Shown in pieces: positions 1-64,000 of a stretch of DNA of 64,000 nt. Source of the stretch: Anaerocolumna cellulosilytica. Lineage in GTDB: Bacteria > Bacillota > Clostridia > Lachnospirales > Lachnospiraceae. The position numbers and the translations under genes are program-made. Under the pieces are notes generated by a model. The model did no database searches, was not told the origin of the DNA, and was given only the letters and a program-made list of their open reading frames with translations. Positions within the stretch are counted from its first letter, which is position 1. Each line of letters starts with the position of its first letter. The DNA is taken from contig NZ_AP023367.1 in the NCBI RefSeq assembly GCF_014218335.1, positions 2,357,501 through 2,421,500 of the forward strand, read 5' to 3'.

Positions 1-4
1 AGGG

Positions 5-544
5 ATGAGAGGTAAAAAAAGAAATTTTTTAATAGGAACAATAATTCTATTTGCGCTGTTAATCGTATATTTGATTAGCTACAAATATTTGATTGTACCT
101 TATCAAATAAAAGAACTAAATGATAATATGGTAATAGACGGTATTCCTTATAACATTGCAGATGAAATGGAGAATCTTGATTTGGGTATTATACAAGAAA
201 AGAGTTGGGAAAAAAATTCTAGAAATAATTTATATATATCATATTACAATACTGACACAGGTGTCATTATTTTTAATGGTTTTCCAGACTTGTCTGATGA
301 ATACAAATTTACATTATATAGAACAAAACATGATACTTTAAATGTTTTTGGAATCAGAATAGGTAGCAATGCTGACAATGCTAGAAAAATACTTAAAAAA
401 TGGGGTTATAAAAAAAAGGATGATGATTTATACATCAAAGGAAGAATAAATATCAATTTTAGATGCGATGCAAACGATAAAATTACAGAATTAGAAGTAG
501 ATTTGAAAAGTAGTGATTGGTTTCATAAAGGATATTACAAATAG
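5..544 (+). CDS. Small membrane-anchored protein, array paralogue 1
   Basis: 179 aa. A basic N-terminus (MRGKKRNF) is followed by one hydrophobic segment at about residues 8-27, so the rest is predicted to lie outside the membrane. I do not recognise a named family. The signature shared with its neighbours is NDNMVIDGIPY near residue 40, a GFPDLSDEYKF block near 95, a G-I-x-x-GSNA block near 118 and the C-terminal SSDWFHKGYYK. The start is the MRGKK methionine found in all siblings. It is the first of about eight paralogues leading to a secreted metalloprotease-like gene, so a partner, inhibitor or immunity role is possible but only inferred. The array may extend left of the window. Confidence 0.8.
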   Translation: MRGKKRNFLIGTIILFALLIVYLISYKYLIVPYQIKELNDNMVIDGIPYNIADEMENLDLGIIQEKSWEKNSRNNLYISYYNTDTGVIIFNGFPDLSDEYKFTLYRTKHDTLNVFGIRIGSNADNARKILKKWGYKKKDDDLYIKGRININFRCDANDKITELEVDLKSSDWFHKGYYK

Positions 545-597
545 ATAAATCAAATGAATTACAGGTGGGTATCACATTAAGAAGGGGGAAAAGAGAG

Positions 598-1137
598 ATG
601 AGAGGTAAAAAAAGAAAATTTTTAATAGGAGCAATAATTCTATTTTCGCTGTTAATCGTATATTTGATTAGCTACAAATATATGATTGTACCTTATCAAA
701 TAAAAGAACTAAATGATAATATGGTAATAAACGGTATTCCTTATAAAATAGGGGATAAAATGGATAATCTTGATTTGGATATATTACGACACAATGGATG
801 GGAAGAAATAACCACTGATGACAATTCCATACTATATCATAATGATGCTATTGGATCAGTGAATTTTGATGGGTTTCCGGATTTATCTGATGATTTTAAG
901 TTTATCTTATTTAGATCATGGAAAGATAACTTTAGCATATTTGGTATTGAAGTAGGCAGTAATGTAAGTGAAGCTCAAACGATTTTGAAAAAAAGAGGAT
1001 ATAAAGAAGAATATGATACGACATTTGTGAAAGGAAGAATAAGTATTTCTTTCCCTAGTGAGAATGATGGAAAAATAGCAATGTTAGAAATTTTTCTAAG
1101 AAGCAGTGACTGGTTTTATAAAGGAAATTACAAATAG
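598..1137 (+). CDS. Small membrane-anchored protein, array paralogue 2
   Basis: 179 aa from the ATG that follows a GAAGGGGGAAAAGAGAG ribosome-binding stretch. An upstream in-frame ATG at 565 would add 11 residues, but it lies ahead of this G-rich site, so 598 is preferred. It has the same layout as its siblings: MRGKKRKF, one membrane helix, a conserved NDNMVINGIPYKIGDKMDNL block, a variable centre, and SSDWFYKGNYK at the end. The N-terminal third is nearly identical to the other copies, while the middle differs. It is followed after 30 bases by a decayed copy of the large protease gene start. Confidence 0.8.
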   Translation: MRGKKRKFLIGAIILFSLLIVYLISYKYMIVPYQIKELNDNMVINGIPYKIGDKMDNLDLDILRHNGWEEITTDDNSILYHNDAIGSVNFDGFPDLSDDFKFILFRSWKDNFSIFGIEVGSNVSEAQTILKKRGYKEEYDTTFVKGRISISFPSENDGKIAMLEIFLRSSDWFYKGNYK

Positions 1138-1168
1138 TTAAAATAAATGAATTTACAGGTGGGATATT

Positions 1169-1290
1169 ATGAGAAAAATAAAATAGTAGCGTTTATAATA
1201 TGCTTTACAATAGTTTTGAGTGATTTGGCAGTTCCAAGTATAATTAAAGGAGCATCTACTGTCCCGAAAGAAACAAAACAAGTTTTAAGT
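1169..1290 (+). pseudogene. Decayed 5' end of the large metalloprotease gene, copy 1
   Basis: Begins with the same ribosome site and start as the intact gene at 7390 (CAGGTGGG then ATG) but reads M-R-K-I-K-stop because two bases are missing. In the shifted frame the signal-peptide residues continue (VAFIICFTIVLSDLAVPS, then KGASTVPKETKQV). After that the sequence switches to a fragment of the small membrane-protein family. The same early stop appears in the copy at 6445, which suggests that copy was made from an already broken one. No functional product is expected. Confidence 0.75.
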
Positions 1291-1301
1291 TTGGACAAGA
1301 A

Positions 1302-1550
1302 TTGCATAAAAGAGACCTTGATGAACTACTAAATAATGGCTTGACTGAGAGCTATGAATATTCACAATATGATTACACCAATGATAAAATAGGGTCTATA
1401 GTAACCTATGGGTTTCCGGATTTATCAAACATATTTCGTTTTACTCAATACTTAACCGCATTAAATAATATAAGCGTTTTGGAAAAAATTGATTATATAA
1501 ATATAAGTCTCCGTAGTAGTGATTGGTTTTATAAAGGATACTATAAATAG
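1302..1550 (+). pseudogene. Truncated small membrane protein (C-terminal fragment)
   Basis: The 82-codon reading frame carries a GFPDLSNIFRF block and the family ending RSSDWFYKGYYK. It lacks the N-terminal membrane segment and the central VGS..A..ILKK.GY block, so it is an internally deleted remnant. Its residues before GFPDL resemble the divergent paralogue at 1641 more than the main group. It is joined directly to the decayed protease-gene start at 1169, forming a recombination chimera. Confidence 0.7.
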
Positions 1551-1640
1551 GTATATACAACAAATATTGAGCAGATGAATAAAATTGTACTGATACATGA
1601 TATTAAAATAGTATTTTATTTAGATAAGGAGGTAAGATAA

Positions 1641-2189
1641 TTGAAGAAATCAAAAAAAATAATTCTATTTTCATTATTATTAGTGTTTACTATACTAGTA
1701 ATAACTGTTTATAAGGTTGGTTCTATGTTTTATTTTATTCCAAAAGAAGTAAATGAATTGAATGAAAATATGCATTTATTTGAATTACCATTTACCTTTG
1801 GTGAAGAAGTGAGTGAAGAAGAATTGGATAAAGTACTGAATTTAGATTGGAGCAAGACACTTTTTTATTCCGATATAACGTATTACAATGAGAGTGTTGG
1901 TAATTTTGTAATAAGGGGATTCCCGGATTTATCAAGTTCAGGCAAATTTGCACAATATGATACTGGTGAACAAAATCTTACAATTTTTGGAATACAAGTT
2001 GGAAGTGATATTAATGTTGCTGAAGATAAACTAATAAGTATGGGATATATTAAGGAATACAGTGACGATTATATTTTTGTAAAAGGAAAAGTAATGATAT
2101 ATTTTAGTATCAATGAAAATCAGATTATAAACCAAATGAGTGTTTTTATCCAAAGTAGCGATTGGTTTCATATTGGTTATTATAAATAG
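1641..2189 (+). CDS. Small membrane-anchored protein, divergent paralogue
   Basis: 182 aa, TTG start seven bases after a perfect AAGGAGGT site. A lysine-rich N-terminus (MKKSKK) and one hydrophobic helix at about residues 7-30 are followed by the family core: ELNENMHLFELPFTFGEEV, a GFPDLSSSGKF block, a GIQVGSDINVAEDKL block and SSDWFHIGYYK. It is the most divergent intact member of the array, with its own upstream sequence rather than the duplicated leader, so it may represent an older branch. The function is unknown; it is probably an extracytoplasmic domain tethered to the membrane. Confidence 0.8.
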   Translation: MKKSKKIILFSLLLVFTILVITVYKVGSMFYFIPKEVNELNENMHLFELPFTFGEEVSEEELDKVLNLDWSKTLFYSDITYYNESVGNFVIRGFPDLSSSGKFAQYDTGEQNLTIFGIQVGSDINVAEDKLISMGYIKEYSDDYIFVKGKVMIYFSINENQIINQMSVFIQSSDWFHIGYYK

Positions 2190-2379
2190 TACATGATTTG
2201 TCGGGCGAAAAATTGATAGTATGTAAATTCAAGATATATTATTCAGAAGATAAATTAGGCGTATGTTTATATATTATAATTTCAACAAAGAAAAGGGCGG
2301 AAGTTAATGAAATATAAAAGTCTCTCATTGCAAGTTTATTAATTCCATTTTTGAGAGATATATCTTTAGGGCGGTTCTA

Positions 2380-2414
2380 GGTTCTCTTTACCGAAAGAAA
2401 CAAAACAAGTTAGG
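2380..2414 (+). pseudogene. Minimal remnant of the metalloprotease 5' region
   Basis: A short stretch still matches the segment of the intact gene that encodes VPKETKQVR just after the signal peptide. Nothing else of that gene remains here. The rest of the 260-base gap between 2190 and 2451 holds no gene that I can support. The remnant leads straight into the duplicated leader of the next small membrane-protein gene, which marks the end of a repeat unit. Confidence 0.5.
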
Positions 2415-2451
2415 ATAAATGAAAAGTACATTAAGAAGGGGGAAAAGAGGG

Positions 2452-2988
2452 ATGAGAGGTAAAAAAAGAAAGTTTTTAATAGGAGCAATAATTCTATTTG
2501 CGCTGTTAATCGTATATTTGATTAGCTACAAATATTTGATTGTACCTTATCAAATAAAAGAACTAAATGATAATATGGTAATAGACGGTATTCCCTACAA
2601 AATAGGGGATAAAATGGATAATCTTGATTTGGATATATTACAGGATAGTGCATGGGAAAAAGATGACATGTATGGTTACTTTATATCATATTATAATGAG
2701 GCTATTGGAACAATTATTTTTAATGGGTATCCAGATTACTCAGATGAGTATAAGTTTACTCTATTTAGAACAAAAAATAATGATTTAAGTGTTTACAATA
2801 TAAAAGTTGGAAGTAGCACAATTGATGCACGAAAGGTTCTAAAGAAAAATGGATATAAAGAAAAAGATGGTACATATGTAAAAGGAAGAATACATATAAG
2901 TTTTAACTATGATATAAATGGAAATATCGAAGAATTGACTGTAGATTTAAAAAGCACTGATTGGTTTCATAAGGGATATTACAAATAA
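2452..2988 (+). CDS. Small membrane-anchored protein, array paralogue
   Basis: 178 aa from the MRGKK start, which follows AAGAAGGGGGAAAAGAGGG; an in-frame ATG 33 bases earlier is less likely. One N-terminal membrane helix, the conserved NDNMVIDGIPYKIGDKMDNL block, a variable centre (NGYPDYSDEYKF in place of GFPDLSD) and the ending STDWFHKGYYK. It is followed 24 bases later by a short but uninterrupted copy of the start of the large protease gene. Confidence 0.8.
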   Translation: MRGKKRKFLIGAIILFALLIVYLISYKYLIVPYQIKELNDNMVIDGIPYKIGDKMDNLDLDILQDSAWEKDDMYGYFISYYNEAIGTIIFNGYPDYSDEYKFTLFRTKNNDLSVYNIKVGSSTIDARKVLKKNGYKEKDGTYVKGRIHISFNYDINGNIEELTVDLKSTDWFHKGYYK

Positions 2989-3012
2989 ATAAATGAATTA
3001 CAGGTGGGTATA

Positions 3013-3336
3013 ATGAGAAAGATGAAACGCATAATGGCATTTGTGATATGCTTTACAATAGTTTTGAGTGATTTATCAGTTCCAAGTATAGTCAAAGGAG
3101 CATCAACTGTCCCGAAAGAAACAATACAAGTTAGGGTATATGGGAATATATATTATGATATAAATGAGAATGGAAGTAATAGCTCTAAACTTGTAAGAAA
3201 ACAATTATATGAGTACCCGTTTGCTCTATATTATTCCAATACTGCCGGAGAGACAAAGAGCTTCCAGTTAAAAACAGATAGAAATGGTGATTATAGCTTT
3301 TTACTTAAAGATAATCAAGGAATTAAGAATACATAG
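3013..3336 (+). CDS. Short secreted protein: truncated protease N-terminus, frame intact
   Basis: 107 aa. A signal peptide at about residues 1-30 (MRKMKRIMAFVICFTIVLSD...) is followed by the small beta-rich domain seen at the start of the large gene (VRVYGNIYYDINENGS to DRNGDYSFLLKD). It stops after KNT, just where the intact gene continues into the protease domain. Unlike the other truncated copies, this one has no frameshift and keeps a good ribosome site (CAGGTGGG), so it may still be made as a free secreted domain. The insertion sequence lies about 50 bases downstream. Confidence 0.5.
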   Translation: MRKMKRIMAFVICFTIVLSDLSVPSIVKGASTVPKETIQVRVYGNIYYDINENGSNSSKLVRKQLYEYPFALYYSNTAGETKSFQLKTDRNGDYSFLLKDNQGIKNT

Positions 3337-3429
3337 CAAAAGTTGGTAGTAAAAAGTAAAGAAAATAATGTTGAACTATAGTCAAGTAAGTAGACACGAT
3401 TATTAGAAAAAACTTTCTGGAAACAGTTA

Positions 3430-4332
3430 CTAAGCTTGATTCCAGAAGAGTTCCTCCTTTTCATTGGGTGTTAGCATTCCAAGAGAACTGTGTGGTCTTC
3501 TGGAGTTATAGAAACCTTCAATATACTCAAATACAGATAGCTGCAGCTCCTGTAAAGAGTAATAGGTTTTTCGGTTGGTTTCTTCTTTTTTCAAATATTT
3601 GAAGAAACATTCACAGCAGGCATTGTCGAAGGGATAACCTTTCTTAGAAAATGACTGCACTACATTAAGAGAATCCAATAACTGTCTGAATGAAAATGCA
3701 GTATATTGAGATCCCCGATCAGAGTGGAACATGAGGCCTGTAGGGTATTTCCTTTTATCATAAGCTTTTTTGAATGCAGTCATTACCAAAGTGACATCAG
3801 GTCTTGCTGAAATGTTCCAGGAAATGATTTTGCGAGAAAATAGATCCATTACAATACAGAGATAATACCATTTCCCAGAAACTTTGATATAAGTGAAATC
3901 ACTTGCCCAGACAATGTCAGGGGATTTCTGGTTGAACTCCTGATGGAGATGATTGGTGCAATTGCCAGTATCTTTATGCCGATAGTTACGATATGGCTTC
4001 ACCGTTGACATTCGTGGTAATTGAAGTGTTTTCATCAGGCGGTACACTCGTCCAACACTGATGTGAATGCCATGATCACGCTGGAGGACATAAGTAATCT
4101 TATATGCACCAAGACGCTTGTTATAATCGGCGTAGATATGGAGAATCCGTTTGGCTATCTCCTGATTTTCCTTGGTGCGTTCAGCAGGTACTGAGTGAAA
4201 ATGCTTATAATAGGTACTTCTGTTTACACCTAATACATTGCAAAGAATCTTTATGTCATGCTGAAAACGAAGCTTATGAACAGCATCTAATCGTTGCTGG
4301 AGTGTGGCGTGAAGATGGCAATCGCTTTTTTT
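3430..4332 (-). CDS. IS3-family transposase OrfB (made by -1 frameshift from OrfA)
   Basis: The frame is open from the A7 slippery site to the stop at 3430, about 300 codons, which is full length for IS3 OrfB. No ATG, GTG or TTG occurs in this frame before the GTG at 4047, so production as an OrfAB fusion by -1 slippage is likely. The N-terminal part holds the HTH_21-like region (LGVNRSTYYKH). The rve integrase core follows, with the DDE residues in WASDFTY, FHSDRGSQY and DNACCECFF. The ending has the typical YNSRRPHSSLG. It appears intact. Confidence 0.9.
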   Translation of the reverse strand, partial: KKSDCHLHATLQQRLDAVHKLRFQHDIKILCNVLGVNRSTYYKHFHSVPAERTKENQEIAKRILHIYADYNKRLGAYKITYVLQRDHGIHISVGRVYRLMKTLQLPRMSTVKPYRNYRHKDTGNCTNHLHQEFNQKSPDIVWASDFTYIKVSGKWYYLCIVMDLFSRKIISWNISARPDVTLVMTAFKKAYDKRKYPTGLMFHSDRGSQYTAFSFRQLLDSLNVVQSFSKKGYPFDNACCECFFKYLKKEETNRKTYYSLQELQLSVFEYIEGFYNSRRPHSSLGMLTPNEKEELFWNQA

Positions 4333-4580
4333 AGTATGAGGAGTTCCTCCTCAAGCTGAGCATTGCGTTTTTGAAGATCCTTCACTTGTTTGGCGGTCAA
4401 GACCTCGCCATCATCCGTTTTGACGGTTGAGTATTGCTTGATCCAACGGGTAAGAGCGGTTAGGGAAACACCGTATTCTTTACAGAGAGCAGCCTGTGTT
4501 TTACCGCCAGATTGATAAAGGTTAACGAGAGTACGTTTGAAGTCCTCGTCATACCGTGTTCCAGTTTTACTTGTGGACAT
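4287..4580 (-). CDS. IS3-family transposase OrfA
   Basis: 97 aa. It has a helix-turn-helix (YDEDFKRTLVNLY, then GVSLTALTRWIKQY) that binds the element's ends, followed by a leucine-rich coiled coil (LQKRNAQLEEELLILKKA) for multimer formation. This is the usual OrfA layout. Near its 3' end the coding strand contains CTAAAAAAAGCG, an A7 slippery run (complement at 4326-4332) typical of programmed -1 frameshifting into orfB. Confidence 0.9.
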   Translation of the reverse strand: MSTSKTGTRYDEDFKRTLVNLYQSGGKTQAALCKEYGVSLTALTRWIKQYSTVKTDDGEVLTAKQVKDLQKRNAQLEEELLILKKAIAIFTPHSSND

Positions 4581-4781
4581 GAGTAGATACCTCCTTTTTG
4601 TGTCTACTTAATTGTAATATATGGTTACTTATCGTGTCCACTTTTATAATATAGATCCAAATGTATAAAATTAAAATATTAAATATTAGATTAATGAGAG
4701 TAGGGGGGAAGAGATATCAGTACTTGTAACAAAACAATTCATAATTAAATGAAAAGTACATTAAGAAGGGGGAAAAGTGAG

Positions 4782-5321
4782 ATGAGAGGTAAAAAAAGAA
4801 AGTTTTTAATAGGAGCAATAATTCTATTTTCGCTGTTAATAGTATATTTGATAAGTTACAAATATTTAATTGTACCTTATCAAATAAAAGAATTAAATGA
4901 TAATATGGTAATAGATGGTATTCCCTACAAAATAGGGGATAAAATGGATAATCTTGATTTGAGTATATTACAGGACAATGGATGGGAAGAAGATGCTACA
5001 GACGACAAATCCATATCATATTATAATGAAAACCTTGGAGTAATCATATTTAATGGGTTTCCGGACTTCTCAGATGAATATAAGTTTATCCTATTCAGAA
5101 CAAGAAATTATAATTTCAGTGTTTTCGGAATTAAGGTGGGTGGTAGTGCAAGTAACGCTCAAGAGATTTTGAAAAAGTGGGGATATAATGAAAAAGATGA
5201 TACTACATATGTGAAAGGAAGAATAATTGTTGGATTTCATTATGATACAGGTGGAAAAATAATAGAGTTAGATGTATTTCTAAAAAGTAGCGACTGGTTC
5301 CGTAAAGGAAATTACAAATAG
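4782..5321 (+). CDS. Small membrane-anchored protein, array paralogue
   Basis: 179 aa from MRGKK, with the same upstream leader as the 2452 and 6822 copies (GAAAAGTACATTAAGAAGGG). N-terminal membrane helix, the conserved block up to KMDNLDLSILQ, a variable centre with GFPDFSDEYKF and VGGSASNAQEILKK, and the ending SSDWFRKGNYK. It starts a repeat unit immediately to the right of the insertion sequence. Confidence 0.8.
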   Translation: MRGKKRKFLIGAIILFSLLIVYLISYKYLIVPYQIKELNDNMVIDGIPYKIGDKMDNLDLSILQDNGWEEDATDDKSISYYNENLGVIIFNGFPDFSDEYKFILFRTRNYNFSVFGIKVGGSASNAQEILKKWGYNEKDDTTYVKGRIIVGFHYDTGGKIIELDVFLKSSDWFRKGNYK

Positions 5322-5350
5322 ATAAAACAAATGAATTACAGGTGGGTATT

Positions 5351-5721
5351 ATGAAAAAGATGAAACGAATATTAGCATTTATGATATGCTTTACAATGAT
5401 TTTGAGTGATTGGCAGTTCCTAGTGTAGTAAAAGGAGCTTCGAATTTACCGAAAGAAACAAAACAAGTCAGGGTATATGGAAACATATTTTACAATATAA
5501 ATGAGAATGGGAGTAATACATCTAAGATTGTAAGAAAACAATTAAATGAGTACCCATTTACTCTATATTACTCCAATACTGTCGGAGAGACGAAGAGCTT
5601 TGAGTTAAAAACGGATGGGAATGGTGATTATAGCTTTGGCTTAAAGATATTAAGTATACATAGTAAAAGTTCAACTAATCTGAAAATAAAAATAATAAGT
5701 TTTATTATAAGAAAACCTTGA
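5351..5721 (+). pseudogene. Frameshifted, truncated copy of the metalloprotease 5' end
   Basis: The ATG at 5351, after CAGGTGGG, opens the same signal peptide as the intact gene. One T is missing in the GTGATTGGCAG region compared with sibling copies, so the frame ends soon after. The correct frame resumes near 5410 (AVPSVVKGASN, then KQVRVYGNIFYNINENGS) and runs through the first beta-rich domain. It then diverges into an unrelated tail and stops. No protease domain is present. Confidence 0.75.
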
Positions 5722-5873
5722 TAGGAAATAAATTACTAATTATGTTAAAAAGTATTGAAAATTATGTCATATAATGCATAATATTAGAACATTGAAAAGT
5801 AATATAAAGGGTAGGGGTTTAGGAGTTATCAATACTTAGAGTAAAACAGTTCAAAACGGAGGGAGCAAAAGGG

Positions 5874-6413
5874 ATGAGAGGTAAAAAAAGAAAGTTCTTA
5901 ATTGGTGCACTAATTCTGTTTTCATTGCTAATAGTATATTTGATAAGTTACAAATATTTAATTGTACCTTATCAAATAAAAGAATTAAATGATAATATGG
6001 TAATAGATGGTATTCCCTACAAAATAGGAGATAAAATGGATAATCTTGATTTGAATATATTGCAGAATAATGGATGGAAAGAGAGAACTACAGACAACAA
6101 CTCTACGTTATACTATACTGAGGCTGCCGAAACAATTGTTTTTAATGGATTTCCAGATTTATCAGATGATTACAAGTTTATCCTATTTAGAACAAGAAAA
6201 GATAATTTCAGTATATTTGGTATTGAAGTAGGCAGTAATGTAAGTGAATCTCAAACAATTTTGAAAAAAAGAGGATATAAAGAAGAGGATGAGACGACAT
6301 ATGTGAAAGGAAAAATAAGTGTTTCTTTCTCTAGTGATATCGATGGAAAAATAATAATGTTAGAAGTTTTTCTAAGAAGTAGTGACTGGTTTTATAAAGG
6401 GAACTACAAATAA
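5874..6413 (+). CDS. Small membrane-anchored protein, array paralogue
   Basis: 179 aa with the ATG after GGAGGGAGCAAAAGGG. It shares the family layout: MRGKKRKF, one membrane helix, NDNMVIDGIPYKIGDKMDNL, GFPDLSDDYKF, a GIEVGSNVSESQTILKKRGY block and SSDWFYKGNYK. Its second half closely matches the paralogue at 598 (shared FSIFGIEVGSNVSE), which points to duplication or gene conversion between these two members. Confidence 0.8.
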   Translation: MRGKKRKFLIGALILFSLLIVYLISYKYLIVPYQIKELNDNMVIDGIPYKIGDKMDNLDLNILQNNGWKERTTDNNSTLYYTEAAETIVFNGFPDLSDDYKFILFRTRKDNFSIFGIEVGSNVSESQTILKKRGYKEEDETTYVKGKISVSFSSDIDGKIIMLEVFLRSSDWFYKGNYK

Positions 6414-6444
6414 AAAAAATAAATGAATTTACAGGTGGGATATT

Positions 6445-6619
6445 ATGAGAAAAATAAAATAGTAGCGTTTATAATATGCTTTACAATAGTTTGAGTGTAC
6501 CCTATACAAAGAGCTTACAGTTAAAAACAGATAGAAATGGTGATTATAGCTTTTTACTTAAAGATAGTAAAGGAATTAAAAGGCGTAGCAAAAGTTTAAT
6601 TAAGCTTAAAATTGAATAA
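6445..6619 (+). pseudogene. Collapsed copy of the metalloprotease 5' end
   Basis: Starts with the same ribosome site, and reads M-R-K-I-K-stop exactly like the copy at 1169. A deletion then joins the signal-peptide coding part to the end of the first domain (KSLQLKTDRNGDYSFLLKDSKGIK), followed by a short tail shared with the other remnants. It has clearly lost function. The sharing of the two-base deletion with the copy at 1169 suggests a common broken ancestor. Confidence 0.75.
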
Positions 6620-6639
6620 TAACTGTTTATTATAAGATA

Positions 6640-6790
6640 ACCTTGTTCGGAAATAAATTACTAAATATGGTTGTTAAAAGTATTGAAAATTATGTCATAT
6701 ACTGCATAATATTAGAATGTTGAAATATTAAATTAAAGAGAGTAGGGTAAGAGATATCAGTACTTACAACAAAACAATTCATAATTAAAT
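6640..6790 (+). repeat. Duplicated intergenic leader of the array unit
   Basis: This stretch closely matches 5723-5860 (GGAAATAAATTACTAA, TATTGAAAATTATGTCATATA and GCATAATATTAGAA are shared). Its right half also matches 4680-4750 (GAGATATCAGTACTT, then ACAAAACAATTCATAATTAAATG). The segment at 5770-5775 reads TATAAT and could be a -10 element, but I see no convincing -35 at the right spacing. The repeat shows that whole units (small protein gene, protease start, leader) were copied in tandem. Confidence 0.65.
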
Positions 6791-6821
6791 GAAAAGTACA
6801 TTAAGAAGGGGGAAAAGAGAG

Positions 6822-7361
6822 ATGAGAGGTAAAAAAAGAAAGTTTTTAATAGGAGCAATAATTCTATTTTCGCTGTTAATCGTATATTTGATTAGCTACA
6901 AATATTTGATTGTACCTTATCAAATAAAAGAACTAAATGATAATATGGTAATCGATGGTATCCCTTATAAAATAGGAGATAAAATGGATAATCTTGATTT
7001 GCAAATATTACAAAAAGAAGATTGGGAAAAGGATACTATGTATGAACATTTTATATTATATTATAGCGACAATGTTGGAGTTATTATTTTCAGAGGTTTT
7101 CCAGATTATTCAAATGAATATAAGTTTACCGTTTTTAGAACAAAAAAACACAATATTAACTTATTCAATATTGGAATAGGTAGTAATGCAAGTGAAGCCC
7201 AAATGATTCTTAAGAAAAAGGGGTATACTGAAGAAGATAATAGTACATATGTAAAGGGGAAAATAAGCATTAGTTTTCAATATGATTTAGAACGGAGAAT
7301 TGAAGAAATAGAGGTAGAATTGAAAAGTAGTGATTGGTTTCATAAAGGATATTACAAATAG
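6822..7361 (+). CDS. Small membrane-anchored protein, paralogue next to the intact protease gene
   Basis: 179 aa from MRGKK after AAGAAGGGGGAAAAGAGAG. N-terminal membrane helix, the conserved NDNMVIDGIPYKIGDKMDNL block, a variable centre (GFPDYSNEYKF, IGSNASEAQMILKKKGY) and SSDWFHKGYYK at the end. It lies 28 bases upstream of the intact large secreted protein and is probably cotranscribed with it. This makes it the best candidate for the cognate partner of that protein. Function unknown. Confidence 0.8.
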   Translation: MRGKKRKFLIGAIILFSLLIVYLISYKYLIVPYQIKELNDNMVIDGIPYKIGDKMDNLDLQILQKEDWEKDTMYEHFILYYSDNVGVIIFRGFPDYSNEYKFTVFRTKKHNINLFNIGIGSNASEAQMILKKKGYTEEDNSTYVKGKISISFQYDLERRIEEIEVELKSSDWFHKGYYK

Positions 7362-7389
7362 ATAAAAAAATGAATTGCAGGTGGGCATT

Positions 7390-10300
7390 ATGAAAAAAAT
7401 GAAAAGAATAGTAGCATTTATGATATGCTTTACAATAATTTTGAGTGATTTGACAGTCCCGAGTATCGCTAAAGGAGCATCTACTGTCCCGAAAGAAACA
7501 AAACAAGTCAGGGTATATGGAAACATATTTTACAATATAAATGAGAATGGGAGTAATAGTTCTAAGATTGTAAGAAAACAATTAAACGAGTACCCATTTA
7601 ATCTATATTACTCCAATACTGCCGGAGAGACGAAGAGCTTTGAGTTAAAAACCGATGGGAATGGAGATTACAGCTTTTTACTTAAAGATAGTAAAGGAAT
7701 TAAAAAGACCTGGATTCAAATTGAATCTAAGAATGCAGCAGTTCTAGTTACTTCTAACATTTTAAAGAAAGGAAAAGCATTCAAATCTTTAGTATTCGAA
7801 AGCAGGAAGAAAACAGTGCCAAAAGGTTCTTCTAGTCTTCAGATGAACATCAATATATATAGTCCGGACGTTAAAGGAGCTATCAATATTGCAAGGGTAA
7901 TTAAGGATGCAAGAGGCTTTGCTCAGAATGAAATGGGAATACAAGTACCTCCTGTTCTCGTTCTATGGAAGCCTGGCTATGGAGATGATTCTTATGCAAT
8001 CAATGAAACTATCTCTGGAAATACGGTTGGTGGGATAGTTTTATCGGGGAAAGATAATGATGAAAGAGATGAAAGTGTTATTGTACATGAATATGGACAT
8101 TGGGTATATGGTACTTTAAGAGAGGATGGAAGGTTTGCATGGGGAGATCATAGTAGTTCAAATAAAATTGATGCAAGGTTAGCATATTCAGAAGGGTTAG
8201 CTACCTTTTTTGGACAGGCATTTTTGGATAATGAATATTATGTAGATAAAGGGAACGCTAATTCTGGTCTTGCCTACAGTTTAGAAAATCTTCCGAGTAA
8301 TTTTCCATCCGGTGAGAAAAATGAAGCTCATGTAGCGTCTGTCCTTTGGGATACGATAGATACCTATAATACCAACGAATCCTGGGACAATGTTGCGGAA
8401 GACCTTGGAAAGGTATTAAGTAGAAATGCTGATGTAGTACGACAGTCTGATATATATATTGGCTCTATCAAGGATCCAATTCACACTTTTCTAATATATA
8501 ATTGTACAATTCGGGATTTCTATAATAAATATGTTGAAAGTGAAATTCGAAAAAATTCTCAAGAAGCATTGGATTTCTGGACCATATTTGAAAAAAATGA
8601 TATGCAATACGATGATGAAAAGCCAACCATTAGTCTTAAGGACAATAAGAAGATTTATGTTATCAATAATAATATGAATTCTATCAGTGTGAATCTATAT
8701 GATAACGTTACTGTAGCAAAGGCGGAGTTTTATATCAACGGTAAAAAAACCAATACATACAGAAACCCTGCCAGTAATTTAGTATACAGTATACCTAAAT
8801 CCGAATTAAAGAAAGGGCTCAATAAGCTGACTATAAAAGCATATGACCATGCCGGTAATTATGTATCAAGCGAAGCGTCCTTAGCTAAGAATGTGTTCCC
8901 AACAAAGGATTTCTATAAGATTTCAATAGGCAATGCCAATGTCGATTTAAGCAATGTTTCCTACAGAACTCCTTATTCCGTAGAATACATTGATTTATTT
9001 CTGGAAGATGATGATACGCCTTCAACTCTTTCAGGGAATATGTTTTCCTTACTGGAAATCGGTGCAGCATCACTTGATGAACAACTCACCGATGAAATAC
9101 AGGAAGCTGAGACGCCAGAAGATATCCCTTTCTCAGAGACAATGTATGAAATAGCGGAGACCTATGCACTTACGAATGCTAGAGAAGAATATGGGTTAAT
9201 AGGGCAGGATGAAATATCACAAATACATACCTTTGAGGTTGAGAATGGGAATGACTATGGGTTGCTGGTGGACGATACATTGGGAGATTTCGAAATTACC
9301 CTTACTTCACCTGATGGAACTCAATATACCAACACATCCCTAGAGGAAATACCGGAAGTTGAAACATCGGAAGGTGAATTACCTGCACAAGAAGATTTAC
9401 AAAACCAATACATACTGAACTTAGGGACAAGCGGATTTATGATGTTTCAACCGGAAGCCGGTGTTTGGAGTTATACCATTAAGAATCTGGGCACAGAGAG
9501 TAATTACCATGCAGGAATCTTTACAAAGTTATCAGCTCCTACGATTACCAATGAAAGCGAACTTTTAAATATCCAAGACGGTTCCCTGGTGGAATTACAG
9601 GCCAATATTGCTACAGGCAGTGCGATTAGTATTCAATTAACCGGAGAAAACAGTGGAATAGAAGTAGTGGATAGCATTGAGGTAGATGCTAAAAATAATG
9701 GTAATTTTTCATATACATTTGAAGCTTTGCCGGATGATACTTATAATGTGGAGCTTTACATTACAGAGGATGGAAGAAAAGTTAGCTGGTCTAAGGAAGC
9801 TGACATTGTTGTTGATTCCTCAGTACCTGAAATTATTTTAGATGATGATTATGAGTTTTATACCTATTCTGATATTGCAGTAGTACAGGGTATTGCTAGA
9901 AATGCTGCCGAAGTTTCTGTTTCTCTAAATGGGGAGGGTGTTGTGGTTAACAGCGGTAGCAAGGATGAATTTACCTTTGGTACGGACTGGCTGAACCTGC
10001 AACCCGGTAATAACGCTGTGGTAATCATAGCAAAAACCAAGACCGGTAAGACGGCAGTGAAAGAGGTGACTTTATTCTCAGATACCAGTGATGAAGGTGA
10101 AGAAGAGGCAAATCTGCCGGTTATTGAAAGCGTATTGTTTAATGGAAAAGAAGAAAGTACCATTCATAATAGTGCAGAAATTGGGGTAAAACTTGCCAAC
10201 AAGGAGTTAAGTAATTATAAAGTTTATGCAATATATAATAGTAAAAAATATGATTTTATTCCTACTGGGAATCATTTTACTCTGAATTTTAATCCGGAGG

Positions 10301-13300
10301 AGGAAAGTGGTAATTACTATATAACCATTTATGCGGAAAGTAAATGGCAGATGAGTGATAAGAAGGAAATAGAATTAACTGTTATTAAAAATGATGGAAA
10401 GATTTATGTGAAAAGCCGTCCGGAAGACATTAATATAGAAGAAGGCGAAACAGCGACCTTAAATATCAGTGATATTATTGGTGGCACCAATTACGAGATA
10501 CAGTCAGATGTTGGAAACATTCAGAATGGACAATGGAAGTATACCCCTGAGTTACCAGGTATGTATGAGGTTAATTTTATCGTCAGCAAGGATGAGACGT
10601 TGTTAACTGTAACCTTTGATGTAATCGTTGATCAATCGGTAGGGTTCAAACTGAAGTTAAATCCTAACGGGGGAAACCTTAGTAATAATACCAAGTATGT
10701 ATACTATGACCAGATATATGGTGTTTTACCAACGCCGGCTAGAGTTGGATATACCTTTGATGGCTGGTACACTCAGGCAGAGGGTGGTGAAAAAGTCGAT
10801 TCAGCTAAGATTGTTACAATAGAGGATGCAAGAACCTTGTACGCTCATTGGAAGGGGATTACGATTGCTGTGAATCTGAATGCCAATGGTGGTACGGTAA
10901 ATCCTATTTCTGCAAAGGTGGTCTATGGTAGTGAGTATGGGGAGCTGCCTGTACCTTATAGAGAAAATTATTTCTTTAATGGATGGTACACTGCCATGAG
11001 TGGAGGCACGCTTGTTACGGATAATACCTTAGTAAAGGTAACTTCAACCCAGTACCTATATGCACGATGGACATCAAAAACCTATTCAATAACCTTAAAT
11101 CCCGATGTAGGTACGGTTACTCCGACAACTAAGCAGGTTACTCATGGAAAGACATATGGTACACTTCCCTCTGCGATAAAAGCAGGCTATACCTTTGGCG
11201 GATGGTTCACAGAACTGGCAGGTGATGTAGAAGTAACCGAAAACACAGAGGTTGTAAGCAAGTCACAGCACGCCTTATATGCCAAGTGGAATCCTATTTA
11301 TTACACGATATATTTTAATAGTAACGGTGGATTAGTAGATAAAGATTCCAAAGAAGTAACGTACGGGCAATCTTATGGTGAGCTGCCGGTACCGGAACGG
11401 GAGAACTTTGAATTCATCGGTTGGTATACTCTTCCGGTCGGAGGTACTGAAATTACAGTAGAATCAACGGTTAACATTACGACAGAAACCATGCTTTACG
11501 CAAGGTGGTCAGGTGTTACGGTAATGGCAAAGCTGGAGGCTAACGGAGGTACCGTTTCCAGTGATTTTAAGCAGGTATTTTATGGAGGCAGATATGGCAC
11601 ACTGCCAACTCCCCAAAGAGAAGGCTATATATTTGATGGGTGGTATCTGGTAAAAGAGGGTGGACAAAAGTTAACAGAAAGTACCAGAGTTAATGACTTG
11701 AAGGAGCATACTTTATATGCCCATTGGTCAAAGTTTGACTACAGAGTTAATTTTAATGCGAATGGAGGAGGCGTTTCTCCGGCTAATAAAACATTACCAT
11801 ATAACACACCCTATGGTACACTTCCTACCCCAACCAGAGGAGGACATACCTTTCTTGGCTGGTATACTTCCTTGTCAGAGGATGCCAAGCCAGTGTATTC
11901 CGATACTATTTTTAAGAGCTCATCAGACCAAACGTTATATGCACATTGGAAGCCCAATGAATATAAAGTCTGGTTGAATGGTAATGGTGTAAAACTTAAT
12001 AAAGATTCTATAACTTTGACCTATGGGCAAGCTTATGGTGAATTACCGGTACTTCAATTAAAAAACTATACCTTTAATGGATGGTACACACAACCGTCAG
12101 GTGGATACATCATTAATCCGGCGCAGATATATAACTGGAATTGTGACCAAACGATCTACGCACAGTGGTCAGGTAAGGAGTATACCGTATCTTTTGAACT
12201 AGAAGGTGGAACTAGTGGTATAAGTCAAATAAAGGTGAATTACGGACAGGCCTATGTGAATTTACCAGTACCATATCGTCTGGGTTATACTTTTGCAGGC
12301 TGGTTTACAACCAGAGACGGTAATAAAATGGTTATTAACACGGATATAGTAAGAATGACGGAAGACCAGACGTTATATGCCCGTTGGGAAGTAATGAAAC
12401 CTACGGTAACCTTCCAAGCCAATGGCGGTATGATGGTCGTAAATGGAGAGAGTGTCCCAAGCTATAATACGAATGTAGCATATGGAGGTACTTATGGAAC
12501 ATTATATACTCCAGTAAGAGATGGATTTACGTTTACAGGTTGGTATACAATACATAACAATACGGAGATTTTAGTAACCCCTGGTTATACCAATCAGACA
12601 ACTACATCACATATGGTATATGCAAAGTGGATTGCTAACTCCTATGAAGTGAATTTTATGGCAGAGGATAATGAGTCAATCTTGTCTTCTATGAAAGTAA
12701 CCTATGGATATAGTTATGGGAACTTACCCACTCCGACAAAAGAACATTTTACCTTTAATGGATGGTATACGAAGCCAGAGGGCGGAGAGTTAATAAATAA
12801 TACATCAGTTGTGAAAATAGTAGCACCGCAAAACCTGTATGCGCGATGGCTTGGTAATTATGTAAAGGTTAATTTTAATGGTAATGGAGGTTCTGTTTCC
12901 AGCGCAAGCAGTTTGATAAGATATCAAAGTGATTATGGTTATTTACAGATCCCCTCAAGAGTGGGGTATGACTTCAAAGGCTGGTATACAGAACCGGCTG
13001 GCGGAACGAAAATTACGGAATTGAGTAAAGTAAATACGACAGAGGAACACACCCTGTACGCCCAATGGAATCTAACAAAGATAACGGTAACCTTAGATTA
13101 TGGCTTCGATGGAAAAAGCAGTACAATGACTATGTATTATGATCGTGCAATGGGTAGTATACCTGCCCCGGAGAGACCTGGATACCGATTTGATGGATGG
13201 TTTGCACGATATGCGGATAAGGCTGTTACAGCAGAAACTGTTGTTAATACAACCGTAGATTTCACCTTATATGGGAAATGGACAGGTAATAGTTATCAGG

Positions 13301-15744
13301 TATATCTGGATGCAAATGGAGGAAGTGTAGTTCAGAATAACTATACGGTTACCAATGGTAATAGTTACAATGCAATATTAGTAAACCCGTACAGACAAGG
13401 CTTTACCTTCGGAGGCTGGTATACCGAGAGAAGCGGAGGAATGCTTATAAATTCAGGTTCGTATGCAAATCTGACCAGTGATACAACACTATATGCCCAT
13501 TGGCTAGAGGATACCTATCGGATTTATTTTTATCCAAATGGCGGTTCACTTCCCTATCTTAATACAACGGTTAATAAGGACGAATTATTCAGTGATTTTC
13601 CGACACCAACCAAAACGGGCTATTCATTTGAAGGCTGGTATACTAATTATAGACTCGACACACCCGTATATTATACAACAGGCCTTAGTAATCTCTATGC
13701 GAAATGGACGCCAAATAGTTACACTGTTCATTTTGATGCCAATAGCGGAAAAGTTTCCACCTCTGTTAAGAGTGTCAACTATGAAACAGCCTATGGAGAA
13801 CTGCCAACACCAACGAAGAAAGGACATCTATTTCTTGGATGGTATACACAAAAGGTTGGTGGGAATGTGATAACTGCTGCTTCTACAATGTATGAGACTA
13901 AAAATAGTACACTTTATGCCCAATGGAGCGGTGCGGCTGTTACGGTTTCCTATGACTCAAATGGAGGAAGTGTGATAAACTCAACTAAAACAGTTTATTA
14001 TGAGCAAACCTATGGGGGATTACCCACTCCAACTAGGACAGGCTATACCTTTGATGGTTGGTCTACTGCAATTAGTGAAGGTACATTAATTGATTCTAGC
14101 AGTATTGTAGAAAATGAGGAAGAACATACCTTATATGCCCAGTGGCGTCCGATAACTCCAACTATAAACTTAAATCCGATTGGTGGAACAGTTCTTGAAA
14201 ATGGAATAAAAGTCAATATTTCATCAGTCATTAGAACCTATGGTGATACCTATGGTATACTGCCTGTAGCATCAAAAGCCGGGTATATATTTGATGGTTG
14301 GTATATGTCAACTACAGGAAAGGATAAGATAACAGAAGAGACCATAGTAACTGCTACAAGCTCCGTAACACTTTATGCACATTGGACAGCCGTTGAAAAT
14401 GTAGTAGCATTTCATCCAATGGGAGGAATACTGCAAGAGCAATCAAAAACACTTAAAGTAACCTATGACAGTTTATATGGCACACTACCTATACCAGAAA
14501 AAACAGGATATACCTTTTTGGGGTGGTTTACAGAGGAAAATGGCGGAGCGATAATTATTAATAACACGCGGGTTACCATTCTTGGCAACCAGCAGTTATA
14601 TGCAAGATGGCAAAGAAAGACCTATAGTATTAACTTTGATGGTAATGGTGGAATATTTTTTGAAAAAAACAAGCAATATCCAGTCATTCCTAAATATATA
14701 TTATTCGAAGCGGATTATGGTACACTTCCTACGCCAACTCGAACTGGTTATCAATTTGAAGGATGGTTTACCAGTAAAGAAGAGGGAGAAGAAGTATTCT
14801 TCCATACGAAAATGAAAGAACCATATAGCGGAACAGTTTATGCTCGATGGAGGGCAACTTCCTATGATGTAACACTTGTTTCTGACGGAGGCCCAGTTGG
14901 ATTAACGAAACAGGTGATGGTTAATGGAACTTATGGGGAACTCCCCACGCCCGAAAGAGCATATTATAGTTTTAATGGTTGGTTTACAGCAACAGTGGGT
15001 GGCAATAGGATAACCCAGGAATCAAAATATGAATATTCTTCCTCCTCCACATTGTATGCACAGTGGAAGCCTGACACATTTACAGTTACATTAGACCCGA
15101 ATGGAGGCAGTGTTACCACAGAGAGTATTAAGGTTGTATATGAAGGAACATACGGTAGCTTGCCCACTCCTACACGTAAAAACTATACTTTTGTTGGCTG
15201 GTATACCAGTGCCGAGGATGGTAAAAACGTATGGTCCGGTACAATTTTAACAGTACCTGCTGATATAACTATATATGCCCGGTGGAATCCAAACCCATAT
15301 GCCCTTACCTATCATGCAAATGGCGGATCTGTTTATCCTAATTCTAAATTAATTGTTAATAATGAAAATTATGGAGACTTGCCTATACCCACCTATTTCG
15401 GGTATCTATTTGAAGGGTGGTATACAGACTCTTCCAGTGGAGAATTGATAACAAACGCAGACTTGGTAAATGTTACGGAGGCACAAAAAATATATGCCCA
15501 ATGGAGAGTTAAAAATCCTACCATTACTTTTAATCCCAACGGAGGAAAAGTTGATACTCCCACTAAGATAGTAACGTATAAAGGTACATATGGTGAATTG
15601 CCAGTACCTGAATTATCTAATTGCAGCTTTGAAGGTTGGTATACAGCCCAAACCGGTGGAACTAAGATTATTGAGAATACACCAGTAAACATAGCCGATT
15701 CTCAAACCTTGTATGCCCGTTGGAAAGCAAATAATATACGATAG
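7390..15744 (+). CDS. Giant secreted metalloprotease-like protein with 23 Flg_new/InlB repeats
   Basis: 2784 aa from the ATG behind CAGGTGGG; an earlier in-frame ATG at 7375 lacks a ribosome site. A signal peptide lies at about residues 1-30 (MKKMKRIVAFMICFTIILSD). A beta-rich domain follows at 35-125 (VRVYGNIFYNINENGS). The protease-like domain at about 150-420 carries HEYGH at 233-237 and a candidate third zinc ligand, Glu268, in YSEGLATFFG. This is a gluzincin-like pattern whose exact family I cannot name. Ig-like and linker domains follow to about 1080. From there to the C-terminus come 23 repeats of about 70 residues, each ending near TLYAxW, of the Listeria-Bacteroides (Flg_new) type. 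There is no LPXTG motif and no C-terminal membrane anchor, so it is probably released or held non-covalently. The truncated gene starts upstream all derive from this gene. Confidence 0.85.
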   Translation: MKKMKRIVAFMICFTIILSDLTVPSIAKGASTVPKETKQVRVYGNIFYNINENGSNSSKIVRKQLNEYPFNLYYSNTAGETKSFELKTDGNGDYSFLLKDSKGIKKTWIQIESKNAAVLVTSNILKKGKAFKSLVFESRKKTVPKGSSSLQMNINIYSPDVKGAINIARVIKDARGFAQNEMGIQVPPVLVLWKPGYGDDSYAINETISGNTVGGIVLSGKDNDERDESVIVHEYGHWVYGTLREDGRFAWGDHSSSNKIDARLAYSEGLATFFGQAFLDNEYYVDKGNANSGLAYSLENLPSNFPSGEKNEAHVASVLWDTIDTYNTNESWDNVAEDLGKVLSRNADVVRQSDIYIGSIKDPIHTFLIYNCTIRDFYNKYVESEIRKNSQEALDFWTIFEKNDMQYDDEKPTISLKDNKKIYVINNNMNSISVNLYDNVTVAKAEFYINGKKTNTYRNPASNLVYSIPKSELKKGLNKLTIKAYDHAGNYVSSEASLAKNVFPTKDFYKISIGNANVDLSNVSYRTPYSVEYIDLFLEDDDTPSTLSGNMFSLLEIGAASLDEQLTDEIQEAETPEDIPFSETMYEIAETYALTNAREEYGLIGQDEISQIHTFEVENGNDYGLLVDDTLGDFEITLTSPDGTQYTNTSLEEIPEVETSEGELPAQEDLQNQYILNLGTSGFMMFQPEAGVWSYTIKNLGTESNYHAGIFTKLSAPTITNESELLNIQDGSLVELQANIATGSAISIQLTGENSGIEVVDSIEVDAKNNGNFSYTFEALPDDTYNVELYITEDGRKVSWSKEADIVVDSSVPEIILDDDYEFYTYSDIAVVQGIARNAAEVSVSLNGEGVVVNSGSKDEFTFGTDWLNLQPGNNAVVIIAKTKTGKTAVKEVTLFSDTSDEGEEEANLPVIESVLFNGKEESTIHNSAEIGVKLANKELSNYKVYAIYNSKKYDFIPTGNHFTLNFNPEEESGNYYITIYAESKWQMSDKKEIELTVIKNDGKIYVKSRPEDINIEEGETATLNISDIIGGTNYEIQSDVGNIQNGQWKYTPELPGMYEVNFIVSKDETLLTVTFDVIVDQSVGFKLKLNPNGGNLSNNTKYVYYDQIYGVLPTPARVGYTFDGWYTQAEGGEKVDSAKIVTIEDARTLYAHWKGITIAVNLNANGGTVNPISAKVVYGSEYGELPVPYRENYFFNGWYTAMSGGTLVTDNTLVKVTSTQYLYARWTSKTYSITLNPDVGTVTPTTKQVTHGKTYGTLPSAIKAGYTFGGWFTELAGDVEVTENTEVVSKSQHALYAKWNPIYYTIYFNSNGGLVDKDSKEVTYGQSYGELPVPERENFEFIGWYTLPVGGTEITVESTVNITTETMLYARWSGVTVMAKLEANGGTVSSDFKQVFYGGRYGTLPTPQREGYIFDGWYLVKEGGQKLTESTRVNDLKEHTLYAHWSKFDYRVNFNANGGGVSPANKTLPYNTPYGTLPTPTRGGHTFLGWYTSLSEDAKPVYSDTIFKSSSDQTLYAHWKPNEYKVWLNGNGVKLNKDSITLTYGQAYGELPVLQLKNYTFNGWYTQPSGGYIINPAQIYNWNCDQTIYAQWSGKEYTVSFELEGGTSGISQIKVNYGQAYVNLPVPYRLGYTFAGWFTTRDGNKMVINTDIVRMTEDQTLYARWEVMKPTVTFQANGGMMVVNGESVPSYNTNVAYGGTYGTLYTPVRDGFTFTGWYTIHNNTEILVTPGYTNQTTTSHMVYAKWIANSYEVNFMAEDNESILSSMKVTYGYSYGNLPTPTKEHFTFNGWYTKPEGGELINNTSVVKIVAPQNLYARWLGNYVKVNFNGNGGSVSSASSLIRYQSDYGYLQIPSRVGYDFKGWYTEPAGGTKITELSKVNTTEEHTLYAQWNLTKITVTLDYGFDGKSSTMTMYYDRAMGSIPAPERPGYRFDGWFARYADKAVTAETVVNTTVDFTLYGKWTGNSYQVYLDANGGSVVQNNYTVTNGNSYNAILVNPYRQGFTFGGWYTERSGGMLINSGSYANLTSDTTLYAHWLEDTYRIYFYPNGGSLPYLNTTVNKDELFSDFPTPTKTGYSFEGWYTNYRLDTPVYYTTGLSNLYAKWTPNSYTVHFDANSGKVSTSVKSVNYETAYGELPTPTKKGHLFLGWYTQKVGGNVITAASTMYETKNSTLYAQWSGAAVTVSYDSNGGSVINSTKTVYYEQTYGGLPTPTRTGYTFDGWSTAISEGTLIDSSSIVENEEEHTLYAQWRPITPTINLNPIGGTVLENGIKVNISSVIRTYGDTYGILPVASKAGYIFDGWYMSTTGKDKITEETIVTATSSVTLYAHWTAVENVVAFHPMGGILQEQSKTLKVTYDSLYGTLPIPEKTGYTFLGWFTEENGGAIIINNTRVTILGNQQLYARWQRKTYSINFDGNGGIFFEKNKQYPVIPKYILFEADYGTLPTPTRTGYQFEGWFTSKEEGEEVFFHTKMKEPYSGTVYARWRATSYDVTLVSDGGPVGLTKQVMVNGTYGELPTPERAYYSFNGWFTATVGGNRITQESKYEYSSSSTLYAQWKPDTFTVTLDPNGGSVTTESIKVVYEGTYGSLPTPTRKNYTFVGWYTSAEDGKNVWSGTILTVPADITIYARWNPNPYALTYHANGGSVYPNSKLIVNNENYGDLPIPTYFGYLFEGWYTDSSSGELITNADLVNVTEAQKIYAQWRVKNPTITFNPNGGKVDTPTKIVTYKGTYGELPVPELSNCSFEGWYTAQTGGTKIIENTPVNIADSQTLYARWKANNIR
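10630..15732 (+). repeat. Array of 23 Flg_new / InlB B-type protein repeats
   Basis: In-frame repeats of roughly 65-80 codons. The consensus starts with a strand such as V-x-F-x-x-NGG, continues with YG-x-LPTP-x-R-x-GYTFDGWYT, and closes with TLYAHW or a variant. Copies are clearly related in protein but differ strongly in DNA and in length, so this is an old protein repeat, not a recent tandem DNA duplication. Such beta-grasp repeats occur in surface and secreted proteins of Firmicutes and usually act as stalks or adhesive spacers. Confidence 0.85.
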
Positions 15745-15784
15745 AAATCTAAATAGTAATTAGAAAATCAAAATAACAACAAAT

Positions 15785-15826
15785 AAAGAACTGACAGCCA
15801 AATTACGAACCGGCTGTCAGTTCTTT
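15785..15826 (+). terminator. Terminator after the large secreted protein
   Basis: A 15-base perfect inverted repeat (AAAGAACTGACAGCC / GGCTGTCAGTTCTTT) with a 12-base loop, 41 bases after the stop codon. The 3' arm ends in TTCTTT rather than a long T run, but the stem is strong and the A/T flanks are roughly symmetrical. Confidence 0.75.
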
Positions 15827-16000
15827 AGATTACTGAATTAAATATTTGATTTCTGTGATAGTGTCATAATATAGTTCCTCATTCCACCATTTATAAGTAT
15901 AAAAAATGAAATTCCTATAAAATGATTCTATACAGTTATAAGTATATGATATATGCAATCTGAAAAAGGATATTATACATGGAAGCAAAAAGAACAGTCA

Positions 16001-16009
16001 TGCTATAAT
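16001..16009 (+). promoter_or_regulatory. Extended -10 promoter upstream of the GH9 gene
   Basis: TGCTATAAT is a perfect extended -10 element. No good -35 is present at 17 bases upstream, as expected for extended -10 promoters. Transcription from here would give a leader of about 180 bases containing the paired elements at 16025-16129. The 15827-16000 stretch before it holds nothing else that I can support. Confidence 0.45.
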
Positions 16010-16024
16010 GAGGTATGTTTAAAT

Positions 16025-16129
16025 TAGGTATTTGTAAAGCAGTTATTCGATGCGATGGAACCTGTCAACATCACCGAAAATAGGTTCCGATGCCGTGGCA
16101 AGTCACCTTTATTTTGGTGAAGTTACCTA
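16025..16129 (+). ncRNA. Structured 5' leader, possible riboswitch-like element
   Basis: Three nested or adjacent stems can be drawn by eye. P1 is TAGGTA (16025-16030) with TACCTA (16124-16129). P2 is GGAACCT (16057-16063) with AGGTTCC (16082-16088). P3 is TCACC (16103-16107) with GGTGA (16116-16120). A second identical TCACC at 16071-16075, inside the P2 loop, could compete for GGTGA and give an alternative fold. It does not match any riboswitch consensus I can recall. It lies between the extended -10 promoter and the GH9 ribosome site, so a cis-regulatory role for that gene is inferred. Confidence 0.4.
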
Positions 16130-16198
16130 CATACTTCTTCTAAATTAAGAATGTCGCAATTGTCTATTATTTAACTTAGGAAGGGGCGTGGCTATTTT

Positions 16199-17848
16199 AT
16201 GGGATTAGTAAGAATAAATCAAATGGGCTATAAACCGGATAGTCCAAAGCAATTAGTATATGTTGGAAAAGAAACAGAATTTAATATTTATCAGAGTGAG
16301 ACAGACAAGGTTGTATACACAGGCAGATTGTCTGAGAGCAGGTGGGATAAGGCAGGTGAGGAAACAATTTGTGTTGGCGAGTTTGGGGATTTGAAAGAAA
16401 GAGGCAATTATTATATAAAAATTGGAGAAAAGAAATCCTTGACTTTTACGATATCTGATAATCAACCACAGTTATGTACGGATGTTTTATTAAAAGCCTT
16501 TTATTTTCAGAGGTGTGGAATGGAGCTTACAAAAGAATATGCAGGTTCTTGGAAACACGGGAGGTGTCATACAGATTTCGCTTATATAGTTTCACCAGAT
16601 ATAGAAAAGCTTATAAAAGAATCACCTGAAACACTAGAGCGTATTGACGTAACCGGCGGATGGCATGATGCTGGAGATTATGGAAAGTATACAGTTGCGG
16701 CAGCCATTGCAGTAGCTGATTTGTTGTTAGCCTACGAAGAGTATACCAATGCTTTCAGGCATATGATTGGAATACCAGAGAGTAAGCTTATAGGAGATGA
16801 TTTACTTTATGAAGTAAAGTATGAATTAGATTTTATGTTGAAAATGCAAAAATCCGATGGAAGTGTTTATTCCAAAGTAACTACCAGATTTTTTCCGGGA
16901 ATGATTATGCCTGAAATGGATACGGCACCCATGCTGCTATTTGATATATCAACACCTGCAACAGGTGATTTTGCAGCAGTTATGGCTCTAGCTGCAAGGA
17001 TTTATCATGTATTTGACAAAAGTTATGCAGATATCTGTTTGGAAGCAGCGAAGAGAGCCTACAAATGGCTAAAGAAAAATCCAGAACCTAAATTATTTAA
17101 AAATCCTCCGAATGTATTGTCTGGTGAATATGGCGATACGTGTGACTTGGATGAACGTTACTGGGCGGCAGCGGAACTGTATCGAACTACCGGAGAAGAG
17201 GAATACCATAAAGAGTTTTTAAACTATTATCCGCTAGTAAAGAATAGGGTGGCATTCGGATGGGCAGAAGTAGGCGGCTATGGCACGATTGCATATTTGT
17301 TTAGTAAGAGGAAAAATGATTCCAAGATACTTGAATCAATGAAATTAGAGTGGCTGGCACATTCCGATATGCTGGCTAAAAGAAGTTACGAGAATGGATA
17401 TGGAATTACGCTGGGGTTTGATGAGTATAAGTGGGGAAGTACCATGCTTTTACTAAATCAGGCCAGACAATTAATCATCGCAGAACGCTTGTTAAAAGAG
17501 AATTGTTATCATACGATTATACATCGTAACTGGGATTATTTATTGGGTATGAATCCAATGGATATTTCATACGTAACAGGCCTTGGGGAGAATGCGGTTA
17601 TGAAGCCCCATCACCGGCCATCGGATGCGGATGGTGTACTAGAACCGGTGCCGGGGTTGGTATCCGGTGGTCCTTGCTCTGGACTTTTAGACGAAGTGGC
17701 GAAAAAAAGGTGTGTTGGACAGCCACCTGCAAAATGCTTTGTTGATGATACACAAAGCTACACCACTAATGAGATAACCATATACTGGAATTCACCTGCG
17801 GTATATGTTGGTGCGTACATCAGTACATACAACGAACATATCAGGTGA
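16199..17848 (+). CDS. Cytosolic glycoside hydrolase family 9 (cellodextrin-active type)
   Basis: 549 aa. Residues 1-90 form the Ig-like N-terminal domain common in GH9 (VRINQMGYKPDSPKQLVYVG), and the (alpha/alpha)6 catalytic domain follows. Asp157 and Asp160 in HDAGDYGKY fit the catalytic base region and Glu525 in TTNEITIYWNSP fits the acid. Both GH9 signatures are present (TGLGENAVMKPHHRP and the FVDDTQSY...E..T...NS pattern). There is no signal peptide, so it should act in the cytosol on imported cello- or gluco-oligosaccharides rather than on polymer cellulose. It stands alone between two terminators. The ribosome site AGGAAGGGG is somewhat far from the ATG. Confidence 0.9.
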   Translation: MGLVRINQMGYKPDSPKQLVYVGKETEFNIYQSETDKVVYTGRLSESRWDKAGEETICVGEFGDLKERGNYYIKIGEKKSLTFTISDNQPQLCTDVLLKAFYFQRCGMELTKEYAGSWKHGRCHTDFAYIVSPDIEKLIKESPETLERIDVTGGWHDAGDYGKYTVAAAIAVADLLLAYEEYTNAFRHMIGIPESKLIGDDLLYEVKYELDFMLKMQKSDGSVYSKVTTRFFPGMIMPEMDTAPMLLFDISTPATGDFAAVMALAARIYHVFDKSYADICLEAAKRAYKWLKKNPEPKLFKNPPNVLSGEYGDTCDLDERYWAAAELYRTTGEEEYHKEFLNYYPLVKNRVAFGWAEVGGYGTIAYLFSKRKNDSKILESMKLEWLAHSDMLAKRSYENGYGITLGFDEYKWGSTMLLLNQARQLIIAERLLKENCYHTIIHRNWDYLLGMNPMDISYVTGLGENAVMKPHHRPSDADGVLEPVPGLVSGGPCSGLLDEVAKKRCVGQPPAKCFVDDTQSYTTNEITIYWNSPAVYVGAYISTYNEHIR

Positions 17849-17917
17849 TTTACAGCATTCCGAAAATGTAGTTTTAGGATGCACCTATAAAACTAAATCA
17901 ACGATAAGAGTTTTTTG

Positions 17918-17953
17918 CCGGTACATAATAATTGATTATGTACCGGATTTTTT
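17918..17953 (+). terminator. Strong intrinsic terminator after the GH9 gene
   Basis: An 11-base perfect stem (CCGGTACATAA / TTATGTACCGG) with a 7-base loop is followed by ATTTTTTA. It separates the GH9 gene from the PKS operon. The 17954-18140 stretch is very AT-rich with no gene. Confidence 0.9.
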
Positions 17954-18140
17954 ATAAATAAATATATATATTTGGGTTTTATTTAAATCACTATTTAATG
18001 CATAAATATTAAGAATTGCTGAGTGGGATACATATATATACGTTAGCTTAAAAGGATTATTAGCATTGTATATAAAAGGTTATTATTGACACTTATTTAC
18101 ATAATAATTACAAAAAATAGCAAAATATTGAAAAATGATA

Positions 18141-18169
18141 TTGAAATTCACCAAAATAAGACATATAAT
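18141..18169 (+). promoter_or_regulatory. Sigma-A promoter of the PKS operon
   Basis: TTGAAA (18141-18146), a 17-base spacer and TATAAT (18164-18169) give a near-consensus housekeeping promoter. Predicted transcription starts near 18176, leaving a leader of about 180 bases before the first gene at 18355. That leader is AT-rich and I see no strong terminator or riboswitch in it. No other comparable promoter was noticed in the following 45 kb, where genes are tightly packed, so one long transcript is likely. Confidence 0.65.
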
Positions 18170-18354
18170 GGGTTTTATAGTAAAATAAAGGAATGAATAT
18201 CCATAGTCTGGAAGAAGTGTGCATTGATAAATTCGTTAGATTAAATTTGGATATGTTTAATTAAAGGGGGAATTTACGCAAGGAGAATGAAAAAATAATC
18301 AAAGTTTATGATGTTATATAATTTACAAAAACATAAAAAAAGAGAGGGAAAGAG

Positions 18355-18681
18355 ATGGCTGACTATATACCAACCGTAATTTCAGAATGCCTAAGAATAG
18401 TGGTTTGTACAAGAAACTTGAATTGGAATAACGACGAATATAAAGCAAATGTAATTGAACCATATAATAAGATACAAGAGATGCAAAATGAATTGGAAAG
18501 AAGTAACATGACTGCAACGGTAGAACAGATGCGGGAAGTATTAGAAATGTTAAAACTTGTGTTCAAAACTAAAAAAGTCCCCCTTGAGGAACAGCTAGAA
18601 AGATTTAATGAGGTTTTTGATAAAACCCAGACCAGATCTTTATTTACAGATTTTGAATTGCCTACGGCAGAGGATTTATAG
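18355..18681 (+). CDS. Small unknown helical protein, first gene of the PKS operon
   Basis: 108 aa, ATG after AGAGAGGGAAAGAG. I do not recognise the family. It is highly charged and predicted to be mostly helical (KIQEMQNELERSN, then VEQMREVLEMLKLVF), with no signal peptide or membrane segment. It carries no carrier-protein serine motif. Two cysteines lie near the N-terminus (SECLRIVVCTRN). Being the first gene after the operon promoter and 61 bases ahead of the activase gene, it may be a small accessory or regulatory protein; that is inference from position only. Confidence 0.7.
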   Translation: MADYIPTVISECLRIVVCTRNLNWNNDEYKANVIEPYNKIQEMQNELERSNMTATVEQMREVLEMLKLVFKTKKVPLEEQLERFNEVFDKTQTRSLFTDFELPTAEDL

Positions 18682-18742
18682 CAAAGGTGAACCAGTTGTA
18701 ATCTGTAAAACATCTTAGTATTCAACTTAAAAAGGAGGATTT

Positions 18743-19519
18743 ATGATGCGGTTATATGGTGGAATTGATATTGGTTCAACCACAAGCGAATTCATAATAG
18801 TCGATGAAACAGGCAGCTTAATTTATAAAGACAGAACCTTAACATCCGGCAATATAAAAGCTGCAAGTGAAACGGTTTATAATAATTTTAAGATTAGTGA
18901 ATTAGGCAATAGGGATTTGGACGCAATTGTTGCAACCGGCTATGGCAGAAAATATGTACCCTATGTAGATAAAAATATAACAGAAATAACCTGTTATGCA
19001 AAAGGAGCAAAATTTATACATCCCGCTGTAAAAACAATCGTTGATATCGGTGGTCAGGACTCAAAAGTTATTACTGTTAATGATAGAGGGGATGTGGATG
19101 AGTTTGTTATGAACGACAAATGTGCCGCAGGAACAGGGCGGTTTCTAGAGCTTGTTGCTAAGATTTTTAATATTAATGTAGATGAACTCGGGGATTATTC
19201 CGAGAAGTCAGATAAAGTCGTACCCATTAGTACGGTATGCGCAGTTTTTGCTGAGTCAGAAATTATTTCTTTAATTTCCCAGCAGGTATCGGCAGAGAAC
19301 ATAATTCGTTCCATCCATAATTCCATTGCAGAAAAGATACGAGGAATGGCAGGCAGGCTTCAGGCAAAAGAAGATATTATGTTTTGCGGAGGCGTTGCCA
19401 GAAATAAAGGTATGGTAAAAGCAATTGGTCAATTATTTAATTCAGACAATATTATAGTACCACAAGAATCAGATTATATAGGAGCCATGGGGGCAGCGTT
19501 ATTCGCTGCTGGTTTGTAA
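18743..19519 (+). CDS. HgdC/BadF-type ATP-dependent activase of 2-hydroxyacyl dehydratases
   Basis: 258 aa, the usual length for a 2-hydroxyacyl-CoA dehydratase activator. It has an ASKHA-fold ATPase start (GGIDIGSTTSEFIIVD), a DIGGQDSKVI phosphate loop, Cys127 in NDKCAAGTGRFLE and Cys166 in STVCAVFAESE. These are the two positions expected to hold the [4Fe-4S] cluster between two subunits. Such proteins inject one electron, driven by ATP, into a dehydratase that removes a 2-hydroxy group. No dehydratase A/B subunits are present in this window, so its target is unknown: possibly encoded elsewhere, or a PKS-linked substrate. Ribosome site AAAAAGGAGG. Confidence 0.9.
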   Translation: MMRLYGGIDIGSTTSEFIIVDETGSLIYKDRTLTSGNIKAASETVYNNFKISELGNRDLDAIVATGYGRKYVPYVDKNITEITCYAKGAKFIHPAVKTIVDIGGQDSKVITVNDRGDVDEFVMNDKCAAGTGRFLELVAKIFNINVDELGDYSEKSDKVVPISTVCAVFAESEIISLISQQVSAENIIRSIHNSIAEKIRGMAGRLQAKEDIMFCGGVARNKGMVKAIGQLFNSDNIIVPQESDYIGAMGAALFAAGL

Positions 19520-19551
19520 TATAAAAGTATAGATAAGGGGGTATTATTTAC

Positions 19552-21186
19552 TTGAGTGGAATTAGTATAGTAAGTAATGAAAATGCCGGAAATGCAATTG
19601 CCTTTCATTTTGCAAGTAGAGGTTATGAGGTTCAGGTTTTGACAGTCAATGAAAAGGGTGATATTGACACCAATCCGGATAGAAGAATAACAAGAATGAG
19701 AAATATTCAAAGTAAATTTGTCGATGTTTCTACAGAGAACAAATCCATCATATGGGTAGAGAGTTACAGTGCGCTTTCAGATGCGGATATAATCATAGAT
19801 GCAATTCATGGGGAATTGGATGATAAGCAAACGGTTTTAAAAAAAATAGAGGCTAATTCAAGAGAAGATGCTTTACTATTGTCAAGTGGCAGAGTGCATT
19901 TTCCGTCTGCACTTGCCTGTGTTCTGAAAAATCCCTCTAGACTATTGGGGATTTATTTATATGACATTGAACATGGAAATAACAATGGAGAGATTATCAC
20001 ACACGACAAGTATTCAAAGGAAGCTGTTGAAAGGATTAAAAATCTATTTACCCAAGCGGAGCTTCGAATCGGAGTTGTGAAAGAATGCGTTGGATTTGTA
20101 CATAATAGAATTGGTTTATTCGGATTCATGTGCCTTCTTAAATTTTATGATGAAAAAATATTAACGATTAAAGAGCTATCAAAATATATTATTGTTTCTA
20201 AAGTAGGCCCTAAACTCTTTTTTAATCTTACATTAGGAAAAGAAGCAAAATATGAACTGATTGAGGCTAGGGAAGTGTTTATTAAATTAAGTGAAACATC
20301 AGGAAATGATCCATTCCGGCTGCCGGATTACATCAATAAATACAAGGATCTTACGGTAGATAATATATTTGATGTAATGGGACAGGATTCTGTTGAGGAC
20401 TACAGTATAAAAGACGAAGGCTTTGAATTAAAGGATTATAAGAAGCTTTACATAACAGGTCTGCATCCAATCTATAACAATATACTATATCCCCTTTTAA
20501 GAGGAGATATAGAGCTATACTTTGATGAGAAAGAAAGTGAAGAATACTTAAGTAAACTAAGTGAGAATTATACAGATTTATACCAAAAAGTAAGGAACAA
20601 AATTACTTTTATTAATAAAGAAAATCAAAAAAATATAGATTTGATAATAGATTTTACCATTGAATCACTGGAAGAAAAAATTGAACGGTGTAATACACTG
20701 CAAACAGAATTCGGGACAGAACTGCCCATATTACTTAATACACCAATACACAAACTGGAAGACATAGCAAAGTCACTCACTAGACCGGATATGATTTTTG
20801 GAATGTACACACAAAAGGCATATTTGTCAAATACAGAACTTGTGATAAATGACATAATAGATAAAGCAGCCTATGTTTCCATAAGAAAATTTATCAAGAA
20901 ACTTACATCCAATTATATTGAGACAAAGGATACCTATGTAAGGCCTTTAGTGTATTTTAATCTTGCTAAGCTGCTTGAGGCATCACGTCTGTTAGAAGCC
21001 GGTATTGCATCCAAAGAAGATATTGAAATTGTCGGAGTAGATGGCGAAATATTTAATTACATGGATATTTTTGAATTGAAGAATATAACCAAAATATGCA
21101 GATATTTAGAACCTATCTATGGCCGTACTTTTACTGTACCCAAACTGCTTCTTACTATGGAAGCGGAAGGAAAAACCTTCTATTAG
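19552..21186 (+). CDS. Degenerate 3-hydroxyacyl dehydrogenase-like double-domain protein
   Basis: 544 aa, TTG start after a GGGGG-rich site. It aligns end to end with the 557-aa protein at 25638, including the KECVGFVHNRI block near residue 180 and the C-terminal half (ILLNTPIHKLEDIAKSLTRPD, then LLEAGIASKEDIE). The N-terminal dinucleotide loop is lost: VSNENAG stands where the sibling has GIIGGGFQG. The catalytic histidine position is changed as well (GIYLYD against NIHFLG), and the NSSS stretch reads SSGR. So it looks like a pseudoenzyme, perhaps a structural partner of the intact sibling, a carrier-binding subunit, or an enzyme with changed chemistry. This is inferred. Confidence 0.7.
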   Translation: MSGISIVSNENAGNAIAFHFASRGYEVQVLTVNEKGDIDTNPDRRITRMRNIQSKFVDVSTENKSIIWVESYSALSDADIIIDAIHGELDDKQTVLKKIEANSREDALLLSSGRVHFPSALACVLKNPSRLLGIYLYDIEHGNNNGEIITHDKYSKEAVERIKNLFTQAELRIGVVKECVGFVHNRIGLFGFMCLLKFYDEKILTIKELSKYIIVSKVGPKLFFNLTLGKEAKYELIEAREVFIKLSETSGNDPFRLPDYINKYKDLTVDNIFDVMGQDSVEDYSIKDEGFELKDYKKLYITGLHPIYNNILYPLLRGDIELYFDEKESEEYLSKLSENYTDLYQKVRNKITFINKENQKNIDLIIDFTIESLEEKIERCNTLQTEFGTELPILLNTPIHKLEDIAKSLTRPDMIFGMYTQKAYLSNTELVINDIIDKAAYVSIRKFIKKLTSNYIETKDTYVRPLVYFNLAKLLEASRLLEAGIASKEDIEIVGVDGEIFNYMDIFELKNITKICRYLEPIYGRTFTVPKLLLTMEAEGKTFY

Positions 21187-21231
21187 GATAGTAGGGTCAG
21201 GTATAGTACAGGAATCATGTGGAGGACTTAA

Positions 21232-22554
21232 ATGAGAAAGAAGGACGCTTTATATTTAAAAGAGAAAATAAAATCTTCCTATAATCTGGCAGAGACAGGA
21301 AAACAGTTTTTAATTGCTCATTATACCGCTGGGATTTTCAACGATTTCGTATTCTTTGACCATGGAAAGGGATCAAAGATGTATGATATTGACGGCAATG
21401 AGTACATTGACTGTGCGGGAGGCATCGGTCCGTTAATATTGGGGCATTCCCATGAGGCTGTGGTAAATGCCGCCACAGAAGCCATTGAAAAAGGCTGCTT
21501 ACATGGATTGGGAAATGAATATGAAGTTCGATTTGCAGAACTTTTGGTTGAGAGTATACCGCAGGCAGAAGTTGTAACCTTTACAAATTCAGGTACAGAA
21601 GCAACTATGCACGCTATTAAGTTAGCACGGGCTTATACTGGTAAAGAGAAGATAGCTAAATTCGAAGGACACTATCATGGCACACATGAGTTTGCCCAGA
21701 TATCCGGAAGGACAGCGAAATATGGTCCGGTGGAAAGACCGGAAAGTGTTGCAGATTATGCAGGTATTCCTGAATATGCCGTTGACGGGACAATTACACT
21801 TTCCATGAATCAAAAGGAAAGCTTTGATATTATCCGGCAATATAAAGATGAACTGGCAGCAGTTATTGTGGAGCCATTGCCCATGTACGCACCACTTGAC
21901 TATAAGGTATTTTTAAAAGGGCTTAGAGAAGTTACTGAGGAATGTGGAGTATTGCTTATATTTGATGAAGTAGTAACAGGGTTTCGCTTAGCTTTTGGTG
22001 GAGCCAGAGAATATTTTAATATCATTCCGGATTTAGCAACCTATGGAAAAATTATTGGTGGCGGATTTCCGGCAGGAGCGATAGTTGGTACTAAGAAATT
22101 CTTTAAACCTGCTTACTTTGATGGTTTTAATATTGGCCGAAAAAGTGTTTTTTTCACAGGTACCTTCAGTGGCAATCCGGTGACCTGTGCAGCTGGAATT
22201 GCAGTGATTGAATATCTTAGAGATCATAAGTATTTATACGAACAGATGAACCAGAATGTATTGTATATTTGTAATCAAATTGAAGCTCATGCGAATGAAA
22301 TCGGATATCCCCTTCAGACAAAATCAGCTTGTTCTTTATTTGTACCCTATTTCTTCAAAGAAGAAATCAATAAACCGAGAGATACCAACTGGACGAATAA
22401 TATCGGACAATATGATACTTTAAGAAAGCATATGTTGAAACATGGAGTTTCGTTAAGCGACATTGGTGTAGTCTTCGTTACCGCGGCACATAGCAGAGAA
22501 GATTGTGATAGTATTGTCAAAGCTTTTAATCAGTCAATTGATGAGATGTACTAA
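21232..22554 (+). CDS. Class III aminotransferase, GSAM-like, copy 1
   Basis: 440 aa, ATG behind TGGAGGACTTAA. PLP-dependent fold type I, closest to glutamate-1-semialdehyde aminotransferases. Visible marks are TNSGTEATMHAIKLARA near residue 122, the HYHGTHE loop, LLIFDEVVTGFR with the cofactor-binding Asp, and the Schiff-base Lys273 in TYGKIIGGGFPAG. In PKS pathways such enzymes aminate an aldehyde or ketone, often on an ACP. It is followed by a paralogue of identical length, which suggests two related steps or a heterodimer. A haem role is unlikely given the operon and the absence of other hem genes. Confidence 0.85.
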   Translation: MRKKDALYLKEKIKSSYNLAETGKQFLIAHYTAGIFNDFVFFDHGKGSKMYDIDGNEYIDCAGGIGPLILGHSHEAVVNAATEAIEKGCLHGLGNEYEVRFAELLVESIPQAEVVTFTNSGTEATMHAIKLARAYTGKEKIAKFEGHYHGTHEFAQISGRTAKYGPVERPESVADYAGIPEYAVDGTITLSMNQKESFDIIRQYKDELAAVIVEPLPMYAPLDYKVFLKGLREVTEECGVLLIFDEVVTGFRLAFGGAREYFNIIPDLATYGKIIGGGFPAGAIVGTKKFFKPAYFDGFNIGRKSVFFTGTFSGNPVTCAAGIAVIEYLRDHKYLYEQMNQNVLYICNQIEAHANEIGYPLQTKSACSLFVPYFFKEEINKPRDTNWTNNIGQYDTLRKHMLKHGVSLSDIGVVFVTAAHSREDCDSIVKAFNQSIDEMY

Positions 22555-22642
22555 CGTTTATGCATATCTTAATTAGTTCATCACATAAAATGACAGTTTC
22601 GCGATGGACTAAATCAGCATAAAACTTACAAGGAGGGTACAA

Positions 22643-23965
22643 GTGAAGGTTAAAGACAGAGAGTATTTAGAACAAAAGCTAAAAGTATCAGGTCAACTGC
22701 TTGAACGAGGCAAAAAGTGTCTCTTATCTCATTATACAAATGGAAATTTTTCCGAATTTGTATTTTTTGAATCCGGTAAAGGTTCAAAAATAGTAGATAA
22801 GGATGGGAATGAATATATTGACTATGCAATGGGTCTTGGCCCACTTTTGTTAGGACATGCCCACCCGGATATTGTAAAAGCAGCAACTAAGGCAACTATA
22901 GAAGGTTCTGTACATGGTTTCGGAAATATATACGAAGTCGAATTTGCAAAATTATTGGTGGACGCGGTTCCGGGTATAGAGAAAGTAGCATTTACGAATT
23001 CAGGTACAGAAGCGACATTACAGGCTATAAAGTGTGCAAGGGCAATTACAAAAAGAAAAAAAATAGGTAAATTTGAAGGTAACTACCATGGTACCCATGA
23101 TTACGCCCAGATTTCGGGAAGAAATGCAACGTCAGGTAATATTGAAGATCCCAAAAGCGTAGCTGATTTTGGTGGTATCTACAAAGAAGTATTAGACAAT
23201 GTGATTACTCTGTCTATGAATGTAGATGAAACCTTTGATAAAATAGAACGATTTAAGGATGAGTTGGCTTGCATTATTTTAGAGCCCCTCCCCCTTATGT
23301 GTCCGTTGGAAATGAAGGATTTTATTAAAAGACTCAGAGACATCACAAAACAATACGGCATCTTATTAATATTTGATGAAGTGGTAACCGGCTTTCGGTT
23401 AGGCTTCGGGGGCGCAATTGAATACTTTGGAATAGTACCTGATTTGGTGACATATGGAAAGCTAATTGGCGGAGGATTTCCAGTCGGTGCAGTTGCAGGG
23501 CCTGACGAATACATGAAAGTACTTAGCTTTAATCAAATGTCATATGGAAAGGACAAGGTTTATTTAACTGGTACTTTTAATGGCAATCCGGTGACCTGCG
23601 CAGCAGGTGTTGCTACATTAGAATATCTTAAAAATAATAAAAACGTGTATGGAGAAATGGAAAAAAAGACTATGTATCTTCGAACAAAGTTGGAAGAGGC
23701 AGCCAAAGAATTAAAGTTCACATTTAGAACGCTCGGAGCAGCCTCTCTTTTTGTATCCTATTTTCACGAAGGTAAAATAGAGAATACCAGAGCTGCCAGG
23801 TGGAAATCTACTATGCAAGCTTTCATGATATTACGCAGGCATATGTTAAAAAATGGCGTAATACTCTCTGATACAGGATCCTATTTTCTGTCAACAGAAC
23901 ATACTTATGAAGATTGTGATAAGACAGTTCAGATATTTAAAAAGACCTTAGAAGAAATCATATAG
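22643..23965 (+). CDS. Class III aminotransferase, GSAM-like, copy 2
   Basis: 440 aa, GTG start after ACAAGGAGGGTACAA. It is the same length as the upstream gene and collinear with it throughout: TNSGTEATLQAIKCARA, NYHGTHDYAQISGRNA, LLIFDEVVTGFRLGFGGA, and Lys273 in TYGKLIGGGFPVG at the identical position. It arose by tandem duplication. All cofactor residues I can see are kept, so both copies should be active. Differences lie mainly in the active-site entrance region and C-terminus, so substrate or amino-donor preference may differ. It stops 8 bases before the next gene. Confidence 0.85.
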   Translation: MKVKDREYLEQKLKVSGQLLERGKKCLLSHYTNGNFSEFVFFESGKGSKIVDKDGNEYIDYAMGLGPLLLGHAHPDIVKAATKATIEGSVHGFGNIYEVEFAKLLVDAVPGIEKVAFTNSGTEATLQAIKCARAITKRKKIGKFEGNYHGTHDYAQISGRNATSGNIEDPKSVADFGGIYKEVLDNVITLSMNVDETFDKIERFKDELACIILEPLPLMCPLEMKDFIKRLRDITKQYGILLIFDEVVTGFRLGFGGAIEYFGIVPDLVTYGKLIGGGFPVGAVAGPDEYMKVLSFNQMSYGKDKVYLTGTFNGNPVTCAAGVATLEYLKNNKNVYGEMEKKTMYLRTKLEEAAKELKFTFRTLGAASLFVSYFHEGKIENTRAARWKSTMQAFMILRRHMLKNGVILSDTGSYFLSTEHTYEDCDKTVQIFKKTLEEII

Positions 23966-23973
23966 GAGGTATC

Positions 23974-25137
23974 ATGCAGTTATCAAAAACAGCAAGCAGC
24001 TTTACCGAGTCAGTAATAAGGGAAATGACCAGAATATGCGATTCGGTTAATGGCATAAACCTATCTCAGGGTTTTCCGGACTTCCCTACGGAAGAAGTTA
24101 TAAAAAATGCTGCGGTGAAGGCAATTCTTGAAGACGTAAATCAATATTCCGTAACTTTTGGGAGTGAGAATCTAAGAAGGGCAATCGCTAATAAGGTAAA
24201 GAGATTTAATAACCTTACAGTAGATGCTGAGAACGAAATAACGGTAACCTGCGGTGCAACGGAGGCAATGCTTTGTGCATTGAAAGCAGTTATTAATCCC
24301 GGTGATGAAGTCATAATATTTGAACCATTTTATGAAAACTATGGACCGGATGTCATACTATCAGGTGCTGCTGCAAGATATATTACCCTACATCCACCAA
24401 AATGGCAGTTCGATTATGAAGAGTTACGAAGAGCTTTTAATGAAAAAACAAAGGCAATCGTTATTAACACACCAAATAACCCTACTGGTAAAGTGTTTTC
24501 TAAGACCGAACTTGAATATATCGCAAAATTATGCAAGGAGTTTAACGCCTTGGCAATATGCGATGAGATTTATGAGCACATAACCTATGACGGAGAGACA
24601 CATATATCAATTGCTTCACTGCCTGGGATGTATGAAAGAAGCATAACAATCAATTCGGCTTCCAAAACCTACTCTGTAACCGGTTGGAGGGTAGGTTGGG
24701 CCATTGCTCCACCAAATATTACAAAACTCATTCGAACCGTACATGATTTTATGACGGTAGGAGCTCCGGCACCGTTACAGGAAGCAGTAGCTTATTGTAT
24801 GGAGTTAAAAGAAGATTATTATAATAAGTTATGTAACCATTACTATGAAGCAAGGAATTATATGTCAAAAGTATTAGTTGACTGTGGCTTTGAATTATAT
24901 GAAGCGCAGGGAGCATATTATTTTCTTGTCAATTGTGAGCAATTAATGAAACAATTTTCTGTTAAAGATGATTTTGAATTTAGCAGGGCTCTAATTGAAA
25001 AGACCGGTATTGCTACTGTACCGGGAACATCTTTTTATGTGAATAAATTAAAAGGGTTTCATCAGGTAAGATTTTGCTATTGTAAGTCTTTTGACACGCT
25101 TTATGAAAGCGAAAAGAGACTCAGGAAACTAGTTTAA
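23974..25137 (+). CDS. Class I/II aminotransferase (aspartate/kynurenine aminotransferase-like)
   Basis: 387 aa, ATG after AGGAGGTATC. Typical fold type I marks: the N-terminal INLSQGFPDFPT, NTPNNPTGKVF, AICDEIYEHITYDG, the Schiff-base Lys231 in SASKTYSVTGWRVGW, and the C-terminal carboxylate-binding Arg in HQVRFCYCK. It probably transaminates an alpha-keto acid or supplies an amino donor for the class III enzymes. It lies directly between the class III pair and a discrete ACP, so a role in making the amino-bearing precursor is inferred. Confidence 0.85.
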   Translation: MQLSKTASSFTESVIREMTRICDSVNGINLSQGFPDFPTEEVIKNAAVKAILEDVNQYSVTFGSENLRRAIANKVKRFNNLTVDAENEITVTCGATEAMLCALKAVINPGDEVIIFEPFYENYGPDVILSGAAARYITLHPPKWQFDYEELRRAFNEKTKAIVINTPNNPTGKVFSKTELEYIAKLCKEFNALAICDEIYEHITYDGETHISIASLPGMYERSITINSASKTYSVTGWRVGWAIAPPNITKLIRTVHDFMTVGAPAPLQEAVAYCMELKEDYYNKLCNHYYEARNYMSKVLVDCGFELYEAQGAYYFLVNCEQLMKQFSVKDDFEFSRALIEKTGIATVPGTSFYVNKLKGFHQVRFCYCKSFDTLYESEKRLRKLV

Positions 25138-25170
25138 ATTAAAAAATAATATTATTGGAGGCATTTTAAC

Positions 25171-25596
25171 ATGAAAAAATCAGAAATTTTTGAAACGGTA
25201 AAGAATGTATTAATTGATACTTTAGGAATTGAAGACGAGAATGAAGTATATTTAGAATCAAAGCTTATAGAAGACTTGGGTGCAGAGTCTATTGATTTTC
25301 TTGATATTATGGCAAGATTAGAGCGTAGATTTGACGTTTCCCTCTCGGAAGATGAGGAAAGTGTGGAAGATTATATTATGAAGAATAGTTCAGAAGAAGA
25401 ATTAGAAACCGGTGTTATACCATCCCATGTTCTGAAAGATTTACCAAAATTAATGCCGGAATTAGATCCGGATGAGTTTGTGGAAGGGTTAACCTTTAAT
25501 GATATCCCCCGTTTATTTACCATCAATTCCTTGGTGTATGCGGTTACATTGGCAATGAAAAAACAAAAGAATATTGAGGTAGAAAATGATATATAA
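25171..25596 (+). CDS. Discrete acyl carrier protein with a C-terminal extension
   Basis: 141 aa. Residues 1-80 form a normal carrier domain with the phosphopantetheine serine Ser40 in EDLGAESIDFLDIM. About 60 further residues (SHVLKDLPKLMPELDPDEF, then LTFNDIPRLFTINSLVYAV) are not part of a standard ACP and may guide a specific enzyme. It sits between the aminotransferases and the intact hydroxyacyl dehydrogenase, so it probably carries the acyl intermediate those enzymes modify. Ribosome site TTGGAGGC. Confidence 0.8.
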   Translation: MKKSEIFETVKNVLIDTLGIEDENEVYLESKLIEDLGAESIDFLDIMARLERRFDVSLSEDEESVEDYIMKNSSEEELETGVIPSHVLKDLPKLMPELDPDEFVEGLTFNDIPRLFTINSLVYAVTLAMKKQKNIEVENDI

Positions 25597-25637
25597 ATCT
25601 TAAAATACATCAAAATGACGATGGGAGGGTAGTTGTT

Positions 25638-27311
25638 ATGGAATCATTTAAAATTGGTATTATAGGAGGTGGCTTTCAAGGTAAGTCGGAAGCGTATTGG
25701 TTTGCGAAAAGAAATGTGGACGTTATTGTTTATGAAATCAGTCAGCGTCAGAGAGCTATGGTCTATGAAGAGATGGGAGCATCTCCAAAAAGCCATAAAT
25801 ACTTAAAGCATATCAAACTTACGGATCATCTTGAAGACCTTAGAGATTGCTGCTTAGTCATAGAGAATATACCTGAGAATAAAGAAATGAAGTATAAAAT
25901 TCTTAAAGAAGTAGAAAAGGTGGTAACCGAGGATACGATTATAGCATCTAATTCATCAAGTTATCTGCCTACCTTTCTGGCCGAGGCACTTGAGAATAAA
26001 AGCCGATTTATGAATATACATTTTCTGGGTGTGAGTTGGGGAATCAATGACCTAGAGCTGATTCCTTCTCAATATACCTCACAGGAAACGGTAGAAAAAA
26101 CCAACGAATTAATGGAATATCTGGGATTTTATCCGGTTGTTATGAAGGAATGTGCGGGATTTATTTTTAATAGAATAAATGGTATGGAACTGTCGAATTT
26201 ATTCAGAGCAATGGAAGTATACAAACTAGCTGATTTAGATACGATTACAAAGTATTTATTATACCCAATCAGAGGTCAATGGACGGTAGCTTTTATTGAC
26301 TTATTAGGAGTTGAAATATCAAAGGCTTTATTTGACTACCTCCATGAAATGTTTGGTGATAGGGCTCATATCTCAGAGTATTTAAACGGCAGAGTGGAAA
26401 GAAATGAATTAGGTGTCAAAACAGGAAAGGGTTTTTACGATTATCCAAGTACCAAGGTTGATCCGACAATCCTTATTAAAAAGACGGAGCGAAATGTCAA
26501 GTCAAAGTATCAGCATATATTTGTAAATAATGTAGCCATTAATCAATTGAATTTATTATTAGCGCTCGTTAATAAGGGGAAAACAGTATATATGGACACT
26601 ATAGATACTCCATGTTTTAAGGTTTTAGAAAGAACGGACAAGCATATTTATGATAAAGTGGCAGGTAATATTATATTAGCAAAAGATACTGACGTAGAAT
26701 TTGACTTGGTTTTAGATTCAAAAATAGCAACGTTTGAAGAAGCGGTTGAAAGTATCAATCAGTTAAGTGAAAGATTTGGAGCAGATAAGCCGATTCTTGT
26801 AAATACGCCTATTTATAGATTAAAGGATTTAGCAAAAGCGACGGAACATCCTTTAGAACGGCTGGCAGTAATTAATTGTCAAAAATCATTTATCTGTAAT
26901 ACGGAATTAGTAAAAAATCCAGGATATAGTGAAGAAATTTATGACGAGATAAAGAGCTTTATCATAGAAATAACCGGTGGCTGTTTAGAGGTAAATGATG
27001 GCTATACAAGGCCTTTAATGTTTTTGCTTATTACAAAGATGTTTGAAAGTATACGCTGTCTTGAAGAGGGAATTGCATCCCGTGATGAAATTGTAAGGCT
27101 AATGCAAAAAGAGGCAATATTTAAAGATGCGGATTATATGGGGCTTGGTACACTTAAATTCCTATCGGAGTATTTGTTTAATATCTATGGACAGCCTTTT
27201 GAAGCACCTAAGCTCTTGTTAGATATGGTAGCTGAGAATAAATGCGGCGTGATGAATGGAAATGGATTTTATGAATATCCGGGTGTACTTGCTGCTGTAG
27301 TACATAGTTAA
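25638..27311 (+). CDS. Double-domain 3-hydroxyacyl (acyl-ACP) dehydrogenase
   Basis: 557 aa, ATG after GGGAGGGTAG. The N-terminal half is a typical 3-hydroxyacyl-CoA dehydrogenase: NAD loop GIIGGGFQGKSEA, the NSSS stretch near residue 115, the catalytic His in NIHFLG, KECAGFIFNRI and the ending GVKTGKGFYDYP. The C-terminal half repeats the dehydrogenase helical domain in altered form and ends GVMNGNGFYEYP. In FkbH-type pathways such enzymes oxidise hydroxyl groups of an ACP-bound unit, giving a carbonyl that an aminotransferase can use. A degenerate full-length sibling lies at 19552. Confidence 0.8.
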   Translation: MESFKIGIIGGGFQGKSEAYWFAKRNVDVIVYEISQRQRAMVYEEMGASPKSHKYLKHIKLTDHLEDLRDCCLVIENIPENKEMKYKILKEVEKVVTEDTIIASNSSSYLPTFLAEALENKSRFMNIHFLGVSWGINDLELIPSQYTSQETVEKTNELMEYLGFYPVVMKECAGFIFNRINGMELSNLFRAMEVYKLADLDTITKYLLYPIRGQWTVAFIDLLGVEISKALFDYLHEMFGDRAHISEYLNGRVERNELGVKTGKGFYDYPSTKVDPTILIKKTERNVKSKYQHIFVNNVAINQLNLLLALVNKGKTVYMDTIDTPCFKVLERTDKHIYDKVAGNIILAKDTDVEFDLVLDSKIATFEEAVESINQLSERFGADKPILVNTPIYRLKDLAKATEHPLERLAVINCQKSFICNTELVKNPGYSEEIYDEIKSFIIEITGGCLEVNDGYTRPLMFLLITKMFESIRCLEEGIASRDEIVRLMQKEAIFKDADYMGLGTLKFLSEYLFNIYGQPFEAPKLLLDMVAENKCGVMNGNGFYEYPGVLAAVVHS

Positions 27312-27371
27312 GAAATAAGTGCTAACAAAATTATAAGGTAGAATAAATGAGATCAACCCCCATGATTTGAA

Positions 27372-27388
27372 TGCGTCCAAAGGACGCA
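27372..27388 (+). other. Small perfect hairpin in an operon gap
   Basis: TGCGTCC / GGACGCA with a 3-base loop lies in the 140-base gap between the dehydrogenase and the first thioesterase. There is no T run, so it is not a classical terminator. It might be an RNA-processing or stabilising element. Nothing else is seen in the gap. Confidence 0.35.
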
Positions 27389-27451
27389 AATGGGAGAGAA
27401 GGATGAAAGATATGCACATATCTAGTAAGAATCATATAAGGAAGGGTGCAG

Positions 27452-28207
27452 ATGAATCAGACAAAACAAGAGTATGTCTTTCTAAACAAAGGGATTGGGT
27501 TAAGACGATTAAAAGGTAAAAGTAATGACAAAACAAAAATCTTCTTCTTCCCTTTTGTGGGAGGGCAGTCATTATCTTATAAGGATGTGGCGAAGGATTT
27601 ACCTGAAAATATGGAGGTATTGGCTATTGATTATCCGGGTCATGGTTGGGTCAGAGGTGAGTATATAACAGATTTTGATGAGCTTGTAATGCTGTTATAT
27701 GAGGAGTTAGAAGAATATTTCGGTGATGATTTTTATTTTTTTGGACATAGTCTTGGGGGATTAATAGCATACCGAATGGTACAGTATCTTGAAAGAAAAA
27801 ACCGAGGGCCTCAAAAGGTTTTTATATCTGCTTCACCTCTACCCCATCGCATTGAGGAATACAGGTATTTAGCGGATAAATCAATAGAAGAATTGGTTAC
27901 TGTCATGAGTGCATTTGGCGGAATAAACCCGGTACTACTGGAAAACAAAGCCCATCTAGAGTATTTTGCGGCCCCTATGAAAGCTGATATTGCTGTTTTT
28001 TTAAAAACTTCTGTAGATATGAATTTGGCGGTAGAAACACCAATGTATGTATTTTATAGTGAAGGGGATAGCTTCGTAAAATATACCGATATTTGTGAAT
28101 GGGGCATATATGGTCAGACCGTGGTTTTTATAAAAGTAAAGGGAGAACATATCTTTATACAGACAGATTATAAAGAAGTAACGGAACATTTGAACCGGCT
28201 CCTGTAA
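27452..28207 (+). CDS. Type II thioesterase, copy 1
   Basis: 251 aa from the ATG after AAGGAAGGGTGC; an in-frame GTG six bases earlier overlaps that site. An alpha/beta hydrolase of the GrsT/TEII family: FFPFVGGQSLSY near the start, DYPGHGW, nucleophile Ser100 in FGHSLGG, an acid in the EGDSF region and His233 in GEHIFI. It removes stalled or wrong acyl groups from carrier proteins and so keeps the assembly line running. It is one of two such genes flanking the PfaD gene. Confidence 0.88.
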   Translation: MNQTKQEYVFLNKGIGLRRLKGKSNDKTKIFFFPFVGGQSLSYKDVAKDLPENMEVLAIDYPGHGWVRGEYITDFDELVMLLYEELEEYFGDDFYFFGHSLGGLIAYRMVQYLERKNRGPQKVFISASPLPHRIEEYRYLADKSIEELVTVMSAFGGINPVLLENKAHLEYFAAPMKADIAVFLKTSVDMNLAVETPMYVFYSEGDSFVKYTDICEWGIYGQTVVFIKVKGEHIFIQTDYKEVTEHLNRLL

Positions 28208-28277
28208 AGAAGTAAAACAATCACAAGTAAAAAGTAATGTATTTGGCTGATGCTTGTACAAAATGGAGATGTGATTT

Positions 28278-29873
28278 ATGAATACAGGTAATCAAATATC
28301 TTTGTGGATTCGACCGGAAGCTGAGGAATTAGAGTTATATAGCGGCAAGGACTTATTAAAGAATTTTCAAGAGAGTGTTTATGTCTATGAAAAGAATGGA
28401 ATATTTTTTATTACCAGAGAAGGCAATATTTTATTAAATGAAAAGGATGGATATTATAAGCTAGTTGCTAATGATAGCAGTTACAATAAGGTAAACTTAG
28501 GCTCAGGAGAGTTCATTAAGGAACACCAGGTCAGTTATCCATACGTGTTAGGAGGCATGGCACAGGGGATTGCTTCGGTTGATTTGGTAGTAGCGGCGGC
28601 AGAAAAAAATATCATGAGTTTTTTCGGAACCGGGGGATTGAATCTTCAAAGAGTAGATAATGCATTGAAACAGATTAAAAGCAGAATTAAAAAAGATGGT
28701 GTATATGGAGTTAATATCATATCAGCAAATCCCAAAAAGGATGAAGAAATAATTAGTCTGCTTATACAGCATGAGGTTAGAATAATAGAAGTAGCAGGAG
28801 CAGTTACACTTACTCCAGCGATTGTTGAATACCGATTGCAAGGCATACATAAAAAAGATAATCGGATTATTACTAAGAATAAGATTTTTGCCAAGATATC
28901 CAGAGAAGAAGTAGCCTCACTCTTTATGTCCCCGCCCCCGGAAAAAATAATTACCCAATTATTGAATGAGGGAAGAATTACAAAAGAAGAAGCAAGACTT
29001 GCAGTAGAAATATCTGTTTCGGAAGATATTATTGCAGAGGCTGATTCAGGAGGGCACACAGATAATCGTCCGGCGTTAGTTCTATATCAAAATATGGTTC
29101 TGCTGCGAAATCAAATAATGAAGAAATACCAGTATAAGCATGGAAGAATACGAATAGGAGCAGCGGGGGGGATTTGTACCCCATATACAGTATATGCAGC
29201 CTTTTCTCTGGGAGTAGATTTTGTTATGACTGGTTCTGTTAATCAAAGCTGTATAGAGGCTGGCACTAGTCAGGAAGTGAAGACAATATTATCAAAGCTG
29301 TCAATGAGTGATGTGGCGAATGCACCCTCTGCTGATATGTTTGAGATGGGAAGCAGAGTTCAGGTTATGACAAAAGGTCTACTCTTTCACGTCAAAGCCA
29401 ACAAACTTTATGAAGTCTATAAAAATTTTGACAGTATAGAGCAGATAGATAGCAAAACCAGAAACTATTTGGAAGAAAAAGTATTTAAAGAAAACCTTAA
29501 CGATGTATGGCACAAAACCAGACAATTTTTTGTAGATAATGACCCCATATTATTAAGTCGTGCAGATAAGAATGAGAAACTGAAGATGGCATTAATATTT
29601 AGAAGTTATCTTGGACTTTCATCAAAATGGGCACAAAATGGGGAAATGGATAAAAAAGTAGATTTTCAGGTTTTTTGCGGGCCGGCTATGGGGGCATTTA
29701 ACCGATGGGTAAAAGATACCTACTTAGAATATCCGGAGAACAGAAGGGTAGCAGATGTTGCAAAAAATATGATATATGGAGCAATGTATCTGAAAAGGCT
29801 GTACTTTTTAAGTACACAGTGTCAAAGGATAGATATGAATAATTTTCAAGTAGTACCTGACGAGAAATGGTGA
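28278..29873 (+). CDS. PfaD-family trans-acting enoyl reductase
   Basis: 531 aa, ATG after GGAGATGTGA. An FMN-dependent TIM-barrel enzyme related to nitronate monooxygenases. Visible are the PfaD-type N-terminal part (SYPYVLGGMAQGIAS), the glycine-rich FFGTGGLNLQRV, the diagnostic ADSGGHTDNRPA and GAAGGICTPYTVYAAF. PfaD homologues reduce enoyl-ACP double bonds in trans and are typical of PUFA and AT-less PKS systems. None of the PKS modules here shows an MDR-type ER domain, so this enzyme is the likely source of enoyl reduction. Confidence 0.9.
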   Translation: MNTGNQISLWIRPEAEELELYSGKDLLKNFQESVYVYEKNGIFFITREGNILLNEKDGYYKLVANDSSYNKVNLGSGEFIKEHQVSYPYVLGGMAQGIASVDLVVAAAEKNIMSFFGTGGLNLQRVDNALKQIKSRIKKDGVYGVNIISANPKKDEEIISLLIQHEVRIIEVAGAVTLTPAIVEYRLQGIHKKDNRIITKNKIFAKISREEVASLFMSPPPEKIITQLLNEGRITKEEARLAVEISVSEDIIAEADSGGHTDNRPALVLYQNMVLLRNQIMKKYQYKHGRIRIGAAGGICTPYTVYAAFSLGVDFVMTGSVNQSCIEAGTSQEVKTILSKLSMSDVANAPSADMFEMGSRVQVMTKGLLFHVKANKLYEVYKNFDSIEQIDSKTRNYLEEKVFKENLNDVWHKTRQFFVDNDPILLSRADKNEKLKMALIFRSYLGLSSKWAQNGEMDKKVDFQVFCGPAMGAFNRWVKDTYLEYPENRRVADVAKNMIYGAMYLKRLYFLSTQCQRIDMNNFQVVPDEKW

Positions 29874-29880
29874 CTTCGCT

Positions 29881-30681
29881 ATGAAAAAAAATGAAAAAAT
29901 TGTTCTTACTGAAGGGGATAATAAGTTTGCTATCCGATTTTTTTCAGAAGATAAGACCAAACCGATTATGTTCTGTTTTCCCTATATTGGAGGAAACTCC
30001 AATTGCTATCGGAAGTTATCAGATAAACTTCTGCCTTATGTGAATATAGCGGCTATCGACCCGCCGGGGCATGGCGTAGTGAATGGCAAGTTAATGCAGA
30101 ATATAAATGAGTTGGTAGAGGTTTATTATAAAGGTCTTCAAAAATATATTAATGGCAAATTCTACATTTTTGGGCATAGCCTTGGAGGGATAATCAGCTA
30201 TTTGCTTACTGCCAGGTTTGAGCAGGAAGGTCAAATACCGGAGAGTGTTTTTATAAGTGCTGCAACACCTCCAAGCCGTATACCCTATGAAATAGAAAAT
30301 ATGCCTCAATTCGAAACAGACGAAGGCATTAAAAAGGAATTGCTGGCTCTTGGAGGGAAGTATGCTCAATTGGTGAACAGTAACAGTATATTTTTATTCT
30401 CGTCTCTTAGGATTATTAAAGCCGATTATAAATTAGTTAGAAGCCTTGACGTAAAGCAAAGCCCTTCTTTGCATACGCAAAGTTATATACTTTTTAGCCA
30501 TGAGGATGAAGTGGCAGATGCTAAATTTATAAAAGAGTGGAAGAAGTATTGCCAAAACAGCGAAGTAATTACTGTTACCGGTAATCATAATTACATCGAA
30601 GAAAATACAATAGAAATTGGAAAAATTGTTTCTGACAGAATAAAAAATAGAAATTCTTACTTTATTGGACAAGGTGATTGA
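29881..30681 (+). CDS. Type II thioesterase, copy 2
   Basis: 266 aa, starting 8 bases after the PfaD stop. Same family as the gene at 27452: FCFPYIGGNSNCYRKL, DPPGHGV, Ser100 in FGHSLGG and a C-terminal His in GNHNYI. Two TEIIs in one operon suggest separate targets, for example editing of PKS carrier domains versus release from the discrete ACPs. Its stop (TGA at 30679) nearly touches the start of the next gene, indicating translational coupling. Confidence 0.87.
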   Translation: MKKNEKIVLTEGDNKFAIRFFSEDKTKPIMFCFPYIGGNSNCYRKLSDKLLPYVNIAAIDPPGHGVVNGKLMQNINELVEVYYKGLQKYINGKFYIFGHSLGGIISYLLTARFEQEGQIPESVFISAATPPSRIPYEIENMPQFETDEGIKKELLALGGKYAQLVNSNSIFLFSSLRIIKADYKLVRSLDVKQSPSLHTQSYILFSHEDEVADAKFIKEWKKYCQNSEVITVTGNHNYIEENTIEIGKIVSDRIKNRNSYFIGQGD

Positions 30682-30682
30682 T

Positions 30683-31840
30683 TTGAGAATACCTGAACTT
30701 GGCGAAAAATATAAGAATGTTTTTCACATCTCAAAAGAGATGGTTATGGATTTTAGTAGCTTTTCCAAAGATGATAACCCATTACATGTTAACGAGGAAG
30801 CCGCTCGTCAGTATGGATACCAAAATCCGGTATGTCACGGTGCCATCCTACTTTCGGAGATTAGTAGGATAATAGGAACGCAGCTGCCGGGAAATGGTGC
30901 ACTATGGTCGGATTTAGATATTAGTTTTTCATCCCCCGTCCTATGGAACGAGACGGTTGATATTGAGGTAGAAGTAATACAAAGGAGTGAAGCACTGGGA
31001 ATCATAAAGCTCCAAATAGAGGTGTTAAAAAAAGCAAAAAAGGTGTTGTCAGGAACTGCTAAAGTTATGTGCTTGAGAGAGATAAAAAGGAGTTATCCTA
31101 TGTTGGATTTATCAAAAAGATGTGCGTTAGTCACAGGAGGTTCCAGAGGGTTAGGACTTGGCATAACACGGGAGCTACTTGAGGATGGGTATCATGTGAT
31201 AACTTTATCCAGAGCAGAATCAGAAGAAATAAATAAACTACAGGAAGTATATAAAGGAAAAATGAAGCACATATCCTGTGATTTGAGCCATTTTGAAGAA
31301 TTAAAAAATTTGATTCATCATACGAACCAAACCTTTATGCCAATTAATAGTGTTATTCATGCAGCAGGTCCGGCACCACAAAAGATAAACATGGGCAGTC
31401 AAATAAATGAGACAATTGATACGTATTTTAACGTATACATTAAAAGTTTAATTCAAATACTAGAAGTATGTATACCCGATATGAAACAACTGAAATATGG
31501 CAGAGTGATAACCATAGGTACATCTTACATATTAGGAATGCCGCCACTTGCAATGTATCCATACATTATCGGAAAAGAAGCACTTTGGGGACTGACAAAA
31601 TCTTTGGCGGTTGATGTGGGCAGATACGGCATAAGTGTTAATATGATATCACCCTCTATGATGGTAACAGATATGACTTCTGAAATATCCAATGCAGCGA
31701 AATATGCAGAGGCTCAAAAAAACCCTATGTGTCGTTTTGCAGAATTATCAGAAGTTGCTAAGACGGTGACTTTTCTCTGTGGTGAGGGGGGAGCCTTCAT
31801 AAATGGAACCAATATTCCTATTACCGGAGGCGGAACATGA
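30683..31840 (+). CDS. MaoC-like hydratase fused to an SDR ketoreductase
   Basis: 385 aa from the TTG at 30683, placed after AAGGTGATTGAT; in-frame TTG 30665 and GTG 30674 are alternatives. Residues 1-135 form a hot-dog R-specific enoyl hydratase with the catalytic pair in DDNPLHVNEEAA. Residues about 145-385 form a FabG-like short-chain reductase with GGSRGLGLG, Ser in IGTSYILG and Tyr294/Lys298 in YIIGK. The fusion could interconvert 3-oxo, 3-hydroxy and 2-enoyl acyl-ACP, either supplying in trans the KR/DH steps missing from modules or processing the starter. Its stop overlaps the next start (ATGA). Confidence 0.85.
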   Translation: MRIPELGEKYKNVFHISKEMVMDFSSFSKDDNPLHVNEEAARQYGYQNPVCHGAILLSEISRIIGTQLPGNGALWSDLDISFSSPVLWNETVDIEVEVIQRSEALGIIKLQIEVLKKAKKVLSGTAKVMCLREIKRSYPMLDLSKRCALVTGGSRGLGLGITRELLEDGYHVITLSRAESEEINKLQEVYKGKMKHISCDLSHFEELKNLIHHTNQTFMPINSVIHAAGPAPQKINMGSQINETIDTYFNVYIKSLIQILEVCIPDMKQLKYGRVITIGTSYILGMPPLAMYPYIIGKEALWGLTKSLAVDVGRYGISVNMISPSMMVTDMTSEISNAAKYAEAQKNPMCRFAELSEVAKTVTFLCGEGGAFINGTNIPITGGGT

Positions 31841-33519
31841 ATGATAAGGTGCAATTTTTGCTAATATCCGATTTTACAATCAATCCATTACAATCTTTGC
31901 TAAAACAACAGTTTCACCATTATTCTTGTGATTTTATGGTATCTCCTATCGGTCAGATTATACAGAGTGTAAATGAAATTTGCTGTCAGAAACCCTCCAC
32001 CATGGAACAGGCTGTTATATTGTGGACAATGCCAGATAGACAGATTCATGAATTTAAAAAGCTATACTCTAATAATATGTATGACAAAAATGTAATGTTC
32101 CGGCAGGTATTAGAGTATGCAGAATATATAAGAAAACTTTCAGAAGTAGTCAAATTCATTGCCGTACCGATTTGGACACTAAACAGTAATTACAGGGGGA
32201 ATGGTATTCTTAATTTTAGATATTCTACAGGAATCTACAGTGTGTTAATGCAAATGAACTTAAAGCTCGCAAAAGCTTTAGAAGACTTAAGTAATGTATA
32301 TATTCTGTATACGGATCAATGGATGAAAGTCTCTGAAAAAGCCGAAGATGAAAAGATGTGGTATTTTGGAAAGATACCCTTTACCCAAAGCATCTTTAGA
32401 CAGGCGGCAGAGGATATTAAATCAATATATGATGTATTAACAGGTAGAACAAAAAAATTACTGGTACTGGATTTGGATAATACTTTATGGGGTGGTATCG
32501 CAGGAGAAGATGGCATTAATGGTATAAGACTTGGGGGCGTAGATTATATTGGTGAAGCCTTCCTTGAATTTCAAAAACATTTGCTACAGCTGAAAAATAA
32601 AGGACTCCTACTGGCTATATGCAGTAAAAATGATGAAGACACTGCCATGGAGATTATAGAAAAACATACAGAAATGATACTACGAAAAGAAGATTTTGTC
32701 GGCTTTAAAATTAATTGGGAGGATAAGGCTAAAAATATAAGAGAACTTGCCTTGGAGCTAAATCTGGGACTTGCCTCTGTAGTATTTATTGATGATAGTC
32801 CCTTTGAACGGGCAAGAGTTATGAGTGAACTGCCTGAGGTTTTGGTTCCCGAATGGCCAATGGAACCAATCCATTATGTGAAAGCCTTAAATGGCTTAAG
32901 GTGTTTTGATAAAGCATCTTTTAGTACGGAAGACACACAAAGAACCAATTACTATAGACAGGAACAGGAAAGGAAAAAAACAATTGAGAATACCAGCAAT
33001 ATAGAAGAATGGCTGTATCAGATTGCGTTAGAGGTTAGATTTGAACCTGTGAATGATTCGAATGTCCAGCGTGTTTCCCAATTGTTGAATAAAACCAATC
33101 AATTTAATCTTATAACAAGAAGACTAGAACAGTATGAAATTATGGCGTACTGCAATCAGGAACAGGCAGGCGGTGTTGCATTTTATGCAGCAGACAAGTT
33201 CGGCAGCTATGGATTGATTGGTTTTTCCTCTTATGAAATGAATGAAAATAGTCTTTTTATAAAAGATTTTTTACTAAGCTGCAGAGCTATGGGAAAAGGT
33301 ATTGAAATGGCTATGTTAAATATATTAAAAGATATAGCGGTTAGTGAAGGTAAAGACAGGATACTAGCGCAGTATATACCAACAGATAGAAATAAAGCAA
33401 GTGGAGATTTTCTAGGAACTTCAGGCTTTATGAAGGATGGGGCAATGTATGTACAGCATAATCTCCGTGCAATCAATAAACCTCCTTATATAACCATCAC
33501 GAATGAGATAGAGATTTAG
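31837..33519 (+). CDS. FkbH-like HAD-superfamily glyceryl(acyl)-ACP synthase
   Basis: 560 aa. The N-terminal SGNH-like part (about 1-200) is followed by the HAD domain starting at LLVLDLDNTLWGG (Asp212, Asp214), with CSKNDEDTA and VFIDDSPFERA. A C-terminal GNAT-like region holds SQLLNKTNQFNL and ends near GTSGFM. FkbH proteins load a three-carbon unit from 1,3-bisphosphoglycerate onto an ACP, giving glyceryl-ACP, the precursor of methoxymalonyl-type and other unusual units. A small ACP gene follows directly, matching the known FkbH/ACP pairing. Confidence 0.88.
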   Translation: MNDKVQFLLISDFTINPLQSLLKQQFHHYSCDFMVSPIGQIIQSVNEICCQKPSTMEQAVILWTMPDRQIHEFKKLYSNNMYDKNVMFRQVLEYAEYIRKLSEVVKFIAVPIWTLNSNYRGNGILNFRYSTGIYSVLMQMNLKLAKALEDLSNVYILYTDQWMKVSEKAEDEKMWYFGKIPFTQSIFRQAAEDIKSIYDVLTGRTKKLLVLDLDNTLWGGIAGEDGINGIRLGGVDYIGEAFLEFQKHLLQLKNKGLLLAICSKNDEDTAMEIIEKHTEMILRKEDFVGFKINWEDKAKNIRELALELNLGLASVVFIDDSPFERARVMSELPEVLVPEWPMEPIHYVKALNGLRCFDKASFSTEDTQRTNYYRQEQERKKTIENTSNIEEWLYQIALEVRFEPVNDSNVQRVSQLLNKTNQFNLITRRLEQYEIMAYCNQEQAGGVAFYAADKFGSYGLIGFSSYEMNENSLFIKDFLLSCRAMGKGIEMAMLNILKDIAVSEGKDRILAQYIPTDRNKASGDFLGTSGFMKDGAMYVQHNLRAINKPPYITITNEIEI

Positions 33520-33544
33520 TAAAAGTGAAATGTGAGGGCTTACT

Positions 33545-33787
33545 ATGTGTAAAAACAATCATGATCATAAAAAATTAAGAAAAATACTTATCGATTTTCT
33601 TGAAATAGCGGAAGACACACCGGATGAAGAAATCAATCAGGACCTCCTTGCATCGTGGGATTCCTCTATGCATCTTACTATTGTTATGGAGATAGAAAGT
33701 CAGTTTAATATAGCTTTCAATATAGAGGATATCATTCAGATGAGGTCTTTAGAGGAGATATCCTATTACATAGATAAAAAAAGATAG
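33545..33787 (+). CDS. Discrete acyl carrier protein next to FkbH
   Basis: 80 aa, ATG after GTGAGGGCTTACT. A single carrier domain with the attachment serine at residue 40 in LASWDSSMHLTIVMEIE. The W-D-S pattern is typical of ACPs paired with FkbH proteins. It is the likely acceptor of the glyceryl unit. The first PKS follows 77 bases downstream and has no loading domain, so this ACP, or the longer one at 25171, probably hands over the starter. Confidence 0.88.
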   Translation: MCKNNHDHKKLRKILIDFLEIAEDTPDEEINQDLLASWDSSMHLTIVMEIESQFNIAFNIEDIIQMRSLEEISYYIDKKR

Positions 33788-33864
33788 TAATAAAATTTGT
33801 TATCAAAGATGAGCAAAGTGGTTGAAGTGTAGATTAATGTGCAATATTGGCAAAGGACGAGGGT

Positions 33865-36800
33865 ATGGAAAGAGACATGAAAAATAACGATATAGCAATC
33901 ATTGGTATGTCAGGAATATTCCCTAAAGCCAGAAATTTAGATGAATATTGGACAAACTTGGAACAGGGAAGAAACTGTATCAGTGAGATTCCTTTATCAC
34001 GCTGGGATAAGGAAGAATATTATTCCAAGGAAAAGGGTCAAAATAATAAAACATATAGCTGCTGGGGGGGCGTTATAGAGAATGCGTATGAATTCGATCC
34101 AGTATTTTTTAATATTGCTCCGAAAGAAGCACCATTTATAGATCCACAGCAAAGAAAAGTGCTGGAAGTAGCTTATGAAGCGATTGAAAATGCCGGCTAT
34201 AGTCCATCAGGACTTGAGAATTCTGATACAGGTGTCTACTTAGGTGTAATGGGCAGAGGCTATTATGACAAAGTTTTAGCTGACCAGACCGAGTTGGAAG
34301 GTCATATGTTTACCAGCAGTCTGTTGGGTTTTCTACCTAACCGTATATCGTTTCATCTTAATCTAAAAGGGCCCAGTATTGCAATTGACACGTTATGTTC
34401 TTCGTCCCTGGTGGCAGTACATGAAGCTTGCAAAAGTATTGTAAATGGTGAATGTGCCATGGCATTAGCAGGTGGTGTGTATATCCATTTTTCAGCGCAG
34501 CACTACATACTGTTAAGTAAAATGAATGTCTTATCGAAAGAAGGTCAATGCAAAACCTTTGATGAAAGTGCAGACGGTATCGTATCAGGAGAAGGAACTG
34601 GTATTTTGTTACTAAAATCCTATGAGAAAGCATTGCAAGATAAGGACCATATTCATGCAGTCATAAAAGGTTCTGTCATAAACAGTGATGGACGTTCTTC
34701 AAGATTTACCACAACCAATGCGGATGCGCAAGTAGATATGATTCATAAGGTATTTCAAAAAACTGCTATAAGACCCGAATCCATTTCCTACCTGGAAGCT
34801 CACGGTACCGGAACAAAGATTGGAGATCCTACTGAACTTATGGCTTTAAAACAGTGCTATGGTTTACATACGGATAAGAAAGGTTTTTGTGCTATCGGTT
34901 CAGTAAAATCCAATATAGGACATTTAGAGCCGGCAGCGGGTATTGCCGGATTAATAAAAACAGTACTATCCTTAAAGAAAGGTATGATTCCGCCTACGCT
35001 TCATGTTAATAAGATGAATCATTTTATAGACATTATAGATTCTCCTTTTATCATAAATGACAGATTGACAATATGGAACACCGATACGGTTAAAAAAGCA
35101 GGTGTCAGTGCATTTGGCATGGGAGGCACCAATGCTCACATTATTCTTGAAGAAGCACCAAAAGCTCAGGTATTTAAGGATATAAAGAAGCCGGATATTT
35201 TCTGCTTTTCTGCGAAGACAAAAAAAGCATTACTTACATTGTTAGAGAAGTTTATAGAATTTTTTGAAAAGAAAGAAACGAACTATCAAGAATATTGTTA
35301 TACTTCTAATATAAGTAAGACAGCTTATCCTTATCGGGTGGCTTTTATTGCTGACTCCTGCAATCAATTATGGAGTAAATTAAAAGAAATGCAGCTTTAT
35401 TTGTCCGAGGAAAAAGATGAATCATTTGGAAACACCATTAAAGATTCTTACATCTCCCATAAGCAAAACAGCAAAAAAAGGATTGTGCTTAATGTAAAAG
35501 GTACGTTTGAAGAACATATCATAGAAGCAGCCATCAAAGGTTTTGATTATATAAATCAGGATTATGAGGTAATGCAGGATTATATAAATATCCATAATAA
35601 AACAGACAAATACAGTTATGATATTGAACAAATGGTTAATAAGTATCTTTTTTTTAAAGCTCTTATGAATTATGGAGTAATTCCAGCAGTCCTTGTGTAT
35701 GAACCCAAGGATGCATATTTGGTGTCCTTATTACTTGGTTTTAGTACAGTCAAAGAATGTGTAGAAGGAATGAGGAATAATCAAGTTATACAGCTTTCGA
35801 AGAACCATACCATGGCAGATGGGACAACCATTCTGTTATATAATACGGAGGACGATTACAGTGTGTCAGAGACAGACTCTCTTTTTATCACGCCTCTTGA
35901 GGGAGAGAGTAAGAAAGCAGTACACTGTTTTTATACAACGTTAGCATATGTATATGTTAATGGAATTGATATTCATTGGGAAGAGTTCTATGCAGGTAAG
36001 GATATCCATAAAGCAGAACTCCCTACTTATCCCTTTGAACGTCAGGAATACCGTATACCATTTGAAAAAAGCCCATTGAAAAAATTAGATAATCAAGTGG
36101 AAGAACTAAAGCCTGTAGCAATGTTACATGAAGTTTATAAATCTCATGAGTGGGGAATTTATACTATTGTTTTTGGCAAAAAAGAGCTTGCTTATTACAA
36201 GGAACACAGTGTGCTTGGTGAGGCTGTTTTGCCCGCTTCGGCATATATTGATGCTGTGTACCGGGCAGGTAACAAATACTTGGGAGTTTCAATCAAAGAA
36301 ATAAATGATTTTGTATTTCTTACTCCGTGTGTGTTAAAAAAGGGAATGCAGTTACATATTAGATTGGAAAAAAGAGGAGAAACAATAAGTTTTACCTTAC
36401 AAAGCTATTATGTAACCAGCGACAATGAGCAATGGAAAGAGCATGCAAAAGGGAAACTCCTGCTTCACACAGATGAGATACCGGCAGACAATGCGCTGCT
36501 GGAACGTGTTAATAGGGTTTTATATGGAGAATTAGATGTAGAAGGCTTTTATAATTATTTTGAATATACCGGAATAGCATACGGAAAGAGTTTTCGGCTA
36601 TTGAATAAACTCTATAGGAATGGACTGGGCGTCTGGTCAGAATATAATACGGATTCCTTGAATCCAAATCGTAAAGATGCATTTAGTCTAAATCCCTCCG
36701 CGTTAGACGCAGCCCTTCAGACGGTGGTAAGCCTTAATTTTAATAATTTAGACAATAGGGGAGAGCCATTTTTGCCCTTTTATATAAAGAATATGATTAT

Positions 36801-39800
36801 TTTCAATACAGAAATTTGTAATAATGGTACTAAAGTGATAGTGGATGTCAGCCATAAGGGAGAGAGCAGTTTAAAAAGTGATGTATCTATTGTCTCAAGA
36901 GAAGGTGAGGAACTAATTAAAATTAAGGGTTTTCATTTAAAGCAAGCCAGGAATGAGCCCATGCATAAAAAGATTGATAGCTTTATTTTAAACCAATGCT
37001 TAGAAAAGCAAGTTTGGACAAAGACGAATCCGGATTTTGAGACAGAATATACAAAAGACAATTATTTGATTTTCGATATAGACAGTGTATTCTCCGAAAC
37101 TATAAGAAAGAATTTCTTTGAGAGCGGTTCTAATTATATTCGTGTATTTCCAGAAAATGAGTTTCAAAAAAAATCTGATACAGATTATAGAATTCGTCCA
37201 GGAGACGAAACGGATGTAAGAAGACTATTGGAAGTCGTTAATGCTAGTTTATTAAGGCCTGCTAGTATTTTATTTTTATGGCCTTTAAAAAAAGCAGATA
37301 ATCTTTCACTTAATAGCATTGATTCCGCTATTCATGAAGGAGTTCTTACTTTATTCGTATTATTAAAGCAGATGTATTCATTGGGATATAAATATAAAAA
37401 ACTGATTGTGTTGACAGAAGAAGCCTTTTTAATAAGTGAAAAAGACAAGGTCAGACCTGCAAGTACATCTATTTGGGGTTTTATGAGAGTTATAAAGAGG
37501 GAATTTCCTAATTTAAAGACAAAAGTGATTGATGTTAATCAATGTACAGATTCGGTTGTGGAAGATGCCTCAGCTGTGTATAAAGAAATCTATCATACAA
37601 TGCAGGACACGGAGATTGCTTATAGAAATCAGGAACGCTATCAACATTCTTTAGAAAAGAGCAATGAATCGGTGGTGGGAAAGTACGAAAAATTAAAAAA
37701 AGACGGTACCTATATTATCACCGGCGGTACAGGGGGAATAGGATTTTCTCTAGTGGAGCAGATGGAAAAGGACTCAAATGCGAATCTAATACTATTAGGC
37801 AGAAAGAATTTTTCGGAAGTAGCAATAGATAAAATAAAAAGAATGAATGCGTTCAAGCAAAATGGAAGCAACATAGAGTATATATCGGTAGATATCACAG
37901 ATATTGATACCATGAAACGAGTTGTAAAAACATTAAAAGAAAAATATGGTAAGATTACCGGCATCTTTCATACGGCAGGCGAAATCAGAGATGCACTCCT
38001 TATTCATAAATCTGTGGAGGATTTTAAGGCAGTACTACAATCAAAAATCAAAGGAACTCTTGTATTAGATACCTTATTTTGCAATGAGGACTTACAATTT
38101 ATTATGTTATTTTCTTCCGTTTCCTCCATAGACGGGATTATCGGACAGTGTGATTATGCGGCAGCAAATGCATTTCTAGATGGTATGGCAGAGGCGGTAC
38201 ACCAAACGATAAAATACCAATCAATCAACTGGTCTTTTTGGAATGTGGGAATGGGAGCCGGTTCACAAAAATCAGCTTTAAAAAATGGGTATCAGGTGCT
38301 GTCTCCCGAAGCAGCTGCAAAAGCAGCAGTTGTACTTGCAGGTACTACGATTAAAAGAGCTGTGATTGCTAACAGAGTAAAATCTGAGCAGGAGAAGCCT
38401 GGTATATCCATAAGGCTTAAAGAGAAGGTGATTAGTCCCCAAGCAGTGTTTGATCTGGAAGCGAATTTGCAAAGACTGCTTGGAGTTATTCTTGCTATGT
38501 CAGAGGAGAATTTAGACACAACAACGAGTTTTACTGATTTTGGTTTGGATTCAATGCTGGCTATACAATACATAGAGTTGATTAATAAAGAATTAAAGGC
38601 TGAATTAGATGCCACAGAACTGTTTGAATACCAGAATATAGGGAAGCTTGCAAAACATCTTAAAGGGGTATTTGCAACGAATATTCTTTCTGATACAGAG
38701 TTTACTATAGAAAAAGAAAAAGTACGAAAGGTTGAATTAATGGAGGAAGACATTGAAACTAGAGTACTTTGTCTGCTTAAGAATAAGCTGTCAACCGTAT
38801 TGGAAATTCAGGCAGAACTGATCGATGACACTACCAGTTTTATGGAACTTGGCATGGACTCCATCTTATCAACCAGATTCATTGAAGACATAACGAACGA
38901 TTTGAATATAGATGTGGATTCTACCATTGTATTTGAATGTCCGAACCTAGTTGAGTTAACTGCATACCTTAGTAAGGAATTTGAAGCAGCTCTTTTAGAC
39001 TATCTACATATTAAGAATACGGAAGAAGTTAAAACGTTCAACCTAAATGCTAAGGAAGATAAGATAATTGGTGACGCAGCAGAAATACTACATTCTGATG
39101 ACCATAATGCTTTTTCTGATACGGATTCCCCAGCGATTGAGATAAATGAAAGGGATATAGCCATAATTGGAATGGCTTGTAAATTTCCGGGAGCTGATAC
39201 TATTTATGAGTTTTGGGAAAATTTAAAGCACGGAAAAAGTATATCTGAAGGATTTCCAATGGGGAGGATAGACAATACTCTTGAGATATACCAGAGCGAA
39301 GATTATAAAAAACGAGCAGATTCACTCTATGGAAGTTATGTATCAGATATTGATAAGTTTGATCCCTTGTTTTTTGAAATCTCTCCTAAAGAAGCCGAAT
39401 TTATGGATCCTCAACAAAGATTAATGCTAGAAGTGATATGGCAAGCTTTTGAACACGCTTCCTTATCCAAGGAGAATTTGTCGGGAACGAATACAGGTGT
39501 TTTTGTAGGGGCCTGTATTACAGAATACATGAAATATTTGAAAAGCTATGAAGCAGTGGTTGGAACAGGGAATGAATTATCAATCTTATCTAACCGGATT
39601 TCGTACCTCTATAATCTAACCGGACCTAGTATTACAGTAGATACAGCATGTTCCTCGTCTTTAGTAGCACTTGATTTGGCCTGCCAGAATATTTTATCAG
39701 GCAGATGCGGCATGGCAGTGGTTGGCGGTGTGAATCTTATACTGACACCTGCATTTTCCATCATATTTGAAAAAGCCGGTATGCTTAGTAAAGAAGGAAC

Positions 39801-42800
39801 ATGTAAAACCTTTGATGAAAGTGCGGATGGATATCTCAGAGGAGAAGGTGCGGGCGCAATACTATTAAAGCCATTAAAACAGGCTATTGAGCATGGAGAT
39901 AATATACTTGCTGTTTTAAAAGGAATCTCCGTGAATCAGGACGGACACTCTAATGGACTTACTGCACCTAACACCCTTGCTCAGAAAGAGGTGATACAAA
40001 GTGCGTGGGAGAAAGGCGGTATTCATCCAAGAACCATAACGATGGTTGAGGCACATGGTACGGGAACGTCACTGGGAGATCCCATAGAGGTGAAAGCTTT
40101 ATCACAAGCATTTCGAAATTATACACAGGATCAGTCGTACTGTGCACTTGGAAGTGTAAAAACAAATATCGGACACCTGGAACCGGCGGCAGGAATATCA
40201 GGAATTATTAAGGTGGTACTTTCTCTTATGAATAAAAAGTTACCGCCAACCTGCCACTTTAATAGATTAAATCCCTTAATTAATGTAGTTGACAGTCCCT
40301 TTTATATTAATGATGCGTTGAGACAATGGGATAGGGGAGAGGGAATCCCAAGAAGAGCTGCAGTTAGTTCCTTTGGCTTTGGCGGAACCAATGTGCACGC
40401 TGTTCTGGAAGAAGCACCGGAGATAAAAAAAGACGAAGTAAGAGCTTTTGATTATTATGCTATACCGGTATCAGCGAAACAGCCGGACACCTTAATTACC
40501 AGACTATTGGAACTTAGAAAGTATATTGCAACCCATAAAGAAATATCTATGCGAGATTTTAGTTATTCATTATTCACCGGAACGGATCATTACAGCTACA
40601 GAACTTGTTTTGTTGTACAAGATATCCATTCACTTGAAGAACAGCTAACGCAAATGATTGCTAATAAAGAAAAAACGTTGCCAAAGGTGAAAAAGGTTTC
40701 AGGTAAAGTAAATACAAGTATCATTCTTGGGGATAGATGGCAGTTCGGGAATAGTTTTGATGTAAGGAGTCTTATTAATATTTATCCTCCTATAGAGAAA
40801 CAGCTTGATGAAATAGGGCTTCTGATGAAAAAATATATGGATATTGATATGAAACAGATGATTTCTTTTGAAGAATTTATCAGGCTTCATAGCAGTCATG
40901 ACCAGAAGGATCTATATATCTTTTTGTTCAATTACTTATTGGGAAGATTGTTAATAATGATTGGACTTACCAATGTGGAATTCTTTGGAATTGGTATAGG
41001 TGCGGTAGCTGCAAAGGCTCTAAAGAAGAATATTCATTTAGAAGACTGTATGAAAGACATAAGTATATTGTGTAGTAAAGAATGTGAAACCTACAAAAAA
41101 ATGGAAACTATGAATCAGTACATAGCCTATAGTTGGGGAGAGACAAGGGAGCGCTTTCCGATTCATACTTCACAGGACTACCTGTATCTTTTTCTGGGCG
41201 AAAGCATTTATACTGAAAAGGGCAATCAGGTTATGATAACAAACAGGGTAACGGACAGTGTCGCATTGATTGTAATTAAAATGTTATCTTACCTATATGA
41301 AAGAGGCTGCAAAATAAATTGGCAGGAGTACTTTAAATATATACGTGTTTACAAAATGCCTCTTCCTGGATATCCTCTTGCGAGAAAAAGTTATTGGGCA
41401 GGCAGAAATAAACATGAAAAAGAATATGTTTTTATAAAAAAAGCACTAACGGAAAAAACTCGTACAGAGCAAATGATATCTCATAAAGCGTATTATATTC
41501 TAATTGGGTCTGATAAGGAAACTGTTACCAGATTGGAGAGTGAATTCCAGAGTGCAGAGATTAAGTACCTGACAATAGAATTAGTGGATACCCTTGAACA
41601 GGATAAGAATTCTATAGTACAAAAGCTTGAGCAAGCAATACATTCAAAAGATATTAGCGGAATAAATTTGGAGGCATTTCAGCTTGTTAAGATTGTGTAT
41701 GTTAACACACATCAACATTTAAAAAATGAACCAGAGGATAAGGTGTCAGTCGAAACGGATTTGCATGAGGATATCATTCGCATATTTACATTAGTAAGGT
41801 ATTTGGACTCCAAGTCTTTAGAGATTAGGATAGAATTGATTCACGTTATGAATCAAACTGACAGTTATTTGGACACAGCAGCAGCCTATGGAGCTTCTGT
41901 TTTTAGTAGAATACTTCCTTATGAATTTTCTAATGTACGTTCAAAAGAAATTGTTTTAGATAGTGATTTCAAAATAACAGAGGCAGCCAATGAAATTATA
42001 AGCTCAAATACTGAGGAATGTGTCTACTTAAAGGAAGGTAAACGGTTCGTTGAATTCTATACGAGATTAGAGTCCATTGGAGAGAGTGCATTCACAAAGG
42101 AGAACTGCAATCCGGTAGTAATTGTAACAGGTGGACTTTCTGGTATAGGTTATGAAATCTGTAAGTACTTACTAAAGGATAAGCATGGCAGATTGGTGAT
42201 AATAGGGAGAACGAATGCAGCAGGAGATTCTGAAACCGTAATTGGTGCTACAAAGCAAATGAAAGCGTTGACCGACCAGGATAAACATAAAAATCTAGTA
42301 ACACTAAAAGAGCTGAGTCCTATGGTGCAATATATACAGGGGAATGTGAGTGATTATCCTACCCTTTTGAAGGTGTTTGAAACGGCTAGGAAAACTTATG
42401 GAAAAATCGATGCTGTCATTCATTGTGCAGGTATTATTGATAGTCAACATATTTCCATAAGGTCTAAAAGTGAAGCTTCCATAAGGCAGGTTCTATTTCC
42501 TAAAATAAACGGCACCAGAAATCTTGGTATCTTAGCAGAGGATTTTCATGTTAAAAAAGTTATTTTATTTTCTTCATTAGCAGCTTTATCCGGTGTTACA
42601 GGAGTAGGATTTAGCGATTATGCTGCGGCAAATGCTTTTATGGACGCATATGCAGAGTCTTACCACCTAAAAGCAGGATATAAGATACTCTCTGTCAATT
42701 GGCCGGTATGGGAAAAAACCGGTATGTCAGGTAGAGGATTAACGACAAAACAAGGAAATAATTTGCTTTTAGAGGAAGCGATGGAAGCTTTTAATGAAAT

Positions 42801-43371
42801 ATTTGAAAGTGACTATACAGGAAATCTGATAGTGGCGGGCAAAGAAGAAGCTGACAGGCTTATCGATACTCTAACGAAAGAACATACGAATATGCCTTCG
42901 CTAAAGATAGCAGAAATAAAGGAGACAGAAAGTATAGAGGGGAAGATACCACAGGATTTAGCCGTTAACAAAGCACAGGCAATATTGACAGATTTGCTTA
43001 AAAACATATTAAAATTATCGGATAACGAAATCGAATATGACATTAATTTTAGTGAGTTTGGAATTGATTCCTTATCATTAGCGGACATGTTAGGCGGTAT
43101 TGAAACATATTATGGAAGGCATTTCGAACCCTCCATCATTATTGAATACCCTACAGTAAACTTGTTATCACAGTATCTTGCGCAGCAGGAAGAAAGAAAA
43201 GAGCAGAAAGAACTTGTTAAAGAAGCAGAAAGTGTAGACACAGGCTCTTACCATAGAGCTGTCAGTCAAAATAATCTGCGGACAGCGGATATATTAAAAA
43301 TGTTATATGAGGGTACTATTTCTTCGGAACAGGCATTGAACTATATGCTTGAACATGAGGCAGCAGATTAA
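33865..43371 (+). CDS. PKS1: bimodular polyketide synthase, KS-ATx-DH-KR-ACP-ACP-KS-ATx-KR-ACP
   Basis: 3168 aa from the ATG after AAGGACGAGGGT; a TTG at 33847 is possible. KS1 lies at 9-430 (Cys178 in DTLCSSS). An eroded acyltransferase follows (about 440-735), with YEPKD at 612-616 where GHSxG belongs. DH has His781 in EHSVLGEAVLPA and Asp948. KR (about 1275-1480) keeps Ser and Tyr1431. Two tandem ACPs have Ser1563 and Ser1666. KS2 spans about 1761-2185 (Cys1929 in DTACSSS). A second eroded AT has GIGIG at 2375-2379 in place of GHSIG. KR2 keeps Tyr2919. The last ACP has Ser3069, followed by a helical C-terminal docking segment (LKMLYEGTISSEQALNYML). There is no loading domain, so KS1 probably takes its substrate from a discrete ACP. 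Malonyl loading must come from another protein. Confidence 0.92.
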   Translation: MERDMKNNDIAIIGMSGIFPKARNLDEYWTNLEQGRNCISEIPLSRWDKEEYYSKEKGQNNKTYSCWGGVIENAYEFDPVFFNIAPKEAPFIDPQQRKVLEVAYEAIENAGYSPSGLENSDTGVYLGVMGRGYYDKVLADQTELEGHMFTSSLLGFLPNRISFHLNLKGPSIAIDTLCSSSLVAVHEACKSIVNGECAMALAGGVYIHFSAQHYILLSKMNVLSKEGQCKTFDESADGIVSGEGTGILLLKSYEKALQDKDHIHAVIKGSVINSDGRSSRFTTTNADAQVDMIHKVFQKTAIRPESISYLEAHGTGTKIGDPTELMALKQCYGLHTDKKGFCAIGSVKSNIGHLEPAAGIAGLIKTVLSLKKGMIPPTLHVNKMNHFIDIIDSPFIINDRLTIWNTDTVKKAGVSAFGMGGTNAHIILEEAPKAQVFKDIKKPDIFCFSAKTKKALLTLLEKFIEFFEKKETNYQEYCYTSNISKTAYPYRVAFIADSCNQLWSKLKEMQLYLSEEKDESFGNTIKDSYISHKQNSKKRIVLNVKGTFEEHIIEAAIKGFDYINQDYEVMQDYINIHNKTDKYSYDIEQMVNKYLFFKALMNYGVIPAVLVYEPKDAYLVSLLLGFSTVKECVEGMRNNQVIQLSKNHTMADGTTILLYNTEDDYSVSETDSLFITPLEGESKKAVHCFYTTLAYVYVNGIDIHWEEFYAGKDIHKAELPTYPFERQEYRIPFEKSPLKKLDNQVEELKPVAMLHEVYKSHEWGIYTIVFGKKELAYYKEHSVLGEAVLPASAYIDAVYRAGNKYLGVSIKEINDFVFLTPCVLKKGMQLHIRLEKRGETISFTLQSYYVTSDNEQWKEHAKGKLLLHTDEIPADNALLERVNRVLYGELDVEGFYNYFEYTGIAYGKSFRLLNKLYRNGLGVWSEYNTDSLNPNRKDAFSLNPSALDAALQTVVSLNFNNLDNRGEPFLPFYIKNMIIFNTEICNNGTKVIVDVSHKGESSLKSDVSIVSREGEELIKIKGFHLKQARNEPMHKKIDSFILNQCLEKQVWTKTNPDFETEYTKDNYLIFDIDSVFSETIRKNFFESGSNYIRVFPENEFQKKSDTDYRIRPGDETDVRRLLEVVNASLLRPASILFLWPLKKADNLSLNSIDSAIHEGVLTLFVLLKQMYSLGYKYKKLIVLTEEAFLISEKDKVRPASTSIWGFMRVIKREFPNLKTKVIDVNQCTDSVVEDASAVYKEIYHTMQDTEIAYRNQERYQHSLEKSNESVVGKYEKLKKDGTYIITGGTGGIGFSLVEQMEKDSNANLILLGRKNFSEVAIDKIKRMNAFKQNGSNIEYISVDITDIDTMKRVVKTLKEKYGKITGIFHTAGEIRDALLIHKSVEDFKAVLQSKIKGTLVLDTLFCNEDLQFIMLFSSVSSIDGIIGQCDYAAANAFLDGMAEAVHQTIKYQSINWSFWNVGMGAGSQKSALKNGYQVLSPEAAAKAAVVLAGTTIKRAVIANRVKSEQEKPGISIRLKEKVISPQAVFDLEANLQRLLGVILAMSEENLDTTTSFTDFGLDSMLAIQYIELINKELKAELDATELFEYQNIGKLAKHLKGVFATNILSDTEFTIEKEKVRKVELMEEDIETRVLCLLKNKLSTVLEIQAELIDDTTSFMELGMDSILSTRFIEDITNDLNIDVDSTIVFECPNLVELTAYLSKEFEAALLDYLHIKNTEEVKTFNLNAKEDKIIGDAAEILHSDDHNAFSDTDSPAIEINERDIAIIGMACKFPGADTIYEFWENLKHGKSISEGFPMGRIDNTLEIYQSEDYKKRADSLYGSYVSDIDKFDPLFFEISPKEAEFMDPQQRLMLEVIWQAFEHASLSKENLSGTNTGVFVGACITEYMKYLKSYEAVVGTGNELSILSNRISYLYNLTGPSITVDTACSSSLVALDLACQNILSGRCGMAVVGGVNLILTPAFSIIFEKAGMLSKEGTCKTFDESADGYLRGEGAGAILLKPLKQAIEHGDNILAVLKGISVNQDGHSNGLTAPNTLAQKEVIQSAWEKGGIHPRTITMVEAHGTGTSLGDPIEVKALSQAFRNYTQDQSYCALGSVKTNIGHLEPAAGISGIIKVVLSLMNKKLPPTCHFNRLNPLINVVDSPFYINDALRQWDRGEGIPRRAAVSSFGFGGTNVHAVLEEAPEIKKDEVRAFDYYAIPVSAKQPDTLITRLLELRKYIATHKEISMRDFSYSLFTGTDHYSYRTCFVVQDIHSLEEQLTQMIANKEKTLPKVKKVSGKVNTSIILGDRWQFGNSFDVRSLINIYPPIEKQLDEIGLLMKKYMDIDMKQMISFEEFIRLHSSHDQKDLYIFLFNYLLGRLLIMIGLTNVEFFGIGIGAVAAKALKKNIHLEDCMKDISILCSKECETYKKMETMNQYIAYSWGETRERFPIHTSQDYLYLFLGESIYTEKGNQVMITNRVTDSVALIVIKMLSYLYERGCKINWQEYFKYIRVYKMPLPGYPLARKSYWAGRNKHEKEYVFIKKALTEKTRTEQMISHKAYYILIGSDKETVTRLESEFQSAEIKYLTIELVDTLEQDKNSIVQKLEQAIHSKDISGINLEAFQLVKIVYVNTHQHLKNEPEDKVSVETDLHEDIIRIFTLVRYLDSKSLEIRIELIHVMNQTDSYLDTAAAYGASVFSRILPYEFSNVRSKEIVLDSDFKITEAANEIISSNTEECVYLKEGKRFVEFYTRLESIGESAFTKENCNPVVIVTGGLSGIGYEICKYLLKDKHGRLVIIGRTNAAGDSETVIGATKQMKALTDQDKHKNLVTLKELSPMVQYIQGNVSDYPTLLKVFETARKTYGKIDAVIHCAGIIDSQHISIRSKSEASIRQVLFPKINGTRNLGILAEDFHVKKVILFSSLAALSGVTGVGFSDYAAANAFMDAYAESYHLKAGYKILSVNWPVWEKTGMSGRGLTTKQGNNLLLEEAMEAFNEIFESDYTGNLIVAGKEEADRLIDTLTKEHTNMPSLKIAEIKETESIEGKIPQDLAVNKAQAILTDLLKNILKLSDNEIEYDINFSEFGIDSLSLADMLGGIETYYGRHFEPSIIIEYPTVNLLSQYLAQQEERKEQKELVKEAESVDTGSYHRAVSQNNLRTADILKMLYEGTISSEQALNYMLEHEAAD

Positions 43372-43400
43372 TCTGATGAGTTTAAAGGTGAGGGATATGT

Positions 43401-46400
43401 ATGAATAAACAAGAATTACAGAAAATGCTGGAACAAGTACAAAAAAGAGAAATACACTATCTTGAGGCTGAAAAAGCCATGAGGCAGAATGATAGGAAGC
43501 CGAAAGAAATATCGGAGGAAAATCATAAGATTGCAGTTATCGGTTATGCTTGCAGATTTCCTTCTGCTGACAATGTGGACGAATTTTGGAGCAGTCTTAT
43601 AAACGGCAGGGATTGTATTACAGAAATACCGGCTAAGAGATGGTCCTTAGAGGGCTTTTATGACCCCGGTTCTGCTATTGAGAGCGATACAAGTTATTCT
43701 AAATGGGGTGGTTTTTTAAACTCAATTGCTGCATACGATTTAGGATTATTTCATATGACAAAACAGGAAGCCTTAGCCATTGATCCGCAGCAGTTACTTG
43801 CTATGGAGGTGGCAAGGGAGGCTTTAGAATATGCAGGGTATGGAAACATAAAGGAAGAGGACTCGAATACGGGTGTTTTTATAGGGGCCAGGTCTTCAAA
43901 TGTAACATTGGGTATGTTACAGGAACGCATAAATGAAAAAGAATATAAAGCTGAGGATAATCGTAATTACATAATCGGTAAAGCACCGAATATGATTGCT
44001 TCCAGAATTTCAGACTTTTTAAATCTGAAAGGTCCTTCAATGATTATTGATACAGCTTGTTCCTCCTCTTTGGTAAGTATTCATATGGCATGTAAGAGCC
44101 TACTGGCGGGAGATTGCTCAATGGCGCTGGCAGGGGGGATTGATTTACTGGTTAACAGTGATTCTTATGTGGGCTTATCTAAATCCAAGGCTATATCACC
44201 GGATGGAAAGTGCTTTACCTTTGACAAAAGAGCCAATGGTTATGTACCCGGGGAAGGTGCCGGCATTGTAGTTTTAAAGGAATATATGCAAGCGGTAGCC
44301 TGTGGAGATACGATTTATGCAATCATAAAAGGCTCTGCCATAAATAACGACGGACACACTATGGGTATTACGACCCCTGATCTGGAAGGACAGAAGGAAT
44401 TAATTAGGGCTGCTTTAAAAGATGCAAAGGTATCAGCAGAGACAATAACATATATAGAAGCGCATGGAACTGGAACCGTTATCGGAGATCCAATTGAAAT
44501 AAAAGCATTAGCCAGTGTTTATGGGGAGAGTACGGATAGAAAGGGTTTTTGCGGGATTGGTTCTGTAAAGACAAATATTGGACATCTGCATTGTGCAGCA
44601 GGGATTGCAGGATTTATTAAGTTATTGCTCTGTATGAAAAACAAAACACTTGTGCCTACCCTAAATTGCCAGATGCCTAATCAAAGATTTGATTTTGTTG
44701 ATTCTCCGTTTTTTCCTGTGTCCAAGATGGAAAAATGGGAGCAATATAAGGAACATAGAAGAGCTGCAATTAGTTCATTTGGGTTTGGAGGAACAAACTG
44801 CCACATCATTGTAGAGGAACAGGAAGATGATAAGAAACACGAATGGGAGACAGAAAGGTATTTACCCTTTGTTTTATCGGCGGCGGATAATGAGGCACTT
44901 GGTAAGGTGACAAGTCAATACATAGATTTCTTTAAAGAGAATCCAAAAGTCCGCTATAAAGACGCAGCGTATACCGTGATTACCGGCAGAGAGAAGTTTG
45001 AATACAAATTATTTACTTATGCCAAGAACACAGATGAGCTAGTAAAGCAGCTTAAGAAATTTTCTGATGGGGATACCCATAAGACAAAGATTGTTACTGG
45101 CAGTGTTTATACAGAAGGAAAAAAGAAAAAGATACCTGGTAAAGTAGTAGTCATGTTTACCGGGCAAGGGGAACTGTATACAGGTGTTGCAAGAGAACTC
45201 TATGAAACAAGCTCTGTCTTTAGAAGTACCATTGATAATTGCAGTGATATATTATTACCCTATGTGGGACAGAGTATTTCAGAGTTACTATATAATACTG
45301 AAAATGCAAAGCTTTTAAAAAACACGTATATAACACAGCCGGTTACCTTTGCTCTGGATTATGCTTTGTTTGTCTTATGGAAGACTTATAATTTACCTGT
45401 GGCAGTAGTAATGGGACATAGTCTGGGTGAGTATGTGGCGGCTTGTGCAGCCGGTATATATGAACTAGAGGATATACTAAAAATAGTAGCCATCAGGGGA
45501 AAAATGATGGGTGAACTTCCGGATAATGGAACCATGGCTGCGGTAATTGCCGGTGAAGCAGTAGTAAATGAATTGTTTGATGAACTTAGTTTTGTAGAGA
45601 AAGCACAAGTATCCATTGCCGCGGTGAATGGAGCTGCTAATACTGTAATTTCAGGTGAGAAAACGGTGGTTGCAGGCATTTGTGAAAAACTTAAACAGAG
45701 TTCTATAAAGTATGTATTATTACAGGTATCCCATGCCTTTCACTCTCCTCTAATGAAGCCTATGTTAGACAAATATAGAGAAGTGATAGGAGCTGTTAAG
45801 CCAAAACCATCTGCTATAAAAATAATCAGTAATGTTACGGGGGATTTTTTGAAAGAGGGAGACCTAACGACAGAGTACTGGGAAAACCATATTCTAAATA
45901 CAGTACAATTTAAACGCAGCATTGAAAAACTGATTTCAGAAGGGTATAGATATTTTATAGAAATGGGCCCTGGAAATACCCTTTTAAAGCTTACAAAAAA
46001 TATAACTCATGGGAATGGGGAAGTCACAATATGTTCTTCATTGGTAAGAGATACTTCTGACTGGCAGCAAATCCTTCAGACACTGGGTGAGCTTTTTGTT
46101 AAGGGAGTAGAATGCAAGCTGTCCGATTTTTTCAAGGATGTACATGCTAAAAGAATTGCGTTGCCTACATATAATTATGCAAGAGAAGATCTGTTTAATA
46201 AAGATAAATTCGAACAAGACCTTCTTCTTAGTGAAACTGTTTCTTTATTTGATGGGATTATATCAAAAACAACTGCCTATGTATCTTATTTTAAAATACT
46301 TAATACTAAGAAAGACAGGGTGTTAAAAGACCACAGGGTAAGAAATGCTTATGTAGTTCCGGGCGTCTATCAATTAAAACTTGCCCTCGCAGGAGCACAC

Positions 46401-49400
46401 AAGCTTTGGAATAAGAAGATAAGCTGTGTAGAAAGCATTACATTTATAGAACCGATAAATGCTATACAGAATCAAGATTTGTTACTGCGGATACGGATTT
46501 ATCAGGATGGCAGCCAATGCTTTCAAATCGACAGGTGGGATGATACAAAAAATCGCTTTCTTTTATGCAGTCGTGGAATGTATTCGACGACTTGTGATGA
46601 AAACGCAGTTCATTCATTCGGCAATGTAAACAGTATGGAGGAACAGACGGCTGTAATTGATTCGAACGAGATTTATGAGTATATGAACCGCATCGGTTTA
46701 CAATATGGGGATTATTTTAAAGGACTTAAAAAGATTACAGTGGGAACACAAACAATCATTGGAGATATAGACCTTAAAATAAAGGATTCCTTAAAAGAAA
46801 AGGATGCTTTACACCCGGGTGTACTAGACGCTGCATTGCAGGTCATTTCTTCAAAACTTTACCTAACACAAAGTGAATATACATATGTTCCGTTTTGTAT
46901 TGGTAAAATGATGATGATTCAGCCAATGTCTGATAGCCATTACAAAAGTATAGTGAAGGTACAAGAGGATGAAAAGCAATCAGAAATAATAAAGGCAGAT
47001 ATTAATATAATAGACAGCAGACAGCAAATTGTTATGATTCTAACAGAGGTTTGTTTAAAAAAGCTAGCCTTAAATAGCTTTCATTTACCGGCTCAAAGCA
47101 GACAATCCCAAGACCTGTTTTATAAACCACTATGGATTGAAAAGTCTCGTGCCAGGTATGACGGGAACTGGAAGCATAAGAATCTTTTAGTATTTGTGGA
47201 GGAAGATAATCAGCTTCATAACGATGTAATAGCAAACCTGAATAAAGAAGAATGCAATATATACTATATATACAAAAGCAACCGGGTCGAATACGGTGAC
47301 CATAGTATATTTAGAGTGATACAAGGGCAACCGGAAGCGTTATTGGCTATTATAAGGATATTAAAGGATAGAGGAATAGTGCCGGATTATGTTTTATATC
47401 TGTGGACGCTGGATGGATATAACAGTTTTGAAGCATTAAAGCCGTTAGATGTAAAATTAAATTCTTATGGTTTAGATATTATATATCTGCTAAGGGCCAT
47501 GAAAGACAACCAGATAAATCATCCGGTCAGAATTCTGACTGTGACAAATAATTGTCAGCCAGTTATTGGAGGAAGTGATGTGTTATGCCCCGAAAAGTCA
47601 GATATTCTGGGAGTGATTAAAACGATTCCTTTAGAATTCGAATATATTCGTGCTGCCAATATAGATTTTGATTGCCGGGATTTTATGCAAGGTACTATTG
47701 GGCAGACCATAGTAAAAGAACTTTCGGGTAGTGACGGGGAACATTTTATTGGGTACAGAGCAGAAAAAAGATTTATTATGAGCCTTGAAAAGATGGATTT
47801 GGCAAAACAGGCTATACAACAGGAACTTGTACTTAAGCAGAATGGTACATACATAATACTAGGTGGTCAAAGTGGTGTTGGAATTGAGATAATAAAGCAT
47901 CTATCTGAAAAGGTTTGTGCCAATTTTGTTGTAATATCCCGTAATAAATTTCCGGACGTAACTGCCTGGGGAAAACTTTTGCAAGAAGGGAATCCCACAT
48001 TAGAAAGTACCAAGGATAAAATTAAAGCTTATAAAGGCGTTTTGACAAACGGCTCACATCTTTCCTTTTATGAAGGGGATATAACAGACTATGACAGGAT
48101 GAAGGACATTTTCGAGGATGTAAGACGTAAACATGGTTCTATTAACGGCGTTATACATTCAGCAGGCATACTTAAGGATTCATTGATATTGAATATGGAC
48201 TCTGAAAAATATACCGAGGTTTTAAAACCAAAAGTTTTAGGAGCAATAATAGCTGACCGGCTTACTGAGCATGATTCCATAGATTTTATGATTTTATTCT
48301 CGGGACTTGTTTCTTATGTAGGTTTAATGGGGCAGAGCAATCATACAGGGGCTAATTTCTTTGAAGATAATTTTTCATATTACAGAAATTATGTAAAGAA
48401 AAAGCGTACTCTTACAATTAATTGGGGTATATGGGGCACGGTTGGAATTGTAGCAAAACCCATGTATACGCAGACATTAAAAGATAAAGGATTTATGCCT
48501 ATGACAGTTTTAGAGGCTTTGGAGGCTTTTGATACGGTGCTGACAACTGATTTACCGCAGGTAGGCATAGGACATATATCAGCTCAAAAACAAAAAGAAA
48601 TTTTATATCATATAACGGATGCAGATAAGGTATTGCAGTCGGATGAAGCTTATATAAAGAGAATAGGCGACTATGATATGGAATTAAGTCAACTTTTAGG
48701 GCAAGTAGACTCAAAGTATGAGACAGAGTTTGGTAAGGAGCTTAATAGCCTTTGCGCCGTTTTTATTATTGAGTTTATAGAAAGTAATGGGGTATTTATA
48801 AAGGATGGGGATGAACCTTCTACGGAGGAAGTGATTCATCGATGTAATATACTTCCAAAGTTTAAGAAATTGATCGAAGCTATGCTAAGTTTTGCCATAG
48901 AGGAAGGCTTTATAAACAAAAATGGTAGAAGATTAATACGTACTTATTCTAGAAGTTCAGATGATTTTAAAAAGCGTTGTACTTGGTTTAAAGAAAAGTT
49001 CAAAAAAGACGAGATATACGCAATTATCTTAGAGAACTGTTTCAAACATTACAGCGAGGTCTTATCCGGAAGAATGAGTGCAATGCATGTGTTGTTTCCG
49101 GGCGGAAATACAAATACTATGGAAAGGCTGTACCACCTGCCCTCTCCCCATAATGAGTATATTGGAAAATTGGTTAGACAACTGGTCACTTCATTTCCGG
49201 AGAAAAGAGAGGTTAAAATTCTTGAAATCGGAGGAGGAACCGGAGGGACTACAGCAAAAATACTACCTGCGCTTGCAGGTTTAAAGGTTGCATACACATT
49301 TACAGATATATCACCGATTTTGGTAAAGTGTGCCAAAGAAGCTTTTCATAAGTATGAATATGTTACCTACCTTCCATTAGATATTGAGAAAGAACAAAAC

Positions 49401-52400
49401 CAACCAACTGTATATTTGGACTCATTCGATATAGTAATAGCTGCCAACGTGCTTCATGCTACAGCAAGCCTGCCTGTTACCTTTCAAAATGTAAAACAGT
49501 TTATGAATAAAGAAGCAGTACTAGTCATGATGGAGACAACAAGAATAACCGGGTTTGCAGATTTGGTATTCGGAATAACTGATGGTTGGTGGAAATTTCA
49601 AAATACGGACTTTAGGAAAGATTCAACTCTTTTATCTCCTGATCAATGGAGGGACACATTAAATCATTTGGGTTTTGGCAGAGTATGTACTTTACCTTTA
49701 ACAGAAAGAGAAAGTGTAAGATATCCATATTCTGTTATCATCGCTGATAAAATCGAGTCGGCAGATAGTCAGAAAGAGCCGGTAAAGTTATTGAATGCAG
49801 CTACGGACAGGAGAAGTTCCTCATCAATAAAGCAGGAGACAGGCGCAGCCATTACAGATAAATCCACAAGTAAACCGGTTTTTGGAATTAATGAACAAGA
49901 GATGTTTGTATATATTAAAAACGTTGTAGTTTCACTGATTATAAAGGTTACCGGAATTGACGGCTCTTTGATTGTGTCTGATGTAGGATTTTTAGAAATG
50001 GGACTGGATTCTCTGACTTTGGTAGCTTTGTCCGGTGTCATTGAAAAGGAACTGTTTATTACCTTATACCCTACTGTATTTTTTGAGTATCAAACAATTG
50101 ATGAACTGACAAAGCATTTATGCGATAAACACCAAGAGAAAATGATTTCTTATATACATGAAAAACACTTAATAAGCACCTTGACTGACGAAGTTACTCA
50201 ACCTGTAGACAGGAGTGATTGGAATAATAAAAGCATAGCAGAAGAATTGAATCATGAATTTAAAGAACCCAAAGCAAAAGAAGATAAAAATAAAGAAGAT
50301 GAGCTTAAAGAGGATGAAGTTAAAGAAACGGATAAACTAACAGTAAAGGAAGAAATAAACAGCAATCAATATTTTTATAAGAATAACAGTACAGAAGAAC
50401 CAAATACCTCTGGTAATACGGAAGATATTGCTATCATTGGTATGGCAGGTATTTTTCCGGGAGCAGAGGATGTGTATCAATTATGGGATAATTTAATAAA
50501 CGGCAAAGACAGTGTACAGGATATTAATAGCCAGCGATGGAAGGATACAACTATCTTTGAGGAAAAACAATCAAATTTTGATAAAAAACAATCAAATTTT
50601 GATAAAAAACAATCAAAAGGCAAGACCTACTGTAAATGGGGAGGCTTGCTAAAGGATTATGATAAGTTTGATCCTGTATTTTTTAATATCTCCGTAAGAG
50701 AGGCAAAAAGAATGGATCCCCAGCAAAGGCTGTTTTTGGAGACTGCCTGGGGAGCAATTGAAAATGGCGGCTATCCCATAAAAAGACTCTCGGAATTAAA
50801 GGTTGGTGTATTTGCAGGAGTCTCCAATCATAATTACCATAATATATCTTATGACCAGAATGATTCTTTTTGTACATTAAGCACATCAAATGCTATGGTA
50901 GCAAACCGTTTTTCCTATTTTATGAATCTGACAGGACCAAGCCTTACCATTGATACCCAGTGTTCCTCTTCCATGACAGCCTTAAATTACGCCTGCAAAA
51001 GCCTATTATCTGGAGAATGTGATATGGCTGTTGCTGGTGGAGTAAATATAATTATACCGAAAGAATATTATGTTTTACTAAGTCAGGTTAGAGCAGTATC
51101 AGCAGATGGAAAATGTAAGACCTTTGATAAAAGCGCAGATGGCTTTGTTTCGGGAGAGGGTGTGGCAGTTTTACTTTTAAAACCTTTAACGCAGGCTGTA
51201 AAAGATAAAGACAATATTCATGCGGTTATTAAAGGTGTTTCTGTAACACATGACGGCAAGTCCAGCAACGTAAGCGCTCCAAATGCTAATTCGCAATGTA
51301 TGGCTATCACAGAGGCTTTAAAGAGGGCAAAGGTTAATCCTGAATCTCTAGCATTCATAGAGGCTCATGGTACGGGTACAAGTTTAGGAGATCCGGTTGA
51401 AGTGTCCGCACTTACAAAGTGCTTTGAACAGTATACGGATAAAAAAGCATTTTGTGCCATTGGTTCGTTAAAGTCCAATATCGGACATCTGGAATCTGCG
51501 GCAGGAATAGCAGGTATTATAAAAGCTGTTTTGGCCTTACGTAACAGGCGAATACCTCCTACTATACATTTTAATCAACCTAACAGCTTTATTGATTTTA
51601 ATTCTACACCTTTTTATGTGACGGATAGGCCGGTAGAGTGGAAAAGCAATCAATTAATGAGAGCCGGTATAAGTTCATTCGGAATGGGAGGTACCAATTG
51701 TCATTCTATTCTGGAGGAAGCTCCTAGGGTATCTTCTGGCAATAAGAAGGATATCAATGTGCCGTTTCACTTATTTACTGTATCAGCAAAGTCAGAACAT
51801 TCCTTGTGGAAGACGATTGAAAAGGTAGGTGCTTACATAGATAATAATGAAAGTCTGGAAATAGAGGATATCTGCCACACAATGAATGTTACTAGAAATC
51901 ACTTTGCTTACAGAACTGCCTTGGTGGTTAATACAAAAGAAAAATTAGTAAAGCTTATTAAAGAAGCAGTAAAGAAGAAATGTAACAAGGAGAACCTGAA
52001 TGTACACGGCATGTATTACAACTTCCAGTCACCTTATGGAGAAAGTGCTAAATCCACGATTAATTATCTGGTTTCTGACAGAATATTTAGCAACTATGAA
52101 TTGGAGGGGTTAAGGCAGAACTTGTTGTTTCAAGAAGCTTTCTTATATATGGAAGAAATTTTTTCATTGGATGTTACTAGAGGTATATCTTATAAAGCAG
52201 AAGCGTTTTTGTCCATGGGACAGAAAGAAATAATTGCCCTTATTTTAAAGGCAGTTATGGCAAGAATATTGATCCGTTATAACATTCGACCGGCCTATAT
52301 TATAAATGCTGGTGAAAAAGATAATGTAACCGTTCAGCTTATAGCCGGACAGATTGTCCTTAGTGAAGCAATTAAAAAGTTAGCAGAGTCCTATAAAGTC

Positions 52401-55400
52401 AGTATTTATCCGGAGAGAGTGGAATATGATTTTCAGTTACCGGCTATGCCGATTATTGCGCTGGATGATTATAAGACATATATGCAGGAACAGAATAAGG
52501 AGACTTTAAAAGAAGTAACCATTGAAATCGGCCCTGATGATTATTACAGCGATAAGATGATACACCAAGTGGCAGAAAAGAATATAAGAACAGTGGTAAT
52601 CCCATTTTTACAAAGTGATGTTACTAACTGGTATTCTATTATCTCATTGGTTGGATATGTATATTCCATAGGAACTGACATAGACTTTAAAACCTTTGAT
52701 AATTTATATAACGGAAAAGTAGTAGATCTTCCCACCTATGTTTTTGACCATAAATCTTACTGGATTGAAAAACACGAGGAGGAAACAGTAAGTTATCAGT
52801 TTCAGAAAGAATATTTAATAAATGGATTAAAAGCTGGTAATCGGATTGTGAAATCCGGGACAGAAATCGGTATGGCGGAAAAAGATGGCTCTATCAACGA
52901 AGAATACATTAATTATTATAAAAGATGGAGTGATATCGGGGCTGGTATTAAAATACTTGGGAATTTCATGGTAGATTCAAGGGGAAGAAACAGTGACAAC
53001 GAGGTTGTAATTGGCAATGAATTGAATCAGAAGAAACAGTTGCTCCGGTTAAATAAATTGCTTAAAGAAGAGGATACTTTACTTTTAATACAAATAAATT
53101 ATGGAGGAGTAGAAAAAACTAAATTTACTTTGGATAGATTATCCCATAATCAAATCGGAGAGATAATTAAGCGTTTCATAGAAGCTGCCGTTGTTGTAAA
53201 GGAAGGTGAATTTGACGGAATACAGCTTCATGCGGCCCATGGATACCTATTATCACAATTTCTGTCTTCAAAGTACAATTCACGCACCGATAATTTTGGA
53301 GGAAGTGTTACAACCAGAACAGAAGTTATTAAAACCATTGTACAGGGGATACGAAAAACCTTAGGCAAACAATTTGTTATTAGTGTAAAGCTGGACATGC
53401 CGGGTGAAGACAAAGGTGTATCCATAGAAGAATTGGTTGAAATTATAAAAGGCCTAAAGCAAGTGTCTGTTGATATAGTCGAATTAAGTGCCGGAATTGT
53501 TAGTAAAGAGGATACTTTAGCGGAAACGGTTTTAGCAGAGTATAAGACAGTGTTAGCTGCTGTAAAAAAAGATATCCATATTCCGGTTATAGTAACCGGT
53601 GGCATACGTAAACGGGAGCAGATTGAGCAATTACTTACGACTTATAATGCTGATTTTGCTGGCCTTGGCCGTCCCTTTATCTATGAACCTGCAATTATTG
53701 AAAACTTAAAGGGGAATATAGAAGATATGAGTGGCTGTACTTCCTGCTCCATGTGCTTATATACGCTAACTAATAATGGGTTAAGATGTGTTCAAACGAG
53801 CAGAAAAAAAGAAGTAACATCTGCTCCTTACCAAGCGTATCTATTTGAACAGTCATGGGTGGAAACAAACAGCAACGTTCCTAAAAAGGTGCAAAGTACA
53901 TTGCAGGGTGTATATGCAGTTTTCTGTGAGGATGAAGTTAAATTTAAAGCCCTTAGTAGTTGCCTGGAAGCCAGTGGTTATATGGTATATAGAATAAAAG
54001 ACAGCCTCGGTTTTAAGGAGGAAGGGAAGACGTTTAGTATTAATTTTACAAAAGAGACAGATTATATAAAATTAGTTCATCAGTTACTGGATGAATTCGG
54101 ACAGAATTTCAATGGTTTCATACAAGTGGCATTTGGTTCAGAGGATGAATCTGTTTCCGTAGATTTATCACAAGACGCGGCAGTCTTTCTACAGATGTAT
54201 TTAGCGAAAGCAGTTCTGTTGTCAAAAACCGATACTATAATAAAGTTAATTGCAGTTACCTTTAACGGAATAACGATGATGGCTGATAAGATGGTTAATA
54301 CGGAACATATTTTACTGAATGGGTTGAACCGGATTAATCCATATGAAGTTAAAAATATACATGGATTATCTCTTGATTTTGAGGAGAAGACAGATGCTAA
54401 CGATTTTGCGGAGGTAGTGGTATCAGAATTGACCGGTTTTAATAGCCGGTATAAAGAAGTTGCCTTTCGAAAAAACTGCCGATATGAACGAAGCATCACA
54501 GGCTATATGGGAGTAATTAATACGGAAAGTTATAGTATAGAAGGGGGCGTATACCTGATTGCCGGAGGTCTGAGTGGTCTTGGCAAATTATTTGCTGGAT
54601 TTCTTATTAAGAATAAGGCAAAAGCTGTGTACCTTATTGGCAGAAGAGATATGAGTCAAATGTCACAAGGCGAAGAACTAAAAGAATTAGTAGAACTTAG
54701 TAGAGAATATAGTCTGACTACTCTTGAATACAGAAGTGCAGATATAGCGGATTATGAAGCAGTAGATGAAGTTATTAGAGAGATGACCAGAAGGTATAAA
54801 ACCATTCAGGGCATCATCCATTGTGCCGGAATTGTTGACCGTGAGAACCGGACTTTAAGGACTAAGAATTATAGTTCATTCTCACGGATTCTCAGACCAA
54901 AGTATCAAGGGACAATAAACCTTGCCAAAGTTTTTAACAATACTTTGCCGGACTTTATGATATTTTGCTCTTCTATTTCCGGAATCAGCGGGAAACTGGG
55001 GGCAACCTTAAGTGACTATGGGACAGGCAATTTCTTTATGAATGAATATGCAAAAGCAGTATCAAACGCTACCGGAAAAAAAGTTGTATCAATTAGCTGG
55101 CCCTTATGGGATGGCGTAGGACTTGGAGCTAACAAGGCATATGGTGGTGAAGGATATTCCATAGACAGAGAACTTGGTTTAAGAATTTTTGAAGCAGTGA
55201 TAAGGTCAAGAGAATGCAGGAATCTTGTGATTTTAAATCCGAAGAGCACAGAAATCATGTCAGATTTTGCAGCGGTTGAAGAGGCAGCAGCCGGTATACA
55301 AAAAGCTGAGGATATAATTAACTCAGTTAGGACCGTTAGTATCAATTCAGATTTCCTATCAGAAGAAAACAGAGCGAATGTAAAAGAATTTCTAAAGAGC

Positions 55401-55823
55401 CTGCTTGTGGAATTTTTGCAGATTGAACATTCTCTGATTAGAGACGAAGCTGAGTTTTATGAATATGGTATTGATTCCGTTATTGTTGCAGATATTGTTG
55501 CAAAAATTGAAGAAAGATATAAAATCTTCCTCCATCCATCCACCTTACTAGAATATACAAGTATAAAGTCACTTAGTGAGTATCTTATAAAAGAATTTAG
55601 GATAAGTGATGCATATAATATGAAGGAATTAAGGGGAGAAAAGATAAGTACTGTAGAAGAAAGTATTTCTTTTATAAAGGAAAACGTGACCAATCCGGAT
55701 TTTTCAGAGAAAATTATAGGTAATGTTGCAGATAAAGATACAAGGCTTGACAGCCTGCTTGATGAAATATATGAAGGAGATATAACCGTAGAAGAAGCTC
55801 TGAAAATAATTGATGAGGTATAG
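43401..55823 (+). CDS. PKS2: bimodular synthase, KS-AT-DH-KR0-cMT-ACP-KS-ATx-OYE-KR-ACP
   Basis: 4140 aa. An N-terminal helical docking part is followed by KS1 (43-460, Cys220). An intact AT (580-880) has Ser674 in GHSLGEY and H778 in HAFHS, a malonyl-type pattern. DH has His978 and Asp1143. KR (1478-1720) has both catalytic positions changed: Gly1635 for Ser and His1648 for Tyr. A C-methyltransferase (about 1772-2115) has LEIGGGTGGTT. ACP Ser2204 precedes a charged linker. KS2 (2340-2775, Cys2521 in DTQCSSS) carries a short repeat insertion. An eroded AT has AGEKD at 2970-2974. An Old-Yellow-Enzyme-like domain covers 3137-3475. Pseudo-KR plus intact KR (to about 3960) and ACP Ser4026 complete the module, with a C-terminal docking helix (LLDEIYEGDITVEEALKI). 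It is likely to add one C-methylated unit and one oddly processed unit. Confidence 0.92.
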   Translation: MNKQELQKMLEQVQKREIHYLEAEKAMRQNDRKPKEISEENHKIAVIGYACRFPSADNVDEFWSSLINGRDCITEIPAKRWSLEGFYDPGSAIESDTSYSKWGGFLNSIAAYDLGLFHMTKQEALAIDPQQLLAMEVAREALEYAGYGNIKEEDSNTGVFIGARSSNVTLGMLQERINEKEYKAEDNRNYIIGKAPNMIASRISDFLNLKGPSMIIDTACSSSLVSIHMACKSLLAGDCSMALAGGIDLLVNSDSYVGLSKSKAISPDGKCFTFDKRANGYVPGEGAGIVVLKEYMQAVACGDTIYAIIKGSAINNDGHTMGITTPDLEGQKELIRAALKDAKVSAETITYIEAHGTGTVIGDPIEIKALASVYGESTDRKGFCGIGSVKTNIGHLHCAAGIAGFIKLLLCMKNKTLVPTLNCQMPNQRFDFVDSPFFPVSKMEKWEQYKEHRRAAISSFGFGGTNCHIIVEEQEDDKKHEWETERYLPFVLSAADNEALGKVTSQYIDFFKENPKVRYKDAAYTVITGREKFEYKLFTYAKNTDELVKQLKKFSDGDTHKTKIVTGSVYTEGKKKKIPGKVVVMFTGQGELYTGVARELYETSSVFRSTIDNCSDILLPYVGQSISELLYNTENAKLLKNTYITQPVTFALDYALFVLWKTYNLPVAVVMGHSLGEYVAACAAGIYELEDILKIVAIRGKMMGELPDNGTMAAVIAGEAVVNELFDELSFVEKAQVSIAAVNGAANTVISGEKTVVAGICEKLKQSSIKYVLLQVSHAFHSPLMKPMLDKYREVIGAVKPKPSAIKIISNVTGDFLKEGDLTTEYWENHILNTVQFKRSIEKLISEGYRYFIEMGPGNTLLKLTKNITHGNGEVTICSSLVRDTSDWQQILQTLGELFVKGVECKLSDFFKDVHAKRIALPTYNYAREDLFNKDKFEQDLLLSETVSLFDGIISKTTAYVSYFKILNTKKDRVLKDHRVRNAYVVPGVYQLKLALAGAHKLWNKKISCVESITFIEPINAIQNQDLLLRIRIYQDGSQCFQIDRWDDTKNRFLLCSRGMYSTTCDENAVHSFGNVNSMEEQTAVIDSNEIYEYMNRIGLQYGDYFKGLKKITVGTQTIIGDIDLKIKDSLKEKDALHPGVLDAALQVISSKLYLTQSEYTYVPFCIGKMMMIQPMSDSHYKSIVKVQEDEKQSEIIKADINIIDSRQQIVMILTEVCLKKLALNSFHLPAQSRQSQDLFYKPLWIEKSRARYDGNWKHKNLLVFVEEDNQLHNDVIANLNKEECNIYYIYKSNRVEYGDHSIFRVIQGQPEALLAIIRILKDRGIVPDYVLYLWTLDGYNSFEALKPLDVKLNSYGLDIIYLLRAMKDNQINHPVRILTVTNNCQPVIGGSDVLCPEKSDILGVIKTIPLEFEYIRAANIDFDCRDFMQGTIGQTIVKELSGSDGEHFIGYRAEKRFIMSLEKMDLAKQAIQQELVLKQNGTYIILGGQSGVGIEIIKHLSEKVCANFVVISRNKFPDVTAWGKLLQEGNPTLESTKDKIKAYKGVLTNGSHLSFYEGDITDYDRMKDIFEDVRRKHGSINGVIHSAGILKDSLILNMDSEKYTEVLKPKVLGAIIADRLTEHDSIDFMILFSGLVSYVGLMGQSNHTGANFFEDNFSYYRNYVKKKRTLTINWGIWGTVGIVAKPMYTQTLKDKGFMPMTVLEALEAFDTVLTTDLPQVGIGHISAQKQKEILYHITDADKVLQSDEAYIKRIGDYDMELSQLLGQVDSKYETEFGKELNSLCAVFIIEFIESNGVFIKDGDEPSTEEVIHRCNILPKFKKLIEAMLSFAIEEGFINKNGRRLIRTYSRSSDDFKKRCTWFKEKFKKDEIYAIILENCFKHYSEVLSGRMSAMHVLFPGGNTNTMERLYHLPSPHNEYIGKLVRQLVTSFPEKREVKILEIGGGTGGTTAKILPALAGLKVAYTFTDISPILVKCAKEAFHKYEYVTYLPLDIEKEQNQPTVYLDSFDIVIAANVLHATASLPVTFQNVKQFMNKEAVLVMMETTRITGFADLVFGITDGWWKFQNTDFRKDSTLLSPDQWRDTLNHLGFGRVCTLPLTERESVRYPYSVIIADKIESADSQKEPVKLLNAATDRRSSSSIKQETGAAITDKSTSKPVFGINEQEMFVYIKNVVVSLIIKVTGIDGSLIVSDVGFLEMGLDSLTLVALSGVIEKELFITLYPTVFFEYQTIDELTKHLCDKHQEKMISYIHEKHLISTLTDEVTQPVDRSDWNNKSIAEELNHEFKEPKAKEDKNKEDELKEDEVKETDKLTVKEEINSNQYFYKNNSTEEPNTSGNTEDIAIIGMAGIFPGAEDVYQLWDNLINGKDSVQDINSQRWKDTTIFEEKQSNFDKKQSNFDKKQSKGKTYCKWGGLLKDYDKFDPVFFNISVREAKRMDPQQRLFLETAWGAIENGGYPIKRLSELKVGVFAGVSNHNYHNISYDQNDSFCTLSTSNAMVANRFSYFMNLTGPSLTIDTQCSSSMTALNYACKSLLSGECDMAVAGGVNIIIPKEYYVLLSQVRAVSADGKCKTFDKSADGFVSGEGVAVLLLKPLTQAVKDKDNIHAVIKGVSVTHDGKSSNVSAPNANSQCMAITEALKRAKVNPESLAFIEAHGTGTSLGDPVEVSALTKCFEQYTDKKAFCAIGSLKSNIGHLESAAGIAGIIKAVLALRNRRIPPTIHFNQPNSFIDFNSTPFYVTDRPVEWKSNQLMRAGISSFGMGGTNCHSILEEAPRVSSGNKKDINVPFHLFTVSAKSEHSLWKTIEKVGAYIDNNESLEIEDICHTMNVTRNHFAYRTALVVNTKEKLVKLIKEAVKKKCNKENLNVHGMYYNFQSPYGESAKSTINYLVSDRIFSNYELEGLRQNLLFQEAFLYMEEIFSLDVTRGISYKAEAFLSMGQKEIIALILKAVMARILIRYNIRPAYIINAGEKDNVTVQLIAGQIVLSEAIKKLAESYKVSIYPERVEYDFQLPAMPIIALDDYKTYMQEQNKETLKEVTIEIGPDDYYSDKMIHQVAEKNIRTVVIPFLQSDVTNWYSIISLVGYVYSIGTDIDFKTFDNLYNGKVVDLPTYVFDHKSYWIEKHEEETVSYQFQKEYLINGLKAGNRIVKSGTEIGMAEKDGSINEEYINYYKRWSDIGAGIKILGNFMVDSRGRNSDNEVVIGNELNQKKQLLRLNKLLKEEDTLLLIQINYGGVEKTKFTLDRLSHNQIGEIIKRFIEAAVVVKEGEFDGIQLHAAHGYLLSQFLSSKYNSRTDNFGGSVTTRTEVIKTIVQGIRKTLGKQFVISVKLDMPGEDKGVSIEELVEIIKGLKQVSVDIVELSAGIVSKEDTLAETVLAEYKTVLAAVKKDIHIPVIVTGGIRKREQIEQLLTTYNADFAGLGRPFIYEPAIIENLKGNIEDMSGCTSCSMCLYTLTNNGLRCVQTSRKKEVTSAPYQAYLFEQSWVETNSNVPKKVQSTLQGVYAVFCEDEVKFKALSSCLEASGYMVYRIKDSLGFKEEGKTFSINFTKETDYIKLVHQLLDEFGQNFNGFIQVAFGSEDESVSVDLSQDAAVFLQMYLAKAVLLSKTDTIIKLIAVTFNGITMMADKMVNTEHILLNGLNRINPYEVKNIHGLSLDFEEKTDANDFAEVVVSELTGFNSRYKEVAFRKNCRYERSITGYMGVINTESYSIEGGVYLIAGGLSGLGKLFAGFLIKNKAKAVYLIGRRDMSQMSQGEELKELVELSREYSLTTLEYRSADIADYEAVDEVIREMTRRYKTIQGIIHCAGIVDRENRTLRTKNYSSFSRILRPKYQGTINLAKVFNNTLPDFMIFCSSISGISGKLGATLSDYGTGNFFMNEYAKAVSNATGKKVVSISWPLWDGVGLGANKAYGGEGYSIDRELGLRIFEAVIRSRECRNLVILNPKSTEIMSDFAAVEEAAAGIQKAEDIINSVRTVSINSDFLSEENRANVKEFLKSLLVEFLQIEHSLIRDEAEFYEYGIDSVIVADIVAKIEERYKIFLHPSTLLEYTSIKSLSEYLIKEFRISDAYNMKELRGEKISTVEESISFIKENVTNPDFSEKIIGNVADKDTRLDSLLDEIYEGDITVEEALKIIDEV
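50563..50617 (+). repeat. 21-base tandem repeat inside the second KS of PKS2
   Basis: Two full copies and part of a third of a 21-base unit (CAATCAAATTTTGATAAAAAA) encode K-Q-S-N-F-D-K heptads at about residues 2388-2408. They lie in a surface loop near the KS N-terminus, just before the conserved GKTYCKWGG. Other KSs in the cluster have only a short spacer here. The length is in frame, so the repeat could vary without breaking the gene. Confidence 0.85.
52810..53815 (+). other. Embedded Old-Yellow-Enzyme / 2,4-dienoyl-CoA-reductase-like domain of PKS2
   Basis: Residues about 3137-3475 of PKS2. The start INGLKAGNRIVKSGTEIGMA matches the OYE N-terminus. The family-defining block is present: GIQLHAAHGYLLSQFLSS (His3277, His3280, Tyr3282) and then RTDNFGGS. 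FMN phosphate contacts fit VIVTGGIRKREQ and GLGRPFIYEP. The end has Cys3446, Cys3449, Cys3452 and Cys3463 (C-x2-C-x2-C-x10-C), resembling the [4Fe-4S] motif of dienoyl-CoA reductases but with shorter spacers. The FAD/NAD half of those enzymes is absent. The domain lies between the eroded AT linker and the pseudo-KR, where the DH lies in neighbouring modules. Confidence 0.88.
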
Positions 55824-55825
55824 CG

Positions 55826-58800
55826 ATGAAAGAGTTCACTAAACTAATATTTGAACAGGTAGCCAACAAAAAACTGGATAGTAAAACAGCCAAATCAATA
55901 CTCCACAGTTATCGGTCTCAACTGGATATCACAGGTAGTGAGGAAAAAAATAGGGACATAGCTGTTATCGGTATGGCTTGTAATTTTGGAAAGGCAACGA
56001 ATCTATGGGAGTTCTGGAGTAATATTGAACAGGAAAAGGATTGTCTGACAGAAATACCGAAAGATCGATGGAGAGAAGAACACCGGTATAGTCAAAATTC
56101 GGAGGAAGCATTAAAAAGCTACAGCAAATGGGGGAGCTTTATAAGTCATGCAAAGGATTTTGATGCAAAATTTTTCAATCAGTCTGAACAGAGTGCTTAC
56201 GTAACAGATCCTCAACAGAGGTTATTTTTACATCTTTGCTGGGAAGCTTTAGAAAATGCGGGTTATGGAAGTTCAGACAGCAGAACCTGTGATATGGGTG
56301 TTTTTGTTGGAGCAAGAGGGAATGTGTATGATTCAGAAAGTTATGTTGAAGATATGAATACTTCTTCCATGTCCCGAAAGGAAAGGATTGAATTATTCCG
56401 CTCCGTGGTATTAGGTAAAGCTCCGAACATGATTGCTGCCGCAGTATCAAATTTTCTGAATTTAAAAGGGCCTTCACTTGTGGTAGATACTGCTTGTTCG
56501 TCTTCCTTGGTAAGTATTCATTTAGCTTGTCAGAGTATTTTATGCGGTGACTGTGAGATGGCGATTGCCGGAGGTGTAGAAATCCTTGCAGATCCTAACA
56601 CATATGTTTATCTAAGCCAGATAAAAGCATTATCTCCGGATGGAAAATGTAAAACTTTTGACAAAACTGCCAATGGTTATGTCCCTGGTGAGGGAGGCGG
56701 AGCGGTTATATTAAAGCCCCTTGCTAAAGCACTAAAAGATAAAGATACGATTATGGCTGTTATAAAGGGTTCGGCAATAAATAATGACGGTTACACCATA
56801 GGTACTACCACGCCGGATGTAGAAGGGCAGAAAACCGTACTAAAAAAAGCGTATAAGAAAGCGGGTGTAGCCCCTGAATCAATTACACTTATAGAAGCGC
56901 ATGGTACGGGAACTTTTCTCGGTGACCCGACAGAATTTCGGGCATTGTCAGAAGTATTCAGAGAGAATACACGGTCTTCCAATTTTTGTGCTTTAGGAAC
57001 TGTAAAATCAAATATCGGACACCTGCATTCGGCAGCAGGGATTGCTAGCTTTATCAAAATTGTACTTGCCCTTAGTAAAAAGAAAATTCCTGCCACACTA
57101 AATTGTAAAGAGCCCAATCCTCGTTTTGATTTAATTATATCTCCATTTTATATTGCTGACCATACATCGGAATGGATAACGAATGAGATTAGCAGGAGGG
57201 CAGGGATTAGTTCCTTTGGTTTTGGCGGAACCAATTGTCATATCATTTTAGAAGAAGCAGGCCCAACGCCTACAGCTGAAAGCCATTCCTTTGCTAAGAC
57301 GCATCTGGCAGTTTATTCAGCTAAGGATAAGAAAGCACTTAGGAATCTTCTCATGAATAATCTGGAGTTTTTAGAGAAGTATACCGGAGGAGTGGAGGAA
57401 TATACTTATACTTTAAATACCGGAAGAGAAAAATTCGAGTATTGTACTGCTATAACAGTCTCAGACCTAAAAGAAGTAAAGCAAAAGCTGGCTGAAAAAA
57501 TACAGGACCTAAATTTATTATCGGGAAATAAAAAAAGTGAGAAAGAGTATAGTGAGCATCGTGAACCGCCCAAGTTAGTTATGATATTTCCCGGTCAAGG
57601 CAGCCAATATCAAGGTATGGCAGAAGAACTTTATCATTGTTCTGCCGGTTTTAGAGAAGCTTTTGACCGGTGCGATGAGATTACAAGCAGGTATCTGGGC
57701 CAGTCTATAAAAAGTATGCTATATGGAAAAGATGCTGATAAGTGGATTCATGAAACCAGGTTTACCCAGCCAATCGTCTTTGCCATGGATTATTCTATCG
57801 GCAGAATGTGGATGGATTTAGGTATAATGCCATCGGCTGTCTTAGGTCATAGTATTGGAGAATATGCTGCTGCATGTATCGCAGGAGTATTTCAATTAGA
57901 AGATGCAATAAGATTAGTGGTAAAAAGAGCTGCACTTATGGATGCGATTGACTGTAATGGGGGAATGATGGTTGTTTCGGCAGATGAAAATACAGTGAAA
58001 AAGGTTTCCGTTAAGGCTTTTCATGGTACTGACAGGGAGATTTATATTGCAGCAGTGAACAGCCCCTCCAATACAGTTATATCGGGAACAAAAGAGGCTT
58101 TGGTTCTAATGAAACAAAAATTTTCAGAAATAGGCATAAATGTAAAGGAGCTGACCGTTTCCCATCCGTTTCATTCAATATTAATGGAGCCAATGCTTCA
58201 GGAATATGTATTAGAACTAAGCACAGTAAAAATGGCGAATGCTCAAATACCATTGGTATGTAATGTTACAGGAGATTTTAAATATAATTTTGATGCCGAT
58301 TACTGGCTATCACATATTATGAAGCCTGTTATGTTCCATCAAAGTGTATTGAGCTTAGTTAGAAAAGAGTACGATTGTTTCCTTGAAGCCGGTTCAGGAA
58401 CCACAATTACCACTATGCTAAAGCGTATTGAGGATGTTTCTCATAGACACTGTATTTCCACAATGAAACCATACGAATCCAATTGGAAATGTTTGCTGGA
58501 AGCGGTAGCTATATTAGAAGAAATAGGAGTTCGTATTCGGCTAAAGGAATTGTATAGAAATAATTTAATACAAAAAATTGAGCTGCCAAATTACCCGTTT
58601 CAGTATAGCAGTTATTGGATTGACCAGGAGAGAACAATAGAAACCGGCAGTTTAGCAGATGTATTAAATGAGAACATAAAGAACCAAGAAAACTTAAAAT
58701 ATGCTCTTTTTGATACCATTAATTTTGATTCTGAAGAAGAAATCGAGTTAGAGAAAACAGTGAAACCGGATGAATTAGAGGTAATCCGTAATCATATGGT

Positions 58801-61800
58801 TGAAGAACAAGTGGTAATGCCGGGAGTATGTTTTTGGGAAATGGCTCAGATTGCTGCCATACATGGATATGGCAAGGTACCGGTTATGCTAAATACCATA
58901 ACATATCCCTGTCCTTTGGTAATTAGTAAAGAGATAGAAACAACGTATCGAATAAATCTTAACAAACAGACCGGAAAGTTTAGAGTATCATTTCTTTCTA
59001 AAGAAGGCATAGAGCAGCGCTTTGTTATAGCGGCAATGGGGACTATTGATACCGGAACTGCAATAAGGAAAGAAACGCTTAGTATTCCTGCAGTAAAGCA
59101 AAGATTGTCCCAGAGTTTTTCAGAGGGCAGAATCCTTAAGGAGCAGTTTAGAGAAAAGGGCCTTAACTACGGGGAAGAGTTTTATTCTGTTGTGAAGATA
59201 TGGGAAGGAAAAAATGAGGCATTAACGGAGTTGAAGCTTAATGTAGATACAGAATCTGAGAGATACATGTACTTTCCAGGAATTTTAGATGGCGCGCTTC
59301 AAACCATAGCCGGAGTAGAAGAAGTAATAAAGGATTCCCGCAAATACATACCCTACCGAGTCAAAAAAATTGAATACTATGGGTTATTGCAAGGAAACAG
59401 CTATGGATATGTAAAGCTGCTTCGTTACAATAAAGAAAAAGGCTTGATTGAATTTCAGGTTACTATTACGGATATCCATGGTGATGTAAAAATATATATT
59501 GATAACATGTGTCTTAAGGCGGTAGCAGACAACCCTAAGGAAAAAGAGAAAAGTAATAAACGGGAAATTAACGAATACTATGCTCCCTACTGGCAGAAAG
59601 TTAAGCCACCGAAAAATCAAACGGAAAAAAGAAGGCAGATACTACTCTTTAAGGAAGACAATGAAGAAACTCTTCTGTCAGCTAGCTTTAAGAAGACGCC
59701 TGGAGTTATTGAGGTATACAAAGAAGATGTATTTCATATAGTCGATGAGAGGCGTTTTACTGTCAATCCTCAAAAGCCAAGGAGTTACGAGGCGTTATTT
59801 CATGACTTAAAAAAGCAAGATTTTGTTATTGATACTATCATACTAGATTACACAATGAATGAACGGATGAATAATTTTAATTATATTCAGGCTGAGGCGT
59901 CTCTCAGAAATAGTGCAATGGAGATGGTTAATGTAATTAACCATCTTAGAAACTATTATCGGAATGACATCAATCTTGTGGTGATCACTAGACAGGCATT
60001 TTTGGTGAACGATACTGATACGGGTGCGAGCTTCTGGCTGTCAGCATTAATGGGTTTTATTCGCTGCATCTCCTTGGAACATAAAACGGTTCATAGTATG
60101 TTTGTAGATATGGACGGAGGAGACAAGGCTGAATTAGAAGATACAGGTTCTATAATAGATCGTTTATTAGGCAGTTATTCGAATGGAATCTTTGCTTTAA
60201 GAAAGGGTACTATCTATTCCCAAGCCTTTAAAAAAGAAAAGTTCGTTAAGGATGTCAGAAACGGGCTGCCTTTTAAAGAGAATGGGGTATATGTTATAGC
60301 CGGTGGGCTTGGAGGCGTAGGACTGGAAATTGCTAAGTGTATAGGAAAAACGGTAGGGACAAAGCTAGTTTTACTGGGAAGAAGTCAATTACCCGAAAGA
60401 GAACAATGGGACTTGGTAAGCCAGAAAGATGATAGTGATATTGCAAGTAAGGTAAAAGCATTAAAGAGTATAGAAGCGTTGGGGTGTGAAGTATCTTACA
60501 TATCTGTGGATTTAGGCGGGGAAGAAGAAGTAATGACTGCAATGGAAAGTGTAAGAGCGGCATATGGATCAATAAATGGTGTAATTCATGCGGCGGGTGT
60601 ACTAAAGGATGGACTTATAAAAAATCTTTCTCAGGAATTGTATGATTACGTAACAGTATCCAAAATAAGAGGAGCTTGGCTGCTAGATCAGGCGACAGAG
60701 CAGGATGCACTAGATTTTTATGTAATATGTTCAGCTCTGGTGACCTTCCTTGGGAATGTGGGACAAGCCTTTTACAGTACTGCAAATGCATTTTTGGATT
60801 CCTTTGCAGGACACAGAGCCCTGATAAAAAAGAAAAAAACAATCGTAATAAATTGGGGGGTGTGGTCCGACGTTGGAATGGTTGCAGACTCTGTCAATAA
60901 AAAGCTTCTGGAGGAAAGGGGAATTATTCCTCTAACAACAGAAGAAGCCATTGGAGCGTTATGTTCTTGCTTGACGGCTGATAACCTGCAATTTGGCATT
61001 GCCAGATTAGAAGAGGCTATAGAAAATAGACTGCTAAGCCTGCCGGTTATTAAGAACAGGAATTCTGAAAGCATTCATATTGCTGAGAAGGAAGTGGCAA
61101 TAAACGGGAATGGGCCTGAATTGGAAGACGAAGTAAAAAAATATCTGCTAATAAAGGTTAATGCCTTAAAGGATTCACAAAATACCGTAAATTATAAGAC
61201 CAGTTTTTTGGAAGCCGGACTGGATTCTATAACAATGGTTAATTTTACTGATAATTTCGGGCGGGAAACCGGAATTAAATTATACCCTACGGTACTATTT
61301 GAGTATCCGACCATCCAGGAACTTACCAAGTATCTGTTAAAGGACTATAAAAAAGAATTAGATACGTATTTCAAAAATTCTTTTCCTGTAAAGGGAGTGG
61401 CTGTAAATACGGTTATAAAAACGGCATCTTTGGAATTGCAAGAAGACAGGGAAATTATGCGTTCACACAAGGAACCTCCGTTTGATACTAACATACAGTA
61501 TTCTGACTCTGACATAGCAGTTATTGGTATATCTGGTATTTTTCCGGGAGCTAAGAACGTAGATGAATTCATGGATAATCTATTAAAGGGACGAAATTCT
61601 GTTGTAGAAATACCGGCCAAACGGTGGGACTACAAAGAACATTATCATACAGAGAAGAAGAAGGGGAAAACGTATTGTAAATGGGGGGGCTTTGTTGAGG
61701 ATATAGATTTGTTTGATCCATTGTTTTTTAACATATCGCCAATGGAGGCAACGGTACTGGATCCGCAGCAAAAATTTTTATTACAGGCAGGGTGGGAAGC

Positions 61801-64000
61801 ACTAGAAGATGCAGGTTATGCAAACGGCAGTTTATTTCATACAAAAACCGGAGTCTTTGTAGGTGTATCAAATCATAATTACTTTGATGAATCCTTTGAT
61901 GCCAATAATAATTATAGTGGACTTGGCACAGCAAATGCCATTGCAGCAAACCGATTATCCTACTTTTTAGATTTTAAAGGGCCGAGTATGAGTATTGATA
62001 CCCAGTGTTCCTCATCATTAGTAGCAGTACATGAAGCCTGCAAGAGTATACTCTCAGGAGAATGCGAGTATGCCCTTGCCGCTGGTGTTAATTTTTTAAT
62101 TCCCAAGGATTATTATATCCTGCTTAGCCAAATGGAGGCAGTATCAAAGGATGGCAGTTGTAAGACTTTTGATAAAGAAGCGAATGGCTTTGTATCAGGC
62201 GAAGGGATTGGTGTTTTGCTGTTAAAGAGACTGTCTGATGCCATTAAAGACAGGGATAATATACACTGTATTATTAAAGCCAGTGAAGTAAATCATGACG
62301 GACGTTCAGCAAGCCTCACAGCTCCTAATAGTAAATCACAAACGGATTTAATAAAAAATTGTATAAATAAAGCAGCTATAAATCCTGAAACAATTACTTA
62401 TGTGGAGACTCACGGGACAGGAACTCCCATCGGGGATCCAATAGAGATAAAAGGCTTGACCGATGCATTTTTAGAGTTTAGTAACCGGAAAAGTTATTGT
62501 GCTCTTGGTGCGGTCAAAAGCAATATTGGACATCTGGAATCGGCTGCAGGGATGGCTGGTATGATAAAAGTCATTATGGCTATGAAAAATAAAATCATAC
62601 CTGGTAATTTACACTTTAATGAAAAAAATCCATTCATTAATTTTGCCGATTCTCCCTTTTATGTATTAGATAAACCGACTGAGTGGCTGGTAAAAGGTCA
62701 TCCTTTAAGAGCAGCCGTAAGTTCTTTTGGAATGGGAGGAACCAATGCCCATGTAATATTGGAACAACCGCCGGAGTATGAAGGGTCAGAAATTGTTAAA
62801 GACAAGGAGTATCCGGTTATACTGTCGGCAAAGAGTAAGGAAGCATTAAAGATGAGCGTTAACAGGCTTTTAGAATACCTAAAGAAAGCGAAAGACCTAT
62901 CTCTTGAGAATGTTTCCTATACCTTGAGTACAGGGAGGTATCATTTTAACAATCGGATTGCCATAGCAGTAGATAGTGTTGGAGACCTAATCGCTGCTTT
63001 ACAGGAGGTTTCTGCGAATGATTTGAAAGAACTTTCATCAAACCGGATATTTTATAACAAAGCGGAAGGCAGTGATGCTATATCTTATCTGAGTATTCAG
63101 GATAAGAGCCCGATTCCTGTGTCCGTAATTTTGCCGTATTACAATAAACAGACATTGGATTTTGTAATAAGGACAATAAACGATGGATTCATAGAAAATC
63201 CAGTATTTTATGAACTATTAAATGAATATAAAGAGATTTTACTTACGATGGGAATCAACCTAAATCATTACTTTACAGGTAACGCCTTATTGTATAGTGA
63301 ATCAGAGACCGTCCTTTGTGTTTATGTATTTATCATTTGCTTATGCAGATGGTTACAAGCATTTGGATTTGTCATAAACAAACTAGTTTCAACAAATGAT
63401 ACACATGGAATTAGAGAAGTATTAAGTGGACAAAAAACGCTGCAAGAAGGTGTATCCTACGTATTAGAGCACGTCAGAGTGCATGAAGTAAGTACGGAAG
63501 ATGAGGAAATCTTAATATCCCTAGTGGAGAATAACAACGGATACATAATTAATTTAAACAATGGATTTGAACAAATTATAACAGATAGGGAAAGCAATCC
63601 AGAACTAATCTTCTCCATTAGCAGGGAAGAGAATGATGGGATAGATGGATTGATACAGATGCTGTCCTCACTGTATGTAAAAGGAGAAGCGGTGCAATTT
63701 AAAGCTCTGTATGCTAAGTCAGTGAGAAAGATTTCCTTACCTGCCTATGCATTTCAGATGAAACGTTATTGGCATAATAAGAATAATTCAATGAAGACGG
63801 CAGCCGCAGAAATAGAAGCAGGATATCAGCTTGCAGAAAAGTATAAGGCAGAAGATTTCTTTTATAAATGGTACTGGCAGGAAGCCTCACCAAATGAAGC
63901 TCTCATACCGGTTGAAGGAGCAGTATGGATTATATTCACTACTTCCGGTTATCTCTCAGACTTAATTCAAAATAGTCTTAAAGAAAGAAAACAAAGGATT
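55826..64000 (+). CDS. PKS3: polyketide synthase, KS-AT-DH-KR-ACP-KS-ATx-..., 3' end outside window
   Basis: 2725 codons present. The start ATG lies 2 bases after the PKS2 stop, and landmark motifs stay in one frame to the window end. An N-terminal docking helix (TKLIFEQVANKKLDSKTAKS) is followed by KS1 (43-470, Cys224). An intact AT (about 580-880) has Ser676 in GHSIGEY and H780 in HPFHS, a malonyl-type pattern. DH has His990 in NHMVEEQVVMPG and Asp1155. KR (1480-1730) has Tyr1650, but Ala1637 where Ser is usual. ACP has Ser1801. KS2 (1895-2320) has Cys2061 in DTQCSSS. An eroded AT follows with STNDT at 2522-2526 replacing GHSxG. Then comes the post-AT linker (LPAYAFQMKRYW), and the beginning of what looks like a pseudo-KR. 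Confidence 0.92.
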   Translation, partial: MKEFTKLIFEQVANKKLDSKTAKSILHSYRSQLDITGSEEKNRDIAVIGMACNFGKATNLWEFWSNIEQEKDCLTEIPKDRWREEHRYSQNSEEALKSYSKWGSFISHAKDFDAKFFNQSEQSAYVTDPQQRLFLHLCWEALENAGYGSSDSRTCDMGVFVGARGNVYDSESYVEDMNTSSMSRKERIELFRSVVLGKAPNMIAAAVSNFLNLKGPSLVVDTACSSSLVSIHLACQSILCGDCEMAIAGGVEILADPNTYVYLSQIKALSPDGKCKTFDKTANGYVPGEGGGAVILKPLAKALKDKDTIMAVIKGSAINNDGYTIGTTTPDVEGQKTVLKKAYKKAGVAPESITLIEAHGTGTFLGDPTEFRALSEVFRENTRSSNFCALGTVKSNIGHLHSAAGIASFIKIVLALSKKKIPATLNCKEPNPRFDLIISPFYIADHTSEWITNEISRRAGISSFGFGGTNCHIILEEAGPTPTAESHSFAKTHLAVYSAKDKKALRNLLMNNLEFLEKYTGGVEEYTYTLNTGREKFEYCTAITVSDLKEVKQKLAEKIQDLNLLSGNKKSEKEYSEHREPPKLVMIFPGQGSQYQGMAEELYHCSAGFREAFDRCDEITSRYLGQSIKSMLYGKDADKWIHETRFTQPIVFAMDYSIGRMWMDLGIMPSAVLGHSIGEYAAACIAGVFQLEDAIRLVVKRAALMDAIDCNGGMMVVSADENTVKKVSVKAFHGTDREIYIAAVNSPSNTVISGTKEALVLMKQKFSEIGINVKELTVSHPFHSILMEPMLQEYVLELSTVKMANAQIPLVCNVTGDFKYNFDADYWLSHIMKPVMFHQSVLSLVRKEYDCFLEAGSGTTITTMLKRIEDVSHRHCISTMKPYESNWKCLLEAVAILEEIGVRIRLKELYRNNLIQKIELPNYPFQYSSYWIDQERTIETGSLADVLNENIKNQENLKYALFDTINFDSEEEIELEKTVKPDELEVIRNHMVEEQVVMPGVCFWEMAQIAAIHGYGKVPVMLNTITYPCPLVISKEIETTYRINLNKQTGKFRVSFLSKEGIEQRFVIAAMGTIDTGTAIRKETLSIPAVKQRLSQSFSEGRILKEQFREKGLNYGEEFYSVVKIWEGKNEALTELKLNVDTESERYMYFPGILDGALQTIAGVEEVIKDSRKYIPYRVKKIEYYGLLQGNSYGYVKLLRYNKEKGLIEFQVTITDIHGDVKIYIDNMCLKAVADNPKEKEKSNKREINEYYAPYWQKVKPPKNQTEKRRQILLFKEDNEETLLSASFKKTPGVIEVYKEDVFHIVDERRFTVNPQKPRSYEALFHDLKKQDFVIDTIILDYTMNERMNNFNYIQAEASLRNSAMEMVNVINHLRNYYRNDINLVVITRQAFLVNDTDTGASFWLSALMGFIRCISLEHKTVHSMFVDMDGGDKAELEDTGSIIDRLLGSYSNGIFALRKGTIYSQAFKKEKFVKDVRNGLPFKENGVYVIAGGLGGVGLEIAKCIGKTVGTKLVLLGRSQLPEREQWDLVSQKDDSDIASKVKALKSIEALGCEVSYISVDLGGEEEVMTAMESVRAAYGSINGVIHAAGVLKDGLIKNLSQELYDYVTVSKIRGAWLLDQATEQDALDFYVICSALVTFLGNVGQAFYSTANAFLDSFAGHRALIKKKKTIVINWGVWSDVGMVADSVNKKLLEERGIIPLTTEEAIGALCSCLTADNLQFGIARLEEAIENRLLSLPVIKNRNSESIHIAEKEVAINGNGPELEDEVKKYLLIKVNALKDSQNTVNYKTSFLEAGLDSITMVNFTDNFGRETGIKLYPTVLFEYPTIQELTKYLLKDYKKELDTYFKNSFPVKGVAVNTVIKTASLELQEDREIMRSHKEPPFDTNIQYSDSDIAVIGISGIFPGAKNVDEFMDNLLKGRNSVVEIPAKRWDYKEHYHTEKKKGKTYCKWGGFVEDIDLFDPLFFNISPMEATVLDPQQKFLLQAGWEALEDAGYANGSLFHTKTGVFVGVSNHNYFDESFDANNNYSGLGTANAIAANRLSYFLDFKGPSMSIDTQCSSSLVAVHEACKSILSGECEYALAAGVNFLIPKDYYILLSQMEAVSKDGSCKTFDKEANGFVSGEGIGVLLLKRLSDAIKDRDNIHCIIKASEVNHDGRSASLTAPNSKSQTDLIKNCINKAAINPETITYVETHGTGTPIGDPIEIKGLTDAFLEFSNRKSYCALGAVKSNIGHLESAAGMAGMIKVIMAMKNKIIPGNLHFNEKNPFINFADSPFYVLDKPTEWLVKGHPLRAAVSSFGMGGTNAHVILEQPPEYEGSEIVKDKEYPVILSAKSKEALKMSVNRLLEYLKKAKDLSLENVSYTLSTGRYHFNNRIAIAVDSVGDLIAALQEVSANDLKELSSNRIFYNKAEGSDAISYLSIQDKSPIPVSVILPYYNKQTLDFVIRTINDGFIENPVFYELLNEYKEILLTMGINLNHYFTGNALLYSESETVLCVYVFIICLCRWLQAFGFVINKLVSTNDTHGIREVLSGQKTLQEGVSYVLEHVRVHEVSTEDEEILISLVENNNGYIINLNNGFEQIITDRESNPELIFSISREENDGIDGLIQMLSSLYVKGEAVQFKALYAKSVRKISLPAYAFQMKRYWHNKNNSMKTAAAEIEAGYQLAEKYKAEDFFYKWYWQEASPNEALIPVEGAVWIIFTTSGYLSDLIQNSLKERKQRI

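Follow-up and report, generated by a model that had tools for sequence, protein, structure and literature searches.

An old yellow enzyme-type domain with a four-cysteine motif in the dehydratase slot of a polyketide synthase module of Anaerocolumna cellulosilytica

The window analysed here is a 64,000-nucleotide stretch of the Anaerocolumna cellulosilytica genome (contig NZ_AP023367.1, positions 2,357,501 to 2,421,500) that contains part of a polyketide synthase (PKS) cluster. With its borders set by eye, the cluster runs from about position 18743 of the window to about L036:19609, beyond the window, and it encodes the synthases PKS1-PKS6, a free-standing dehydratase (DH; L036:12035-12850), a DH-ACP-KS protein, a PfaD protein, an FkbH protein and two thioesterase-like proteins, together with three aminotransferases, two 3-hydroxyacyl-CoA dehydrogenase-like proteins and, at both ends, parts resembling 2-hydroxyacyl-CoA dehydratase. 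The PfaD-type trans-acting enoyl reductase (28278-29873; TIGR02814, 575 bits against a cut-off of 449), a MaoC-SDR fusion that from its domain matches is a candidate trans dehydratase/ketoreductase (30665-31840) and the FkbH-type protein (31837-33519; TIGR01686) are all encoded on the forward strand. A further enoyl reductase (ER) of the MDR type lies within PKS4 (L057, residues 5291-5620), where it is placed after an ACP.

PKS2 is a bimodular protein of 4140 amino acids, encoded on the forward strand by a single uninterrupted frame of 4140 codons (43401-55823). Pfam matches and intra-cluster comparison assign it the order KS-AT-DH-KR-MT-ACP followed by KS-(AT remnant)-OYE-KR-ACP, where OYE denotes a domain of the old yellow enzyme type. 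In module 1 the DH (46236-47090) has both of its catalytic motifs (LKDHRVRNAYVVP and HPGVLDAALQ), the KR (47166-48500) has a His at the position of the catalytic Tyr (GQSNHTGAN), and a C-methyltransferase-like domain follows (49011-49790; Pfam and intra-cluster comparison). Module 2 has, as expected of a PKS extension module, a KS, a KR and an ACP with catalytic motifs on one polypeptide: the KS (50424-51617) carries DTQCSSS and EAHGTGT, SDYGTGN is intact in the catalytic subdomain of the KR (54543-55142; Pfam and intra-cluster comparison), and the ACP (55377-55589) was placed by intra-cluster comparison. By Pfam the sole DH match of PKS2 is that of module 1, no MDR ER (ADH_N/ADH_zinc_N profile) is matched anywhere in the protein, and module 2 has no Acyl_transf_1 match that would mark an AT of its own. 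Residues 2726-3124 do match a profile built from the ATs of the cluster and their linkers (E 1.3e-47), with the significant parts on the KS-AT linker side (profile positions 1-192) and on the post-AT linker side (424-507). Within residues 2740-3121 (51618-52763) little of an AT core can be recognised and GHSxG is absent; on this linker similarity the stretch is probably the remnant of an AT with its flanking linkers.

Residues 3125-3475 (52773-53825, forward strand) follow this remnant. Judged by its sequence matches, this stretch is a member of the OYE family and not a FadH, a PfaD or an MDR ER. Pfam Oxidored_FMN (PF00724) matches residues 3147-3442 with an E-value of 3.5e-34, and a score of 119 bits against a cut-off of 27 means that the match did not arise by chance; beside it there is a weak match to Dus (1.5e-4). 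The features from which the original prediction had drawn an OYE-type domain, namely HAAHGYLLSQFLS (residues 3277-3289), RTDNFGGS (3295-3302), GRPFIYEP (3423-3430) and a cysteine cluster, all lie in frame in the open reading frame at 43401-55823, and the family assignment is borne out at the level of predicted structure. An AlphaFold model of the domain, made from an input alignment of 48 rows, has a pLDDT of 89.8 and a pTM of 0.91 and is a predicted (beta/alpha)8 barrel of the OYE kind, with confidence dropping in the cysteine-bearing blocks (pLDDT 75 and 63), and all 50 PDB matches listed by Foldseek belong to the OYE family (TMq 0.74-0.82). The location of 52810-53815 proposed originally was right but its extent was not, the domain being slightly longer at about 52773-53825. 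Positions for the active site and for flavin contact are present as H3277, H3280 and Y3282 of the sequence HAAHGY (HxxHxY motif; 53229-53246), Q3231, K3330 and G3423-R3424, whose roles we take to be those described for the HxxHxY, Q, R/K and GR positions in the literature on OYE and YqjM. A Lys rather than an Arg at position 3330 is invariant in the seven rows of an alignment of the domain with relatives (A1).

The domain sits between two recognisable parts of a PKS module. It is preceded by the post-AT linker LPTYVFDHKSYW (residues 3110-3121), and residues 3476-3714 (53826-54542) match the structural subdomain of a KR (hhalign 95.5%, E 1.3e-8), a comparison in which two sibling modules gave 97.1 and 98.4% and four control stretches at most 0.2%. 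The OYE domain thus occupies the slot of the DH in a module that has none, as had been proposed. In module 2, 975 residues separate the end of the KS match from the KR match, and 624 of them remain when the 351 residues of the OYE domain are subtracted; the second module of PKS1, of PKS3 and of PKS4 has a corresponding spacing of 601, 631 and 675 residues, respectively, so that the OYE domain is cleanly inserted into a KS-KR-ACP module that is otherwise normal. It is extremely improbable that an error of assembly or gene calling fused an OYE gene with a PKS gene, since the frame is unbroken over 4140 codons in a genome that consists of one contig and is rated 100% complete, the domain is set between two PKS subdomains, and its GC content (0.367) and GC3 (0.305) differ little from the gene-wide values (0.370 and 0.317).

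How well the domain has kept the features of its family was assessed by column conservation and by a quick tree of 109 rows (the domain and 108 homologues). By ORF length (at most 550 amino acids) 80 of the 108 homologues are single-domain proteins, and columns were counted over these 80, excluding 28 longer homologues that to judge from their length are mostly FadH-like. Of the 25 columns that are at least 90% conserved among the 80, the domain retains 24, a share equal to that of the median homologue (0.96), and with the predicted barrel this agrees with the FMN-binding fold on which the original prediction depended. At the level of at least 80% it keeps 35 of 46 columns against a homologue median of 0.93, and at the 50% level 72 of 134 against 0.70, and its loop after Q3231 is shortened relative to the homologues. 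This pattern suggests that the core has been held while the remainder drifts. Homologues of the domain are distant: across the tree alignment the highest identity is 33%, to a FadH-like fusion (L013); among the matches listed from 299 genomes of the same family, local identity reaches 39% over about 215 residues, again to FadH-like fusions, and trimethylamine dehydrogenase and histamine dehydrogenase are also among its sequence matches. In the tree the domain lies in a fork of 36 rows (support 85), comprising 25 single-domain proteins with four cysteines, nine single-domain proteins without the motif and one fusion, nested in a fork of 41 rows (support 94), both values being below 95, and no well-supported small group in the 109-row tree contains it. 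Its end branch measures 2.09 against a median of 0.46. The rows nearest to it by tree path are mostly single-domain OYEs, and four of the nearest five lack the full four-cysteine motif.

The cysteines of the motif C3446-x2-C3449-x2-C3452-x10-C3463 (53736-53789, forward strand), which from their spacing and from alignments are putative ligands of a [4Fe-4S] cluster, are the only cysteines in residues 3125-3475, the whole protein having 57. HMMER aligns C3446, C3449 and C3452 with cysteines of 1ps9 (FadH, the 2,4-dienoyl-CoA reductase of E. coli), while C3463 lies beyond the aligned part. FadH and trimethylamine dehydrogenase hold a [4Fe-4S] cluster through these cysteines, and such a cluster is likely in the OYE domain as well. 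Three of the four cysteine columns are invariant in A1, and the remaining one is kept in six of its seven rows, L053 being the exception. A four-cysteine motif is also found in 36 of the 80 single-domain homologues, all 36 with ORFs of 343-416 amino acids, when counted by a regular expression over the whole ORF that scores L053, lacking one cysteine, as without. The motif is thus not an invention of the PKS: the spacing noted originally stood, and the idea of an electron relay peculiar to the PKS was given up, although a cluster bound by these cysteines may relay electrons. Apart from one 44-codon antisense frame, the ferredoxin-type motif C-x2-C-x2-C-x3-C is absent from the window, L034-L036 and L059, so that a donor of this kind would come from elsewhere in the genome; no electron donor was recognised in these same regions.

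The architecture is solitary in the genomes searched, by which we claim rarity and not uniqueness. The genome itself (5.43 Mb, one contig) holds one PKS-embedded OYE domain and two FadH-like genes (frames of 947 and 667 amino acids). Among the matches listed from 299 genomes of the family, 391 of the class, 15 of the genus and 398 of the phylum, sets that overlap and that each include the genome studied here, there is no other frame of PKS size with an OYE, and, its own frame excepted, the longest frame that matches over the OYE part has 1043 amino acids. At most four candidates were scored per genome in the family search, three in the class and two in the phylum, and the class and phylum searches were run at an E-value of 1e-30, at which a more distant embedded copy could escape. 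Eight other rows from the genus set lie in frames of 1741-6564 amino acids or PKS-like frames and match the flanks of the query only. A first scan of genome contigs with the single protein found no relatives. In a second GTDB scan, which combined alignment A1 with one peptide pattern, the best 80 of 596 confirmed loci (from at least 598 stretches) have ORFs of 324-782 amino acids, and none is a PKS with an OYE; a KS-like motif, sought by regular expression, occurs at one of these 80 (L117) and is lacking at the other 79. Plasmid records with a match number 2296, all below 60% identity, and no PKS is among the named features of the 20 matches listed. The portions of the literature available to a search on old yellow enzyme with polyketide synthase contain no description of an OYE domain inside a PKS, and the case in PMC4744452 is, in the part available, a separate gene and not a PKS-embedded domain. 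The view that an OYE is not a standard PKS domain has therefore held, no second case having been found in the listed matches from these genomes or in that literature.

Several known systems come close to the domain. The single-domain OYEs with four cysteines share with it the barrel, the HxxHxY motif, the columns of the flavin site and the C-x2-C-x2-C-xn-C tail; they are separate proteins, whereas the PKS domain is an in-frame part of a module and is 26-32% identical to the six in A1, and by comparison only the PKS domain has a shortened loop after Q3231. Enzymes of the type of FadH and 2-naphthoyl-CoA reductase, which bind FMN, a 4Fe-4S cluster and FAD, likewise have an OYE barrel followed by a cysteine motif, and Foldseek matched the PKS domain to 1ps9 (FadH) with a TMq of 0.78 and to 6qkg (2-naphthoyl-CoA reductase) with 0.81-0.82. 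However, FadH, 2-enoate reductase and the type III aryl-CoA reductases continue into a C-terminal FAD/NAD(P)H domain, which the PKS domain lacks, the structural subdomain of the KR standing in its place. GbnE, a PfaD/FabK-type trans-acting enoyl reductase related to FabK and bearing a GGHT/I motif (PMC10921412, in the part available), is an FMN enzyme that acts on ACP-bound double bonds as proposed here for the OYE domain. PfaD and FabK nevertheless form a different flavoprotein family of separate proteins, while the OYE domain would act in cis and does not match the NMO/PfaD profile. An MDR-type ER domain performs in cis the C=C reduction that we propose, but belongs to another protein family.

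On this evidence we favour the reading that the stretch is an OYE-family domain that binds FMN and is catalytically active as an ene-reductase, probably acting in cis on the ACP-bound chain of an AT-less module. The domain would descend from a single-domain OYE that was captured into the DH slot and whose C-terminal tail bore four cysteines, probably binding a [4Fe-4S] cluster. Hydride from reduced FMN would go to the distal carbon of an activated C=C bond, Y3282 would protonate the other carbon, and H3277 and H3280 would hold the activating carbonyl, roles presumably the same as those described for OYE and YqjM. OYEs without an Fe-S cluster accept hydride from NAD(P)H. In the PKS domain the FMN could take its electrons straight from NAD(P)H or, given that the FAD/NAD(P)H domain of the FadH type is missing, from a separate donor via the Fe-S centre. 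A precedent for the latter comes from aryl-CoA reductases of the OYE family, which carry FMN, FAD and 4Fe-4S and reduce CoA thioesters with a low-potential donor; in the part of that report available, reduced methyl viologen was the best donor and ferredoxin is concluded to be the likely one (PMC13365417). By analogy, a PKS domain fed by ferredoxin is possible.

The substrate that we tentatively propose is a 3-oxo-4-enoyl thioester. Module 1, with its DH and methyltransferase, would pass on an alpha-methyl enoyl chain, elongation by module 2 would convert this to an enone, and the OYE domain would then saturate C4=C5 and set the methyl centre, with reduction of the C3 ketone by the KR coming afterwards. 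An enone is the classical OYE substrate, and the motifs of the module 1 DH and of the module 2 KS and KR are intact. The weak point of this route is the His in place of Tyr in the module 1 KR, which suggests that this KR is dead; formation of the enone might then require a trans-acting KR. Since PfaD and an MDR ER are already present in the cluster, a third reduction system would imply a distinct task, which slightly favours the enone. Taken at its fullest, as an in-cis, oxygen-sensitive FMN/[4Fe-4S] OYE that uses low-potential electrons to saturate C4=C5 of an enone before ketoreduction, the domain would represent a new reductase class, a conjunction that we consider rather unlikely.

An alternative, scarcely less likely than the enone route, is that the domain is instead the ordinary enoyl reductase of its own module, saturating a 2-enoyl thioester after the KR and a trans-acting dehydratase have acted; the chemistry would be the same, and this case is counted within the ene-reductase reading. 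As module 2 has no DH, its own 2-enoyl substrate requires a dehydratase in trans, for which the cluster offers candidates in the MaoC-SDR fusion and in the free-standing PKS DH. Against this, the cluster is already provided with a trans-acting PfaD and an MDR ER domain, and plain enoyl thioesters are usually poor substrates of OYEs.

Two further readings would deny the domain a net reduction, and we regard both as improbable. In one it is an isomerase or a desaturase that moves or introduces a double bond, the Fe-S cluster drawing off electrons in the case of desaturation, and it is in keeping with this that OYE members with an Fe-S cluster can act as dehydrogenases, as do the trimethylamine and histamine dehydrogenases found among the sequence matches. 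Nevertheless HAAHGY is a motif of the kind found in the active sites of ene-reductases and is present in many homologues, and no sign of oxidation was seen in the cluster. In the other the domain is a non-catalytic relic or a structural spacer, as the long end branch, the shortened loop after Q3231 and the lower share of columns kept at the 80% level might suggest. Set against these are the retention of 24 of the 25 most conserved columns and of all four cysteines and the state of the neighbouring AT stretch, which has lost GHSxG while the OYE domain beside it has kept its core, a difference that we count in favour of a catalytic OYE.

The reductive domains of PKSs form a short list of KR, DH, MDR ER and the trans-acting PfaD. 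What is new here within the genomes searched, as read from the sequence, is the location of a known enzyme family, which sits inside a PKS module and has retained its core, and if it is catalytic, an OYE in the DH slot would extend that list by a further type of domain that reduces C=C bonds. Were the proposed route correct, the double bond of the previous module could be removed at the enone stage with control of the methyl centre, and the usual rule by which structures are predicted from gene clusters would be broken. OYEs are well-studied biocatalysts of asymmetric alkene reduction, and one already adapted to ACP-bound chains would, if our reading is correct, be of service in engineering.

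Several other features of the cluster deserve mention. AT-bearing modules mostly alternate with modules in which no AT is recognisable (window 33847-64000, L034, L035, L057 and L058). Two AT-less modules follow one another in PKS6, weak AT fragments occur in PKS4 and PKS6, and neither Pfam nor intra-cluster comparison gave any AT match in PKS1; the AT-less modules must be loaded by another AT. One end of the cluster is marked by an activase (18743-19519; CoA_E_activ, above cut-off), and at the other end are two HGD-D subunits (L036:16487-17611 and 17630-18973) whose best NCBIfam matches, HadC-like and HadB-like, fall below cut-off. Together these parts would make up a 2-hydroxyacyl-CoA dehydratase-like enzyme within a polyketide cluster, whose substrate is perhaps a unit supplied by the FkbH protein; a paper listed for this combination looks unrelated. 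Two class III aminotransferases (21232-22554 and 22643-23965) are nearest to glutamate-1-semialdehyde aminomutase models, below cut-off, and are followed by a class I/II aminotransferase (23974-25137). Elsewhere in the window, a protein of 2789 amino acids (7375-15744) has 23 matched stretches of Listeria-Bacteroides repeat (Flg_new) and adjoins a GH9 glycosidase-like gene (16199-17848). Downstream of the cluster lie an ABC transporter pair, an AadA_C-type nucleotidyltransferase and an APH-family kinase (L059:259-2351, 9271-10044 and 11397-12317).
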